Assembly (NCBI GenBank): GCA_921293015.1
Contig: OV121087.1
Span: forward strand, 38,426,630 to 38,490,629
Length of the DNA: 64,000 bases
Origin: Phorcus lineatus
Lineage: Eukaryota; Mollusca; Gastropoda; Trochida; Trochidae
Direction of reading: 5' to 3'
Notes under the pieces: generated by a model
Databases searched by the model: none
Told to the model about the DNA's origin: nothing
The model's input: the letters and a program-made list of their open reading frames with translations, nothing else
Shown: positions 1-64,000 of the stretch, piece after piece
How the letters are laid out: every line of letters starts with the position of its first letter
Position numbering within the stretch: position 1 is the stretch's first letter
Position numbers and translations under genes: made by a program

Positions 1-262
1 AAGAGCTATGGCAGCTGGAGCTTTCATGCTCCTGGTAGGGACACCCTAGCTGGACAGGTCGACGGTTAGAAGCCTGACTAAATTTGAGTCCTTCTAAAGC
101 CTGTTGTCTATCTCTCACTATGCCTTTCTTTCCGTCTTTTCCCTCATCCTTTCGATCCCTTTCTCCCTTATCTCTCCACTCTCTTTTGGATGCTTGTCAT
201 CCACGTGTTTAATAACTGAAATATTGTTCAAAGCACGTTAAACCCAATTCACTCACTCCAAT
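1..262 (+). repeat. Dispersed repeat A, copy cut by window start
   Basis: It shares GAGCTATGGCAGCTGGAGCT, CTCCTGGTAGGG and GGACAGGTCGACGG with 17950-18266, and ends in a CACGTTAAACCCAATTCACTCACTC-like tail. It probably belongs to a retroposed family sharing that tail. Confidence 0.8.
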
Positions 263-1556
263 GTGTGCCTATGCCTACCAGTATAGGCTACATCCTAGAT
301 AAAAATCACTACCATCAGCTACAGTTTTTTTTAATTAATCTTATTCATTAAAACCTCTGCGAGTCTAGAAAATATTCTTTTGCTTTTGAGGTATAGGGAA
401 CATACAATATCACCCAAGTGTCATCTTATTTGTAAATAATTAACTCGGGTTTACTGATGTTACAGTATCTAATCATCGAAATTTGCTTCAACTTGAACAT
501 TTTGCGTCATTTAAGCCTAGTCGGGCTTGGAACGAACAATTTCGTTCATTGAATTTACCACGTGTTTGACACTCTTGGAAAATCAAAACATAAGACGTTT
601 TTTCGGCATTTTAGGAGATATTTGGTTGGTCAAAGACCTTTGAAACTAGTAAAATATAGTTATTTTCTGTCCACCGGGAATGTGATCTTTGCAAATTAAC
701 AACTTCTTTTTTGGGGCTGATAGTGCTCCTGTGGAGATTAAAACAGTCACAACTTAAAGCATTTAGCCAAAAAACTTTTCACTTAAATTAAAAGTTTCGA
801 AAATGATTTTCAGTATTATTGATTTGCCTGGACAAATCACTCAACTCAAAGATAGACTGAAATGACCCATGGCAACTTTCGTTATTCAGTCTTATATATT
901 CAAATTTGACAGTGACTGAACTTTAAATTCCTGAAATCGGTCGATAAACAACTTAAATACGGCCTTTTCAAAACGCCAGCTTATCGGCACCAGCGACCAG
1001 AACTATAAGGACCCGTGGTCACTTGAGCGTTAGTCCTGTCATTCGACGTTATAGGAGGCGCCCCTATAACCTCCTTAATGAAAAACGTTCAAACGTTACA
1101 ACAATCAGACTGGGTAAAAAGACTCATTTTTATTACAAACAGGTGCCTATTAGGTAATCCCATCGCATTACTCAATGGTCTCTAATTACACCATTGGATT
1201 TTCACGCTTTTGACCCGTTGGTACATAGCGGTGTTTGTTAAAAGTCCTGTGATAATGGCGTATCTCTTGGCATTCGACTGCTACTGTGAATATTTTCACG
1301 ACGTACAATCATGATGAACCAATAAACTTGTAAAATATGTATTCAACCAATGAATTTTGAGAAGGAGATTGGTTCATGTTTTTCTACCGATAATGACAAT
1401 AATTTGAAAAAGTAGCTCGTTTGGAAAGGTTCCCAAAATCCTTAATGATTATATAGAATGTATATAACGCTTGTGCCAGGTATGTTGGTATGTCATTGAT
1501 TGTTGCGGGACAAATACCACACGATGTGAGATGTAATTCTAGATCACAGGATATGT
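263..1556. other. Gene-free AT-rich stretch
   Basis: I see no exon, RNA gene or clear repeat here. The short minus-strand frame near 1384-1647 runs into the transposon and has no recognisable content. Confidence 0.6.
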
Positions 1557-1564
1557 TAGATAAC

Positions 1565-2257
1565 GGGATGTGGTGATTTCGTAGACAAAACCATTTCGTA
1601 GACACCGAATCCGGTAAACTCGTAGACAAATCGAGCAGTGAATTCATAGACAGGTATTAAAATAGGATAAGAATTAATAATAACACAATTTTATTTATCA
1701 AACTTAAGGATTCGAACACTAATAGGTTCGATTAAAGAAATAAAATGAATAAAAACTATAAATGGTCAATTTTGTTGTGTTTTGAAACTATTAAAGTAAT
1801 CCAATATTTATGCGCTGTTTTCAATTCTTTTAGTTGTTTGATCTTTTAATAAAATAAATTAAGGTAAGTATGATTATATTTATCAACAACTACACAATCA
1901 CCAGCATAGAGACGAGAAGACATCCGGGAAGATGAAAGACGGTAAGTCACTGACAATAAAAACAAATAGCACGGCTAATCCGCCGACATCATATTTATAG
2001 CAAATCATGTTTTTACAAATTGTTTACAAATATATTGAATTAAATATTTTAATCCACTTGAATGTGAAGCTTATAACATTCTACGTAAAGCTATCAACGT
2101 TCTCGTAATCAATATTCATGCAACCAGATATGAACTACTATAAAAGATATTAATAATTACAAATAATAGTCAAAAGTGACTTAGCCTACAAATTTAATAC
2201 TGTCTACGAAATTACCGTGTCTACGAAATGGTTTTGTCTACGAAATCACTGCAAGCC
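1565..2257. mobile_element. Non-autonomous inverted-repeat DNA transposon, copy 1 (693 bp)
   Basis: The ends carry inverted repeats: 1573-1604 is the exact reverse complement of 2218-2249, built from the motif TTTCGTAGACA. The element begins GGGATG and ends CAAGCC. It is flanked by a perfect 8-bp duplication, TAGATAAC, at 1557-1564 and 2258-2265. An 8-bp target duplication suggests hAT, P or Merlin; the GG...CC ends leave this open. It is noncoding. A second copy lies at 14052-14732. Confidence 0.85.
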
Positions 2258-2265
2258 TAGATAAC

Positions 2266-3690
2266 TACAAACGAATCATCAAATATACTAATTACCATAA
2301 ATACTATATACTAAGTTGTCACGAAAGTTAAGTAAAAATTAGATTTTTTCTGCGAATTGTGATTTAAATGTCAATACAGTAAACATATATAACATAGTAT
2401 CACGTTCATTAACAACTTTCTTTTGTTTCGAGACAATTTACATTTAAAATCAATAAATCGCCTGCATGATATAACAATACGTGTTATTCAATAGTTGTGG
2501 ATCATTCACCAACAAAGTTCTAAAAAAAAATAATATAAATCCGATCGAGAAAACCGAAGCATGTGATTGTCACACTCCAATCAAAATGGATATGGCTACT
2601 GAGAAGGAAAGTTGATAATAAGCAGTAATATAGCGTATTTATGAATTCTTTCGGCAAAATTATTGTCCCTAATTTGCTCTTGCATTAGCTAACAAATACA
2701 GATAAAAACATAGAGTTCGAGTTTCAGCTGACTCCTAACACGTCACACAATGGACGTGGCTCTTAGTCATCCTTCGATGATTGTGTCAAAGCTTTCCCAG
2801 TTTTATTAGTCGGTTATCCTAAACCAGGGTATGAAAGGTGTCTTAGAAGTTGAATGAAAGTGTATATTTTTACATTATTTGTCTCCTTAGCTTCGTATAG
2901 GTGAAACGAATACAGATGATAATTTTCAATGATTAAAGTTATGCGTTACGCTTCCTCTTTAAGAAGCCGTTAAAGCGGAGATAAAAGAAGACTTACTTAA
3001 CTAGTAAGCTAATTAAACTTTCGTAAATGGTACATCGAAATCTTATCAAGAATTGATACAGAAAACTTTTTTTTAAAGAAAATGGATTTAGAAATGTAGA
3101 CATAGGTCGCCTTATTTACCAACTGCATCATTGCATAGGCCTCGGGGACAATTGTGTAATTCATTCAAGCCTTTTTTGCATTGACTGGAACTTAAAAGAT
3201 GTTGCAATACTTTTCCGCTAAGGTAACCTGACGGGAGCTCGAGAAGAACTCGCATTACAACAGACGTTAGTACAGCAATTTTAGACGGAGATACCTATGC
3301 GGGGACTGGAGGGGGATCTTGAGTTTATACAAATTTGAAATTTGTTAAAAGTAAATTGTAATTTTGTCTTAGAATATTTAATTTTTCTTAACCGATAGAT
3401 ACAATAATATTAACCTTCAGGAAACTCAGTAAGTCACAATCAAATGGTATTATTGCAAAGGATACCATATCTCGAGCGACGTCCTTGATTATTTAGTTCT
3501 TAAAATATTCAGTGAGACAGTGCTAAATATTGATTTTACGTTATGGATTTACATTCGAACATCAAGATCGTATAGGAAAGACCTTAAATAAATATTGATT
3601 TTATTTTTGTAATATTTAGGATGAAATATTAAGTGTTTATATGGTATGTATGATATAAAATTAAAATATTTTCTATTGTCATAAGTATTT
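2266..3690. other. Gene-free AT-rich stretch
   Basis: No supported feature. Confidence 0.6.
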
Positions 3691-4003
3691 GTGAGTGAAT
3701 TGGGGGTTAACGTGTTTTGAACATTATTTCAGTTTTTTAACACGTGGATGACGAGCATCCAAAAGAGAGTGGACAGATCAGGGAGAAGGGGATCGACAGG
3801 ATGAGGGAAAGGACGGAAATAAAGGCATAATGAGAGACAGAAAGCAGATTTTAGGACTCAAATTTGGTCTGGCTTCTACCCGTTGACATGTCCAGCGTGG
3901 GTGCCCCTACCAGGAGCATGTTAGCTCCAGCTGGCATAGCTCCAAGGGTCCATGAAGCACGCAAACCACCACCCCACGATAAGGTATTGAGTCCAGTGGT
4001 GGA
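3691..4003 (-). repeat. Dispersed repeat A, inverted copy
   Basis: It is the reverse-complement match of 17950-18266 over the whole length, starting GTGAGTGAATTGGGG and ending CCAGTGGTGG. A short open frame in it (MVWLLPVDMSSVG...) recurs in the 17.9-kb copy and is a property of the repeat. Confidence 0.85.
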
Positions 4004-5049
4004 CAGTGGTATTTGTTATGAATACTTGAACATTGGTTTGATCTGTTTAAATTTTGTTAAAAAGGTTATGTGTTACACTTGTCTGTATTTCCAGAACATA
4101 ATAATTCAACTTTGAAATTCATAGTCGCCGCGAAATGCGAAAAGTAAGATATTAGTAATAGATATTATTGACAGATATATATTGCTTATGACTGATTGCA
4201 GACAGACTTTTAACATTTCAAAAGCTAACTGATTATATACGAGGGGCACTAACTAAAGTTTTGAAAAAAAAGGGAAAATATTATATTTTGTAATCTCTTA
4301 CGATGAATTGAAATAAACTGAACAAGATGCCATCCACAGAACTTGAATTTTTCAAGAAGAAAAAAAGCTATTATGAAAGGAGCATTCCTAAAGGCAGCTA
4401 CTGTTGGCTGAGTGACGTTAACTTAGATAACAAACTTATCATAGATTTAGTAATAAAGTGCCATTTTATTTCTATTTTATGTAAAAAAAAACTTCTTGCA
4501 TTGAAGTGACATGATGTCGGCAGTTGAATTATGGTAAAGGTGTTTTTACATGAAATGCTTTTTGTGGATTTATATTATATGCTTGTACAAGTTGTACAGG
4601 TTCAGGTTTTTGTTAGATAAAAAAAAACACTAATGGTATATTATCTGAAGTTAACCACTTATTATATCTATACTCACTCAAAAAGTCTCAAATATTCATC
4701 CCAGAATGACGAATATAAGACAAGTGTTGGTTTTAATGGGAATCGACCTTATGTATGTACCAAAGAAGAAATCACACACACCATTTACCTGAATACTAGT
4801 TATATGACCTTTCAAACTATTACCATTAACTGATTTTTCAGTCGGAATTCATACTTTTATTTTGTCACTCATTTGAACCGATTACCAATGCAATGATACT
4901 TAATAGCTACAGTAATTAATTCTCCATTCTCGATCTCGATCATTAATATATGTTGTCATCGGTGATCCAAAAAAACTCACGGAGTGTCTCTGAAAGACGT
5001 CGACTTTTATTTTGGTAGAAAACGTCTTGCTTATTTAAGCTGTACATAT
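4004..5049. other. Gene-free stretch between repeats
   Basis: No supported gene. Frames at 4327-4509 and 4633-4833 are AT-rich chance frames. A short stretch near 4977 (ACTCACGGAGTGTCTCTGAA) resembles the end of the MITE at 33.7 kb. Confidence 0.5.
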
Positions 5050-5254
5050 TTTTCAAAATGTTCGCAGTAAGGTTTGGGTGCAATGCTACACTGAAATTCA
5101 GCGCAGTACCACCCATGGTTCGCTAGTTCCAGCCGATGCTCGCAGGTTTCACCGCAATACATAGCCACTATAGTGTTGTGGGCTTTCTCCCTGCAATAAT
5201 ACTAGCAGCCGCGATATAAGTGAAATAATCTTGAAAGCGGCGTTAAACACCAAC
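5050..5254 (+). repeat. tRNA-derived SINE, 5'-truncated copy
   Basis: It contains CAGCGCAGTACCACCCATGG, GCAGGTTTCACCGCAAT, GGGCTTTCTCCCTGCAATAA and the end CTTGAAAGCGGCGTTAAACA. The same blocks occur at 60.4 kb (same strand) and 7.6 kb (opposite strand). The tRNA-like head is missing. Confidence 0.85.
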
Positions 5255-6067
5255 TCACCTAACCTCTTCAAAATGGCCAAATGGTTATCCACGGGCAATG
5301 AAATGCCATTAAAAGCCCGTTTTACCGGAAAGAAATTTATAGAAATGAGTCAGCTGATCAAAATCCACCCCTATCAACAGATGTTCAACAGCAGTCATTT
5401 ACAGTGCTATTAAGGTTTGAAGATTTAAAATAATATTTGAAGATGGTAAATACGTGCATGTATTATAATGTTTCTGTGGTAGAACGACTGTGGCATTTAT
5501 TGTGAAATCGAATGTTTCAGATTATTTGAAGACCGTGAGATTAAATTCAAATAGTAAGCTTATAATAAATGTATCACGTTGAATAGTATATCAGAAAAAA
5601 ACCTGTAACATAACATTTTGAATTTTGATAAGGAAATATTCTAGGTATCTTGTAAGCATATATTGAATGTGAAATGAAATTGTTATTTTTAAAGAATAGA
5701 TAAGGGAGTATTCTTCGTAGGAATTCTTAATAATCTGCAGATATAAGTAAATATTGCGTATTGTGGATTCAACTGCTTCACTTTCAGGCTAATGAAGGCA
5801 ACACAAGTCCGTTATTACTGTAGGACTTAAGGGACGTAAACATTACATCTAGCTTTAACTAGATTGTAATATTTTATATCACGGCATTTATTAGAGGCAT
5901 GTCAAGAGTTACCTCCCTTGAACTGAAGTTGCTAACACATCTGTCTATTCCTTTAGCTTAACAAATACATTATTGTGTTTATACAGACTAAAACACTTAA
6001 TCAGAAGACATATTGATCATGTAGTCTTGTCTTATGTAAAACCGCGGAGTAATCTTTTTTTATATAT

Positions 6068-6124
<57 letters not shown>

Positions 6125-7555
6125 GTTTGAATTCATTTAGGAGCAATTCTTAATCGGCCAAAGATTCAATAAAGATTATACTGTTAGTATAGTGGGTTCG
6201 TAACTAACCGACGACGTCAAATAAGTAAGATATCGATAATTAATTCATTCATTAACTAGTTCATAGCAGGAAAGAATGGTTAGTTAAATTCATAGTCATT
6301 CAATAGCAGCTGAGTAATAGAAAGATATCCCTCAAAAACGTTTTATTATCTGCGAATTTTGATAACAGAAAGTTACAGGGCTGTAAGTATTCATTGATTT
6401 GCAGCTTATCTACATATTTCATGTCTCAATAACTTTCGTAATGTTCAATATCACCGAACATTTATCGGTCAAACATTTTAAATAATTGAATTGATTTCAT
6501 TTAACTTCACCTCGTAGATACCACCTCTTCTGATCATCAATTTCTAAAAATCATGACATATGCTTATTCCTTTTAATATGTGTCTTCCACAAAAATAATT
6601 TCCGCAACTGTTGTGAAAAAAATATGTTAGATAAGCTGTTTTACTTTTATCATTATATTGTTTTATTTCTAGGTATCTTCTTTCTAGAACGGAAAACGAA
6701 TAGTCTTTTAGTTGTTTATGATTCCCATTCAGTGTCATGATTGAGTTAACAATGCGCATGCGTCAATTTGGAAGCATGTCGCTTGTGCCATGTCCTCGTT
6801 TCACAATGGTAACCTCAGTTGCAATTTGACATAATTATAGTTTAGATCAGCCACAACAAAGTTTACTTGTGAGACGGATGCAATTATAATGAGAGTGATA
6901 CGTTATCCCTCATGACATTTGGATCTTATAGGAAATTTCGAGCCGTTGCTTGACAATGAGCTTACTGTCTATGTAAAAACGTCGTCAAAACGTTATAAAA
7001 AAAGTTATATATCCATAAACTTTTTCTCACTCTTTAGATGTCTAGGCTACTACAATGTAAACACATTTCAGGAAATGTTTATGTTGTCCTGTCTGCACAG
7101 GACGTCGCTTAATAGGTTAACAAGAAGTTAAATATCCATAAACTTTTTTTCTCGCTCTTTGTCTACCTATGAGCCTTAATTGTCGATTATATATACTAAG
7201 ATTCGGCCAAAATGATTATTCCTTTCTCCGATCATCGAGCGAAATAGTTATTTTTGAAAGCAAAATAGCTTCGGTTGAACATTTGTGTTGGAAAATGACA
7301 AAGAGGCGAAGCGATAACTATACATTGCCTGTTCGCCGTAGATTCACAAGCGAGAAGAATTGATGAGGCAGATAATATCAATAAGCATTACTGGTTCCGT
7401 GTTTAAAGGATTTATAGAGTAGATAAAGAAATAATATGTGTATCTTTTTTTTTAAAATCATACATGCATCACTTCATGGTAAGATAATGTTAAACATCGT
7501 TATTTAAAGGTACAGGGTTAACCGTATCTATTATAAACTCTCGCCAAAAAAGAGG
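5255..7555. other. Gene-free stretch with (GATA)n
   Basis: Apart from the microsatellite I see only a local duplication: ATATCCATAAACTTTTT occurs at 7009-7025 and again at 7131-7147, each followed by a TC-rich stretch containing CTCTTT. Confidence 0.5.
6069..6122 (+). repeat. (GATA)n microsatellite
   Basis: About 13 uninterrupted GATA units follow a TATATA stretch. Confidence 0.98.
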
Positions 7556-7850
7556 TGACGTGAGGCGAGGTGGTGTTTAACGCCGCTTTCAAGATTATTT
7601 CACTTATATCGCGGCTGCTAGTATTATTTCAGGGAGAAAGCCCGCAACACCATTGTGGCTATGCATTGCGGTGAAACCTGCAGCTGGAACTAGCGAACCA
7701 TGGGTGGTACTGTGCTGATATTCAGTGTAGCATTGCACCAAAACCTGACTGCGTGTAGAACAGTTCTCTACTGCAGACAAAGATGCCGAGCCCATGGCGG
7801 GATTCAATCCACGGACCTCTTGACCCGACGGCAAAAAAGAAGTGAAACAT
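7556..7850 (-). repeat. tRNA-derived SINE, near-complete inverted copy
   Basis: On the minus strand it starts with a degraded tRNA-like head (GGATTGAATCC as B box) and ends in CTTGAAAGCGGCGTTAAACA. It lies about 340 bases upstream of the first exon of the PAN-domain gene. Confidence 0.85.
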
Positions 7851-8188
7851 GTATCTAGTAATTGTAAATAGCACTTTGTAACAGGTACATCTACATAGTT
7901 TAAATATTGAAATGACAAATATCATTTTAGTTTTGGGGTTCTTTTTAGAGGATTGACGGAATGTGACCATTTGTTTTTAACTTTCTCTACGTTGATAAAT
8001 AATTGACCCAAAGAAGCCAAAAGATAAATGTAGATATCAGGCTCCAGTAAATGTTGGGTTAATGTTTCTAGTTTTGATACATATCTATTTATAAGAACAA
8101 TCGATATCGAAGTTATGACGTTGGATTCTTCGTGGAAACGACAGGAGAATCGTAGGAACAATTGTTAGGAAGAACGGTCCTGGCGACG

Positions 8189-8473
8189 ATGCAAACATCT
8201 AACCTAGGTATATTGCTAGTTCTTAAACTTTGTTTTATTGGACTTGTATATGCTTCTTGGGTGAAATTTAGAGGCCGAATGGAAGAAGGGACTTTTCACT
8301 CAGTGAATGTGGCAGTTTTTGAACAATGCTTGGAAATGTGTCAGTACACCAAGTTATGTTCAAGCGTTAATTGGAGCCCTAATTTAAAAAGGTGTGAGTT
8401 GGTTGACAAAGACATTGACGAGGGCAGCCTTCATGTTTCGTTTCTGTGGACATATGCAACGCCCCCTAAAAAG
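8189..8473 (+). CDS. PAN-domain secreted protein, exon 1 (signal peptide and PAN-like region)
   Basis: From ATG 8189 the exon encodes 95 residues. I chose this start because the hydrophobic signal peptide (about residues 1-22, ending GLVYA) follows directly; the frame is open a further 27 bases upstream without another ATG. Residues ~23-95 look like a PAN/Apple module: a Cys pair in FEQCLEMC, then a Cys in TKLCSSVNW and another in KRCEL, the usual C-x3-C...C...C order of mollusc PAN proteins. The exon ends KK before donor GTACTC at 8474, phase 0. PAN domains bind proteins or sugars; here an extracellular role is inferred. A phase-0 acceptor at 21308 is the best candidate next exon, so intron 1 would be 12.8 kb and full of transposons. 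Confidence 0.65.
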
Positions 8474-8707
8474 GTACTCCTCATCTCTATTTATATGAAA
8501 CTTCATTTTCATAAACGATCGTCCAATTCTGCCATGAGATCGAATGTTCGATTTTTGTACCGTTTTAAGTTATCGATTAATATCTTTTGCAAAACCCCTT
8601 GGTGATTACTTATACATAAAGGGATCACTATTGGTCTAATTTAACTCTTGCGATAGCGATAGTGTATTGCAACCCACTGTCGTGACAGCTATAGACATTT
8701 TTTAATT

Positions 8708-8735
8708 AAGGATTCAGCAGAAATGCTGAATCCTT
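8708..8735 (+). repeat. Perfect 12-bp hairpin with GAAA loop
   Basis: AAGGATTCAGCA - GAAA - TGCTGAATCCTT, with a (TTA)n microsatellite starting shortly after. It would be transcribed in intron 1 of the PAN-domain gene model. It may be a transposon end. Confidence 0.8.
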
Positions 8736-8749
8736 ATTGTTATTGGCGT

Positions 8750-8757
8750 GTTTATTA

Positions 8758-8803
<46 letters not shown>
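8750..8803 (+). repeat. (TTA)n microsatellite
   Basis: About 15 TTA units. The poly-leucine frame over it is an artefact. Confidence 0.98.
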
Positions 8804-8805
<2 letters not shown>

Positions 8806-10665
8806 CACGATTTTTGTGAACAACATTCAGCCAAAACTACCGACTCGATTACAACCAAACTTTACGAGCTTATAGCCCTTACAACGAACTCGCGACACGT
8901 AACTTTTCAGCCAATTCGAACATTGCATTAAAGGCCCAGTTCAACTCACAGTTTTGAAAATTAACATTGGAAAAATTTTCAAAATTGACTTAGAGACTTA
9001 AAACTTGCTTTAAAAGATGCGCAATAAAATTTCAAGCAAAAAAGTAAATCATGGCAAATTCGTAAGTCACGTGGTTTGGGCGCCATCTTGAATTTGCACA
9101 CTTTTTAGGAATGTCCGACCCCATGCACTTTTGAGCAAACACTACACTGCCGCTACTTGCAGTAGAGAGATGATACTTACACGGTTACACAGCTAAATGA
9201 TTGGTGTAAAACAAGTTTCTCTTGGAATTTGCAAATTTCTAATACTTTTACGACAGTAACCACTCAAAGTCAGTGAATTTTCAAAAATCGCCAACTTCAA
9301 GGGCAGATAACTCAAAAACCTACCCGTCGAATTTCATGAATTTTGCATGAGAGGTAAACATGATCGAGGTCATTAAGAATCAAGAATAAAATGGATCGCG
9401 AACAGTCATTTCAGTTCACAGGAGGGAGTCAAAGTTTGCATCATACTATATGTCAATTAAGTGCGTTAGCAAGGGTTAGATTGCATAAAATTTAAGGAAA
9501 ACATCAATATTGAAGAACGGTCAAGACTTGTGACATGTCCAAATGCAGGTACATGCGCTCTTGTATGTGTGAAAGGGCAAAAGTTGACAGATAAAGTCTA
9601 CATTGCTCTTGTATCAAGATTCGTTACGTGCGTTAGCAAGGGTTAATTTGAAAAGTTGAAGGAAAACTCTCAAGATATGCGACATGGGGCAAACTTTGAG
9701 AGAAATACTCTCCGATGTCTTATAAACAAGCACGTAATTGACAGTCTACAGAGGGACGAAATCGCTCTTTGGAGCAAAAGTCCGTACGACTGCACGTATG
9801 GTCGACGTGTGCGAGAAGACCAAAAGCATACAAGTGCGTCAGTAACTGTCAAAATCGGATCAGACAGGCAGAGAAGCGAGCAAAAAAGCCTGCCTGACTG
9901 ACCTGAGCTGACTGACTGACATAGTCTTGATTATTTATATATAATGAGACCCTCAACCTATGTACCAGCATTCAGAAACTATATTCCAGTGTCGGCAAAC
10001 CACTTGATCTCGCCAAAGGAAAACACTAGCCCTTTTTCAACTTTCAAACCTCTAGTGCCTCCCCTCCAGATACCCCTCACATTTTGATCTTGTTGCTTTC
10101 TTGCCTCAACTGGCAGCAGGCCGTGTACATCGAGTAAACCTCACTTCCGCTCATATGTCTCGCTACGTACTGAAAACGTATACAAAACGTCATTTTCCTT
10201 CAGAATACGGCTAAATCAACTGCAGTGCACTAAAAATGTCTTCAAAACGCTATCTTAACTTGGAAAAGCACTTATTTTGCCCCCCAAGAGCCACGGGTGC
10301 TCATATTTCGCTGAATCCTGTCATTGTCGTCGCTTTGCGACTATATTTAATATTGCAATTGATATTGGATCAAAACAAAAACGTATTTCAGCTATCATTT
10401 CAAAAGATTTTATAAGGATCATCCGATTAATCAAACAGATATCAGCCATTCGAAACCGTTGCAACCAAGGTTTGCCACTCTAAAAGAAAATTTCTCATCT
10501 TAAACACTAAGATGTTGAATGATTTCAAATAAACCAGCTACATGTAGAATACTTGTATTGATATTTTACCTAACTATTGATATATCGAGAGCGCTATTAT
10601 GTTCCCTTCAAAGATGATTATAACGATATATTGATATTTCGATAAAAATAGAGCCATGGGCTCTG
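8804..10665. other. Intronic stretch with a small direct repeat
   Basis: GTGCGTTAGCAAGGGTTA occurs at 9461-9478 and 9628-9645, both followed by an AAGGAAAAC block. The rest holds no supported exon. Confidence 0.5.
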
Positions 10666-10785
10666 TAGCTCATCAGACTTTTGATAGAAATAGGTGTTGT
10701 GGTTTAGACCATGGGGTCATGGGCAGTGAAGGAAAGACAGCCTGTCCCAACGTCCGAGTTATTCACAATCAAATAAAAAAGGCCC

Positions 10786-11760
10786 ATTGCCCATTTGGGG
10801 TCAAGGGGTCACCGAACCTACAATTCAGAATCCCCATTGTCCAAGGAGTCTACACACAACTATTAAGCTATCAAGACCTTTTGGAACTGGAGAAGAAGAT
10901 GAAAGTAGGATTTTAAGGTTTTGACCCCTGTGACCCCATTTGGGGTCAAGTGGTCACAAAACCTACAATTTAGAATTCCTGTTGGCCAAGGAGTCTACAC
11001 ACACCTTTTCAGCTCTCTAGACCTTTTGCAACTAGGGAAAAAGATGAAATTAGGTTTTTTAGGTTTTGACCCCTGTGACCCGATTTGGGGTCATGGGGTC
11101 ACCAAACCTACAATTTAGAATCCCCGTTGGCCAAGGAGTCTACACACACCTTTTCAGCTCTCTAGACCTTTTGCAACTAGGGAAAAAGATTAAATTAGGT
11201 TTTTTAGGTTTTGACCCCTGTGACCCCATTTGGGGTCATGGGGTCACCAAACCTACAATTTAGAATCCCCGTTGGCCAAGGAGTCTACACACACCTTTTC
11301 AGCTCTCTAGACCTTTTGGAACTGGAGAAGATGAAAATAGGTTTTTCAGGTTTTGACCCCTGTGACCCCATTTGGGGTCATGGGGTCACCAAACCTACAA
11401 TTTAGAATCTCCAGTGCCCAAGGAGTCTACACACAACTATTCAGCTCTCTGGACCTTTCGGAACTGGAGAAGAAGATGAAAATAGGTTTTTCATGTTTTG
11501 ACCCCTCTGACCTCATTTGGGGTCATGGGGTCACAAAATCTACAATTTAGAATCTCCAGTGCCCAAGGAGTCTACACACAACTTTTCAGCTCTCTGGACC
11601 TTTTGGAACTGGAGAAGAAGATTAAAATAGATTTTTAAGGTTTTGACCCTTGTGACCCCATTTGGGGTCATGGGGTCACGAAATCTACAATTTAGAATCC
11701 CCATTTGCCAAGGAGTATGCACATAAAATTTCAGCTCTCTAGAGTCATTGGTTCTGGAGA
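10786..11760 (+). repeat. Tandem repeat core, ~145-bp period, about 6.7 copies
   Basis: Each unit contains TTTTGACCCCTGTGACCCCA, then GGGGTCA, then CAAGGAGTCTACACACA and TTTTCAGCTCTCTAGACC. Unit starts near 10920, 11065, 11210, 11352, 11497 and 11642 are 142-145 bases apart. Short repetitive open frames in it come from the repeat and are not genes. Confidence 0.9.
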
Positions 11761-11842
11761 AGAAGTCGAAAAAGTGAAAAGTTTACGGATGGACGGACGG
11801 ACGGATGGACGGACGGACGCCGGACGCCTTGCCATGCCATAA

Positions 11843-11871
11843 GCCCATCGGGTCTTTCAGACCTGATGAGC
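11843..11871 (+). repeat. 3' hairpin of the pearl-like element
   Basis: GCCCATCGGGTCT, loop TTC, AGACCTGATGAGC form an imperfect 13-bp stem. CTAA follows, as in Helitron 3' ends (subterminal hairpin then CTRR). Confidence 0.65.
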
Positions 11872-13216
11872 TAAAAAGTTATATACACTATTTAATGAGT
11901 CATCCTCAAACCCAATTTTGCCAATTTGTTTATCGTTTTAGGCAAGTATCATTTACATATCCTCTTTCTTTCTATATATACATATATATATAAACTGAAC
12001 ACAGAAACAAAATTAATCTTTATTTCAAAGTCGAGAACATATGATTACTTATTTCACAATTAAATTGCCAAGGCGAGAGTTATAAGGCAGCAATAACAAT
12101 ATTTCATAATCAACATTTCAATAACAATTCTAACTAAATAGTTTTAAAATCTTAAAAATAAGACGGAGTCACAACATTCCTTAGACCAGTGTACTATTAA
12201 AGCATTATTATCTATAATAAAACTAATGCCCTTTTTACATGCACTCTTTACTCCCAGGAGTATATTTACTCCCAGGAGCAAATTTACTCCTAGGAGTAAA
12301 AGAATATTTACTTTACGTTCCATTGAAAATTAAGGACCCTTAAGTATATATGGTTTGCTTACGGTTAAAACATCATTTTGGTGAGAACTCACAATGAGTA
12401 AACTGCTTATCCAAAGGAGAAGAAGAGATTATTAATATTTTCTGTGTACTGGTATAGCTGAAAATCTGCTTTCTTTCGAATGTTGGTTCAATGGCATAAT
12501 GTCATAAAGACTAATCGATTTGACGTAAAAATCATGGGTACCATATATTTCTGTCGATATGTCACTTATTCATAGCTGAAATATTCAAATCGAATATACT
12601 CGTCTGTAGTGGCGCTACTCACAGAATAAAAGGTAGTGAAAAGGGACTCTGACAATGGGTCAGGATCCACACTTTTTCCAAGTTAATGTTAATTTCAAAA
12701 TAAAACAATATTGACTCAAGTTACCTAAATTTAAACGTGAATGTCAAACTGTTGTAATCATGGGGACATGCCAGCTTATGATTATGAACAATAAAAACAA
12801 TTTTCAACTTAGGTTTATGTCTTTTTTCATTCAAATGAAAATCTTAAGTCTCAGTTGTTTTATTTTCCATTTACCACCAATATATTTATAGAAGTAGTTT
12901 AGTTATACACAATGTCAAAGTAAATTTCTCAGCTTTTTCAGTACAACATTAATAATTGTGATAAATTTGGAATTTTTTTTAATGACGTTATCTTTAACCA
13001 AAAACACCAATTTTCTGATATACTATAATCAATTGATAAATAGTTGAGTAGAAATCTTAATCTTGGTCAAAAATGACATAGTGAATATTGTAAGATTCAA
13101 TTATGAAAGCAATTGTTTGGTATTACACTAACGTTAATTTGTAGAGTATATGAAGTTGGGAATTCCCTTATATTTTGACCTTCCTATACCCCTCACAAAA
13201 ATTTAACAGTCACAAA

Positions 13217-14949
13217 CAATCTGATTAAAATCAGATGGAATTCCGCTTGTTTAATTTCGTTTCGTTTTATTTCCGTTTCGTTTCGTTTCGTTTCAGTTTA
13301 ACAAGCTATATTCCATCTGACACTGCCCCGTTAAGTTGAATGTCCCGGGCTTACGAGAATTAACCAATCAAATTCTAGGCTATTAATGCCATCAGCCTGG
13401 ACTCCATACAGCGTATGTTCGGTGTTGCGCGGAGTTAGGCATGGCGAAAACAGCCGATCTGTTCCAAGTGCTTCGTTCGGCATGTTTCTTCAGCGATCAT
13501 TGAATATTGACATTTCATGTACTGTGAATATAAATATTTGAAAAAGTAGATATTGACAGCAGGCGCCATGTCCTCCTGTCTTTAACCCAAACAGGTGTAT
13601 TGTAAGACGAACATTTGCGTGATATGTGGTTTCTCGTTTGTGCCGAAGGAAATTTCAGAAACGGGTGCCTAAATTGTAAGAAAGTATTTTAAAGAAAAAC
13701 TGCGTTTCAGTGAAGAGAGTAAATACCATAAAGACCGAAAGGTTTGTTTACCTGTAGATTCCTTCGTCGTGATGCGCCAATGTGAAATTAAAAAAAGAAA
13801 AAGTAAAAAAACACTTTTGTCCGTGTTTTAGACGGTTTTATTATCCCGATCGGGGTGTTGGTTCCCGAACGAGAACTAGTACCCGATCGAAGGGTTTGCA
13901 GAACCTGACAACGATCCGACGCGAAGCGAGTTCGTTTCTTGCTTTGACCGCCTTACAATACATGTGAATCTTAACGGTCCAGTAAACAATGCAAAATTTT
14001 GACTTGTTCGACTTTGAGTTCGGAATTTACAAATTCTTCAGCTATTTCGCGGGGATGCAGTGATTTCGTAGACACGAAATCCGGTGAACTCGTAGACAAA
14101 TCGAGCAGTGAATTCGTAGACAGGTTTTAAAACAGGATTAGAAGTAATAATAACAAACCTTTATTTATCCAACTCAAGGATTCGAACACTAATAGGTTCG
14201 ATCAAAGAAATAAAGTGAATAAAAACTATAATAGTCAATTTTGTTGTATTTTAAAACTATTAAAGTAATCCAACATTCATGTGTTATTATCAATTCTTTT
14301 AGTTCTTGTTTGATCTTTTAAAAAAATAAATTTAGGTAACAGGCCCTCCTGTCTAATGCTTTGCCTTTCGTTTGACTGAACTTAAATGAATAATAAATCA
14401 ATAATATATATATGAATGATATACTATATCATTTACAAATGAATTACTGGTGTCAGTTATTATTTCTGATGCTTTGTCATCTTCAATATCTGAAAGTTAT
14501 ATTTATATTCCGATTACCTTTTCTATGTTGTAGGTGAAGGTTTAGTTTTGAATATTCACATTTCTCGATCGATAACAATTTCACTTTCACTAATAATAAT
14601 TAGAAATAAAAGCCAATATTGACTTAGAAATAAAAAAAATATACTGTCTACGAATTCACTGTCTATGAAATTGTGTTGTCAACGAAATTCCCGCATCTAC
14701 GAAATATTTTGTCTACGAGATCACCGCAAGCCATTTTGCGTACTTCGTCCGCCCTTTTAACGGTGACCCGAACAATGGAAATAACGCGTAATCTGATTGG
14801 TTATATTTCAATAGGTTGTTGGTTGGGAGTTCAAGGACGAAGGTCAATCTGGTGACCCCTCTAGCGGGATAGTGTCAGATGTTAGTATCGCATATTGATG
14901 ATGGACAAATGTTAAGCGCGCGATACTTCATCTGATTTTAATCAGATTG
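13217..14949. mobile_element. DNA transposon with 21-bp perfect inverted ends and 10-bp target duplication
   Basis: The terminal 21 bases (13217-13237) are the exact reverse complement of 14929-14949; the core AATCTGATTAAAATCAGAT is itself nearly palindromic. The flanks CAGTCACAAA at 13207-13216 and 14950-14959 are an exact 10-bp duplication, in the 9-11 bp range typical of Mutator-like elements (family knowledge). A (GTTTC)n stretch and a subterminal hairpin (13231-13252 with 13298-13320) lie near the left end. No transposase frame is seen. It contains 14052-14732 and lies inside 12223-15647. Confidence 0.85.
14052..14732. mobile_element. Non-autonomous inverted-repeat DNA transposon, copy 2 (681 bp)
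   Basis: It is homologous to 1565-2257 through its left part (GTGATTTCGTAGACA, then CGAGCAGTGAATTC, then GGATTCGAACACTAATAGG) and has matching ends GGGATG...CAAGCC. Flanks ATTTCGCG (14044-14051) and ATTTTGCG (14733-14740) form an 8-bp duplication with one mismatch. It is inserted inside the larger element 13217-14949. Confidence 0.85.
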
Positions 14950-15031
14950 CAGTCACAAAGTCCTTTCCACTCAAAAGTTGACACGCAAAAAGAGAATTTG
15001 CTCTTATGCTATACTATACTACAATAGCGAC

Positions 15032-15169
15032 AAATAGTTGTGTTTCTAAAATTTCTGTGATTCATTGTTATTCAACACCCGCAAATTAAAGCTTACTGTA
15101 CAGTTTTAAAATTAAAAGGCAGGTGTTGAATAGCAATGAATTCCGGAAATTTTAAAAACACAACTATTT
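15032..15169. repeat. Foldback repeat inside the outer transposon
   Basis: Left arm 15032-15079 (AAATAGTTGTG...TTCAACACC) pairs with right arm 15122-15169 with a few mismatches, around a 42-base spacer. It may be an independent small MITE or an internal hairpin of the host element. Confidence 0.7.
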
Positions 15170-15647
15170 ATCTTCTACATGATTTGAACTCTTGAGGTGA
15201 TTTCAATTTGGGCGGAACATTGGAAAGAGCAGAAAGTTCCTCTTCTATCTTGTGAACCTCTTGGCTCGTTTGGATAACTGTTCTATCACAGCAAAAAGAT
15301 TGTCTTCATATAAAATCTCTTCTAATTGACGTATACAGATTGTGACTGTCTGTTTTTTAAAGAAATGATACAATCTTATGTCTAGTTTTGGGATGCTGCA
15401 TTCAGTTTGCTTACAGGAGTAAACACAAAACCTGTTTCCATGACATGGTTACTTACAGGAGCAAAAGTAAATATACTTTTACTTTACCTCTTGGGGTGGA
15501 GTATTTTACTCATAGGAGCAAATATACTCCTGTAAGTAAATTGCAAAGGGACCGTTTACATGGCATGTTTACTCCCTGTAAGTATATTTACTCCTAGGAG
15601 TAAATATACTTACAGGAGTAAAAGTGTGCATGTAAAAAGGGCATTAG

Positions 15648-17949
15648 TGGAATTAGCGGTTAAAAGTAAGTCTGGCAACATCTCAAATGCCATCATCTGA
15701 ATGTTAATTACTTCATTAGAACTAGCTTGACCCAAATCAGTTGTCGCAGAACATTTTCATTTTCCCGTTTCAATAATTGAGATTGTGTCAGTTTACTCCA
15801 AGCATTTACCAAATATTTGCCACGCGATCTTAAATGATCTGTTGTTTCATTTTTGAGATCAGCATGCTAGTATTGCTATCTATCTTAAATTTCACGGTAA
15901 AATAATTTTTACTTTACAGCCAGCATTGTTGATTCGTACTGTTCCAAAGATAATTTCTTTTGTTGAAATAAATTAGTAACTGTTTACTCAAGATGAACAA
16001 GAGCCAATTCTATTTGCGTATACATATATTACCTTTGCCTTTTAAAGTACCGTTGTATGGTATGTAATAATGTTTGACATCGTAGTATCATTGTAAGTTC
16101 ATTTAAAGTACTGACATTTATATGCAATTGAGCTTGCATGAATATTGAAGTATATAATGTTATTTCCTACGTCAACACCTACGTACTTTTAAATCTGCTT
16201 CTAAGCGATTCGTCCGACCTCGTAGGTCCATAAATCCTTAGAGCTATGCCAGCTGGAGCTAACTGACTTTTGAAATATGCTTACCACTACACCACTGTGC
16301 GCAATTATCCCTTATACCTGCCCCTCATCATCTAAGGAGAAGCCGTTTATAAAAATCCTCTAACTACGGTCAAACTTACATTTGTAAACGCCACGTACTA
16401 TACAATTGTATATCTATTTAACTTAATTAAACGTAAGGTATACTGACTATTTTTGGACGTTAAACCCCAACTCACTCACTATTTTGGTAAACGTTTCCCT
16501 TGGAAGTCATGGGCATCGGATGGCAACAACTGGAGATGTATATTGCCTGTTCGAAATCAATCAAAGTGGAACGACATAAGAATCGTTAAATGCTAATATG
16601 TGTTTAAAATGGTAAAGCAGGTTCTGCAAGCATAGAGATCAGTAACGCACACAAAGATAAGGTTGTTTTCCAGTCAGGGCCCGAGCCCTTAGACTCGCCA
16701 CTAAATGTGACATGTTTCGTGATCCGTGACGCTTGAGTTTGTTCAGTAACTTCACAGAGGTTATCAGGATTTTAGATTTAAGTTGGTCTCTAAATTTTGT
16801 TCACCTGAATTTCAGACTTCATATCCCCAGGAGATAGAAAATAACCACAATATGAATGTAAATTAAGTATAGAAAAACTACACCCACCCATATACTATTA
16901 GGTTGTAGGAAAGAAAAACGTCATGTGGCCAAAACCCTTGCCAGACGGCTGCCCTAGATAGCAGTGACTCCGATAGGTAGTTAAACACATTTCAGTATTA
17001 TTGGCAGAATTGATATGTATTATAGACCAAACCCGAAAAAACATGACTGTATGTAACAATAGTTATCCGATGAAACGTCACGCTCACAAAATGACGCTTG
17101 TCCGTCTGGATATGGGATATCATTATTATACTTAATATCATGTTAAATATTGATTATTTTCAATTCCCTGTGATCTTATCAAACTGAGAAGCCTTATGTT
17201 GTATAAGACATTTTGTAATTTGTAACTAAGCCATGTTTCCATAATAAGTCATTTCTACAATAAAGCAATACATGTATATATCAAGCTATTAAACAAGTGC
17301 TTTGATATTATCAAATTTGGGACTTAAGTGATTATAATTATCAAGTTAATCTATTAAAGATTAATGGCGTTGTTCTAAATCAGGACAATCAAGGTTTGAA
17401 CGACTCATCCGAATTCATAAGATAGCTGAGTAGACATATAGGTTCTGTGAAACGATTCTCTAAACTTAATCGGGGCTAATAGAAAACACTTCATTTAAAG
17501 GAATACACTCGAAGATCAAATTTAAGTGATAGTCAGCAATACATATATTTCAGGCATCTACATGATAATGACATCAAGATTATGACAATTTTCAATTGAT
17601 GCTGTTTGAATATCGCGCTAAGTTGTTCGTCATATAACTTGTAAGTGGCACATTTATCGTGTCGTTTATATTGCAATGCTGAATTTTACATTGCTAATAT
17701 GTCCTCAAGATTAGTTATCTTAAATGCTACAAATGTTTGTTAACTTCTAAAGGGTTATACGTATATGCATACAGACATCGTCATGTGGCTATTCGTCATG
17801 GTTGTATTTGGTAATATATCTTAACTATTCTTGCTTCAAAAGCAACGATTTATTTTATCCCTTTCGTCGGGAAAAAGATTTGGTGATGTGATGCTGAATA
17901 TGCTGTGAGTGTTGAATATTAGAACTTCCAAAGTCTTCGTTGGTTTGGG
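15648..17949. other. Gene-free intronic stretch
   Basis: Apart from the composite repeat at 16.2-16.5 kb I see nothing supportable. Confidence 0.5.
16236..16484. repeat. Composite SINE-like remnant related to repeat A
   Basis: GAGCTATGCCAGCTGGAGCT (16241-16260) matches repeat A. Next comes a segment whose minus strand reads CAGTGGTGTAGTGGTAAGC (a tRNA A-box-like head), and near 16462 the common tail GACGTTAAACCCCAACTCAC. The pieces probably come from two insertions. Confidence 0.55.
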
Positions 17950-18266
17950 CCACCACTGGACTCAATTCCTTATCGTGGTGTGGTGGTTTGCGTGCTTCAG
18001 AGACCCTGAGAGCTATGCCAGCTGGAGCTAACAGGCTCCTGGTAGGGGCACCCACGCTGGACAGGTCGACGGGTAGAAGCCAGACCAAATTTGAGTCCTT
18101 CTAAAACCTGCTTTCTATCTCTCACTATGCCTTTCTTTCCGTCTTTTCCCTCATACTGTCGATCCCTTTCTCCCTGATCTGTCCACTCTCTTTTGGATGC
18201 TTGACATCCACGTGTTTAATAACTGAGATATTGTTCAAAGCACGTTAAACCCCAACTCACTCACTC
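17950..18266 (+). repeat. Dispersed repeat A, fullest copy
   Basis: It runs from CCACCACTGGACTC to the tail CACGTTAAACCCCAACTCAC. It matches the copies at 1-262 (same strand) and 3691-4003 (opposite strand). Confidence 0.85.
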
Positions 18267-21200
18267 AATTCATTGGTTTGGGATCCAAAATTGATTATAA
18301 TGTGGCGATTCCTAGTAAATATAGTTCATTTCCAATTAATCATACACGTTACTTGAATTTAGTCAATTAATGACGAAACCCTGTTACAAAAAGCTACATG
18401 TATTGGCATAGCAAGATGCTTTGAATTTGAATGCTCTATGTACATGTACATAGACCCGGAGTTTCAGTTACAATTTAATTCGATAGTTCAAATCTGTAAA
18501 GGCGACCCAGTCAGTTAACCTTAAATTTGTTAAGTTTGTGTTAATCAATTACATGTATGTTACAGATTGAAATATATTAGATATTGACATTACCAGAGTA
18601 ATGATATACCTGATTCGAAATTGGCGTATATTTCTTCAGGTATAGGTACGTAAGTACTGAACAGAGCACAAAAACATGTAAACCCAAAATTATCAAATGT
18701 GAAAAGTTCACTAGGTTACTTTACTGAATGTATTATTTAATTTAACATAACAGACAGATGGGGCATGGGATATCTTTGTTCTTAAAAGAAGATGGCAAAA
18801 CGCAAGATAAGGTTAGAATGTCAACCAAAGAAAAAATAACTTAATGGTTGGGCTTCCGATATTGTACATATATGAGGTAAAGGTCAATAGAACTTTGCAA
18901 TAAATATTTAATTTCCATGAAGTCATCGACATTCTGTTCCAAATAGTGTCACTAACCTATGTTTTGTCATTCTTATTTTAATGAAATCCCTTTAAAAAAT
19001 TTAGAAATCTCATCATGATTCGGATAATGTATAGTACATGTTATGCTGTAAAATAGTTCATGTCGTGTTTTTATCATGATTAGAGGTTTAAAAATCCAAT
19101 TTGATATTCATTAGTCTAATCATGATGATAATAATGGATCTATATCCTGACAGGTTTTTTAAAATAAAACAAGAATATTTTTTCTCTCATATTAATCTAG
19201 ATGTTTTTGCCAAAGTGTATTGAATTATTTTTGTAATTGTTGTCAGAACTGTATATCCTAACTTTAAGATGAAGAAATAGTTATTTTGTGGCCTATCTAG
19301 TACTATTATTTAAGATTTCACAGCGCGTTCATGCTTTCGAGAATTTGGACTCTTTTGGAAGTGTTTCTTATATGTGAAAACACGGAAAATACTAATATTA
19401 GCTATGTAATACCGACGAGGTCAATCATATCAATGTGCATATCTTTCATACGATGCCCTCGGGCAAAATATCAATTTTATAGTGACGTCGCATCATAAAC
19501 AATGTTTTGAAGGCACTGTTCGCCTTTGACGTTGTTGCGTCCGGGTTGCGAGCCAATTTTTTATATTGTAGTCTATCAAGTGAATTGTACAACATAAGAT
19601 TACAAACCATTATTGCATTAAAAAAATCTGGCATTAACAAATTGTTTAAATCTCTAAACTAAGTCTGTAGAGATGGATTAAACTTCTACTTCCACTATTT
19701 ATACTACTAAATATGACTAATGTGTTTTCTTCCCCTAATTTACGCTCCTGCTACATCAGCGTAATTGGATCCGCTGATCGAGCTCCTTCCATATACCCTG
19801 ATCTCGTTCAAGCCAAAACCCTCGTATCGCTAGCTATCTAACCAGCCAATTGGCACAACCCGGGTGGAAAAATCCGTTGAGTTTAAGGTAGTAGCTTCAT
19901 GCGCCTTAATTAACATTTCATTGGCTGAAAATATTACAGGTGCGCATAGCGAGCTGTTAGAGGGTTTTGGTTTGAATGAGATCAGTGTATATGGAAGGAG
20001 CTCGACCAGCGGATTCAATTACGCTGATGTAGCAGGATGCTAGTCTACAGATTTACTTAATAAAGTAGGTCATATTATCACATCATTCATGTCCAAATAT
20101 GTTCACCTCATTTGAAGAAAACATTTTATGTGTTCATGCACCCACATGTTTTTATGGACATATACGGTATAACTTCCTTTCAATGAGAAAACATGCAGAT
20201 CTATAAAGGGTATCAGTTTACCTATACAAATCTATTAATAACATTATCTATAGTCATATATGACTTAGATAGTCAACATCTGTGCACTCTATCAGCGATT
20301 ATTAAACGTAAGAAATTCATTGAACTAAAATATACCTTTCAAAGGTTCATGATAAAGAACGTTGCGCCGAGATGGCAGATAAGAAAAGTCCCATCTAAGA
20401 GTTTTGTTATTATGCAAGCATTATTTTCCGGATATCCGATTGGTCGAGAGGTGATTACGTGAAAAGCTTATTTTCTTCACCCGAGTTCAACCAAACTTCA
20501 TGATAACTAATGGAAGACATGATGACAATGAAACTGTTGGTCCGTGACCAACTGTTATCGGCATGAACTTTGTCCGTCGTGTGGAACAATCGATCGTCCT
20601 TTTTTGTTATTTTCGTTAACTAAATATAGCGATTATGGGCTGATAAATTCGTTTAAAACCTGTTTTATAGACCCGTGAAAAACAATTTTGGAATTAACCA
20701 AGAACTATAGAATAAAAAATTTTAATTTTCAAAGTTCATATATCTGCAATTAAATATTAGTTATATTCATTTCCGGTAAAAAAAAAAGACAATGTATTTG
20801 ATCATGGTTAGGTTATGATATAAATTACGTTATTTTCATAACATACTTTTTAAATGAAAAATCAATTGAAAAACATTAATAGATTTTATCTGCGTGATAT
20901 TTGCACTTTGTTTGCAAATAATGCTACAAAAAAATTTTGTGCAGCTGTATAATACCAGCAATGCTACAAATCACTTTTAAAAAGATTTGAAATGTATTGA
21001 AAAACAAGTATCAAAAATTAACTTGATGTTTACAGCCAGTGACGTCTTGGTTAAATATTTTACTTTCATATACATTTTAAGACATTAAAATACCAAGTCA
21101 TAGATTTTTTGGGAATTTCTTCAAACAGGAAAAAGACGACTTTTAGAAGTATTCAAAACCGTTATCGAACTGATGGTAAATGATCTTAAAAATTTAAAAA

Positions 21201-21307
21201 ATGAATTATAATCATGTATAAGAAATAATCGTTACAATAACATGATTATAATGTTCCTAAATGTCAAAGACTGGAATATTTTGTTTTTATATTTGTTCCT
21301 GTTTCAG
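18267..21307. other. Gene-free intronic stretch
   Basis: It is AT-rich and holds only the foldback element at 19.7-20.0 kb. Confidence 0.5.
19746..20037. mobile_element. Foldback MITE, ~292 bp with ~78-bp arms
   Basis: Arm 19746-19823 (TCCTGCTACATCAGCG...CAAAACCCTC) pairs with 19960-20037 at roughly 90% identity. The middle is noncoding. It lies in intron 1 of the PAN-domain gene model. Confidence 0.85.
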
Positions 21308-21395
21308 GTTGAGAGGAAATGTCAAGCATGTACCAATGGGAAATTGTGTGCCCCCGTCTTCAACGCCAATGATTTTTGTTTCAAAAAGCTCCCAG
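21308..21395 (+). CDS. PAN-domain protein, candidate exon 2 (Cys-rich)
   Basis: The acceptor TGTTTCAG precedes 21308 and donor GTAATT follows 21395. The exon carries 29 codons plus one base, so it enters in phase 0, matching exon 1, and leaves in phase 1, matching all later exons. The peptide has four Cys within about 20 residues (KCQAC...LC...FCF), possibly the end of the first PAN unit or a short EGF-like remnant. It lies just before a ~71-bp tandem repeat array in the next intron. The phase agreement is the main support; there is no transcript evidence. Confidence 0.5.
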
Positions 21396-21839
21396 GTAAT
21401 TCACAGGGGAAACGAAATGTCACCAAGAATAATACAAAATAGTTCAATCCTCGCTATAGATATGTCATAACGTTTTTAAAACTTGAGCGGATGTAAATAT
21501 GATATTATTCCCGAGCAAAAGCAAGAGGCATGTTATAAAATTGGCTCGGGTATTGTAAAAACGATATGATGTCTTGAACGTGTGTAAATTTATAATCCAA
21601 AGTGTCACAGGGTCAAATTCGAAGCTAAGAAAAAATACCGGTATCAGCAATGGTCAAATCAATCGTATGAACACATCCCTATCAAGGTTACAGGCACTAT
21701 TGAACGGAAAGCGTTGTCCATAGCACCATTCTCGAACATCTCAAATCCCAAAGTATGATGTTATCACCAAATTCAATATGATATGATATAACAGAATTGG
21801 TATTATTTCTTATATGAACATTTGGTGTGATACATGATG

Positions 21840-22770
21840 GGCCGACAATTTTACGGAGATTATTTAAAACTACTTTTCAAAATGTATGTCTGTAAAATAT
21901 TTCATGGAGTTGGTCTGAGCGCCAAGGGCATTATTTAAACTACTCTGCGATATTTATGTTTCTAGTAGATGTAATTGAGTTGGTATGAGCGTCACAGGTA
22001 ATTCTTTAAAATATACTCTTCAGATTTTGTGTCTGTGAAAGATGTAATGACGGTGGTCTGAGCGTCAAGGTGATTGTCTTAAACTATGCTCTTCAGATTT
22101 TGTGTCTGCAAAAGATGTAATTTTTTATAATGAAGATTGTCTGTGCGTTAAGGAGATGGTCTAAAACTATACTCTCTGTAAAAGATTTGATGAAGGTTGT
22201 CTGAGCGTCAAGGAGATGGTATAAAACTAAACTCTTCAGTTTTTGTGTCTATCAAACAATTGATGAAGGTTGTCTGAGCAACAAGGAGATGGTATAAAAC
22301 TATGCTCTTCAGATTTTGTGTCTGTGAAAGATGTGATAAAGGTGGTCTGAGCGTCAATTAGATTGTCTAAAACTATACTCTTCAGTTTTTGTGTCTATTA
22401 CAGATGTGATAAAGGTGGTCTGAGCGTCAAGGATATGTGATAAAACTAAACTCTTCAGATTTTGTGTCTATTAAAGATGAGATGTAGGTGGTCTGAGCGT
22501 CAAGGAGATTGTCTAAAACTATGCCCTTCAGATTTTGTGTCTGTGAAAGATGTAATTTTTTATAATGAAGGTGATCTGTGTGTCAAGGAGATGGTCTAAA
22601 ACTAAACTCTCTGTAAAAGATTTGATGAAGGTTGTCTGAGCGTCAAGGAGATAGTCTAAAACTATACTCTTCAGTTTTTGTGTCTATTAAAGATGTGATG
22701 AAGATGGTCTGAGAGTCAAGGATATGTGATAAAACTATACTCTCTGTAAAAGATGTGATTAAGGTTGTTA
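21840..22770 (+). repeat. Degenerate tandem repeat, ~71-bp period, about 12 units
   Basis: The landmark GGTCTGAGCGTCAAGGAGAT recurs near 21912, 21983, 22052, 22137, 22198, 22269, 22344, 22418, 22489, 22567, 22636 and 22706, alternating with CTCTTCAGATTTTGTGTCTG. Spacing is 61-85 bases. It sits between candidate exons 2 and 3 of the PAN-domain gene. Confidence 0.9.
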
Positions 22771-23949
22771 TTCGGCTTTTAAAAGACGTTTTTGATTCTT
22801 TAGTGCTCTAGTACTAAACGTTCTATAAGCAAAATGTCGCATGACACACTGACTGATAAATCAATTCTTATCTATTTCTAAATGTTATCTAATTACTGTT
22901 TGAAGCAATTTAATGTTGGCCTTCTGAAGCGAATCATTGACAGTTTAATTTAGTTTTCCTTTTTTATACCACTACATATGCATACCAAAAGTTTGTTCAC
23001 ATACATGTACATTGGTACACAAGTGCATCCTTGAACTTAATTAGGGATCGTTTAGTCTCTGGTGCAAAAATTCGAATTTTGGCATTGCTGAAGTATATCT
23101 AAAGAAGGTCTGAAAGTACAAAAGAGATTCAACAAGATTTTGAGGAGTTGATTTCGCAAGATCTGTATTGCAATAGTGAATTTTTAAATTTAAGCGTTCA
23201 AGGCACGTTACTTCAAATATTTTCATTATATCATGCCCTTGATAAATTCGATACGCGCCTTACATTCAAATCAGAAAGTTTGATAAACAAAATGTGGGAG
23301 AAATTGATTTGGGGGAAGGGGGGGATCGCCGGACGGTTTTACGTTTCAAAGTGTATAAACTTTAAGAGATAAATCTAAAACCTATTATGATATTCGAAAG
23401 TTCATAAAGTTGATATACCATTGAGTACCGTTCGCGTATTGGTGATGTTTAAAATTTTATCAACGATGGTAACTGTGCGTCTTAACATTATTTCAATACA
23501 CGTTTCTGATTGGGTAGGAAATAAAGAGACATACTCAATTTTCTTGACGAAAACATAGATCTCCTAACCGGAGTTCACTTTACACTCCCCGCTGGACGTA
23601 GGAGTCCACCACAACATTTAGGATTTTAAGGCTTTTTTTCCCCTCAGAATACGATGAAAATTTAATAGATGTTAATGGCATAGCTCATGTGGCCCTTCGT
23701 TGGGGCTACAGGATCACGTAATCTACATTTATTATCTCCATTGGCCATGGTACCTGTACACAAGATTTCAATTCTCCAGAGTCAACATTTCATGAAAAGA
23801 AGCCTCTGTGATATCGAGAAAGTTGGTTTCATACTCTCCTCACCTGACGTGATGTTTATTGCTGCCAAGACCTGCACAATTTTTTTAACCGTCGCAACTC
23901 ATTACTTTATTATACTTAATCGGTAAATTTGTTTTAAAGGTTCTTAATC

Positions 23950-24212
23950 TTCTTGTAGGATTTTATCTTTTTGTTCATATTCTATGTATTTTAGTTTAGT
24001 ATTTCCATGTAAAACTTCTTATTATATTTTAATTGAGTGTTTTATATTTTATCTTGTATAGTTTCTTAATAGTGTGATTTCATTTTTATAGTATCTCATA
24101 ACCCTTCTTTACAGGGTGGCTCTTCATTTTTAATGTATCGTTTATTAAAGGAAATTTATTGAAATGAGGAGGTGAGACTCAAATAAAAAATCTGTCTGTC
24201 TGTCTGTTTCCA
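23950..24212 (+). mobile_element. LINE 3'-end relic with (CTGT)n tail
   Basis: A noncoding stretch ends in AATAAAAAAT followed directly by CTGTCTGTCTGTCTG, the 3' structure of many non-LTR retrotransposons. No reverse transcriptase is left. Confidence 0.4.
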
Positions 24213-24868
24213 TAGTCGTGCATGGTCATCATGGTAGCAGAGCGTAAGGCTACTTTCTGAAGAACTTTTCAAGACGTGTATCTCAGATTATTGAATACGC
24301 ACCATGTTTAAGGGGATTCGCTAGTACATCTCCCTTACGAAAACCAATTTTAAACCATGTTTAATAAAAATTGTCAAAATTTATCAAAGAAGATTTGTTT
24401 AGTTTTTCATCTTAAAAAACACATAATCTAATTTTGTATATATGTACATTTAAACATATCATCTAACTCACCTTATCGTTATTTATGTCTTTTATGTGAA
24501 CAACGAGAAAGAGAATTCTATTCTGTTCTGTTCTGCTGGCTGGTGCTAAATGACCATTCGTCGTACGCGTTAGAGAATTACTCCTTCTTATTAACCCGTC
24601 GTTGGCCGTTTTACTGACCGATCACTAAGGGACGCTTAAGGGTCACATATAAATTTTAAGGCAGTCTTAAAGAGCTTTAATACAAAGCCGCTCAAACGAA
24701 TCTTGGGGCTAAGTGCTCTCGGTAATGCTTTGCGGTAAATATTGCAAAATTTCCCCAAAGATCCTCGATATTTTGGGTCGTTCACAAAGAGGTGATAAAG
24801 GTCTCACTTAACAATGTGTACCATGAAGTTACGTAAATTATTTCTTTTCTTTTTGTTTGCTTTTCTAG

Positions 24869-25459
24869 GACATGAGCTCCAACAGTCATTAAAGACAACG
24901 ATGCTAGAGATCAAGACTTCCTTTACTGAAGTTTTCACCAGTGCCAAGGTCGAAGCAGTGCGTATTGACGTCCTGTCAACAGTTACAACATTTCAAACCG
25001 ATTCAACGTTTTCTTCTTCTACGGTAACTCATCCATTAATGTCCACAATCGTTGAAGATTATACCAATATGACTGTGCTATCAGCGACCAAATTCGCCCT
25101 GTCAAACAAACTTATCAAACTTAATGAGAACAAAACCGAAGATAAGGTGTCTTTCTCACGAAAAAATATTTCGTCTTACAAGGCTAAGAACCATTCGTCC
25201 ACGGAATTTACATCCCACGTCGAACCAACAGATATTCTAATTGCGCCCTCCTACGTTGAAACTGTTTTATCAAGCGAACGTATTGATGCCAGCCATTTTG
25301 TCAAAACAACTGAAGAAACGACCACAACTACGTCGACAATTTCAACCCCTGTTACAACTACGCCATTCGGACTTTCGTCAACTAGTACCAAAAAAAATTG
25401 TAAAGAGTATGACTATCGCCGGAAGAGGATGAAAAATTATCAGCGCTATAAATATCATG
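24869..25459 (+). CDS. PAN-domain protein, candidate exon 3 (Ser/Thr-rich linker)
   Basis: A long pyrimidine tract ending TTTTCTAG precedes 24869, and donor GTAGGT follows 25459. The 591-bp exon is phase 1-1 and encodes 197 residues, starting with a codon completed to Gly, then HELQQS. It is rich in Ser and Thr, with a TTETTTTT-like run near residues 165-180, several NxS/T sites and a basic end (YRRKRMKNYQRYKYH). This resembles an O-glycosylated mucin-like stalk between extracellular domains. Alternatively it starts a separate gene at ATG 24814 or 24823, because the upstream reading (MKLRKLFLFFLFAFLG) would pass for a signal peptide. I prefer the splice reading because the hydrophobic codons are exactly the pyrimidine tract and both ends are in phase 1. 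Confidence 0.5.
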
Positions 25460-25914
25460 GTAGGTTTCACGAGGAGGTTGGTGTGTTTCATAGACACCAA
25501 ATAGACCCATTTGCTAGGTAGCTCAACAGGCCTAATAAGCACCAGATCAAGTTAGATACATCCCCATATGGTAAGGAATAACAATACCATTGCAGATCTC
25601 TCGGCCTTTTCAATTCAAAACCCATAATGGTATCTCTATGAACATTGGTCCATGGAATAATCATCATTTAAAATGAAGCTCATGAAAGTTATTTTTATCA
25701 ATGGCTTGAATTGCTTATGGTAGATTACAACTAAAATATAAGTAATAAGGGGTTGTCAAAGAATACAACTTCATAACTATTGTTCAATATACTTCCCATT
25801 TTTTGCCAGTTGGCGGGGATAAGGCCTTCTTATGTAGAATATGTTAGTGCGGGATTTGTTATGTCCATTTTGAGGCCAAGGAATCACCAAATCTCCAATT
25901 CATAAGCCTTCAAA

Positions 25915-26250
25915 TTCTCTCCCCACAGAGTTAGCTCCGTCATTAATTCCAATACAACATCTCTTATGATTAGATTTCTTCTCGAGCTACCGACACTTTC
26001 CCGTAGGGGCACATCACTGCAACTGTCAGCCAATGAAAACAACGAATGCATGAATAAATGTGTTTTGTCACACAGGCCTATGCCATGATGCAGTCGCTAA
26101 ATAATTATGCATATGTGTTCTGTAAAGAAGACTCAAGGTGCAGGGTGCATATTCGATTAAAGTTTTGCTTTTGGACAACGTACGGAAATAACTTAGACGA
26201 TTTATTAATGACATTTGAACGGCGTCGCTGATTGCACAACTAACTTAGAT
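25915..26250. repeat. Dispersed repeat G, copy 1
   Basis: It shares GTTAGCTCCGTCATTAATT and, at its end, GTCGCTGATTGCACAACTAA with 26840-27205. Blocks also match 60738-61115 in reverse orientation (for example GTGTTTTGTCACAC-adjacent and AGACTCAAGGTGC-like segments). Confidence 0.6.
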
Positions 26251-26839
26251 TGCATCCATTTCGATTTCTACATCCATAAACCGAGAAACGTTCGTATTAT
26301 GACTGAGGTTGTATACGAATTTATGACGGAGCTACCTCTGTTGCGAGAGAATGAATCCATCATATGTCTCCTTTGTGATATCAGTGGAAACCTATCAACT
26401 ATGTTTTTCAGCTGTAATCATAATGATATCATTTCAAGTTAACATGCGGAAGCATGATGTGGCTCTTAGAAAATAGATATCCACATCGATCAATCTCGTA
26501 CGTCGGAGTACGTCGGTCCTACACATAACGAAGTATTTAAAATCTCGCACGTATAACATAGTGTCCTTGAAGCAGAGTTTCAGAATGATGCCTCAATGGG
26601 ATTGATAAGTCTTTATAACAGAATGGATGAGAATAGTAAATGACTTGACTACACAGCTATTTATCCAGGAACTGTATGTTATGTTTTGAGTAATTATCAG
26701 TAGATAACGACAACTGAGGGGATGTTTGACGACATTTAACAAATTACAAGCATTTGTCACTTACATGTCAATATTCCCCGCCGCTGCCCTAGCGATCTTG
26801 AAAATAAACAGTGACAGTATTGTGTAAATACTCTCCTAA

Positions 26840-27205
26840 CAGATGTAGCTCCGTCATGAATTACTACGCAACCGCTGTTCTACTACGAGTGTTTCTCGGT
26901 CCAAATATGTAGAAGCCTGATTGGATGAAATCAAAGTTTCTACTTGAAAACGCGACGCTGTTTCAACGATTATCATTAAATTTTATGACATGACTTGAAG
27001 CTCTCTAATGTTTATCATCAACAGAAAATTTAAAAAACGGCTCTTTTTTCCGCAAACATAATAAAAAATGCATCAACGTATTAACGTATGTTTTTTAAGC
27101 CTAACGAGTCAGCTTGCTATTTGTAGACGGTCATGGATGTAGGCATTGGAGAGCAAACCTTTTGAATGTTAACGACGTCGCTGATTGCACAACTAACTTG
27201 CTCAA
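26840..27205. repeat. Dispersed repeat G, copy 2
   Basis: It starts GATGTAGCTCCGTCATGAAT, contains GCCTGATTGGATGAAATCAA and ends GTCGCTGATTGCACAACTAA. The first and last blocks are shared with copy 1, and the middle with the copy at 60.8 kb. Confidence 0.6.
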
Positions 27206-27600
27206 ATTCTACGTAGGAGAAACTAAGTCCTATATATAGCTACGTAGGATGCTTGATAAAAGTAGATAAATTAACTCATTTTGCACAACGTTTGAACTTC
27301 CATTGTACCATCGTCTACATGTATTTTGTGCAATTATGTTTGTGTCACGTAAATGACCATGGATGAATAAAAAAAGATCCTACGGAAGAGGTTTTATGTA
27401 AGTAAGTATGAGATATTCTGTAATAGATATGAGATTGTTGTACAGTATATTTTTTTATAGCGACACGTTAAGTTTCTTCCGTAATTTCAAAGATTTGTGA
27501 ATAACATTATCATTTTGGGATAAGTTGTCAAAAAGTTTGTTAGCTGTAAAAAAGTATAAAGCATGTTTCCATTCAAGTCTTTTTTTATCTTTTTGCAAAG

Positions 27601-27744
27601 ATAAAGGCAAGTGCGCCAATTTCCAAGACCCTTTTAAAGAGAAACGGGGCAAGTGCAAGCCTACTATGGTACAGCGTGACGAGAGTCCTTGTGGGTGCAA
27701 GTCAGGTCTTCATTTCTCGCCTTGCAAAAATACCTGCACCAAAC
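27601..27744 (+). CDS. PAN-domain protein, candidate exon 4 (Cys-rich module)
   Basis: A T-rich tract ending TTTTGCAAAG leads into 27601, and a consensus donor GTATGT follows 27744. The exon is 144 bp, phase 1-1, 48 residues: basic, with seven Cys (KCANF, KCKP, CGC, PCKNTC spacing among others). I do not recognise the fold. Both splice phases match the neighbouring candidate exons at 24869 and 29136. The open frame continues beyond the donor to about 27938, so a longer coding segment or a separate small gene cannot be excluded. Confidence 0.4.
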
Positions 27745-28429
27745 GTATGTATGGCTATCTCCCTATGCATGGCTTAACTTGCGCCAGCCCCAATGTCTTG
27801 CTAATTCGGGCCTTGCAGCATTTACTCAATCATTCTGTGCCAGCCGTCCGGGCTGCTGCGACGGATCTCGATAGTCCAATGAGAAATATCATGAGAATGG
27901 CAACTTTTTACAAAGATGGCGCTCACTCAAAACAATAATTTTAGCAGCAAGGTTTAAGTCAGCCAGTGACGGAGACTGTCGCAACTTAAAGCCATGTAGA
28001 GGAAGATGATGTTTAACATGTCTCGCGCATTTTTTCTGGGGATACTCCATACGTTTGAAAATAGTTGGTATTCGTTCAAAACAAGTTACATAAAAGACAA
28101 ACTTTTGGAAATTACTAGCTGTCGACGAAAATCTAACAAAACAATAAAACTAAACTCACGGGCAAAAGAAACGCTACCAGTTTAGATTTGAGATCACGAA
28201 AGAAAACTCAGATTCAAACCCTATCGCATGAAAACACATCGCCCGAATACAACAATTATTGTTTCATACTGAACTGTGGTATCAAATACATGCTCATTTT
28301 CCAAATTTTGTCAAATTATGGATTTCACCTTTTTCATGCAAAGCAAAATAGCCCCATGCCCGACGGGACGACCACTATCTACGCACGTTACACTTCAGAA
28401 ACCGCTTCCTTACAGTTACGTCATTGGCG

Positions 28430-28985
28430 TCGAATGCCCTGGGTCACCGGGTAAGTAGACGCACAGTGGCCAGACGTCTTAGGTCCTACGGCATCAGGAC
28501 CTACAGACCGTTCCGTGGACAGCTGTTGACAGCCGAACATCGCCAACGAAGACTGAGATGGGTGAGATCGGTTTGACGTTGGCAGCGACGTCATTGGCAG
28601 AGGGTGCTTTTCTCTGACGAAAATCGGTTATGTATCTTCAAAGCAGATGAAATAGTACGTTTTTGCCGCCGGGGAGAGAGAACCGCTGCATGTTGCGTTC
28701 ACAGCGCGAGTAATTCAGAACTTCCTTGCTAACAACAACATCGACGTTTTGCCGTGGCCAGCATGCTCGCCTGACATGTCACCGATCGAACATCTTTGGT
28801 ACGCTTCGGATCGTCATATTCGTCAACCACGACAACCTTCAGATATCCATCAGCAACTTACTAACGCTCTCCAAGAAGAATGGCGCGTCAGACGTTGATT
28901 TTCTCCATGCTTCGGAGGGTTGATGCGTGAATTGTGGCAATGGGAGGCCATACACGTTATTAATGTGAACTGTTTTCAACACACT
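28430..28985 (+). pseudogene. Tc1/mariner-like transposase relic
   Basis: Broken frames read TVARRLRSYGIRTYRPFRG, then VLFSDENRLCIF (catalytic Asp context) and, after a deletion, DVLPWPACSPDMSPIEHLW, the hallmark of the Tc1 catalytic end. There are frameshifts and stops and part of the DDE core is missing, so it is inactive. It lies between candidate exons 4 and 5 of the PAN-domain gene. Confidence 0.85.
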
Positions 28986-29135
28986 GAACCTTGACCTCCC
29001 TGCTACGGGTTCAATCATAACAGATTTAAATACATGGTAGCGTTTATTTTGCCAGTGAGTGTTTGTGAGTGTGTGTGTGGTAAGGCATGTTTGGCAAAAT
29101 ATAATGCAATGTCATGTTATTTTTTCTATTCACAG

Positions 29136-29392
29136 GATGTTCCAAGTATGGTGACGGGTTTATGCTGCAGTCATATTTCTATTGCATAAGCGGGCACAAC
29201 GACGCATCCTTTGAGAGCGATGACCCGGCGGAGTGTATGAAACGTTGTATAGAAACCACAAGTTTTGTGTGTAGGAGTTTTGATTTTTGGGCTGGAAAAT
29301 GTTGGTTGTCGAAAGATACCCGCTCGGATGTCAGAAACGCATGGGCGCCGTATTGTGGTTGTATTTACTATCAAAGAAACTGCGATGGTTAG
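29136..29392 (+). CDS. PAN-domain protein, candidate exon 5 (PAN/Apple domain)
   Basis: The acceptor TTCACAG precedes 29136, and the phase-1 entry completes a Gly codon before CSKYGDG. The ~84-residue peptide is a good PAN/Apple module: ECMKRC, then FVCRSFDFW, then KCWLS, then YYQRNC, the order of Cys and aromatic residues seen in plasminogen/HGF-type N domains. Two endings are possible. Either the protein stops at TAG 29390-29392 after Asp-Gly, with AATAAA at 29733 as poly(A) signal, or a GTTAGT donor at 29388 ends the exon in phase 1 and further exons follow. The five joined exons would give about 454 residues. Confidence 0.65.
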
Positions 29393-29499
29393 TAAAACAA
29401 AACTCATTATTATATTCACATAGGGGCAGTAGTACGTTTTAGGGTCATCTCCCGAAAACGAAACTAAACTACCAATGGCAAGACACCGTTACTTAATCA

Positions 29500-29770
29500 A
29501 AAAAAGAAGTATTATTTTGAACGAACATACTATGTTCAGTTAAGATATGCGAATCCATTTTCCTACCTCAAATGATTGAAAGGTGTTCACACCAAAATGG
29601 CCGCCAATGGGTTTTTTTTATAATACCTTATAATCTCTTCTTTGACCACGGATGACCGGGTTAAGAAATGTCTGTTACTCTGAAGATAATTCTTTGGGCA
29701 TAAACCAATGTTCACTGGCGTCTAAAATTTACAATAAAAACGTGCTACTGCTCTTTTACATTGAAGATGC
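29500..29770 (+). repeat. Dispersed repeat F, copy 1
   Basis: It shares CCTACCTCAAATGATTGAAA, the AAAATGGCCGCCA block and GGATGACCGGGTTAAGAAAT with 45505-45750. Confidence 0.75.
29733..29738 (+). terminator. Possible poly(A) signal of the PAN-domain gene
   Basis: AATAAA lies about 340 bases after the TAG at 29390. It is relevant only if the exon at 29136 is terminal. It sits inside a copy of a dispersed repeat, which weakens the call. Confidence 0.25.
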
Positions 29771-30589
29771 CTACTCGTTAATTGTAAAGATTTCAAATTT
29801 AAGAAGGTCGGGTTTTATCATGAACACAAATGACTGAATCTCTGTGACTTTATGCAAAGTCATTGGCCTGATACATGTATCGGAAGACAAATATACGATA
29901 AACACGATACAGTGTTAACAACAGTGTGATAAATCTGTCAAGGTAAATACTTTGGTTGATTGCAAAAATATTCACAATCTTTATTTTCTCTTCCCTTAAC
30001 AAACGTTCTGCATTTATAATCTCTTACATGTACAATAATAATGGAATCTGAATTTCAATACAAATGTAAAGCAGGTGTTTCTTTGAAATGTTGTTCGAAT
30101 GTCTCATTTCTCAAAACCAACTATTTTTAAAGTATGGTCCTTTATGATTTTAAACTATCTTGAGGCTTTGGAAGCTTATTGAACCTCACATTTTTGTTAT
30201 CGCAACAAATGATAATAAAGATTCCGACCAAAGACTTGTTTGTTTATATTTATTGGGTCTTTATTTGTCCCTACTTCACAAATTGTAATGGTTGTAGATG
30301 AAAACGATAATTTGAACTATTTACTGGACCATCAACATCGTCACTTAACAAAAGTTTTGAAGCTGCTGCCAAGAGCAAAATCTTCCCTTCATCATATGAT
30401 TCTTTATATAGCAAAGTTGGTATTTTTATGGTTTTAATTGACAATAAAAAGTCCGTTATGGTTTGACCGACGCATAAAATTACATTTAGAAGTTTTCTAG
30501 ATAAATAAAGTGTTCTCAAAAAAACGAAAATACATTATACATGTTGTACATATTGCAAAACAAGATTTGGAATAAAAAGAAGCAGTTTT

Positions 30590-30845
30590 AAAACGAACGC
30601 TTAAACTATGCGAATAAATTTGCCAACCAAAGGATTAAAAGGAACGGTGTCCACACAAAATGGTCATCAATCACGTTGCTTCATACTTGATTATTTCCTC
30701 TAAGAGTACGGTTGATTGGGTTGACTGATAAGATGTGTTGATCCTCTGATTTTCTTACATTTGGCACAAGCCATTGAGGAAAATTTGGAGAAATATATCT
30801 TTCAAAATGTGCGTTGTCCCTTTAACAAGTTTGATGCTTTTGATA
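30590..30845 (+). repeat. Dispersed repeat F, copy 2
   Basis: It carries the same block order as the 45.5-kb copy: AAAGGATTAAAAGGAACGG, ACTTGATTATTTCC, GATAAGATGTGTTGATCC and AAATATATCTTTCAAAATG. Confidence 0.75.
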
Positions 30846-31012
30846 TATATAAGAAAACCCAAATTCTTTTAAAATTCTATATCCATTGCCAAAGTTCACC
30901 TTACCCTGAGTATGGCGTCCCTCTTTCTGATGAGAAAGCACTTTCTACTTCTAACCAATGGTCTTAATTTTTTTCAGTTGTTTCAATAAACATGTACAAG
31001 TTAATCATATAT

Positions 31013-32038
31013 TTACAAACTCTTGACTTCTCCCCTGACAGCGTGTCGCCACATATTAAACGCACTCATTACACATTCGTTTTCCTCATTAAGCATGAAT
31101 ATCAAGTTTTGTAAAATGGGTGAGATATCCGACTTGAAATGAGTCCGTCTGCATAAAAACATTCTTTTAGAAATGTCTACTAGCTTTGTCCGAGCTTTCA
31201 TTGCAAGAATACCTGTCACAAACACGTCGTCAAAATTCAAGTACCGCACATCACGTGACACAGGATAAACCTTTCTGAACACTTCCGGTGTGGTGATATA
31301 GGCGAAACCAATGCAATATTCTGGGAATATGTTAAAAGGGTACATTTCAACGGGAATGTAATACTTCTCTGACGGTTTCCTACAAGGAACTTCTTTGTCT
31401 AGCACCATGCAATGGAACCTTGTACCAATGGTATTTGAAGTTATATATGATATGAGGTTGAACAGATGGACGAAAACATCATCGTCGACTTTCACAATCA
31501 CTCGTACATGTGGGCAGTAGTTGATCACCCAGTGCATCAGCATCACATGCTTATGAGTCATGTTGACATAACTATCGATAAAATTACCCTGAATAATGTC
31601 CCCGTGTTCTTCTGATTCTAAATCTACCTGTCTTTGCACTTCATCGTCCAGGATACTAGCAAGTATGAAGACAGTAGATATACTGATATTTGAGATTCGG
31701 TTCACGCTTCCAAAGGTTTCACGAATTGTTTTGCGTTTTAGGAAATATTTTGGACGAGAGTGTACAGCGATTAAGACCGTCAACGACTTGTTTTCACATG
31801 TTTTACTGCTGTGTTTATATTCATAATTATGCAAATTAAAGAATGGGTCTCTTTTGATATGAAAAAACTCTGAAATAGAGTTTGATATATTTTGGTTAGA
31901 ATTTCTGTCATCGTGTAGATGGACAAGCGTTGCTATGAGATAGCAAATCGTCACTGTGATTACCACAACGGTTCCGGCTATTCCTCTCCCGTTTCTCCGC
32001 AGCTTCCAAAGACTATTTTTTATGATTATGAAAATCAT
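31013..32038 (-). CDS. Beta-1,3-galactosyltransferase-like glycosyltransferase (GT31)
   Basis: This intact 341-residue type II membrane protein would act in the Golgi, transferring a sugar from a UDP-sugar in beta-1,3 linkage. A short basic cytoplasmic tail (residues 1-17) precedes a transmembrane anchor (~18-40), then a stem and catalytic domain. GT31 motifs: AVHSRPKYFLKRKTIRETFG (91-110), GDIIQGNFIDSYVNMTHKH (~146-164), the metal-binding DDD at 185-187 in VKVDDDVFV, FPEYCIGFAYI (238-248) and DDVFVTGI (270-277), where families usually have EDV. There are four NxS/T sites (50, 83, 117, 159). I chose ATG 32038 because a likely acceptor AG (32075-32074) lies just upstream, so the ORF extending back to 32152 would be intronic; an upstream 5'UTR exon is expected. 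The acceptor sugar cannot be told from sequence. Confidence 0.85.
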   Translation of the reverse strand: MIFIIIKNSLWKLRRNGRGIAGTVVVITVTICYLIATLVHLHDDRNSNQNISNSISEFFHIKRDPFFNLHNYEYKHSSKTCENKSLTVLIAVHSRPKYFLKRKTIRETFGSVNRISNISISTVFILASILDDEVQRQVDLESEEHGDIIQGNFIDSYVNMTHKHVMLMHWVINYCPHVRVIVKVDDDVFVHLFNLISYITSNTIGTRFHCMVLDKEVPCRKPSEKYYIPVEMYPFNIFPEYCIGFAYITTPEVFRKVYPVSRDVRYLNFDDVFVTGILAMKARTKLVDISKRMFLCRRTHFKSDISPILQNLIFMLNEENECVMSAFNMWRHAVRGEVKSL

Positions 32039-32586
32039 ATCCCCTTTTCGTGGTCCGTCAATGATCAGGGTACCTATATAAAAATATATATGTAAGTCAA
32101 AGCATTTACATTTACACACATTACATGAACAACCAAAGTTAAAAAAACACAAACCTTACCTTCGTATCTTATCTTATCAAAAAGGGGTCGTTGCACAAAG
32201 CAACTTAACACAAAGGTTAGCCTTAGTGCCATTCTGAAACAATTTAACTAAGCATGTATTTCGATTTGACAATTTTTTTGCTTCAAAGCGGCGTATACAT
32301 TTTGGTATCAACGAAGATACGCCTCTATCAGATGGAGTATAACTGGACCTGAAAAGTAAGATTGGAGCTATATACAGAACATTGTACATTTCAAAAACAT
32401 GACAAATGTTCATATAAATAGTTATATCGGAAAATACCACGACAGTTTCCCTAAGAGACCTCCTCCCCAAACACCCATAACTATTTGTATACCTCACTGA
32501 TTTGTCAAAACCCTTTTCAATTAAGTTCTAATCCCTTTGAAACACTCTGCTGTGTATGAGAGGATTCAGAAAGGCAAGACGATCCC

Positions 32587-33240
32587 ATGATGTAAGGGCT
32601 TTGTTTACGTTTACAGTTCTCTCTCAGCAGGGATACTTAGTGTAATTTCCCTCTTCAGCTATCTTTATCTTCAACTATATTCTATATTTTTTTATGCTTA
32701 TTCAGAGTCAATGCATAAGAAATCACCATATTAACAAGTGGAATTTCGAATTACAAAGTAACATTCCTGATATAGCATATTTATTCTGGGACTGTGATTT
32801 TGTTAGACCACTGTGGACAAAAGTGGAAGATTGGCTGAAAGAGAGATCGAAATACATTTAGATAAACAAAATATTCTTATTAGCTTCCCAGAGAGAAACA
32901 ACGATCCGTTAAACATTATTATTCTGATCTTCAAAAAAAACAATTTTCGATCTTAAACTCAAAAGGCCGCCAAGCTTCCAAACACTAATTTCTAAAGTCC
33001 ACGATTATTATAATGTTACTAAATGTGAAGCTGAAATGTCTAACAAAATCGATATGTTCTATAAATTCTGGTCATCCTGTCATTTTTTATTCATATAAAT
33101 GTAATGTGTGATTGATACCTACAATTACATATTTTCGAAATAAAAGTTTAAATTAAAAAGAAATGATGTAAGGGCTTTGTTTATGTTTACAGTTCTCTCT
33201 CAGCAGGGATACTTACTGTAATTTCCCTCTTCAACTATCT
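32587..33240 (+). mobile_element. 5'-truncated LINE tail between 78-bp direct repeats
   Basis: Bases 32587-32664 and 33163-33240 match at 75 of 78 positions. The 498-bp insert encodes a LINE C-terminal remnant (DIAYLFWDCDFVRPLWTKV, then DWLKERSK followed by a stop and frameshift) and ends in AATAAAAGTTTAAATTAAAAAG. The most economical reading is a dead-on-arrival LINE with an unusually long target duplication. Confidence 0.75.
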
Positions 33241-33266
33241 CTATTTTAACGTTGTGATATTAAACT

Positions 33267-33724
33267 TGAAAGAGCCACTTCGTGAGTTGTTGGAGTCATC
33301 TATGCCAAATTTAATCAGTGGTGTCATTTGATCGCGAAGTATCGACTGTTACCAAAAAGACACATTTTAAAGCTGATAGGTTTTTTAAAGTGACGATATG
33401 ACGGTAGAACGTGGCAATTATGATCGAAAACCGGACAGTGGCGCACGTCAAATAGTCAAACGTAATTTTGGAATCTTAGGGTAGTTATGAGTTGATAGCG
33501 TTTGTTAGGTTATATAACTAGTATACATGTATATTGGACGTGATATCGACACCTCTGTGCATTTATAAGCCTGTTTTTAGATTTTCATGGAAAACCAGTA
33601 TTTGTCATATATAATTATGTCTTTTGGACATGAAAAGTTAAAGTGTTTTGATTTTAAATCACCACATATGACATTTATGTTCGTATTGAAGGTAAATAAT
33701 GTGTTCACGGAGTGGCTCTTTAAA
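33267..33724. mobile_element. MITE with short inverted ends (~458 bp)
   Basis: GAAAGAGCCACTTCGTGA at 33268-33285 is inverted as TCACGGAGTGGCTCTTTA at 33705-33722 with few mismatches. It starts just after the LINE duplication. I found no target duplication. Confidence 0.55.
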
Positions 33725-34949
33725 ATGAAGACTAGTGTGTGTATTTATCTTATCTTTTGAAAAACTCTACTTTTAAGTAACAATCTGCAAATGTTTTGCT
33801 TGAGCTCTAGAACCCTTGACCTTTATGCAACTACACATAAACCAAACGGTCATACTACTTACCACAGCGCATGAGCTGAATGAGGTGGGCTTCAAAAGTC
33901 CCCTTATATCTAAGACTTACAAAGTCTAATTTTTTTTAGGTTTTAAGGTCCTTTCTTATCTTTTCTGGAAGAAGGTTAGAAAAGCCATCACCAAAATTGC
34001 ATATCTGTGAGTTGTTTCGGTGCGTAACACAGCAAATGACTTCCAAGGGACCTTCCGTCGATAGAAGGGCTTATCGCCTGCAGGTCGGGTTAACGCCCTC
34101 TGCTTTTGGTGAAATAAGGAAAATCAAGAGACAACATTACGAACACATACGTTAATCTCTTTTGCACTTACAGTGTTTATGTATTGAATGGGAGATTTCA
34201 GATTAGATTTTTTATTGAAAATGGTTGTAGTTTGATTCATACCCATGTTCTCAGCGATGGTGATTACCCCAAGGAATGTACGAAAGATATTATAGTACCA
34301 CGGGCCCTGCACAAGGAGGGCGGTGTAACAAGTGTTGATAGTTATCGTGTTATCGTGGTATATAGTTGATGGACGTTTTTGGTAAATTATTTTTTATCAT
34401 TGTTAACAATCGTCTTCGCACGTTTGCGAATTGTTGTGCTATAGTTACCGAGCGAGACCGAGATCTTCAAGTTAGACGAACCCACGCACGTTAATCATGA
34501 ACGAGGCCAAGGCACTAAACCCTGTATTAATCTGCATACAAAATGAAACGCATTTTCATGATGCAGATTATGCATGGCATTCTTTATATCGTAATGTTTT
34601 CAAAATAAATCGTAAAATTGTAACGTTCACTCCTCTCTTACCGAATCGGTGACACAATCGTGACAATGTCTATTTCATGTTGTTGACATATAGACGTGTG
34701 CTTCTCGTGCTGCACGTGCGCCCCGCTGTAATGTACAAAGCTACCGCAAAAGACTAGATGGCCAGTAGCAATACATTGTATGTTTCCAATTAAGAGAACC
34801 TTAACACAATTTAAGTATGTTTGTACACATTTTGCACCAAATATTAAATTGGATTATCAATATATTATGTACACAAAATTATGTTCTACTTTAAAGCAAT
34901 AAATGAAACCTGATTACTTGGTCATGTACGTAACTGGCCTTCGTGGTGT

Positions 34950-35012
34950 GATGGATAGAGGTGAGGTGAGGTGAGACGATATGGGATTTAAAGCCGCTTT
35001 CAAGAGTAATTC
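34950..35012 (-). repeat. SINE 3'-end fragment
   Basis: On the minus strand it reads TTACTCTTGAAAGCGGCTTT and then GTCTCACCTCACC, matching the 3' end of the SINE family at 7.6 kb. Confidence 0.5.
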
Positions 35013-35715
35013 TACCATAACTGTGCAAAATACCCAATTCTGATTGGCTGCTGTGAAATATCAGAGGGTGTATAATCTGGTTATACAGTCTTCTGTTTAC
35101 TTCGTCTAACGCGCAAGAATTCACTAGTTGCCTAGCAACAATATTTTCTAAGTACTTGTCCGCCGGACATTTTTACAAAAGATAACATTATGGTGATTAA
35201 TATTTCACGATTATAAAATTCCAATTTAATAAACGTATGCAACTTCGTAACGCGGTCTAACACGGCGAAACCCCGACACTTCATGAAGGCATGCATTCAA
35301 CACGGCGCCGGCGCCGGCGTTAGGGCTAGGCTGGTGGTGGTTTGAAACAGAGACGGAAATGATATCACACAAATTTCATAAAAGTTAAAATTGCAGTCAC
35401 CTCATAACTTTATTCAAAACATCAATGCCTTAATACCGACTTTAAAAAAATTAAATATTGCAGAAATTATTCCGAACGCTGACGCTGATCGAGAAATACT
35501 AACGCGGACTGAATAGAGTGAGCTCCCTTGAAAGCATTTGGAAATTGTCGGTAATGTCCGAGGCTTACTTCAAGTAACGTTATTCGAGATTCCAAAGGAC
35601 GTCATCTTTGTATGAATGTCAGTCCGTGGAAATCGTGCACTGGCATCGATGACACAGCACAATCGAGCTAACGGGAAAGAATATAGTTCAATTTAAATCG
35701 TTGTTATGGTAGAAT

Positions 35716-35882
35716 GGAGATAAACATACTGTGTTTGGAAATCAGAGGCATATAACGGAATTATGATAGCTCTAAATTATCAATTTAAAGCCTCACGCTA
35801 CGCGTTCGACTTTAAATTAAATTTAGTGCTATTATAATTCCGTTATATGCCTCTGATTTCCAAACACAGTATGTTTATCTCC
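35716..35882. mobile_element. Near-perfect 167-bp hairpin element
   Basis: The outer ~53 bases at each end are essentially exact reverse complements (GGAGATAAACATACTGTG...CACAGTATGTTTATCTCC). Pairing continues inward (CTAAATT/AATTTAG, AATTTAAAG/CTTTAAATT) to a loop of about 20 bases near CTCACGCTACGCGTTC. It looks like a young foldback MITE or a hairpin RNA source. Confidence 0.85.
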
Positions 35883-36124
35883 TAATTCTCTTGGTTTGAA
35901 ACCGTCACAGGTACGAATTCATGTTTCGATTGTTACATTTGTAATTGTTTTGTGTTGACAATTGAAAATGAGAGAAAGAGTGAATTTGAAAAGCAGAGGT
36001 TCATCTTACAATTATTTCAAAAAACAAATCTAGCAGGTGTTCATGGCTTAACTGGGTGTTAATGATAAACACCTAAACACATGCATACCAAAGACAATAT
36101 AATACATTAATACACGAATATATC

Positions 36125-36552
36125 AAATTAAGGAACTAGTCTGTAAAGAAGATTCCGGGGATCAAGTTGGATATCGTAAAGGCCAATGTATTATCTGGAT
36201 CTTATGGCTTGTTCAGAAATATATTTCGACATCATATGTCGTTATAATTGTTTATTCGTTGACTTTCTAAAAGCCTTTGATTCAATCAATAGAACTTTTT
36301 TTGTGGTATTAAATTTTTGAACAAGCTATCCGGTCATAAAGTATCAACTAGTACTTGTAGAAACACCCTTATAAATTATTCTATTATAACAGAGAGAGCT
36401 TCCTTATAGAAAAATGTTAATGCTTTAGGCATATCATCAACTTATTTTAAAATAGTATTGTCTATTCAAAAAAATTTAAATGACTCCTATGCATTTTACA
36501 TGGGCCCATGGCCTACAAACCGAAATAAAAGAATTGAATCGAATTGAATATA
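36125..36552 (+). pseudogene. LINE reverse-transcriptase relic
   Basis: DQVGYRKGQC (about 36160-36190) and, in another frame, LFVDFLKAFDSINR (36250-36294) match conserved LINE RT motifs, the second carrying the first catalytic Asp region. Frameshifts and an internal deletion follow. The 3' end AAATAAAAGAATTGAATCGA repeats GAATT units. It is inactive. Confidence 0.75.
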
Positions 36553-38439
36553 CTCTCTAGATTTCGATTCCTGTTAAACTTAGACATGATTTTCCAAGTC
36601 CTTTATAAAATTAAGCTATATCGACGAAGGTCATTTTCAATTTCAAACTTGCAATACAAATAATGAAAATATTTTGGTTTTATAACATAAACTATATCTA
36701 ATAGTATTTGTTGGTTGTCCTCTTTTTGACTTGAAGTGTCTTTCCAAGAGATATTTTGCGTTATTAAGTACATGTGGTTTGCATGACCGTATAAATAAAA
36801 TGCTTTCTGCACTTGTTTGTCGCATAAATGTTTCCTTATTGTTCAATCAGTGTTGATAACTCTTTATATCCATGATATTTTTAGCGTTGAGACTTTTAAA
36901 AACTTGAGCTCATGCAACCCACTACCAAATTTCGCCTGGTTCGTGTGCGTTTAATGCCTTGTATGATGATAAAGCTGTCTAAGGGGCAAAGGTCTTGATG
37001 AATTTGATAGCCTCAGCTAGTGACGAAAAAAGATTTGATATCAATTTTAGAAATTGATTTGAATACTAGACCGGCTTGGGGTATGATTTATACATACAAA
37101 CACTTCTCCGGTGTATAGCTACATATGCCACCTGTTGTCAATCATCGTGCAGGCCACCAAGTCTTCGACTCGAAGAGTCAATTATTGTTTCAAATATGCA
37201 GTATGTAGAGCGATATAAGGTTTTCAGTTCAGTCGCCATTATTTTTGGAACTGAAGTTTAAGCTTGAACATGCCAGGAAGTGAGAATTATTAGAATAATG
37301 AATACATTTACAGCAACCATGATTTATACAATATGACCTTGGTATAAAATATTGTCTACCAATTACAGATGACTTAGTAGGGAAGAGGCGGACTATTACA
37401 CACGTTTTACTCTTTTCAGTGTTTGCAGAAGTAATTTACCAAGTCCTTGACATAAAATAAAGTCGTTAATAGGATGAAAGCGTAACTATCGTATTTATCT
37501 ATCAGGTTAATAACTATCAATTTTATCTACGTGTTATCAGTGATCTTGTGTATTTTATAATGTCATTTCTTAATGCAGCTACAACTCTTGCAGATACGAT
37601 CTCTTTCTGCTTTTGATTTGGCAACTTATCTTTCTACTAAATTTTTTAATAATGGCAATTTATATATTTCGCAGGCAAAAATCAATCTCTATCTTTGTCC
37701 TTTTTGTCGCACTGTATTCTTTTTGTTAATGAGATGAAACTTTGGAGTGTATGATAAGCATATGTGCACACATGCATAACTCATTTACCACTGTCGCGCA
37801 GCAACCATTATTTTCACTTTACCGATCATTTCAGGAGATATAGATATCAACTTTATCTTTAAACAAGGACTGCGTTAATGTGTTTCGGGGTATTTTTAAT
37901 AACTTAACATTTGTCCAATTTGGATTTTAATCTACGCGAAATAACAACGAGGAATATACAATGAGATCAATGTTACATTACCTTATAAGTATAAATCCGC
38001 CCACTCAAACCCAATCAAAATGATGTTCCTTATAAATATAGCAGTTGAGGTGTCCGTAGAAAACCAGCATGCATTTAACGTACACCATGTAAATATCTTC
38101 GTAGATACGCTCGATACGTGACACAATGGTGTCAATGTGTACATAGAATGATAACGACGTGTATGGCCAAGGTACACGGTGGGTAGCGTTACCAAGCACC
38201 GTACCATCGTGTGTTATCCTATCTGTTTATATTTGGGTATAAAGTCTACATTGATTGAATGCATAGACAAGGTTAAGGCAATGTGTATTTTCCTCTTCAG
38301 TGGTGTTCTGCCATGTATACGTGCACTTGTCTTTTCGTCACATAGGTTTGCCTTCCAAGGCATACGTGATTCAAGAATGAATGGATGTAGGGTTTACTGC
38401 TTTACTATTGTTTCGTATTAATGTGATAGTTGTACGTTT

Positions 38440-38625
38440 TGTTTTGTTTGGTGTTCACACTTAAATGGTGGAAGTAGTTTTCGCTTGATAAATGATACTT
38501 TCCTCTATAATCCGGTTGAGTAATGAGGTGTTTTACCCTCTGAAAAAAATTGCATTTGGCAAAAAAATACATTTAATGGAGAAAATCTTTTTTTAAAGTG
38601 GTATTGTACCTTTAACCCACATTCA
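38440..38625 (+). repeat. Dispersed repeat F, copy 3 (diverged)
   Basis: It contains GGTGTTCACACTTAAATGG, GGTTGAGTAATGAGGTGTTT and ACCCTCTGAAAAAAATTGC in the family order. Confidence 0.65.
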
Positions 38626-41600
38626 TCAGTGCAGGTGGAAAATTACTTGACACCGCTCCTACCGAGCAGTACTCAAACGCAACGATTGAGGTGTTAAGTT
38701 TAACCTAACTTTAATGAGATTGTTATAACATAGAAACTCGGACACATACTTTCGTCCAGTGGCATGGCATATAACAGTTTTATTAACTCTGGCAGCAGAA
38801 AATGCTTGTGTGAGGGGATTTTATTTTGCGAAGCGATATCAAATTTGCAAGAAAAACATAAGAAATATTCTAAGTTGACATTGCTATGACATATCAAAGT
38901 TGATGAGATAAATAAACTTTGATTAGATATATGCTTTAAAAAACAAATGACAGTTTACTTTTGATGACTTTGGATGATCACATATATCATCCTCGTGATT
39001 CGTGATATCAAATAAATAATATTTCATTTTAGTAAAAGATATCCATGAGGGCATTGACGGTAAATCAACAAAAAAAAACTGGACAAGGTGCATTTTCCCA
39101 ATTAAAGCAATAGGATATTAAAACTACTGCGCTATATTTCCGAAAATGAGTTTAGAAACATTGAAACCTCTATTTCAAACTTGGAAAAGGGATTTGATGA
39201 CTGATATATTCTTGTACAAGACAGGACAAGGTTATTTTAATTCGGTATGATCATAATAGTCAGTACTCTGCAGATTCTGTTATATTTACTAAGAGAATTA
39301 AAGATACGTGTTTACAAACAAATAGTAGCAATCATTACTCCTATCAAAAAATGTTTGTTTTCCAATCAATGTATGAAAAAATTACTATACCTTTAGAAGA
39401 CTACTTATAAAAAGCCAACGTGAGAAGGTTTCTCACGTTCGTTGCTTTTGTCATGAGTTATTCAGGCGTATCAAGAGAAACAAAACATGTCAGTTATGTG
39501 ATCGAAAAAAATAGACAATGGATCTTATATCCGTCTTATCTGTCCTGTCTATACGCATTTACAATTCACTTACCTTAAAGCATATACTATTATAAATATT
39601 CAAGTGAAAGAACTTAAATGTCATTGTTAACAAGCACTTACACGTCATTATTACAAAATCTTGTCTTGTAGAAATATTTTGCTATATAGGAAAAGATTGT
39701 TATAGAAAAGAATTTGTAAATGTTAATTACCTGTGGCCTTTTCAGTATAATTGATTGATTGATATTTACTGAAAATTAGGAGTATTTTTAAAGAGAGGAT
39801 TGATAACATGCCTCTTTACCAATTTTGTTCATGTTTTAACCAATTTATGCATACCGGGACGGGTTCTTTGAATCACCAGTTCTCACTTGTTTTAAAAGAT
39901 AAAAACTTCCAGTAAAGTGTATTTTAAAGCTAAGGTAGTTGTCTATTTAAAGAAAAGCAGAACGATTTCACAGAGTTATCTACCCTTGAACAGTGCGCCG
40001 CCATCTTTGGGTAGTTGTCAGCTGCAAGTTTCACTGAGTTCGAGGTAATGCCAAAACTAAAATAATAAAATAAGTTTTTATCTGACCTTGTGAGGATACA
40101 ATTTAGATATCTATGGATAAATGAAAATGTATTGTAGGTGGCACTAATCCATGAAACAGGATGTCCACCTACATGTAGGGATGTCCTATGTATTGAACAA
40201 GCGAAACAAGAACATGGGTGGTAACGACTGGTTGGACCAAAACATTGCTTGGACCCCTAGAAGAAGAACATAATAGTGTTCAGTTCAAAACTGTGCCAAG
40301 ATTACAACAAATACATCAACAAAATGTGTGACTTGTTCCATTGAGTTTAGATGTCATTAACGTAGCTACAAACTTGTATTACATATTAGTATGGCCAATA
40401 CTCTCTCTGCTTTCTTTTTTTCCAAATCATAAGTAGTAGGAGAAGCTGCTTAACAGATTCAAATTGAGTTTGTGAGCCCCTTCAGCGATTTCTTGCCATG
40501 GCCTCTATTCTGATGTGATTTCTTTGAAACGTGTTAAGTCAAATCCTTTTTTCATAGTTTGATCAAGTGTTTGTAATCAATTTCATTTTACAATTCTGCC
40601 TTTCATATCCCTCTTATTATATACTGCTTTCAATAGGATGTGAGAGAATCCCCATTTGTGCAACAGTTCTGGGTACACTTGGTTATACACTTCAGTATGC
40701 GAGGTACCATAGTCGTGTAGGGCGTGTTCCAATTCTTGCTAACATATCTACTGGAAATGAAAATAAGAAACTACTAGAGTGGAAACACAAAATTCATATA
40801 ATAAGAGCATATTTCATATTCAATTTATACATGCGACAAAGATTCTTGACTATTAAACAATCAACAGAGCATAATGTTATTCTATCATGATAAAACACCT
40901 GAAAAGGTAGCTTTTATAGTAATGTTACTTAGTGTATTTTGACTAAAAAAGAGATATTGAGCACGTAAATACTCACTTAACTGCCCTCCATCACCGATGT
41001 ATCACATGGGATCTCAACATGATGAAAACTATCGGAGCCGCAGAAAGATGATACTAACAAATTAATGTCGCTACCCATTGAAAAAACCTACCCTTCCGTG
41101 CATACCGTCCCACAAATGGGACGCTTTTTGAGAGGCTTCAAAAGTATGGAAAAAATTGTTTATAATGAAAAATAGACTCCATCATGTCCCATAGAGATTA
41201 TTCACATACAATTTGAAATTTTTAGGAAACCCTATGCAAATATGGGTTAAATGAGCTGTTAACTCCTAACTTCCATCTTCATACCCTTAAGCTATAAAAT
41301 ACATGTAATTGCATATCTTAATAACAGCACAGCAAGATAAAATTGGTAATGTTTCAGTTTGATTTGTTTTTGGGCAAGTTAGACGAAAAGTTATTTTTGA
41401 AAAGGATCGGCATTTACAGCATTTACAAATTTGGGTTAATAATCATCTACAGGAAAATGTTTAGAATATTCAACATAAAAGAACAGTTATCTACAACCGT
41501 AATTTAAACTTTTATGTGGAAGATACTGATTCAGATTAATGTGAATTAATTAATATATATATATTGAACAGGTACATGAAGGTAGGTAGGTGAATTAAAG

Positions 41601-44600
41601 GGCGACGTTTGGCCCAGATATGACCTACATGCGCCAGGCAATAAAACTGCTGGTCAAAGGAGGATGAAACGGATGAAATGAATAAATTGCTATATAAGAT
41701 CGTATTTTGAACAGTTGCCTTAAAGTTACCTCCCTTTGAATGTCAACGAAAAGATACTGATACAAGACCTGTGGTCTAAGCTGGAACCAAATTAATTTCG
41801 CGGAGATATCAATGCATAAACACTTCACTGTGTAGTTTGTATCAGCACTATCATATTAAAGGCACTGTAAGACGTTCTGAATATATCTTGTTTTCACCCG
41901 CCCTTTGTCATGCTTATTTATTTATTTATTTATGCTTTGCTTATGTTTATAGATTAGTATTGTCAAACATGTATTTCAAATTTATTCTATAGTAAATCAA
42001 TCTAGATGAGCTCAAGCTTATGGTTATGAAAAGTATGTGTTTATTTTGAAACCATATTTTGATTATAACACAATTTTAAATGAGAAATAAGCAAATAATT
42101 ACAACTAGTGTTTATATATTTCTACATATATTCTATTTATATTGTTTGTGCAATATAATCTTAATAAAATATTCGATATTGTTACCACAATAACAGTAAA
42201 ATTAATATCACTATTAACCTAACCTGACGCTCAAAATGTCATGTCATTGGTTTATACGAATGTGATACCTGTGTATTTTGTAACTACTTAAAGTATCCGA
42301 ACTAATTACAAATACGATTCATGAAAAATCAAAAGTATGTTTATTGTTTCAAAACGTTTTCGTTTTTACATTTGTATGTTTTATGGGCGTATTTTTCATG
42401 CTAGAAACACGCATGACATATGTTAAGTTTTCACAAAATATTGGATTGTTAATATCATTTAACGACATTTTAACAACATATTGGATTGATAATATTATTG
42501 AACAAATACTGTTTTTTTGACAAGTATTCAATCACGTTTTCCATTACATAGTGTTGTTTGAAGTTTAGAATGGAGAAACTTGTCATAATCCAAAATAATG
42601 ATATCGGACAAGAACACTGAAATGGTGGAATCATTCTTAATGGTTTTTTGTGAAGGCAGTAGATTTGAATGAAAACTGATAGTAATTCGATAAAACAAAT
42701 TTCGATGGATTAAAAAATATGTGGTTATCTAACTTAAACACTATCTGCACTTTGATAGCTATACAAGAAGGGGTCCTAACGATGAATCGCCGAATCCCTT
42801 TTCATGACATTATTTCAACTTGTCGTAATATTCCTTCAGCGGCAATTTCGTTGTAAACATATATACACGTCAAACGTTTTCTTCTCTGTTAAATTAACTT
42901 TATACATATTTACGCTAACAAAAGAAGATTTAGGCCATTTGGAAATAATCACAATTTCAAAAACAACAAACATGCAAAGTCATGTAAACAAGGTAAAGAT
43001 AACGTTGTTACTTTATTCTTAAATCATTATTTTTTAAAAATAAAATGAATTAAGAAATTATTTCAAGATAACAATAATTTTTTAATATCATCATCAGTTA
43101 AGTATTTTTGCATTGGTTACTACTGCCAATGCTTGTTGAGAAAAATGAAATTTATATCTCTGTGTGGTCGGCCTGAAGAGAAAAAACACAACCGTTTATG
43201 TCTTTGTGATCCTGTTAAAATAATTCATTCTTTAGCTTCACATCTGTTTTAGTGTAAGTATATGCAATAAACACAAGAAATGCAAAAACATTAGCATTTT
43301 TATGCAGACGCTATGCTTTCAGCAAAGACAACTTCTCAAGCTGGAGAAAATCGCATGCCATATATCCAATGACAGGATAGGATAATAGTTACAGCCATTG
43401 AGGGAAAGAGAATTTAATTTGAATTGATTAAAGAATAGGACATATTTCCGTTTAATTGAAGAGAGGGGAATTATCCTTAAGGTCATTAAGCCTTCTTTAT
43501 ATAGGCCTGTGGGGTTTATAACCTTTTACAAAGTTGTAATAAGTTTTATTACGACAGTCTGGTCCATAAATACGCTTACCCCTCGCTGGGCGAGCTTAAG
43601 CACAACCTTGAGTGTCACTTCACACTAACGAAATTTGCTTTTAATGATCATCTTGAGAGATTATGAGTATAGTAGACTCAAAATTGATCAATTTCAAAAC
43701 TTGAAATAATTGAAAGGTATACTAAATGGGTGATACTTATATTTCTATCAATTAAATCATTTTCAAATTTGTTATGATTTATGTTGGCATGACTAAGATT
43801 TCAGTTCATATTTTAAAATGTAGACAGGACTTGATTACTCATAGCAGTTAACTGGCCGGAATAACATGTTGCTTTTCAAAAGAATTACACGTATATCATG
43901 ATGATGTTGTTAATTGAAGTTTTTTTCAGGCCTGATTGGTTACTTGTTGGACTCTAAGGTTGTGGTTTCGAATCTCACAAGGTATTCAACCCGAAAAGTT
44001 CAAGAACGTGTACGATTTCATATAGGAAGATCCCTAATATAAGAAAAGTTTGTTCACTTTATGAATGAATAAATATATTATTGAAGTTTTCTTTCTGTCT
44101 TCGTGAGTAAAATTAGGAATGAAACATTGCACACATCACTTTGCTAAAATTAACATTTGACGTTTTTAGTGTTTATCTTTTGTAGAATATTGTCGTTTGA
44201 ACTGAGGTAACGATCAATTTTGTCGCGAGACATACCTTACTCGTGTATGGTGTGATAATTGACTCCATTATTGACTTGATAGCAACTTCCCTTTTGTCGT
44301 ATGAAATAATTTTAAAATCTAATTTTTAAAATAAACCATTTTCATTTTACAAGTATAATAACCGTTTATCTACAAATATATCACACATGATATTTACGTC
44401 GTGGCATGTCGCCTACTTAAAACGTCGACTGCAGTCTTATTGCAAATATAACTTTGATAATGTATTGTCCCTTTTCAATAAACTTTTTTTTAATTTCAAT
44501 TTTATTATTTCCTGTTTTTTCAAATCAACGACCATCTTATTCTAAACCTATTGTAATTGTATTCCTTGACAGAGTCTTCTCACTTTGTCAAATAAACAAA

Positions 44601-45504
44601 GCTCTAGTAGCTCATCACTATCTAACATCTTTCGATACATCAGTGTTTAACCTTTGATCTACTAAACGAATGCACGCCGTCTCAAAACCTTTTAGTGTTT
44701 GAGGTAAGGCCGTTCTCAGGAAGACGTTGAAACAGTTGAAAGTCTACAGACCGCAGGTGTGGCCAACGCTTTTAGTTCAGTTAAGATGAATCCAATTTTG
44801 ATATTTAATTAACTCTTGTACAAATTTGGAATTTATGTATGCCTTAAATTTGCCCAACATTTATGTAAAAATTGCAGTGATTGCCACATTGGTCTATTGC
44901 GCAATAAACATTCCCAGATTATTTACCTTTCTATAGGTTTGAAGAACAAATGTACTTTGAATTTTGAACCTCAAGTTGAAGTTTCAACACCGAAAACATG
45001 TTTCAGCTTTGAAGAGAAAGCATTTCTGGTGTAGAAATTAAGATGTGAACAGTTTGCTATTAACGCCTATGGACGACCCGATATAAAACTTTCAGTTACT
45101 GCAAGTATGTGAGCCATTTACTTTAATTTGAGTGACAAATACAAATCGGATGTATAGTCAGACTTTTTAATGAGATTGTAATGTTTTCTGTTATGTGTAG
45201 GTAATTATAAAATCTAGTAAAATGTAAAGTGAGTGAAAAGTGAATTATTGTTTAGAGACGCTTAGTATTTCTTTCGAAGCGGAAAATATAACTTTATTTG
45301 AAGTATTTTTCCTGAAGTATGAAAACCGCTCTGAAGAATAGGCTTTCGAAGATACCACATTAGAAATATCTTGAAACAGAAAATGTCCATCTGCCGACGC
45401 TTTTTTGCAAAGTGATCCTTCATCGTGTTTATAATTTATTTTAAATGTTTAAATATAAACTAAGTTAATCACTAAATCAATTATGAACAATAACGTACAA
45501 TGAA

Positions 45505-45750
45505 CTTTTAAATGCGAACACATTTCCCTACCTCAAATGATTCAAAGGCGTTCACTCAAAAATGGCCGCCAGTCGTTTTTGCTTGATTATTTCCTTCTAC
45601 GACTACGGATGAAAGGGTTGAGTAATGAGATGTGTTGACCCTCTGAAGACAGTAAATTTGGACAAACACTAATGTTTATTGGGGAAAATTTTAACAAATA
45701 CATCTTTCAAAAAACATGCCACTGCCCCTATAAATGCTTCTCGTAATCGA
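45505..45750 (+). repeat. Dispersed repeat F, copy 4
   Basis: It is the best preserved copy, with AAAAATGGCCGCCAGTCG, GCTTGATTATTTCC, GGGTTGAGTAATGAGATGTG and ACATCTTTCAAAAAACATGC. It is noncoding. Confidence 0.75.
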
Positions 45751-48372
45751 CTATATGGTCAATGACTTAATCAACTCGAATACTAAGATGATCCAGATTG
45801 GTCAATTACACAGATAATGACCAACCAAATAGGGCAAGTGTATGCAACTATGGCGTTAAGCGATTATTTATAAGGGGGAACATGAATAAAAATTATGAAC
45901 AATTCATCATTTTTTTAAATTTACGATAAATTTCGTAATGACACATATAGATTAAGGTTCCATTAGCCGATGATTTCTCCGAGAAAAAGATTTTATTCTG
46001 TACAATGTAAAACGTTTTGTTTGGTTTTCTTTAAATTGGAATTTGTTTTGTTTTAATGGGCTTATTATTTTAAGTAAATTGATTCATACGGTAACTGAAT
46101 GATGATAAAAAATTTCGTCTCATACTTGAAAATAGCTTCCGATAGTTTCCAATTATTAGTTTTATCTGCTTGTTCTATTGAAAATATTGTAAGGTAGTTT
46201 CAAACCAATTAACCTTTGTCTATTTCAATTCATCATAGGTTAAATCCGTGACGTTCACAATTGAGAAAGCTAAAACTTTTATGAATATCAGATAAATAAT
46301 TACTTAGTAGATACTGAGTGCATTGATAAGGACAATGATTTATCCCATTCGCCTGGTATTTTAACATTGATAATATCAGGATATAGGTCTGAGTCGCTCT
46401 AGACACGATTCTTTTATAAGAAACGTCAATTTTAACAAAACTATCAGTGAAAATATCTTTGATTTAGCTTTCTATATCAATGACTTCACGATGTTTATTT
46501 AAACTCCAATAAGCTGACTGGTCTGGTGTAGCGTTAAACCGGAATAGCAAAACGTTTATAAAAGGGACAAAACATTTGAATTTTTCTTAAATTTCTGCTG
46601 CAAATAAAATTCATCAGGAATCCAATGATTTCAAAACCTTTGACCAGTTGAAAAAATACATACGGTATGGGTATATTTACCGTTTTATTAATTTTTAAAT
46701 TCCCTACTATGAAATTACTACTTATTACAAAACTTGTGTTTATGTGAGAGAGTTCATGTTACAATTTGGCCATGGAAAAGGATAGGTTCGGAGAAAGATA
46801 TTCTGCAAAGAGCATAAAACAAAATATCCTGATCTTTAAATCAAACAATATCATGTAGAATTGGACTTTAAAATTATTTCTACTGAAATTGACAAAGACG
46901 TGTTTGCACAATCACCGTCGTATCACCACAAATAATTTTCTTCATTTACAGACCTAAAAGGACAGAACCGTGCATCTTCTGAACTACAATAATGTTCACC
47001 ACTAATAGTGCTGATAATGATATTTAGAAATAAATGACAATGAAATAAGCTCACCCATATGTTTACTTAACGTTTGTCTTAAATGACATCGTGAATAAAC
47101 AGAACATATAAGTAATTACGGATAACAACAAAATATGATTATGTCATCAAATTTTAATGATAATATTGGGAAAATAGGAAACTATGACATTTTATATTTG
47201 TAGTTATGAACATGATAAGCCTGAATATGCCTTTAATTGTTTTTGCTATATTTCCATTTAAGTATTTCTACATTTAGTTTTTTGTAAATATTCGTAAAAT
47301 GTTTTGTTAAAATACCAGTAGCGTACATGCAAACTGTTATTGTAGTGTACGAGTGGTTGCATCAAGCATGCGTTTTTCGTTTATCTGTTTTCACTTCACT
47401 TTTTTGTCTTTAGATATATATAACATAGACTTAATAAAGAGAAAGTTACCATTTTAACGGTAGATCCTGTAATTCAAAATGGAACGTTCATCATGTAATA
47501 AAGCTAAAAAAAAAACAAAACATGTTTTTAAACTGTTCGTAATTTTTGTCAGCTCATGTATGTTAGTTTGTTTTTCGATTCAATGAAATGATTCAGTTAC
47601 TTTAATTTGTAAAACAATGACAAAACGAATTATCATAAATATCACGAGCCACGAATTGTATTTGTGCCCAAGCCGGTTGAAAAACGTTGTCAATCAGAGG
47701 AGTTAAAGCAAAAAGAGATTTAAAAGTTTTAGTTGAAATACCGATCTGTAGAACAATAGTTCTTGACTAAATGACTAGCTTATCTCCAAAAATCACATCG
47801 TCAACTCAAGCAGTTACCCGATACAATATGATTTCACAAAAATAAAATATCACTGGCCATTAATTTTACTTATGAAATCATATCAAACCTTATATCTCGA
47901 AACAATCTCATACCAAAATGTATCCGAGGCAATTTTCATGTAATCACTGATCTCACATCGGGAGACTTCCAACACACATGCCCTGCTGTTTTCATGCTTG
48001 CCAAAATTTTACCTGTTTCCTGTGCTTTCATACATGGGAACAAAAGATTTACCGGCGCTAATTAACTGACTGTAATTTCCATATCCGGAAATGGATTTTC
48101 GAATATAACCAAGTTATATGCCCACCATCTGAATTTGCAGAGACAAGAAGGCAAATTTAATCGTAAAGTTTAAACCACCCTATCATAAAGAATCAGCATG
48201 ATAGGAAATAGGTAAGATGACCCCTCATGACTGTGTTCGAAAATTGACACTCATCTCAACTCATGCATAACAATAAATTTAAAGAGGCCATTGGCGAATG
48301 ACCAAGCAACAGAAAGTGCCGTGCAATCATAATTCTAGTCTCGTAAAATTTAATGGCGACTTCTGGCTACTT

Positions 48373-48406
48373 TATAAGGCCGGACGAGGCCTGTCATCGT
48401 CAGACT
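48373..48406 (+). promoter_or_regulatory. Core promoter of structural-protein paralog 1
   Basis: TATAAG at 48373-48378 is followed 22-28 bases later by an initiator-like TCAGACT (48400-48406), which fits TATA-dependent initiation. The predicted 5' leader is about 48 bases before ATG 48450. The leader resembles that of paralog 2: both have CCAGACA followed by TTGTGGGAG just before the start. The start site is inferred. Confidence 0.65.
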
Positions 48407-48449
48407 CAGATCTTACCTCCAGACAGGACAAGCTTGTGGGAGCTACAAG

Positions 48450-51001
48450 ATGAAGGTGAGAAACAAACACGTATAGCTATTCTTTTGTTTATTCATTTAC
48501 CTATATAACCAAATTATCATTCAACACAATTAGTTAAAGTTACAAAGTACACTTCACTTGCTAGTCTTAAGCTTAAGTAACATTGATATATTTTTGAAAA
48601 CTCTATTTGTTAAAGAACATGTCTTTCCTTTTTCGGGTCGAGATGCATGTGATGTTGTTGGGTTGGAGTTAAACGTCTTGTTTCACCATTGGGTGATGTC
48701 GCCGACGTAGATGCATGTAAGATTCGAACCCGCACTTTAAGTGTCAGAAAACATCGCCAGAACCGGCCTTAACAACACCTTATCACTTTCAGCCAACTGT
48801 TTTTAAGAATTTTTTGTGTCTTTCAGTGTCTGTCAATCCTCGTTGCTGTTGTCTCCGTCGCTGCCGTTTTCGGTGGTTTTCCCAATTCCTACGGACAAGT
48901 CGGTCATCTAGGCCATGCCCAGTCTGGACTCAACAACTATGCCCATGGTCAGTATGGTGAATCCAACGGCAACAGGAAATACAATCGTTACGACAACGCT
49001 GCCAAAGTTTACAACAATGCTGCAGTAAGAAATGCAGCTCATGGTAACAACTACTACAAAGCTGCCGATGGTGTCGCCGCCAATGGAGCTGCTTCTGCCA
49101 AACACTACGGACAACAAGCTGCATCTCACGGCAACTACGGACATGCCAATGCTGCTCATGCCAACACTCTTGGCTACAATGATGCTGCTGCTCAGCAATA
49201 TGGAAGACGCGACAATGCTGCCCGTGCTCACGCATCCAACAACCATGCTAACAGCAATTACTACAGGAAAGGTGATGTCTTCGATAAAAATATAAGATAC
49301 GGATATGACAAAAAATACCACAAGAGTGCAAATGATAATGGCGACTACGAAATCATCGATAATACCAACGAACACAACCTCGATGACTACCGTGACCACA
49401 GCGCTGCCGCAAACCACGCCGATGCCGCTCACGCTAACAACAAATATGCTTCCAATGCTGCCCATGCTCTCAGAGACAGTAAATACGGTCACGCTGCTGC
49501 CCAGGCTCACCGTGACAACGGTAAATACGGAGCTGCCGCCAGTCATGCTGCCCACCAAGGAGCTGCCAATCACGCAAATGCTGCTAAACTTAACGTTGCT
49601 GCCGGTAACAATAGGTATTACGACGACGCCCATGACGCTGCTAGGAGCAAATATGACAGCTACGCAGCTAGAAATGCTGCTAGCAAAAGGAACAGTGTTG
49701 CAGATGCTCTCAATCGTCTTGGACACACTGGCGCAGCCCGTGGCTCCGGATATGGAGGTCATCTCGGTGTCGGACACGGAAACGCTTACGGACTTAACAG
49801 GTTTGGACATGGCAACGGATACGGACATGGCAACGGATACGGAAATGGCTACGGACAAGGAAATGGTTACGGACACGGAAATGGCTATGGACACGGACAC
49901 AACAACGGCTATGGATCTCAGTTTGGTCAAGGATACGGTCAATATGGACATGGTGCTGCTGCCCAAGCAAAACACGCCAATTACCTCGCTGCTGCAGCTG
50001 ATGCTGCCAATGCCAAGGCTGGTCATTACGGTTCTCACCTCAACGACCTCCACAGAAACAAGGGTTCCGCTGCCTACCATAAGAACGGCTACAACAGCGC
50101 TCACGGCGCTGACCACTACAGTTCAGGGGCTGCCGCTAACCAGAAAAATGCCTTCCACGCTGATAACGCTGCTGCTGCCGCTAACAAACACGGATTCGCC
50201 CACAATGGAGCTGATGCTGCCAGCCGATATGGAGCAAATGCTGCCGCAGCTAACAATGCCAACACTGCCTTTGCTCGTGACAACGCCAAGCGCAACTACC
50301 ACGATGCTGCCAGAAAACACCACCTCGTCAAGAAGTACCACCACCACTCTGACGTTGGTGGCAACAACTACGAACGTCTCAACTACGACAACAAGAACTA
50401 CAACGATCATTTCGGTCAGAATGCCAACGCTGCTCACTCCAACGCCAACAAAGCCGCCCAGAACTACTACAAAAACGCCGCCGCTGCTGCCCACCACAAC
50501 GGTCACCGTGCTGCTGCCAACCAAGCTGCCCAAGCATACAACAATCACAACGCTGGCCATATCAACACTGGATCTGCTGCTGGTAAATCCAACTACTACG
50601 GCAGAAATGCTGCTCATGCTTCTGGTGCTAACGCCGCTGCTGCACGTTCCAACTACGCTAACCACAACAACGCTGCTGCTGCCCAAGGTCACGGTTTGAA
50701 CAGCTACGCCCGTCATCTGTACGGTTCAAACGCCCAGGCTCTCAACAACCACCACGGTCACGCAACTAACCAGGCTGTCGCTGCTTCTCACCAATCTCCC
50801 ATCTATTACGGAGGAGTTGCAGGTCATGGAGGAGTTGCTGGAAACGGTTACTATGGACACGGAGGAGTTGCTGGAAACGGTTACTATGGACACGGAGGAG
50901 TTGCTGGTAACGGTTACTATGGTCATGGAGTTGGTGGTAGAGGTTACTACGGACCCGGTCATGCCGCTGGATACGGTGGTGTTCGAGGTGGCTACTATTA
51001 A
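48450..51001 (+). CDS. Secreted Ala/Asn/Gly/His/Tyr-rich structural protein, paralog 1 (two exons)
   Basis: Coding exon 1 is only ATG AAG (48450-48455), followed by donor GTGAG. Exon 2 runs 48827-51001 after acceptor TTTCAG and stays open in phase 0 for 725 codons to TAA, giving 726 residues. Residues 1-18 (MKCLSILVAVVSVAAVFG) form a signal peptide. Residues ~19-308 and ~380-660 are Ala/Asn/His/Tyr-rich with repeated NAA and AAA blocks. Residues ~309-380 carry GNGYGHG-type repeats, and ~662-726 carry GVAGNGYYGHG-type repeats ending in GGYY. After residue 3 there is no Met, Cys or Trp, so disulphides cannot form; Tyr and His could support cross-linking or metal binding (inference). Codons favour C- or T-ending forms, which suggests high expression. 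A paralog lies 8 kb downstream on the same strand. I do not recognise the family. Suckerin-, shematrin- or periostracum-like roles are analogies from composition only. The gene model is very likely; the function is open. Confidence 0.9.
48650..48745 (-). repeat. SINE fragment in intron 1 of paralog 1
   Basis: Read on the minus strand it carries a tRNA-type B box (GGTTCGAATC at about 48723-48732) and a tail resembling GTTTAACTCCAACCCAAC. This is the tail style of the other SINEs here. I saw no equivalent in the intron of paralog 2. Confidence 0.5.
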
Positions 51002-51292
51002 AACGGTTGATATTTGTTGCTTGGGTAAAGGATATTTGTACAAAATAGCATTCTTATTTTTATACAATTTGATACAAAAATCTTATCTCTTCTTTTCGTC
51101 CATCGTTTCTGTAAATATTACACTGAATATGAGAGGCATGATTCAGCTACTGTCAACTGTTACTCTCAAAAATAGTGTCCTTTAATTGAAATATTCTAAT
51201 AATTTCGAATCGAAAACTGTAGGAGAAATCACTTCCGTTTCACATCAATGTCTTGTTGCTACGATTATTGTTGAAGAGTCTCTTTTCCACAA

Positions 51293-51298
51293 AATAAA
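51293..51298 (+). terminator. Poly(A) signal of paralog 1
   Basis: AATAAA lies about 290 bases after the stop codon, and T-rich sequence follows. It is the first canonical signal downstream of the gene that I see. Confidence 0.65.
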
Positions 51299-54200
51299 GC
51301 ATATGTGTTTCTACAAATTTGTTTTCTTTTCATTTGCTATATAGTGATCTTCTCAACGACCAAAACACATCACAGAGTGCTCACAGGGGAAATCCTCTGA
51401 CATTGCTAAGCAAAATATTCGGATTATTTATCATATGACACGAATAGATATGCAGAACAACGCTTGTGCTGTAAAATGATTTCATGGTAAATAAGAAAGA
51501 ACCACGTTTCTCAATACATGGTTATGAAGTAGATCAATATTCTAAATTAAGGTATCACAACTCATAGATGTTTTGCTTATATCAGTAGAGTCATTTTCCT
51601 ATACGTGCAATAGTACCACCGATATATATATAACAACATCAAAATGTGTACATTTAACAACAAAACATACATTCAAATATTTAATCGTTAATTAACCTTA
51701 ACTGTCTTATGAAGAAAATTTTTAACAGTGCAAAAAAAGATCAATTTTGAACGATTGCTCCAAGCAGCATCAAAATAACAACTGCCTCTTGCAAACATCA
51801 TACATACCACCGAACTAATTTTGCAAAGAAATATTTCAATAAAGAATCTCATAGTGATAAGTATATATTCTTTTTCATACTTTGACCTAAACTTGACCTA
51901 TACTTTGACCTTAGTTACATACGTGTACACATGTGACCCCGTGGTTATAGCACTTTTCAGCTTGTTATATTCAACGAAATTCTTGGGTAATGCATATGAA
52001 ATTTTCAATGAGTACATATTCTGATAACTGTACAAGATGGAAGTTGGGAAACGAACTTCAAAGGATTTATTACATTCATCATTATGATATATCTAAAATG
52101 GCTTTAAATGAAAACTTCTAGGTAACGAAACAGATGGAAAACAGTCTTGAACTTCAAAGATTTGTTTTCTTTTCAATTATTCATATAGATCTGTTTGTTA
52201 TTCTTGTTTTTATATTTAGAGGATGATGTAATACAGTCAATGGGTTTTTGAAAGAGCCAAATATTTCACATCTGAAGCATTACATAACAGAATTATTGAT
52301 CATGTTTGACAGTTAGTTATAAGACCTCATCATGGTGGAATGATGACTTAGAGTTCTGAAAGTCCTTGAAATATACGACACTCATATACATGTACATACA
52401 CCAAAAGAAAAAAAGGTATAGAAAACATGACATATTTGGTCAAATCAACATTTCTGCCTTTTCATCTGGATAAAATCATTTTGAGGTAATCAAGCCATAT
52501 ACAAATGAATCAAAGAACCAATCCATTTTAACAACCATTTCCCCGTAGTAATAAAGAAATTGAAGGTTTCGCGTTTCTTTTTGCGCTCACTATAAATTCC
52601 GGCAGATGTGTAGATTTTGAAAGTTATAGAAGTTTGCATCTACGTAAGTATCACTTTTATTTATCAGGAATAAGAGGGAAAGTACCAAGCCAAACAGAGA
52701 TCTTTGCGAATCTTGTAATGATCCTAGAAGCATTTTTTGGATTCTTAAATGGGAAGTAGCATGTTTTTTGAAAATTATATGTATATTTGTTTCAAATGTT
52801 CCAAAATAAACGCTAGTTTTTACAAAATGTATAATCCATCGAGGATCAAACATATCATTAGTCAACCCGATCATCCGTAATCGTGGAAGAAATTATCAGA
52901 AACCAAGCAAAAACTGTTGACAGCCAATTTTGTATGAATACCTTTTGATAATTTCAGGTAGGAAAATGGATTCCAATACCTTAACTGAACATGGTTCTAC
53001 GTTTAGAAATTTTTCTTTTGAATAAAATATACTGTCTTGCAGTTGGTAACATTTATTTTTCGTTTTCATTAGATCACTTTATATCTCTAAAAAACACGTG
53101 TTAGAAACCCTTTGAGAAGCTTGACTTACTGAAGGAATTAATTTTGACTTACGAGAGTATAGTGTTGTAAGCGTCATATGAGATATAAACGTGTTTATTT
53201 CACCTTTTAAACAATTAACGTTTGGGGAGAGTTTGGACAAACTTTTTAAAGAATGAGTAAATACAGGATTTATTGTCATTTCAAATCACTTTTATAACAA
53301 GTTGAAAGATATGTATTACCTTCATCACAGTTTATAATTCACTATCCCTTAAGAAGTTGGTCTGTGAAAACCTCGATAGATTTTACGGTTGCTTCTTTCA
53401 AATTTTGACGCCTGTTACAGGTTTACCAGAATCACAATTTACATGTAAGTAAAATCGTATTACAAAATGGCCCGTATTACACAGGAACGGGTTAGATATA
53501 TTTCTATAGTTTTTATTCAGCTTTCCATTTTTTAATTCCAGCGTTTTATGAAACTCAATTGCCTTTTTCTTATAAAACATTAATAAAAATCGTAATTATT
53601 TCAAGAAAACATTCGCCTTTCGAAATTAACAAATTAAGATGAACATCTTACAAATTAGAAACTGCAGCTACCTTAGTTCTCCAGGACTTAAGGTTAAGTG
53701 AGAGCAACTAGATAAATGTTTTAGATTTGAATTAACAGACACATTCTCAAATATTAATGCAGGTGTTTAAATGTCAAAATGCTAAAACCGATAGTGACAT
53801 ATGCCAGTCTGTAATCAAAATAAACGAATACTTTTAAAAGACGCGTCAAACTACAATCATTGAAAGCAATCAACATTAACTTGCGTCTGAAGATACACAA
53901 TAGAACAGAAAAAGTCAGGTATTTTTTTAAGTACAGCATTTTCCAATGTATAAAAGGTCTTCTAAAATGGATTCTGTGTGCAAAAGCATCATGATCTCTT
54001 TTAATCGAGATTCAAGATTTTGACTTCAGGATATCACATAGCCTATCATCAGCTTGTCTCGGCAACCTTGTCAAGATCACGTTTTATTAGGATGTTCAGG
54101 TTCAAAATATCTCCTGTGTGTTCCAAAAACACGCACATTATCTTACATGTATGGTAACCGATGGTTTTCTAAAGCTGGTCCAATACTGTGGAAAGCCTTT

Positions 54201-56341
54201 CCGGAAAACATCATGAGCATTCAGAAACTAAACGAATTCAAGTCTAGTTTGAAAACACACTTTTTCAAATTGGCATACAACTGAAACTTTCAATAGAGAA
54301 CAAGTTCTATGGATTTACAACTTCATATAACATTAGTATTAATGCCCTGAACGGAATTAGGCGTTAAATAGAGGATTAAATTGGTTGATTGGTTGGTTGA
54401 TGGATTGATTAGAGTTCATTTTTAATCTTATAATCCTATTATGTACAGTGCAAATAATACCTAAGAATTGACTCGTTCCGCACTTTCAATCAACATTTCT
54501 CTCTTTATGTAATTGCTTGACGACTGACTGATAAAAAAGGCCTTCGCTTTCACTTCAACATTGTTTTTTGTTGATATTTTTCTCTCAATCTGCTGATTTG
54601 ATTCTACTTCATCATTTCAATCAATGTCCGCGTGATCCGGAAGAGCACAGCTGTTAAATTTAACGTTCCTTCGGACTATTTCACATATTTTTCCTTTAGC
54701 TTTTAGCTGTATTTCTCATCCTATAGGATCTATTTGTATCGATAGCGATCACTCAGATAAGCATCAATGAAGTATTAATATTGTTTATCTGAGAAAAACT
54801 TCTAATCCCCACGTATAGCTGGCCGTCCGGTGATAAACTAACCACTAGTCCTCTCGGATATCGCGCAGTAAAATGCACGTGCAGAGGCGGCTCGGGAATT
54901 CCCTTCATTTTCAACCGAGTTCATAACGAAATAGTGATATTATTTTCCAACCAAATGCAAACATGCTTTGGAAACATATTTATTGAGGGCTGTTAACATA
55001 GCCCTTTTGAAAAAAATTAAAAGTCGACGAATCAATGTATTTTGGTCTTCTTTATAATGATAATGATATGAAATAATTATGTAAATATATGTAACGTTAT
55101 GTAAATAGTTATAAAACACCCGCCCAATTCCCCTGGCACGGTAGGCGTATTTCCCGTCAAGCGTCGGTGGTTTTCGCCATTTACTGATGCTCTTAAAAAA
55201 TTACTGATCCTTCAATGTCCACATGCAGGGTTGTAAAATCTATTTTGTGGATGAGTACTCTTATCCTAGCTATTAACGAGTTTACATAACATTGGAACGC
55301 ATCAGAAATGAGGATGTGTGGTAATTGTCTAATAAATGGATCTCTCGTCTCGACCTTCATGACAACTTCAAAGTCATATAAAATTATTATATGAAAACAT
55401 TTTTTGAAATAGGTAAAGGGTCGGTCCTATCGGGGTATTTTTTATTGGAAAGTGAAGTTCGAGGAAACACTTTTGCTTTACATGTATGTAATTTATAATT
55501 AATGATAACAAAATCTGGTTGAATTTTCTTAAATTTTCCTAATTTTTCTCTTAATTGTACTCCATGTTATATTTCTGGAAATGACATACTGATTAAATCG
55601 TTGTAATGCTTAACAATTTAACAGAAAAATTAAACAATCATTGGAAAGTAAAAAAAAACAAATTAAGAGTGAAGCTATTCATACTTCTTAGTTTTTAAGG
55701 TTACTAAAGTGATGTCATGAAAATAAAGTTAAACGATTGCAAGACAATATTTCTAATTAAAAACAAAACAGTTAAAAAACGAACGTTCCAAGCTCAGTTA
55801 AGCTGAATCTATTTCTATTTCTATTTAAGAATCTATTTCTCTAGCTCAAATGATGAAATGTTTACAACATCATATTTTTGTTATTGAATATAGAATATAT
55901 AATAATAAATATAAGAAAAGCACATTTAAATTGTGCTACTTATTAATTGTAAACTTGAGGCTATACCATCAGGACACTTATTATAGTACTGCTAAGTTTG
56001 AAATTAGTTACATTACTAACTGTATGGTGGGGTTTTGTTTGATTGAAAATTTAATTTTGAAGGAGCACAAGTTCTTTTATTTATGGTGTATTTTCTAAAT
56101 TTTTGCTTTACAACCAGCTTTGCAAATTCAGCATTCATTATCAATGTGTTTAAACTTATTGACAAATGACGAAGGGGAGTCCTTGAATATCCCATCACGA
56201 TGCTACAGAAAGTTCACGCCATTGTGGACAAGCTTATAATTAGCATATTTAAAGAGGGAGGGCTCTTACAGACCGCTAAATTAAGCTGATATATTATCCT
56301 AATCAAGTTACTGTAAACTTTTTACGAGAAATTTTCCTGTG
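51299..56341. other. Spacer between the two structural-protein paralogs
   Basis: The 5-kb spacer holds the LINE relic at 54.0-54.4 kb and nothing else I can support. I looked for a third or partial gene copy and for duplicated flanks and saw none. Confidence 0.5.
54040..54415 (+). pseudogene. LINE C-terminal relic with (GATT)n tail
   Basis: The frame at 54054-54284 ends RWFSKAGPILWKAFPENI, then LNEFKSSLKTHFFKLAYN and a stop, the typical C-terminus of many invertebrate LINE ORF2 proteins. A tail of TTGGTTGATTGG-type repeats follows. It is truncated at the 5' side. Confidence 0.8.
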
Positions 56342-56377
56342 TATAAATACGTGGACATAAGAAGACAAAATCACACT
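56342..56377 (+). promoter_or_regulatory. Core promoter of structural-protein paralog 2
   Basis: TATAAAT at 56342-56348 precedes an initiator-like TCACACT (56371-56377) by a normal TATA-to-start distance. The predicted leader is about 48 bases before ATG 56421, the same length as in paralog 1, and shares CCAGACA and TTGTGGGAG with it. Confidence 0.7.
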
Positions 56378-56420
56378 CCGGCTCCATCTCCAGACAAGAA
56401 CACATTGTGGGAGAATCAAC

Positions 56421-59017
56421 ATGAAGGTAAGATAAATTGGCAAATGTACTCTTTATATTTAATAAGCTTAAGATGTTTGGAAAAGATGTTTTTTGGATTC
56501 TCTTTTTTGCTGTCCTTACATTGAATTGTCGATACATCGATTTGTGTTTTATAAAATAGGCCAGCACCTCGTTTCACAATGCATTCTTACTCATGTTATC
56601 CATTCTTTAAAATTGCACTTACAATCTCCTTAAGGTTTACGAAAGTCAGCGAGAGTTAAAATATCTTTTGAGGGCATTAAGACGGGATTTTTTCAAGAAT
56701 TCTTATTCTCTCAGCGGAATAGATATTTAAATTAACTTTCTAAAATCTTTTAAAAAAAGAGTAAATCAATGTAATCAAATCCTGCTTATCTTTTCTCTTT
56801 CAGTGTCTGTCCGTCCTCGTTGCTGTTGTCTCCGTCGCTGCCGTTTTCGGTGGTTTTCCCAACTCCTACGGACAAGTCGGTCATCTAGGCCACGCCCAGT
56901 CTGGACTCAACAACTACGCCCATGGTCAGTATGGTGAATCCAACGGCAACAGGAAATACAATCGTTACGACAACGCTGCCAAAGCGTACAACAACGTTGC
57001 CGCTGGAAACGCCGCTCACGCAAACAACTACTACAAAGCCGCCGATGGTGCCGCTGCAAACGGAGCTGCTGCTGCCAAACACTACGGACAACAAGCTGCA
57101 TCTCACGGCAACTACGGACATGCCAATGCTGCTCATGCTAACACTCTTGGCTACAATGATGCTGCTGCTCAGCAATATGGAAGACACGACAATGCTGCTA
57201 ATGCTCACGCAGCAAACAACCATGCTAACAGCAATTACTACAGAAAGGGTGATGTTTTTGATAATAATGTAAGATATGGATATGACAAAAAATACCACAA
57301 GGTTGCTAATGACGCTGGCGATTACGAAATCCTTGACTCAGACAACGAACACCACCTCGACGACTACCGTGACCACAGTGCTGCTGCAAAACACGCCGAT
57401 GCTGCCCACGCTAACAACAAATATGCTTCCAACGCTGCCCATGCTCTCAGAAATAGCAAATATGGCCATGCTGCCGCCCAGGCTCACCATGATAACGGTA
57501 AATACGGAGCTGCTGCCAATCATGCTGCACACCAAGGTGCCGCCAACCACGCTAATGATGCTAACCTTAACGTTGCTGCCGGTAACAATAAATATTACGA
57601 CAACGCTTATGATGCTGCCAGAAGTAAATATGATAGCTATGCTGCCAAAAACGCTGCCCTCAACAGAAAAAGTATTGCTGATAATCTTGCTTATCTTGGT
57701 CACAATAATGCCGGTCATGGTTCTGGGTATGGAGCTGGTCTCAGTGCGGGACATGGAAACTATGGACATAACGGTTATGGCAACGGATACGGCAACTATG
57801 GACACGGCAATGGCTATGGACATGGCTACGGACGCGGAAATGGTTACGGACACGGAAATGGTTACGGACACGGAAATGGCTATGGACACGGACACAACAA
57901 CGGCTACGGATCTCATTATGGTCAAGGATACGGTCAATATGGACATGGTGCCGCTGCCCAAGCAAACCGCGCTAACTACCTCGCCGCTGCTGCCAATGCT
58001 GCCAATGCCAAGGCTGGTCATTACGGTTCTCACCTCAACGACCTCCACAGAAACAAGGGTTCTGCTGCCTACCACAAGAACGGCCACAATAGCGCTCACG
58101 GCGCTGACCACTATAGTTCAGGGGCTGCAGCTAACCAGAAAAATGCTTACCACGCTGATAACGCTGCTGCTGCCGCTAACAAACACGGATTCGCCCACAA
58201 TGGAGCCAATGCTGCAAGCCGATATGGAGCCAGTGCTGCCGCAGCTAACAACGCCAACACTGCCTTTGCTCGTGACAACGCCAAGCGCAACTACCACGAT
58301 GCTGCCAGAAAACACCACCTCGTCAAGAAGTACCACCACCACTCTGACGTTGGTGGCAACAACTACGAACGTCTCAACTACGACAACAAGAACTACAACG
58401 ATCATTTCGGTCAGAACGCCAACGCTGCACACTACAACGCCAACAAAGCCGCCCAGAACTACTACAAGAACGCTGCTAATGCTGCCCACCACAACGGTCA
58501 CCGTGCTGCTGCCAACCAAGCTGCCCAAGCATACAACAATCGCATCGCTGGACATGTCAACACTGGCTCTTCTGCTGGTAAATCCAACCACTACGGCAGG
58601 AATGCTGCTCATGCTGCTGGTGCCAACGCCGCTGTTGCTCATTCCAACTACGCTAACCACAACAACGCTGCTGCTACCAAAGGTCACGGCTTGAACGACT
58701 ACGCCCGTCATCTGTACGGTTCAAACGCCCAGGCTCTCAACAACCACCACGGTCACGCAACTAACCAGGCTGTCGCTGCTTCTCACCAATCTCCTATCTA
58801 TTACGGAGCTGCTGGTCATGGCAACGGTTATTACGGACACGGAGGAGTTGCTGGTCATGGCAATGGTTATTATGGACATGGAGGACTTGCTGGTAACGGT
58901 TACTATGGACATGGAGTTGCTGGTAACGGTTACTACGGTCACGGAGTAGCTGGTAGAGGTTATTACGGTCCCGGTTACGCCACTGGATATGGTGGAGTTA
59001 GAGGTGGCTACTACTAA
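56421..59017 (+). CDS. Secreted Ala/Asn/Gly/His/Tyr-rich structural protein, paralog 2 (two exons)
   Basis: The architecture is the same as in the upstream paralog. ATG AAG lies at 56421-56426 with donor GTAAG. Exon 2 is 56804-59017 after acceptor TTTCAG, open in phase 0 to TAA, giving 739 residues. The signal peptide differs by one residue (MKCLSVLVAVVSVAAVFG). The order of regions is kept: an Ala/Asn/His/Tyr-rich domain, a longer central Gly/Tyr/Asn/His-rich tract (~307-383), a second Ala/Asn domain with the conserved stretch KKYHHHSDVGGNNY, and a C-terminal tract of GHGNGYYGHG-type repeats (~670-739) ending GGYY. It too lacks Met, Cys and Trp after residue 3. Length differences from paralog 1 lie mainly in the two Gly-rich tracts, as expected from repeat slippage. 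Coding sequences are nearly identical over long runs while introns and promoters have diverged. That fits a tandem duplication with purifying selection, gene conversion, or both. Confidence 0.9.
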
Positions 59018-59269
59018 AATGTTCTCTTCAGGATTAACATGTTTTTTGTGCAAAGAATATTCTTATTTTTATACGAATTGATACAATATGACGTATAGCG
59101 TTGAGCGTATAATTTTCAGATAAATCCAAATCAAGTTTTTCAAAGAAATGATGTATCCTTAGATAAAATGTCCAAAATATTGTAGCTCTTCAAAAGACAA
59201 AGGGTAAATCATAAAAATTTCAACGAAACAGCATATGGCTTGTAACTTTGAAATGTCTGCCTTTGTACA

Positions 59270-59275
59270 AATAAA
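59270..59275 (+). terminator. Poly(A) signal of paralog 2
   Basis: AATAAA lies about 250 bases after the stop codon and is followed by a TG/T-rich stretch (TGTCTCTTTGC), typical of a cleavage region. Confidence 0.65.
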
Positions 59276-60265
59276 ATATATCTTTCCAAATGTCTCTTTG
59301 CTCATTGTCATTTTGTCATTACACTATTTTATTCCCAAAAGTTTTAATTAGATAATTTCATATATATATTAATTAACCTAATTGGCATAACTCACCATGA
59401 CCTGAAGGAAACCTACAGTGAATGGAGATAAACCACTCGTTTGGTAATTGTAAACTCACTGCGTAGTGAAGTTATTAAACCGTTGTAAAGATTGTTAGGA
59501 TATCAGAGAACCCCAATACAGCTTAAAAGTCCTGCACTTATTGATTTGAGAACATTAACTACATCGAAGTTAGAATATTTGATATTTTGATATGATACAA
59601 TTGGTATTATACTTTTAGAATAAGATCATATGACTAATATAGTCGTAATTTACGAACCTGGACATAACTGCATGGTCCCAAATTTGATATTTTAATACTT
59701 CCGAACATTAAACCTGGTGGCCGGATGTTTCAGTTGATGGACCTTTCAATTCAATCGGTCCCCTGGGCTGAATATAGTACTCTGAACGTTTTTATTTTTC
59801 AGGAAATTTGGAAGTCATGAAAACCAGACTTAAATGAATTTAAGATAGCAAATGACTCGAATGTTGTTTAGAAGAGCGTGTTTAAAAAATACAGTGCAAC
59901 GAAAACTGCTTCAAAGTATAGTGAAAAGTTAATTTTATGTCGTTAAATCAAATGCATCTTCAAAGATCAATGTCAGTTTCTTCTCTTCTCATGATCAATG
60001 AGTAACAACATACTTATGACCTGTTTTCTTAACTGAAGATCAAAAGAAAGTTGTCACTTTCAAAATTAAAAATTCCGATAAACTAATCACGTGAATGTAA
60101 ACATTGTATATCTAGAGTCGACTTGTTACCTTTTGTATTCTTAACTTGACATGAATACATATTCACAGATTAATTAGAAGAATGCGAACAACTGCTTATT
60201 GTCTCAAGGCATATGGTACAAATGTGATTTCACTTCAAATAACAATGTTAGTTACTACTTCATAG

Positions 60266-60530
60266 AGGGGGTGGAATAGCGCAGTAATTAGCGCGTTCGG
60301 ATCAAGTGGCCTGGGTTCGAATCCCGCTGGGGGCACGGCAATGGAGAACTCTTCTACACGCAGTAAGGTTTAGGTACAATGATTCACCGAATTTCAGCGC
60401 AGTACCACCCATGGTTCCAGCCGGTGCTCGCAGGTTTCACCGCAATGAATAGCCACTATGGCGTTGAGGGCTTTCTCCCTGCAATAATACTAGCAGCTGG
60501 GATAAAGGTTAAAAACTCTTGAAAGCTCAA
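60266..60530 (+). repeat. tRNA-derived SINE, best head preserved
   Basis: The head carries an A box (TAGCGCAGTAATTAGC, from 60277) and a perfect B box GGTTCGAATCC (60314-60324), then the body shared with 5050-5254. It ends after CTTGAAAGC in an AGCTCAAA-type short repeat. I call it a SINE and not a tRNA gene because the body is shared and no full cloverleaf is evident. Confidence 0.85.
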
Positions 60531-60737
60531 AAGCTCAAAATCTTCACCTACTTCAATTAGAAAAAAAAACATCTAAAATTTGATAAAACTTACTTGAGAA
60601 AAACACGAATATTCGAATAGTTGGCCTTGGCCTCGTGAAGGCCTTAATTGTGTGGCTTAAGACCAACCATAACTTCTTCTTTTAGCGTCTTCCTTTGACT
60701 TATTCCATTTGTCGGAATAACGGCAAGTACTCAGTTA

Positions 60738-61115
60738 CCCATTCGCTCCCCGCAGACGTAGCTTGAGTCATTAAATCATACAGTAACCTCTGCTGTAATA
60801 CCAGTCTTCCTCGGGCTTGAAAGCACGATACCTGACTGGATGCAATCAAAGTTAGTTTGTCAAATCAGCGACGCCGTTTCAAAATAAATCACTTTAAAAA
60901 CCTCAGTTATTTCTGTATGCTTCGACAAATCAAGAAAATTTTTGAATGTGCACTTTGCACTTTAAGTCTTCTTTACAAAGGACGGACACGTAACATTGCG
61001 ACTGAATCATGTCATAGGTCCCGGTGACAACAAGCAAGCTTGACATGCAAGAAGAGTTTGCATTGGCTGACAGATTGTGTTGCTTTTTTAGCCGTTAAGT
61101 GAATGTGTAGGAACC
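60738..61115. repeat. Dispersed repeat G, copy 3
   Basis: It contains GACGTAGCTTGAGTCATTAA and CCTGACTGGATGCAATCAAA, and the inverted block TTAGTTTGTCAAATCAGCGA relative to copies 1 and 2. Confidence 0.6.
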
Positions 61116-64000
61116 CCGAGAAATGCTCAAATTAGAACAGAGATTAGCTATGTAGTGTAGGATTTTATTACTTGAGCCAGTGCTGTCGGGGTAGAATCTA
61201 ATGCACCAGAAGGCAGTTGAAATCAGGGCTACATGAATTGCTCGATGGATAAATGCTGATACTGAAACTTTCATATATTGCTAATAGCATAGGGTGGTGA
61301 CAGCATTAGTATTCAGTCTCAATCCATTACAGCGATTTCAAACATCCCAATGTTTGCCATGGAAAACCTGGAGGAGTCAACTACACCATAACCGCAGATG
61401 GACACGTGTTTTGATCAAAAGTGTGTTTTGGAGAGTGTTGTACAACGTGTTGACATTTTTAAATACTAAAGTCACAAATTGTATAAAGATAAGTACTTTC
61501 ATGGCTTAGAAACATAAAAATAAACACCTGGAAACGAATATTTTGACCCAGATGACTTTGTATTGTGAAGGTGGAAAAGTGGTTAGACTGACGTCAAATA
61601 TTAATATCATTAGTGTTTCGTTGTTTTAAGGAAAAGTGAATTCATAGGGAGCAGTGTATCTCAATCTTCTCCGTTGGTCTAAAAAAATCACTACAACATG
61701 ATGACAATTATATTTTGATCTTCAGTATACATCTTTGTTGGGGATTCAATGTAATTAAATAACTTTCAGCTGTTACTATGATGAACGTACCTCAGTGACT
61801 CAATGTTTTGCAAATGATTATCAACACTATTCTCTACAAATAATATAGGATTCCTTTTTTAAAAGTCTTTTGGTATCACATATAAGGTTTAAGGTTGAAT
61901 TAACTTGAATTTGAATTTTAAATGTCCCCTTTAACAATACGCCTAGGGGGAAAAAATGATATGTCTTCAAATGAAAGAGCGGACTTTGTACGATATATTT
62001 AGCGCGATTTTACGGACAGATTTTTTATGATAAGCAATTAAAATCTGCTTGTTGTTTAAGAAGATCTTAGATAATTTGGATAAGATATTTGTTGCTGCAG
62101 TAGCCCCAAACCCTTTAAAGCTATATGTATCTTCCTCTCCAGAATTAAAAAGACCAACAATATAAACTATAGACAAATTAAATCTTTAATAACTGTTTCT
62201 CGAATATGTGTGGCTTATGTATATTTCAACTTTCATGATTAATATAAAAAGCCTGAGAAGCTGCAGAATTCATTAGACTCTTATCTTTCCCACTACAGTA
62301 TACAAGCAGATTTATGATTTAACATCATTATGTTAATAGTAATACTGATGTGTTTTTTTATTTTGATTTAAGAAATGTCCAGGTGGGGGAGAAGAAACTG
62401 CGGGTTGAAGTGAGAAGAGGAAAATTTCAGAACAGCAGATGGATTGAAGTTGAGGGGCTGACCAGTGGAAGAAAAGAAGCCAGATTAAAATACAAAATCA
62501 GCTGTATTCAATATGAGAAGTTTTATTGCACTTGATCTAACATAAAATAAATAATGTGATTGAAAAATGAGTTTTTTGTAATCAATTAGATGGACTAAAC
62601 AACATTTTTGATTGTTCAAGATTGTTTTAAAAAAAATTCTGCTCCAAAAATTTAGCATGGCCAGGTAGTACCAGTGTTACTTCTCTTTTCCTTTATCACA
62701 AATTTAGCTAAAAAAAGAAAACTTTCTATAGTATTATTTATCATGAAACTGACTTAGAGACATTGATTGAGAAACATATGGCTTTCAGTGAACTTATTTG
62801 AGTAATTGCTGCAAATATGTTATCAATGCATGTGTTATTTTATTTATAAAACTGTGTCAATTAGCTTAACAGGGTATGCAGACACTGCCCTTGAGAACTG
62901 ATAATTAAGTAAGTCTTGTCGAGGCTTCACATTCCATGTCTACTTAAATACCTCACTTACAGCAGACACAATACATAAAAACATGTCTCATGTATATCCT
63001 CATATTGATGATCTGTCTATTTGAGGTTTTATTATGATCTTCTGATATCTAAATAAAAGGACATTTACTAAAAATTAAGTTAAAATTAAAAGTATGCAAA
63101 GTTCCTAAATAGGCTTTTGTGATTACTTAATGCTTTGATTTTATTTCATGTAAATGAGAAAAGGAAAACGTTTTTTGTGTGTATATTGTCAAGTACAATT
63201 GTGTTTAATGGACGTCTTATGTTAAATAACACAACAAACAGTTTGCAAAATTGAATCAAATTTGTATCAGTAATTTTTTTTTAAATATCTCCCTTGCCGA
63301 TACAGACAGACTCTTTTAATATCAAGTGCTATGCAAACACTTAAAAGTTTTAAAGAAAGAGTTTGCTCAATAGGCCATTAATTAATTAATTATTCAACAG
63401 AGCTGCCAAGGGGTAAAACTGCAATTTCCATCAGTAAATAATGAGATTTAATTAATTCGTTACAAACCATTCCTGCCATAACGGTTATGGCAATCTTATT
63501 TTAGGGGTTAATCACATTTATTTCAATGACAAAACCTTAAATAAATTACATTTTGTAACTAATTACTAATAAATAAATATCATATTAGATTTTACAAGTA
63601 TACATATTTATCAATTACACATGCCCATTTCATGATACCATTATACAACCATTTCATTAACAAACTTCTTGTGAACCATGTTTCTCAAATATACTACATA
63701 CTTTATTTCTCTTTATTCTTTCAGGATTTAGATGCACTTAGATTTTAGTGTACACAATTTGACTGAAGCAAACAGGGATGTCCAATTTTTTTTTAAGGTT
63801 TGATATTTGTCGTAACTTAACATATCTTCAGATATATATCTGTACTCATCCAGCTGCAGTACTGAACTGCATGTGGGAAAGCTGACTATCCAAGCTGACT
63901 AGTCAAGCACTGACTACCAACTGAAAATCCTTGACATAATTCAACTCTGATTGGGTTCCTGAAAAGAGAAATTATACCGACTGCTATACAAGTATTAGAT

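Follow-up and report, generated by a model that had tools for sequence, protein, structure and literature searches.

A window of 64,000 nucleotides from the genome of the marine snail Phorcus lineatus contains two tandem duplicates of one gene, here called A and B, which are both intact on the plus strand and encode proteins of 726 and 739 amino acids. Together with a 725-aa protein of the vent snail Gigantopelta aegis (P0027 in our searches), they form an undescribed family of a known kind, the low-complexity secreted structural proteins of molluscs. Tentatively, and at a little short of even chances, we read A and B as a pair of gastropod scleroproteins that are secreted, free of disulphides and N-glycans, very basic, and probably disordered. 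They would be bulk products of a gland or epithelium that condense through His and aromatic residues and then harden in a tough, mainly organic part. The gene structure, composition, homology, codon bias, and absence of glycosylation sites are observations, and the secretion, disorder, condensation, hardening, and tissue in this reading are inferences.

The earlier note on this DNA had claimed two complete genes of these lengths on the span 48372..59280. Both are complete, each with a six-base coding start, a single GT-AG intron, and a long second exon (Table 1), and the span corresponds to the TATA-like box of gene A through the AATAAA of gene B. A TATA-like box and a poly(A) signal flank the two genes alike. 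The leaders, first codons, and splice donors of A and B are alignable (local alignment score of 52; maximum of 37 in 1,000 shuffles), as are their 3' ends (71; maximum of 58 in 1,000 shuffles), while the introns gave no alignment (37; maximum of 54 in 500 shuffles). Judged from sequence alone, the predicted splice is supported, since leader and donor are alike where the introns are not. We found no third copy within the window (tblastn, E up to 1).

Table 1. Features of the two genes (positions in the window; residue numbers refer to protein A)
Feature	Position	Strand	Remarks
TATA-like box, gene A	48373..48378	+	TATAAG, pattern match only
Gene A 5' leader, first coding bases, and splice donor	48400..48461	+	Resembles gene B 56371-56432
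Gene A coding part of exon 1 (Met-Lys)	48450..48455	+	ATGAAG, six coding bases
Gene A intron	48456-48826	+	371 bp, GT-AG, GTGAGA...TTTCAG
Gene A exon 2	48827..51001	+	Residues 3-726 and TAA stop
Conserved core 1 of A (residues 145-195)	49253..49405	+	GDVFDKN..YGYDKKYHK.AND.G.Y.I.D...H.LDDYRDH; 29/51 aligned residues identical in P0027
Degenerate KY(G/D)xxAA unit region of A (residues 205-296)	49433..49708	+	43/92 aligned residues identical in P0027
Gly/His/Tyr block of A, GHGNGY units (residues 299-385)	49715..49975	+	18-bp tandem repeat 49805-49897
Conserved core 2 of A (residues 486-535)	50276..50425	+	KR.YHD.A..H.L.KK.HH.S..GGNNYERL.Y...YND.FG; 29/50 aligned residues identical in P0027
C-terminal GVAGNGYYGHG repeats of A (residues 664-726)	50810..50998	+	33-bp tandem repeat 50828-50930
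Gene A poly(A) signal	51293..51298	+	AATAAA
TATA-like box, gene B	56342..56347	+	Pattern match only
Gene B coding part of exon 1 (Met-Lys)	56421..56426	+	ATGAAG
Gene B intron	56427-56803	+	377 bp, GT-AG, GTAAGA...TTTCAG
Gene B exon 2	56804..59017	+	Residues 3-739 and TAA stop
Conserved core 1 of B	57230..57382	+	Alignment with A and P0027
Conserved core 2 of B	58271..58420	+	Overlaps the 54-codon identical stretch of A and B (A residues 480-533)
Gene B poly(A) signal	59270..59275	+	AATAAA

Repeat-rich sequence such as this could in principle be low-complexity satellite DNA that is open by chance, a reading whose probability we consider close to nil. Between A and B, 6.2, 6.5, and 18.9% of first, second, and third codon positions differ, so that the rate at third positions is roughly three times that at either of the others, and the same residue is encoded in 644 of the 725 aligned codons. 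The estimates of dN and dS were 0.062 and 0.325 by NG86 and 0.082 and 0.173 by YN00. In a random-sequence model with the base composition of the window, the chance of a 724-codon open frame is about 1e-23. The third-position bias, the likeness of leader, donor, and 3' end next to unlike introns, and the existence of a distant protein homologue all speak against a satellite, and for the same reasons we take A and B to be genes.

Codon usage suggests that both genes resemble highly expressed ones. Where two codons offer a choice between C and T, the share ending in C was 0.67 in A and 0.65 in B, compared with 0.42 (the galactosyltransferase-like ORF described below), 0.35, and 0.32 in other ORFs of the window, which are small stop-to-stop frames (112, 55, and 31 codons), and 0.32 in the intergenic background. 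A and B differ at 195 of 725 codons, 114 of them synonymously. The synonymous differences are patchy (their variance was reached in 2 of 5,000 shuffles), and the longest identical run spans 54 codons (0 of 5,000 shuffles). This pattern fits gene conversion keeping the copies alike, and purifying selection could have added to the 54-codon run.

Elsewhere in the window, a single-exon beta-1,3-galactosyltransferase-like ORF lies at 31013-32155 on the minus strand (PF01762, E = 1.1e-39); its top match comes from Haliotis asinina, at 46% identity across 84%. Two plus-strand ORFs with PAN_1 domains (8156-8605 and 29105-29392; E = 2.2e-7 and 5.2e-7) are probably exons of secreted or receptor genes. 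A Thr/Ser-rich ORF with a signal-like start (24799-25521, plus strand) had only sub-threshold matches, including one to a glue-protein model (E = 0.012). The window also holds a tandem array of a 145-bp unit (10790-11772; 6.8 copies, 90% matches), two adjoining arrays of a 73-bp unit (21967-22553), and three dispersed copies of one sequence (2-262, 3691-4002, and 17950-18269), which are 87 to 92% alike, one being inverted relative to the other two, and are probably a mobile element.

The translated products are dominated by Ala (22.0% in A and 22.1% in B), Gly (15.0 and 15.3%), Asn (13.8 and 14.6%), Tyr (9.4 and 10.4%), and His (9.2 and 10.0%). Met occurs at residue 1 only, Cys at residue 3 only, and Trp nowhere, in agreement with the earlier note, which had stated that none of the three follows residue 3. 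Its account of proteins rich in His and Tyr that can form no disulphides and alternate between two kinds of block also holds for both. The N-terminus, MKCLSILVAVVSVAAVFG, looks signal-like by eye, and the proteins are predicted to be secreted. The mature proteins are basic (pI 9.3 to 10.2). For mature A, the calculated net charge is +89 at pH 5 and +23 at pH 8, most of the drop being due to His.

Within the parts of A and B that are rich in Ala and Asn, the residues enriched before Tyr are Lys and Ser; Gly and Asp are enriched after it, and Ala at about +4 to +8. By raw counts, a Tyr-to-Tyr spacing of 14 residues occurs seven times in each protein; this spacing was not seen in P0027, where Lys or Ser before Tyr is kept. 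We do not claim an internal duplication relating core 1 to core 2. Shuffles of A, B, and P0027 reach the observed scores: the likeness of the cores was reached by 270 of 2,000 shuffles in A, by 23 of 2,000 in B, and by 68 of 2,000 for the three proteins jointly, and the two halves compared with 20-residue block shuffles gave z values of 1.2 (A) and 1.7 (B). An AlphaFold model built on the alignment of three sequences had a mean pLDDT of 31, with long low-confidence helices in the Ala-rich parts. This value fits disorder, which we consider probable, and would equally fit too shallow an alignment; the model itself is uninformative.

Database searches assigned A and B to no described family. Neither had any Pfam match at E up to 1, and none of the three proteins matched NCBIfam, a library built for prokaryotes. 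P0027 alone matched Pfam PMG (E = 2.1e-5; 25.1 bits, below the curated cut-off of 29) and GLTT (E = 0.0025; 18 bits, below the cut-off of 21), in both cases within its C-terminal repeats. With exon 2 of A, a search of the PDB at E up to 1 returned three sequences, namely, a designed protein (E = 0.58) and a pair of S10 ribosomal proteins from trypanosomatids (3.4e-4 and 0.37), and a profile search returned one, S10 at 0.004. These matches lie in or adjoin the GHGNGY block, and we took them as low-complexity similarity. A search with full-length protein A scored 7,993 candidates, none at E = 0.001, a failure that we attribute to low-complexity proteins filling the candidates. The database includes at least some proteins of Haliotis, Patella, and Mytilus; with the full-length search swamped in this way, missing matches in these genera are weak evidence. 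No description of the protein was found in the literature searched, which included few subscription journals.

The relative in G. aegis was found with a rearranged query that placed the three stretches of A with the least repetition first (289 candidates and 1 match at E up to 10; E = 2.3e-17). It is the one relative of A and B that these searches found. The earlier note could place the pair in no known family, which holds as regards Pfam but needs amending, since a homologue exists. A and B align with P0027 end to end at 39% identity in a multiple alignment, and BLASTP within the three-sequence comparison gave 35% identity over A 1-708 (E = 3e-67). The Smith-Waterman score of A against P0027 was 1,017, with a score of 364 for the reversed sequence and a mean of 392 (standard deviation, 23; maximum, 473; n = 200) for block-10 shuffles. 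A score so far above shuffles that keep the local composition indicates homology rather than shared composition. The proteins are similar in length, share the two cores, and are all free of Cys, Met, and Trp after the signal-like start; in P0027, the only Cys is residue 10, inside the likely signal peptide, the only Met is residue 1, and there is no Trp.

P0027 carries the database label "filaggrin-2-like," which looks automatic to us. Vertebrate filaggrin-2 is a low-complexity protein rich in His, Ser, and Gly, and members of the filaggrin family combine an N-terminal S100 domain with filaggrin repeats. Apart from the label, the likeness to A, B, and P0027 lies in low complexity. S100 or filaggrin Pfam matches, which would mark members of that family, were found in none of the three proteins at E up to 1. 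The paper on the G. aegis genome (PMC7895826) does not use the word "filaggrin" in its main text.

Of 642 aligned residues, 253 are identical between A and P0027. Core 1, core 2, and the Tyr/Ala unit region exceed the remainder, which, counted after residue 20, has 152 of 449 identical. The two Gly-rich repeat blocks change fastest in kind. The GHGNGY block is mostly missing from P0027 (53 of the 87 residues at A 299-385 stand opposite gaps), and the C-terminal GVAGNGYYGHG repeats are replaced by a GFASRGVAPN type with Phe and Arg; P0027 has more Arg and Phe and less Tyr than A and B. After residue 20, 31 of the 63 aligned Tyr residues of A are kept as Tyr and 13 stand opposite Phe. Of 62 aligned His residues, 23 are kept, and His often stands opposite Arg, Asn, or Ala.

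All three proteins lack N-x-S/T sequons even though the mature forms of A, B, and P0027 contain 100, 108, and 75 Asn residues and 40, 36, and 57 Ser plus Thr. Composition predicts 5.4 to 6.0 sequons (shuffle means, 4.9 to 6.0), and none occurred in 6 to 17 of 5,000 shuffles, depending on protein and block size. Of the 16 Asn-Ser/Thr spacings between -8 and +8, the sole empty one is +2; the mirror spacing of -2 is also low (2, 1, and 3), and the effect may come partly from a local sequence pattern. The absence was spotted among 15 motifs viewed together and should be discounted accordingly. A and B are mutually dependent, but the absences in A and P0027 are largely independent, because these two share no more than 25 Asn and 8 Ser/Thr positions. 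The pattern suggests that the proteins pass through the secretory pathway and have been selected to carry no N-glycans.

These features bear on what the proteins might be for. An adhesive or mucus protein of the foot or hypobranchial glands, with wet cohesion of Tyr-, Lys-, and His-rich chains, seems to us quite unlikely. High Tyr, His, and Gly together with basic charge recall wet adhesives, but the absence of N-glycosylation sites and the 40 Ser/Thr of mature A would make a poor carrier of mucin-type glycans, and the 13 Tyr residues opposite Phe argue against DOPA as the central chemistry. Less probable still is a metal-binding or antimicrobial secretion, rich in His, that forms no material. 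It would account for the 67 (A) and 74 (B) His residues, the five and seven His-His pairs, and the basic charge; His is nevertheless conserved no better than the average residue, and a repetitive protein of about 700 residues with the codon usage of high expression fits a material better.

The most serious competitor, though still an unlikely one, is a role in the framework of the calcified shell, for a protein that the mantle edge would secrete as a hydrophilic, silk-like gel hosting mineral growth. Many shell proteins of molluscs are confined to particular lineages and low in complexity. Novel genes are also slightly commoner in the biomineralizing tissues of the scaly-foot snail (PMC7142155). 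Against a shell role, without excluding it, stand the basic character of the mature proteins, the scarcity of acidic residues (Asp and Glu together number 35 in A), and the lack of any Pfam domain in A and B.

Under the scleroprotein reading, each protein would consist of blocks rich in Ala, Asn, and His that carry a degenerate Tyr-Gly/Asp-x-x-Ala-Ala unit, a pair of conserved cores of the Lys-Lys/Tyr/Asp type, and blocks of Gly/aromatic repeats that change quickly. A gland or epithelium would synthesize them in bulk and store them at acidic pH as a soluble poly-cation. As His lost its charge after release, aromatic and His contacts would draw the chains into a condensate, which would then harden. 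Candidate destinations are tough and mainly organic: the operculum, the periostracum, and the radula or jaw.

The model for such a mechanism comes from squid beak proteins, whose Gly/His/Tyr repeats condense through a His switch and Tyr clustering, as reported in PMC6884462; by analogy, A and B could do the same. HBP-1 and HBP-2 are likewise His rich, with Gly/His/Tyr repeats and clustered genes (PMC6884462 and PMC9068888). We set the HBPs apart from A and B by description and by GHGxY count. Their tandem GHGxY pentapeptides are absent here (none in A, a single one in B, and none in P0027), and HBP-2 as tested has 175 residues (PMC6884462), far from the length of A or B. According to PMC9068888, HBP genes occur in three decapodiforms and not in octopus. 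Given the absence of tandem GHGxY repeats, A and B may work like the beak proteins without belonging to them. Suckerins, the proteins of squid sucker ring teeth, alternate Ala/His-rich with Gly/Tyr-rich blocks. Compared by description only, A and B share this alternation but are Asn rich and have two nonrepetitive cores.

The G. aegis homologue limits how far this mechanism can be generalized. The earlier note had proposed cross-linking other than by disulphides, or metal coordination. Disulphides are indeed impossible, but the part of the idea that rests on Tyr is weakened as a conserved principle, because Tyr often stands opposite Phe in P0027; Phe can form neither dityrosine nor DOPA. Aromatic contacts are better supported as the common principle, since rings are kept more than Tyr itself. 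Those His/Tyr repeats of A that come closest to condensing peptides belong to its least conserved segments relative to P0027. With GHGNGY mostly missing there and C-terminal His/Tyr replaced by Arg/Phe, condensation may not be the common function of the family. A broader claim is one we regard as rather doubtful: that a scleroprotein family old enough to be common to this snail and the vent snail (subclass Neomphalina; H. asinina belongs to Vetigastropoda) independently reached a material comparable to squid beak protein, free of disulphides, switched by His, and condensing through aromatic residues, and that selection has kept N-glycans off although Asn makes up one in every seven to ten residues.

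In our judgement, the proteins of organic hard parts and secretions in gastropods are poorly known at the gene level. What is gained here is a defined family with conserved cores, a vent-snail relative, and a sequence rule (Asn rich yet sequon free, with no Cys). If A and B are truly hard-part proteins, they would represent a further route by which molluscs make tough materials free of disulphides, and could serve as a template for biomaterials switched by pH.
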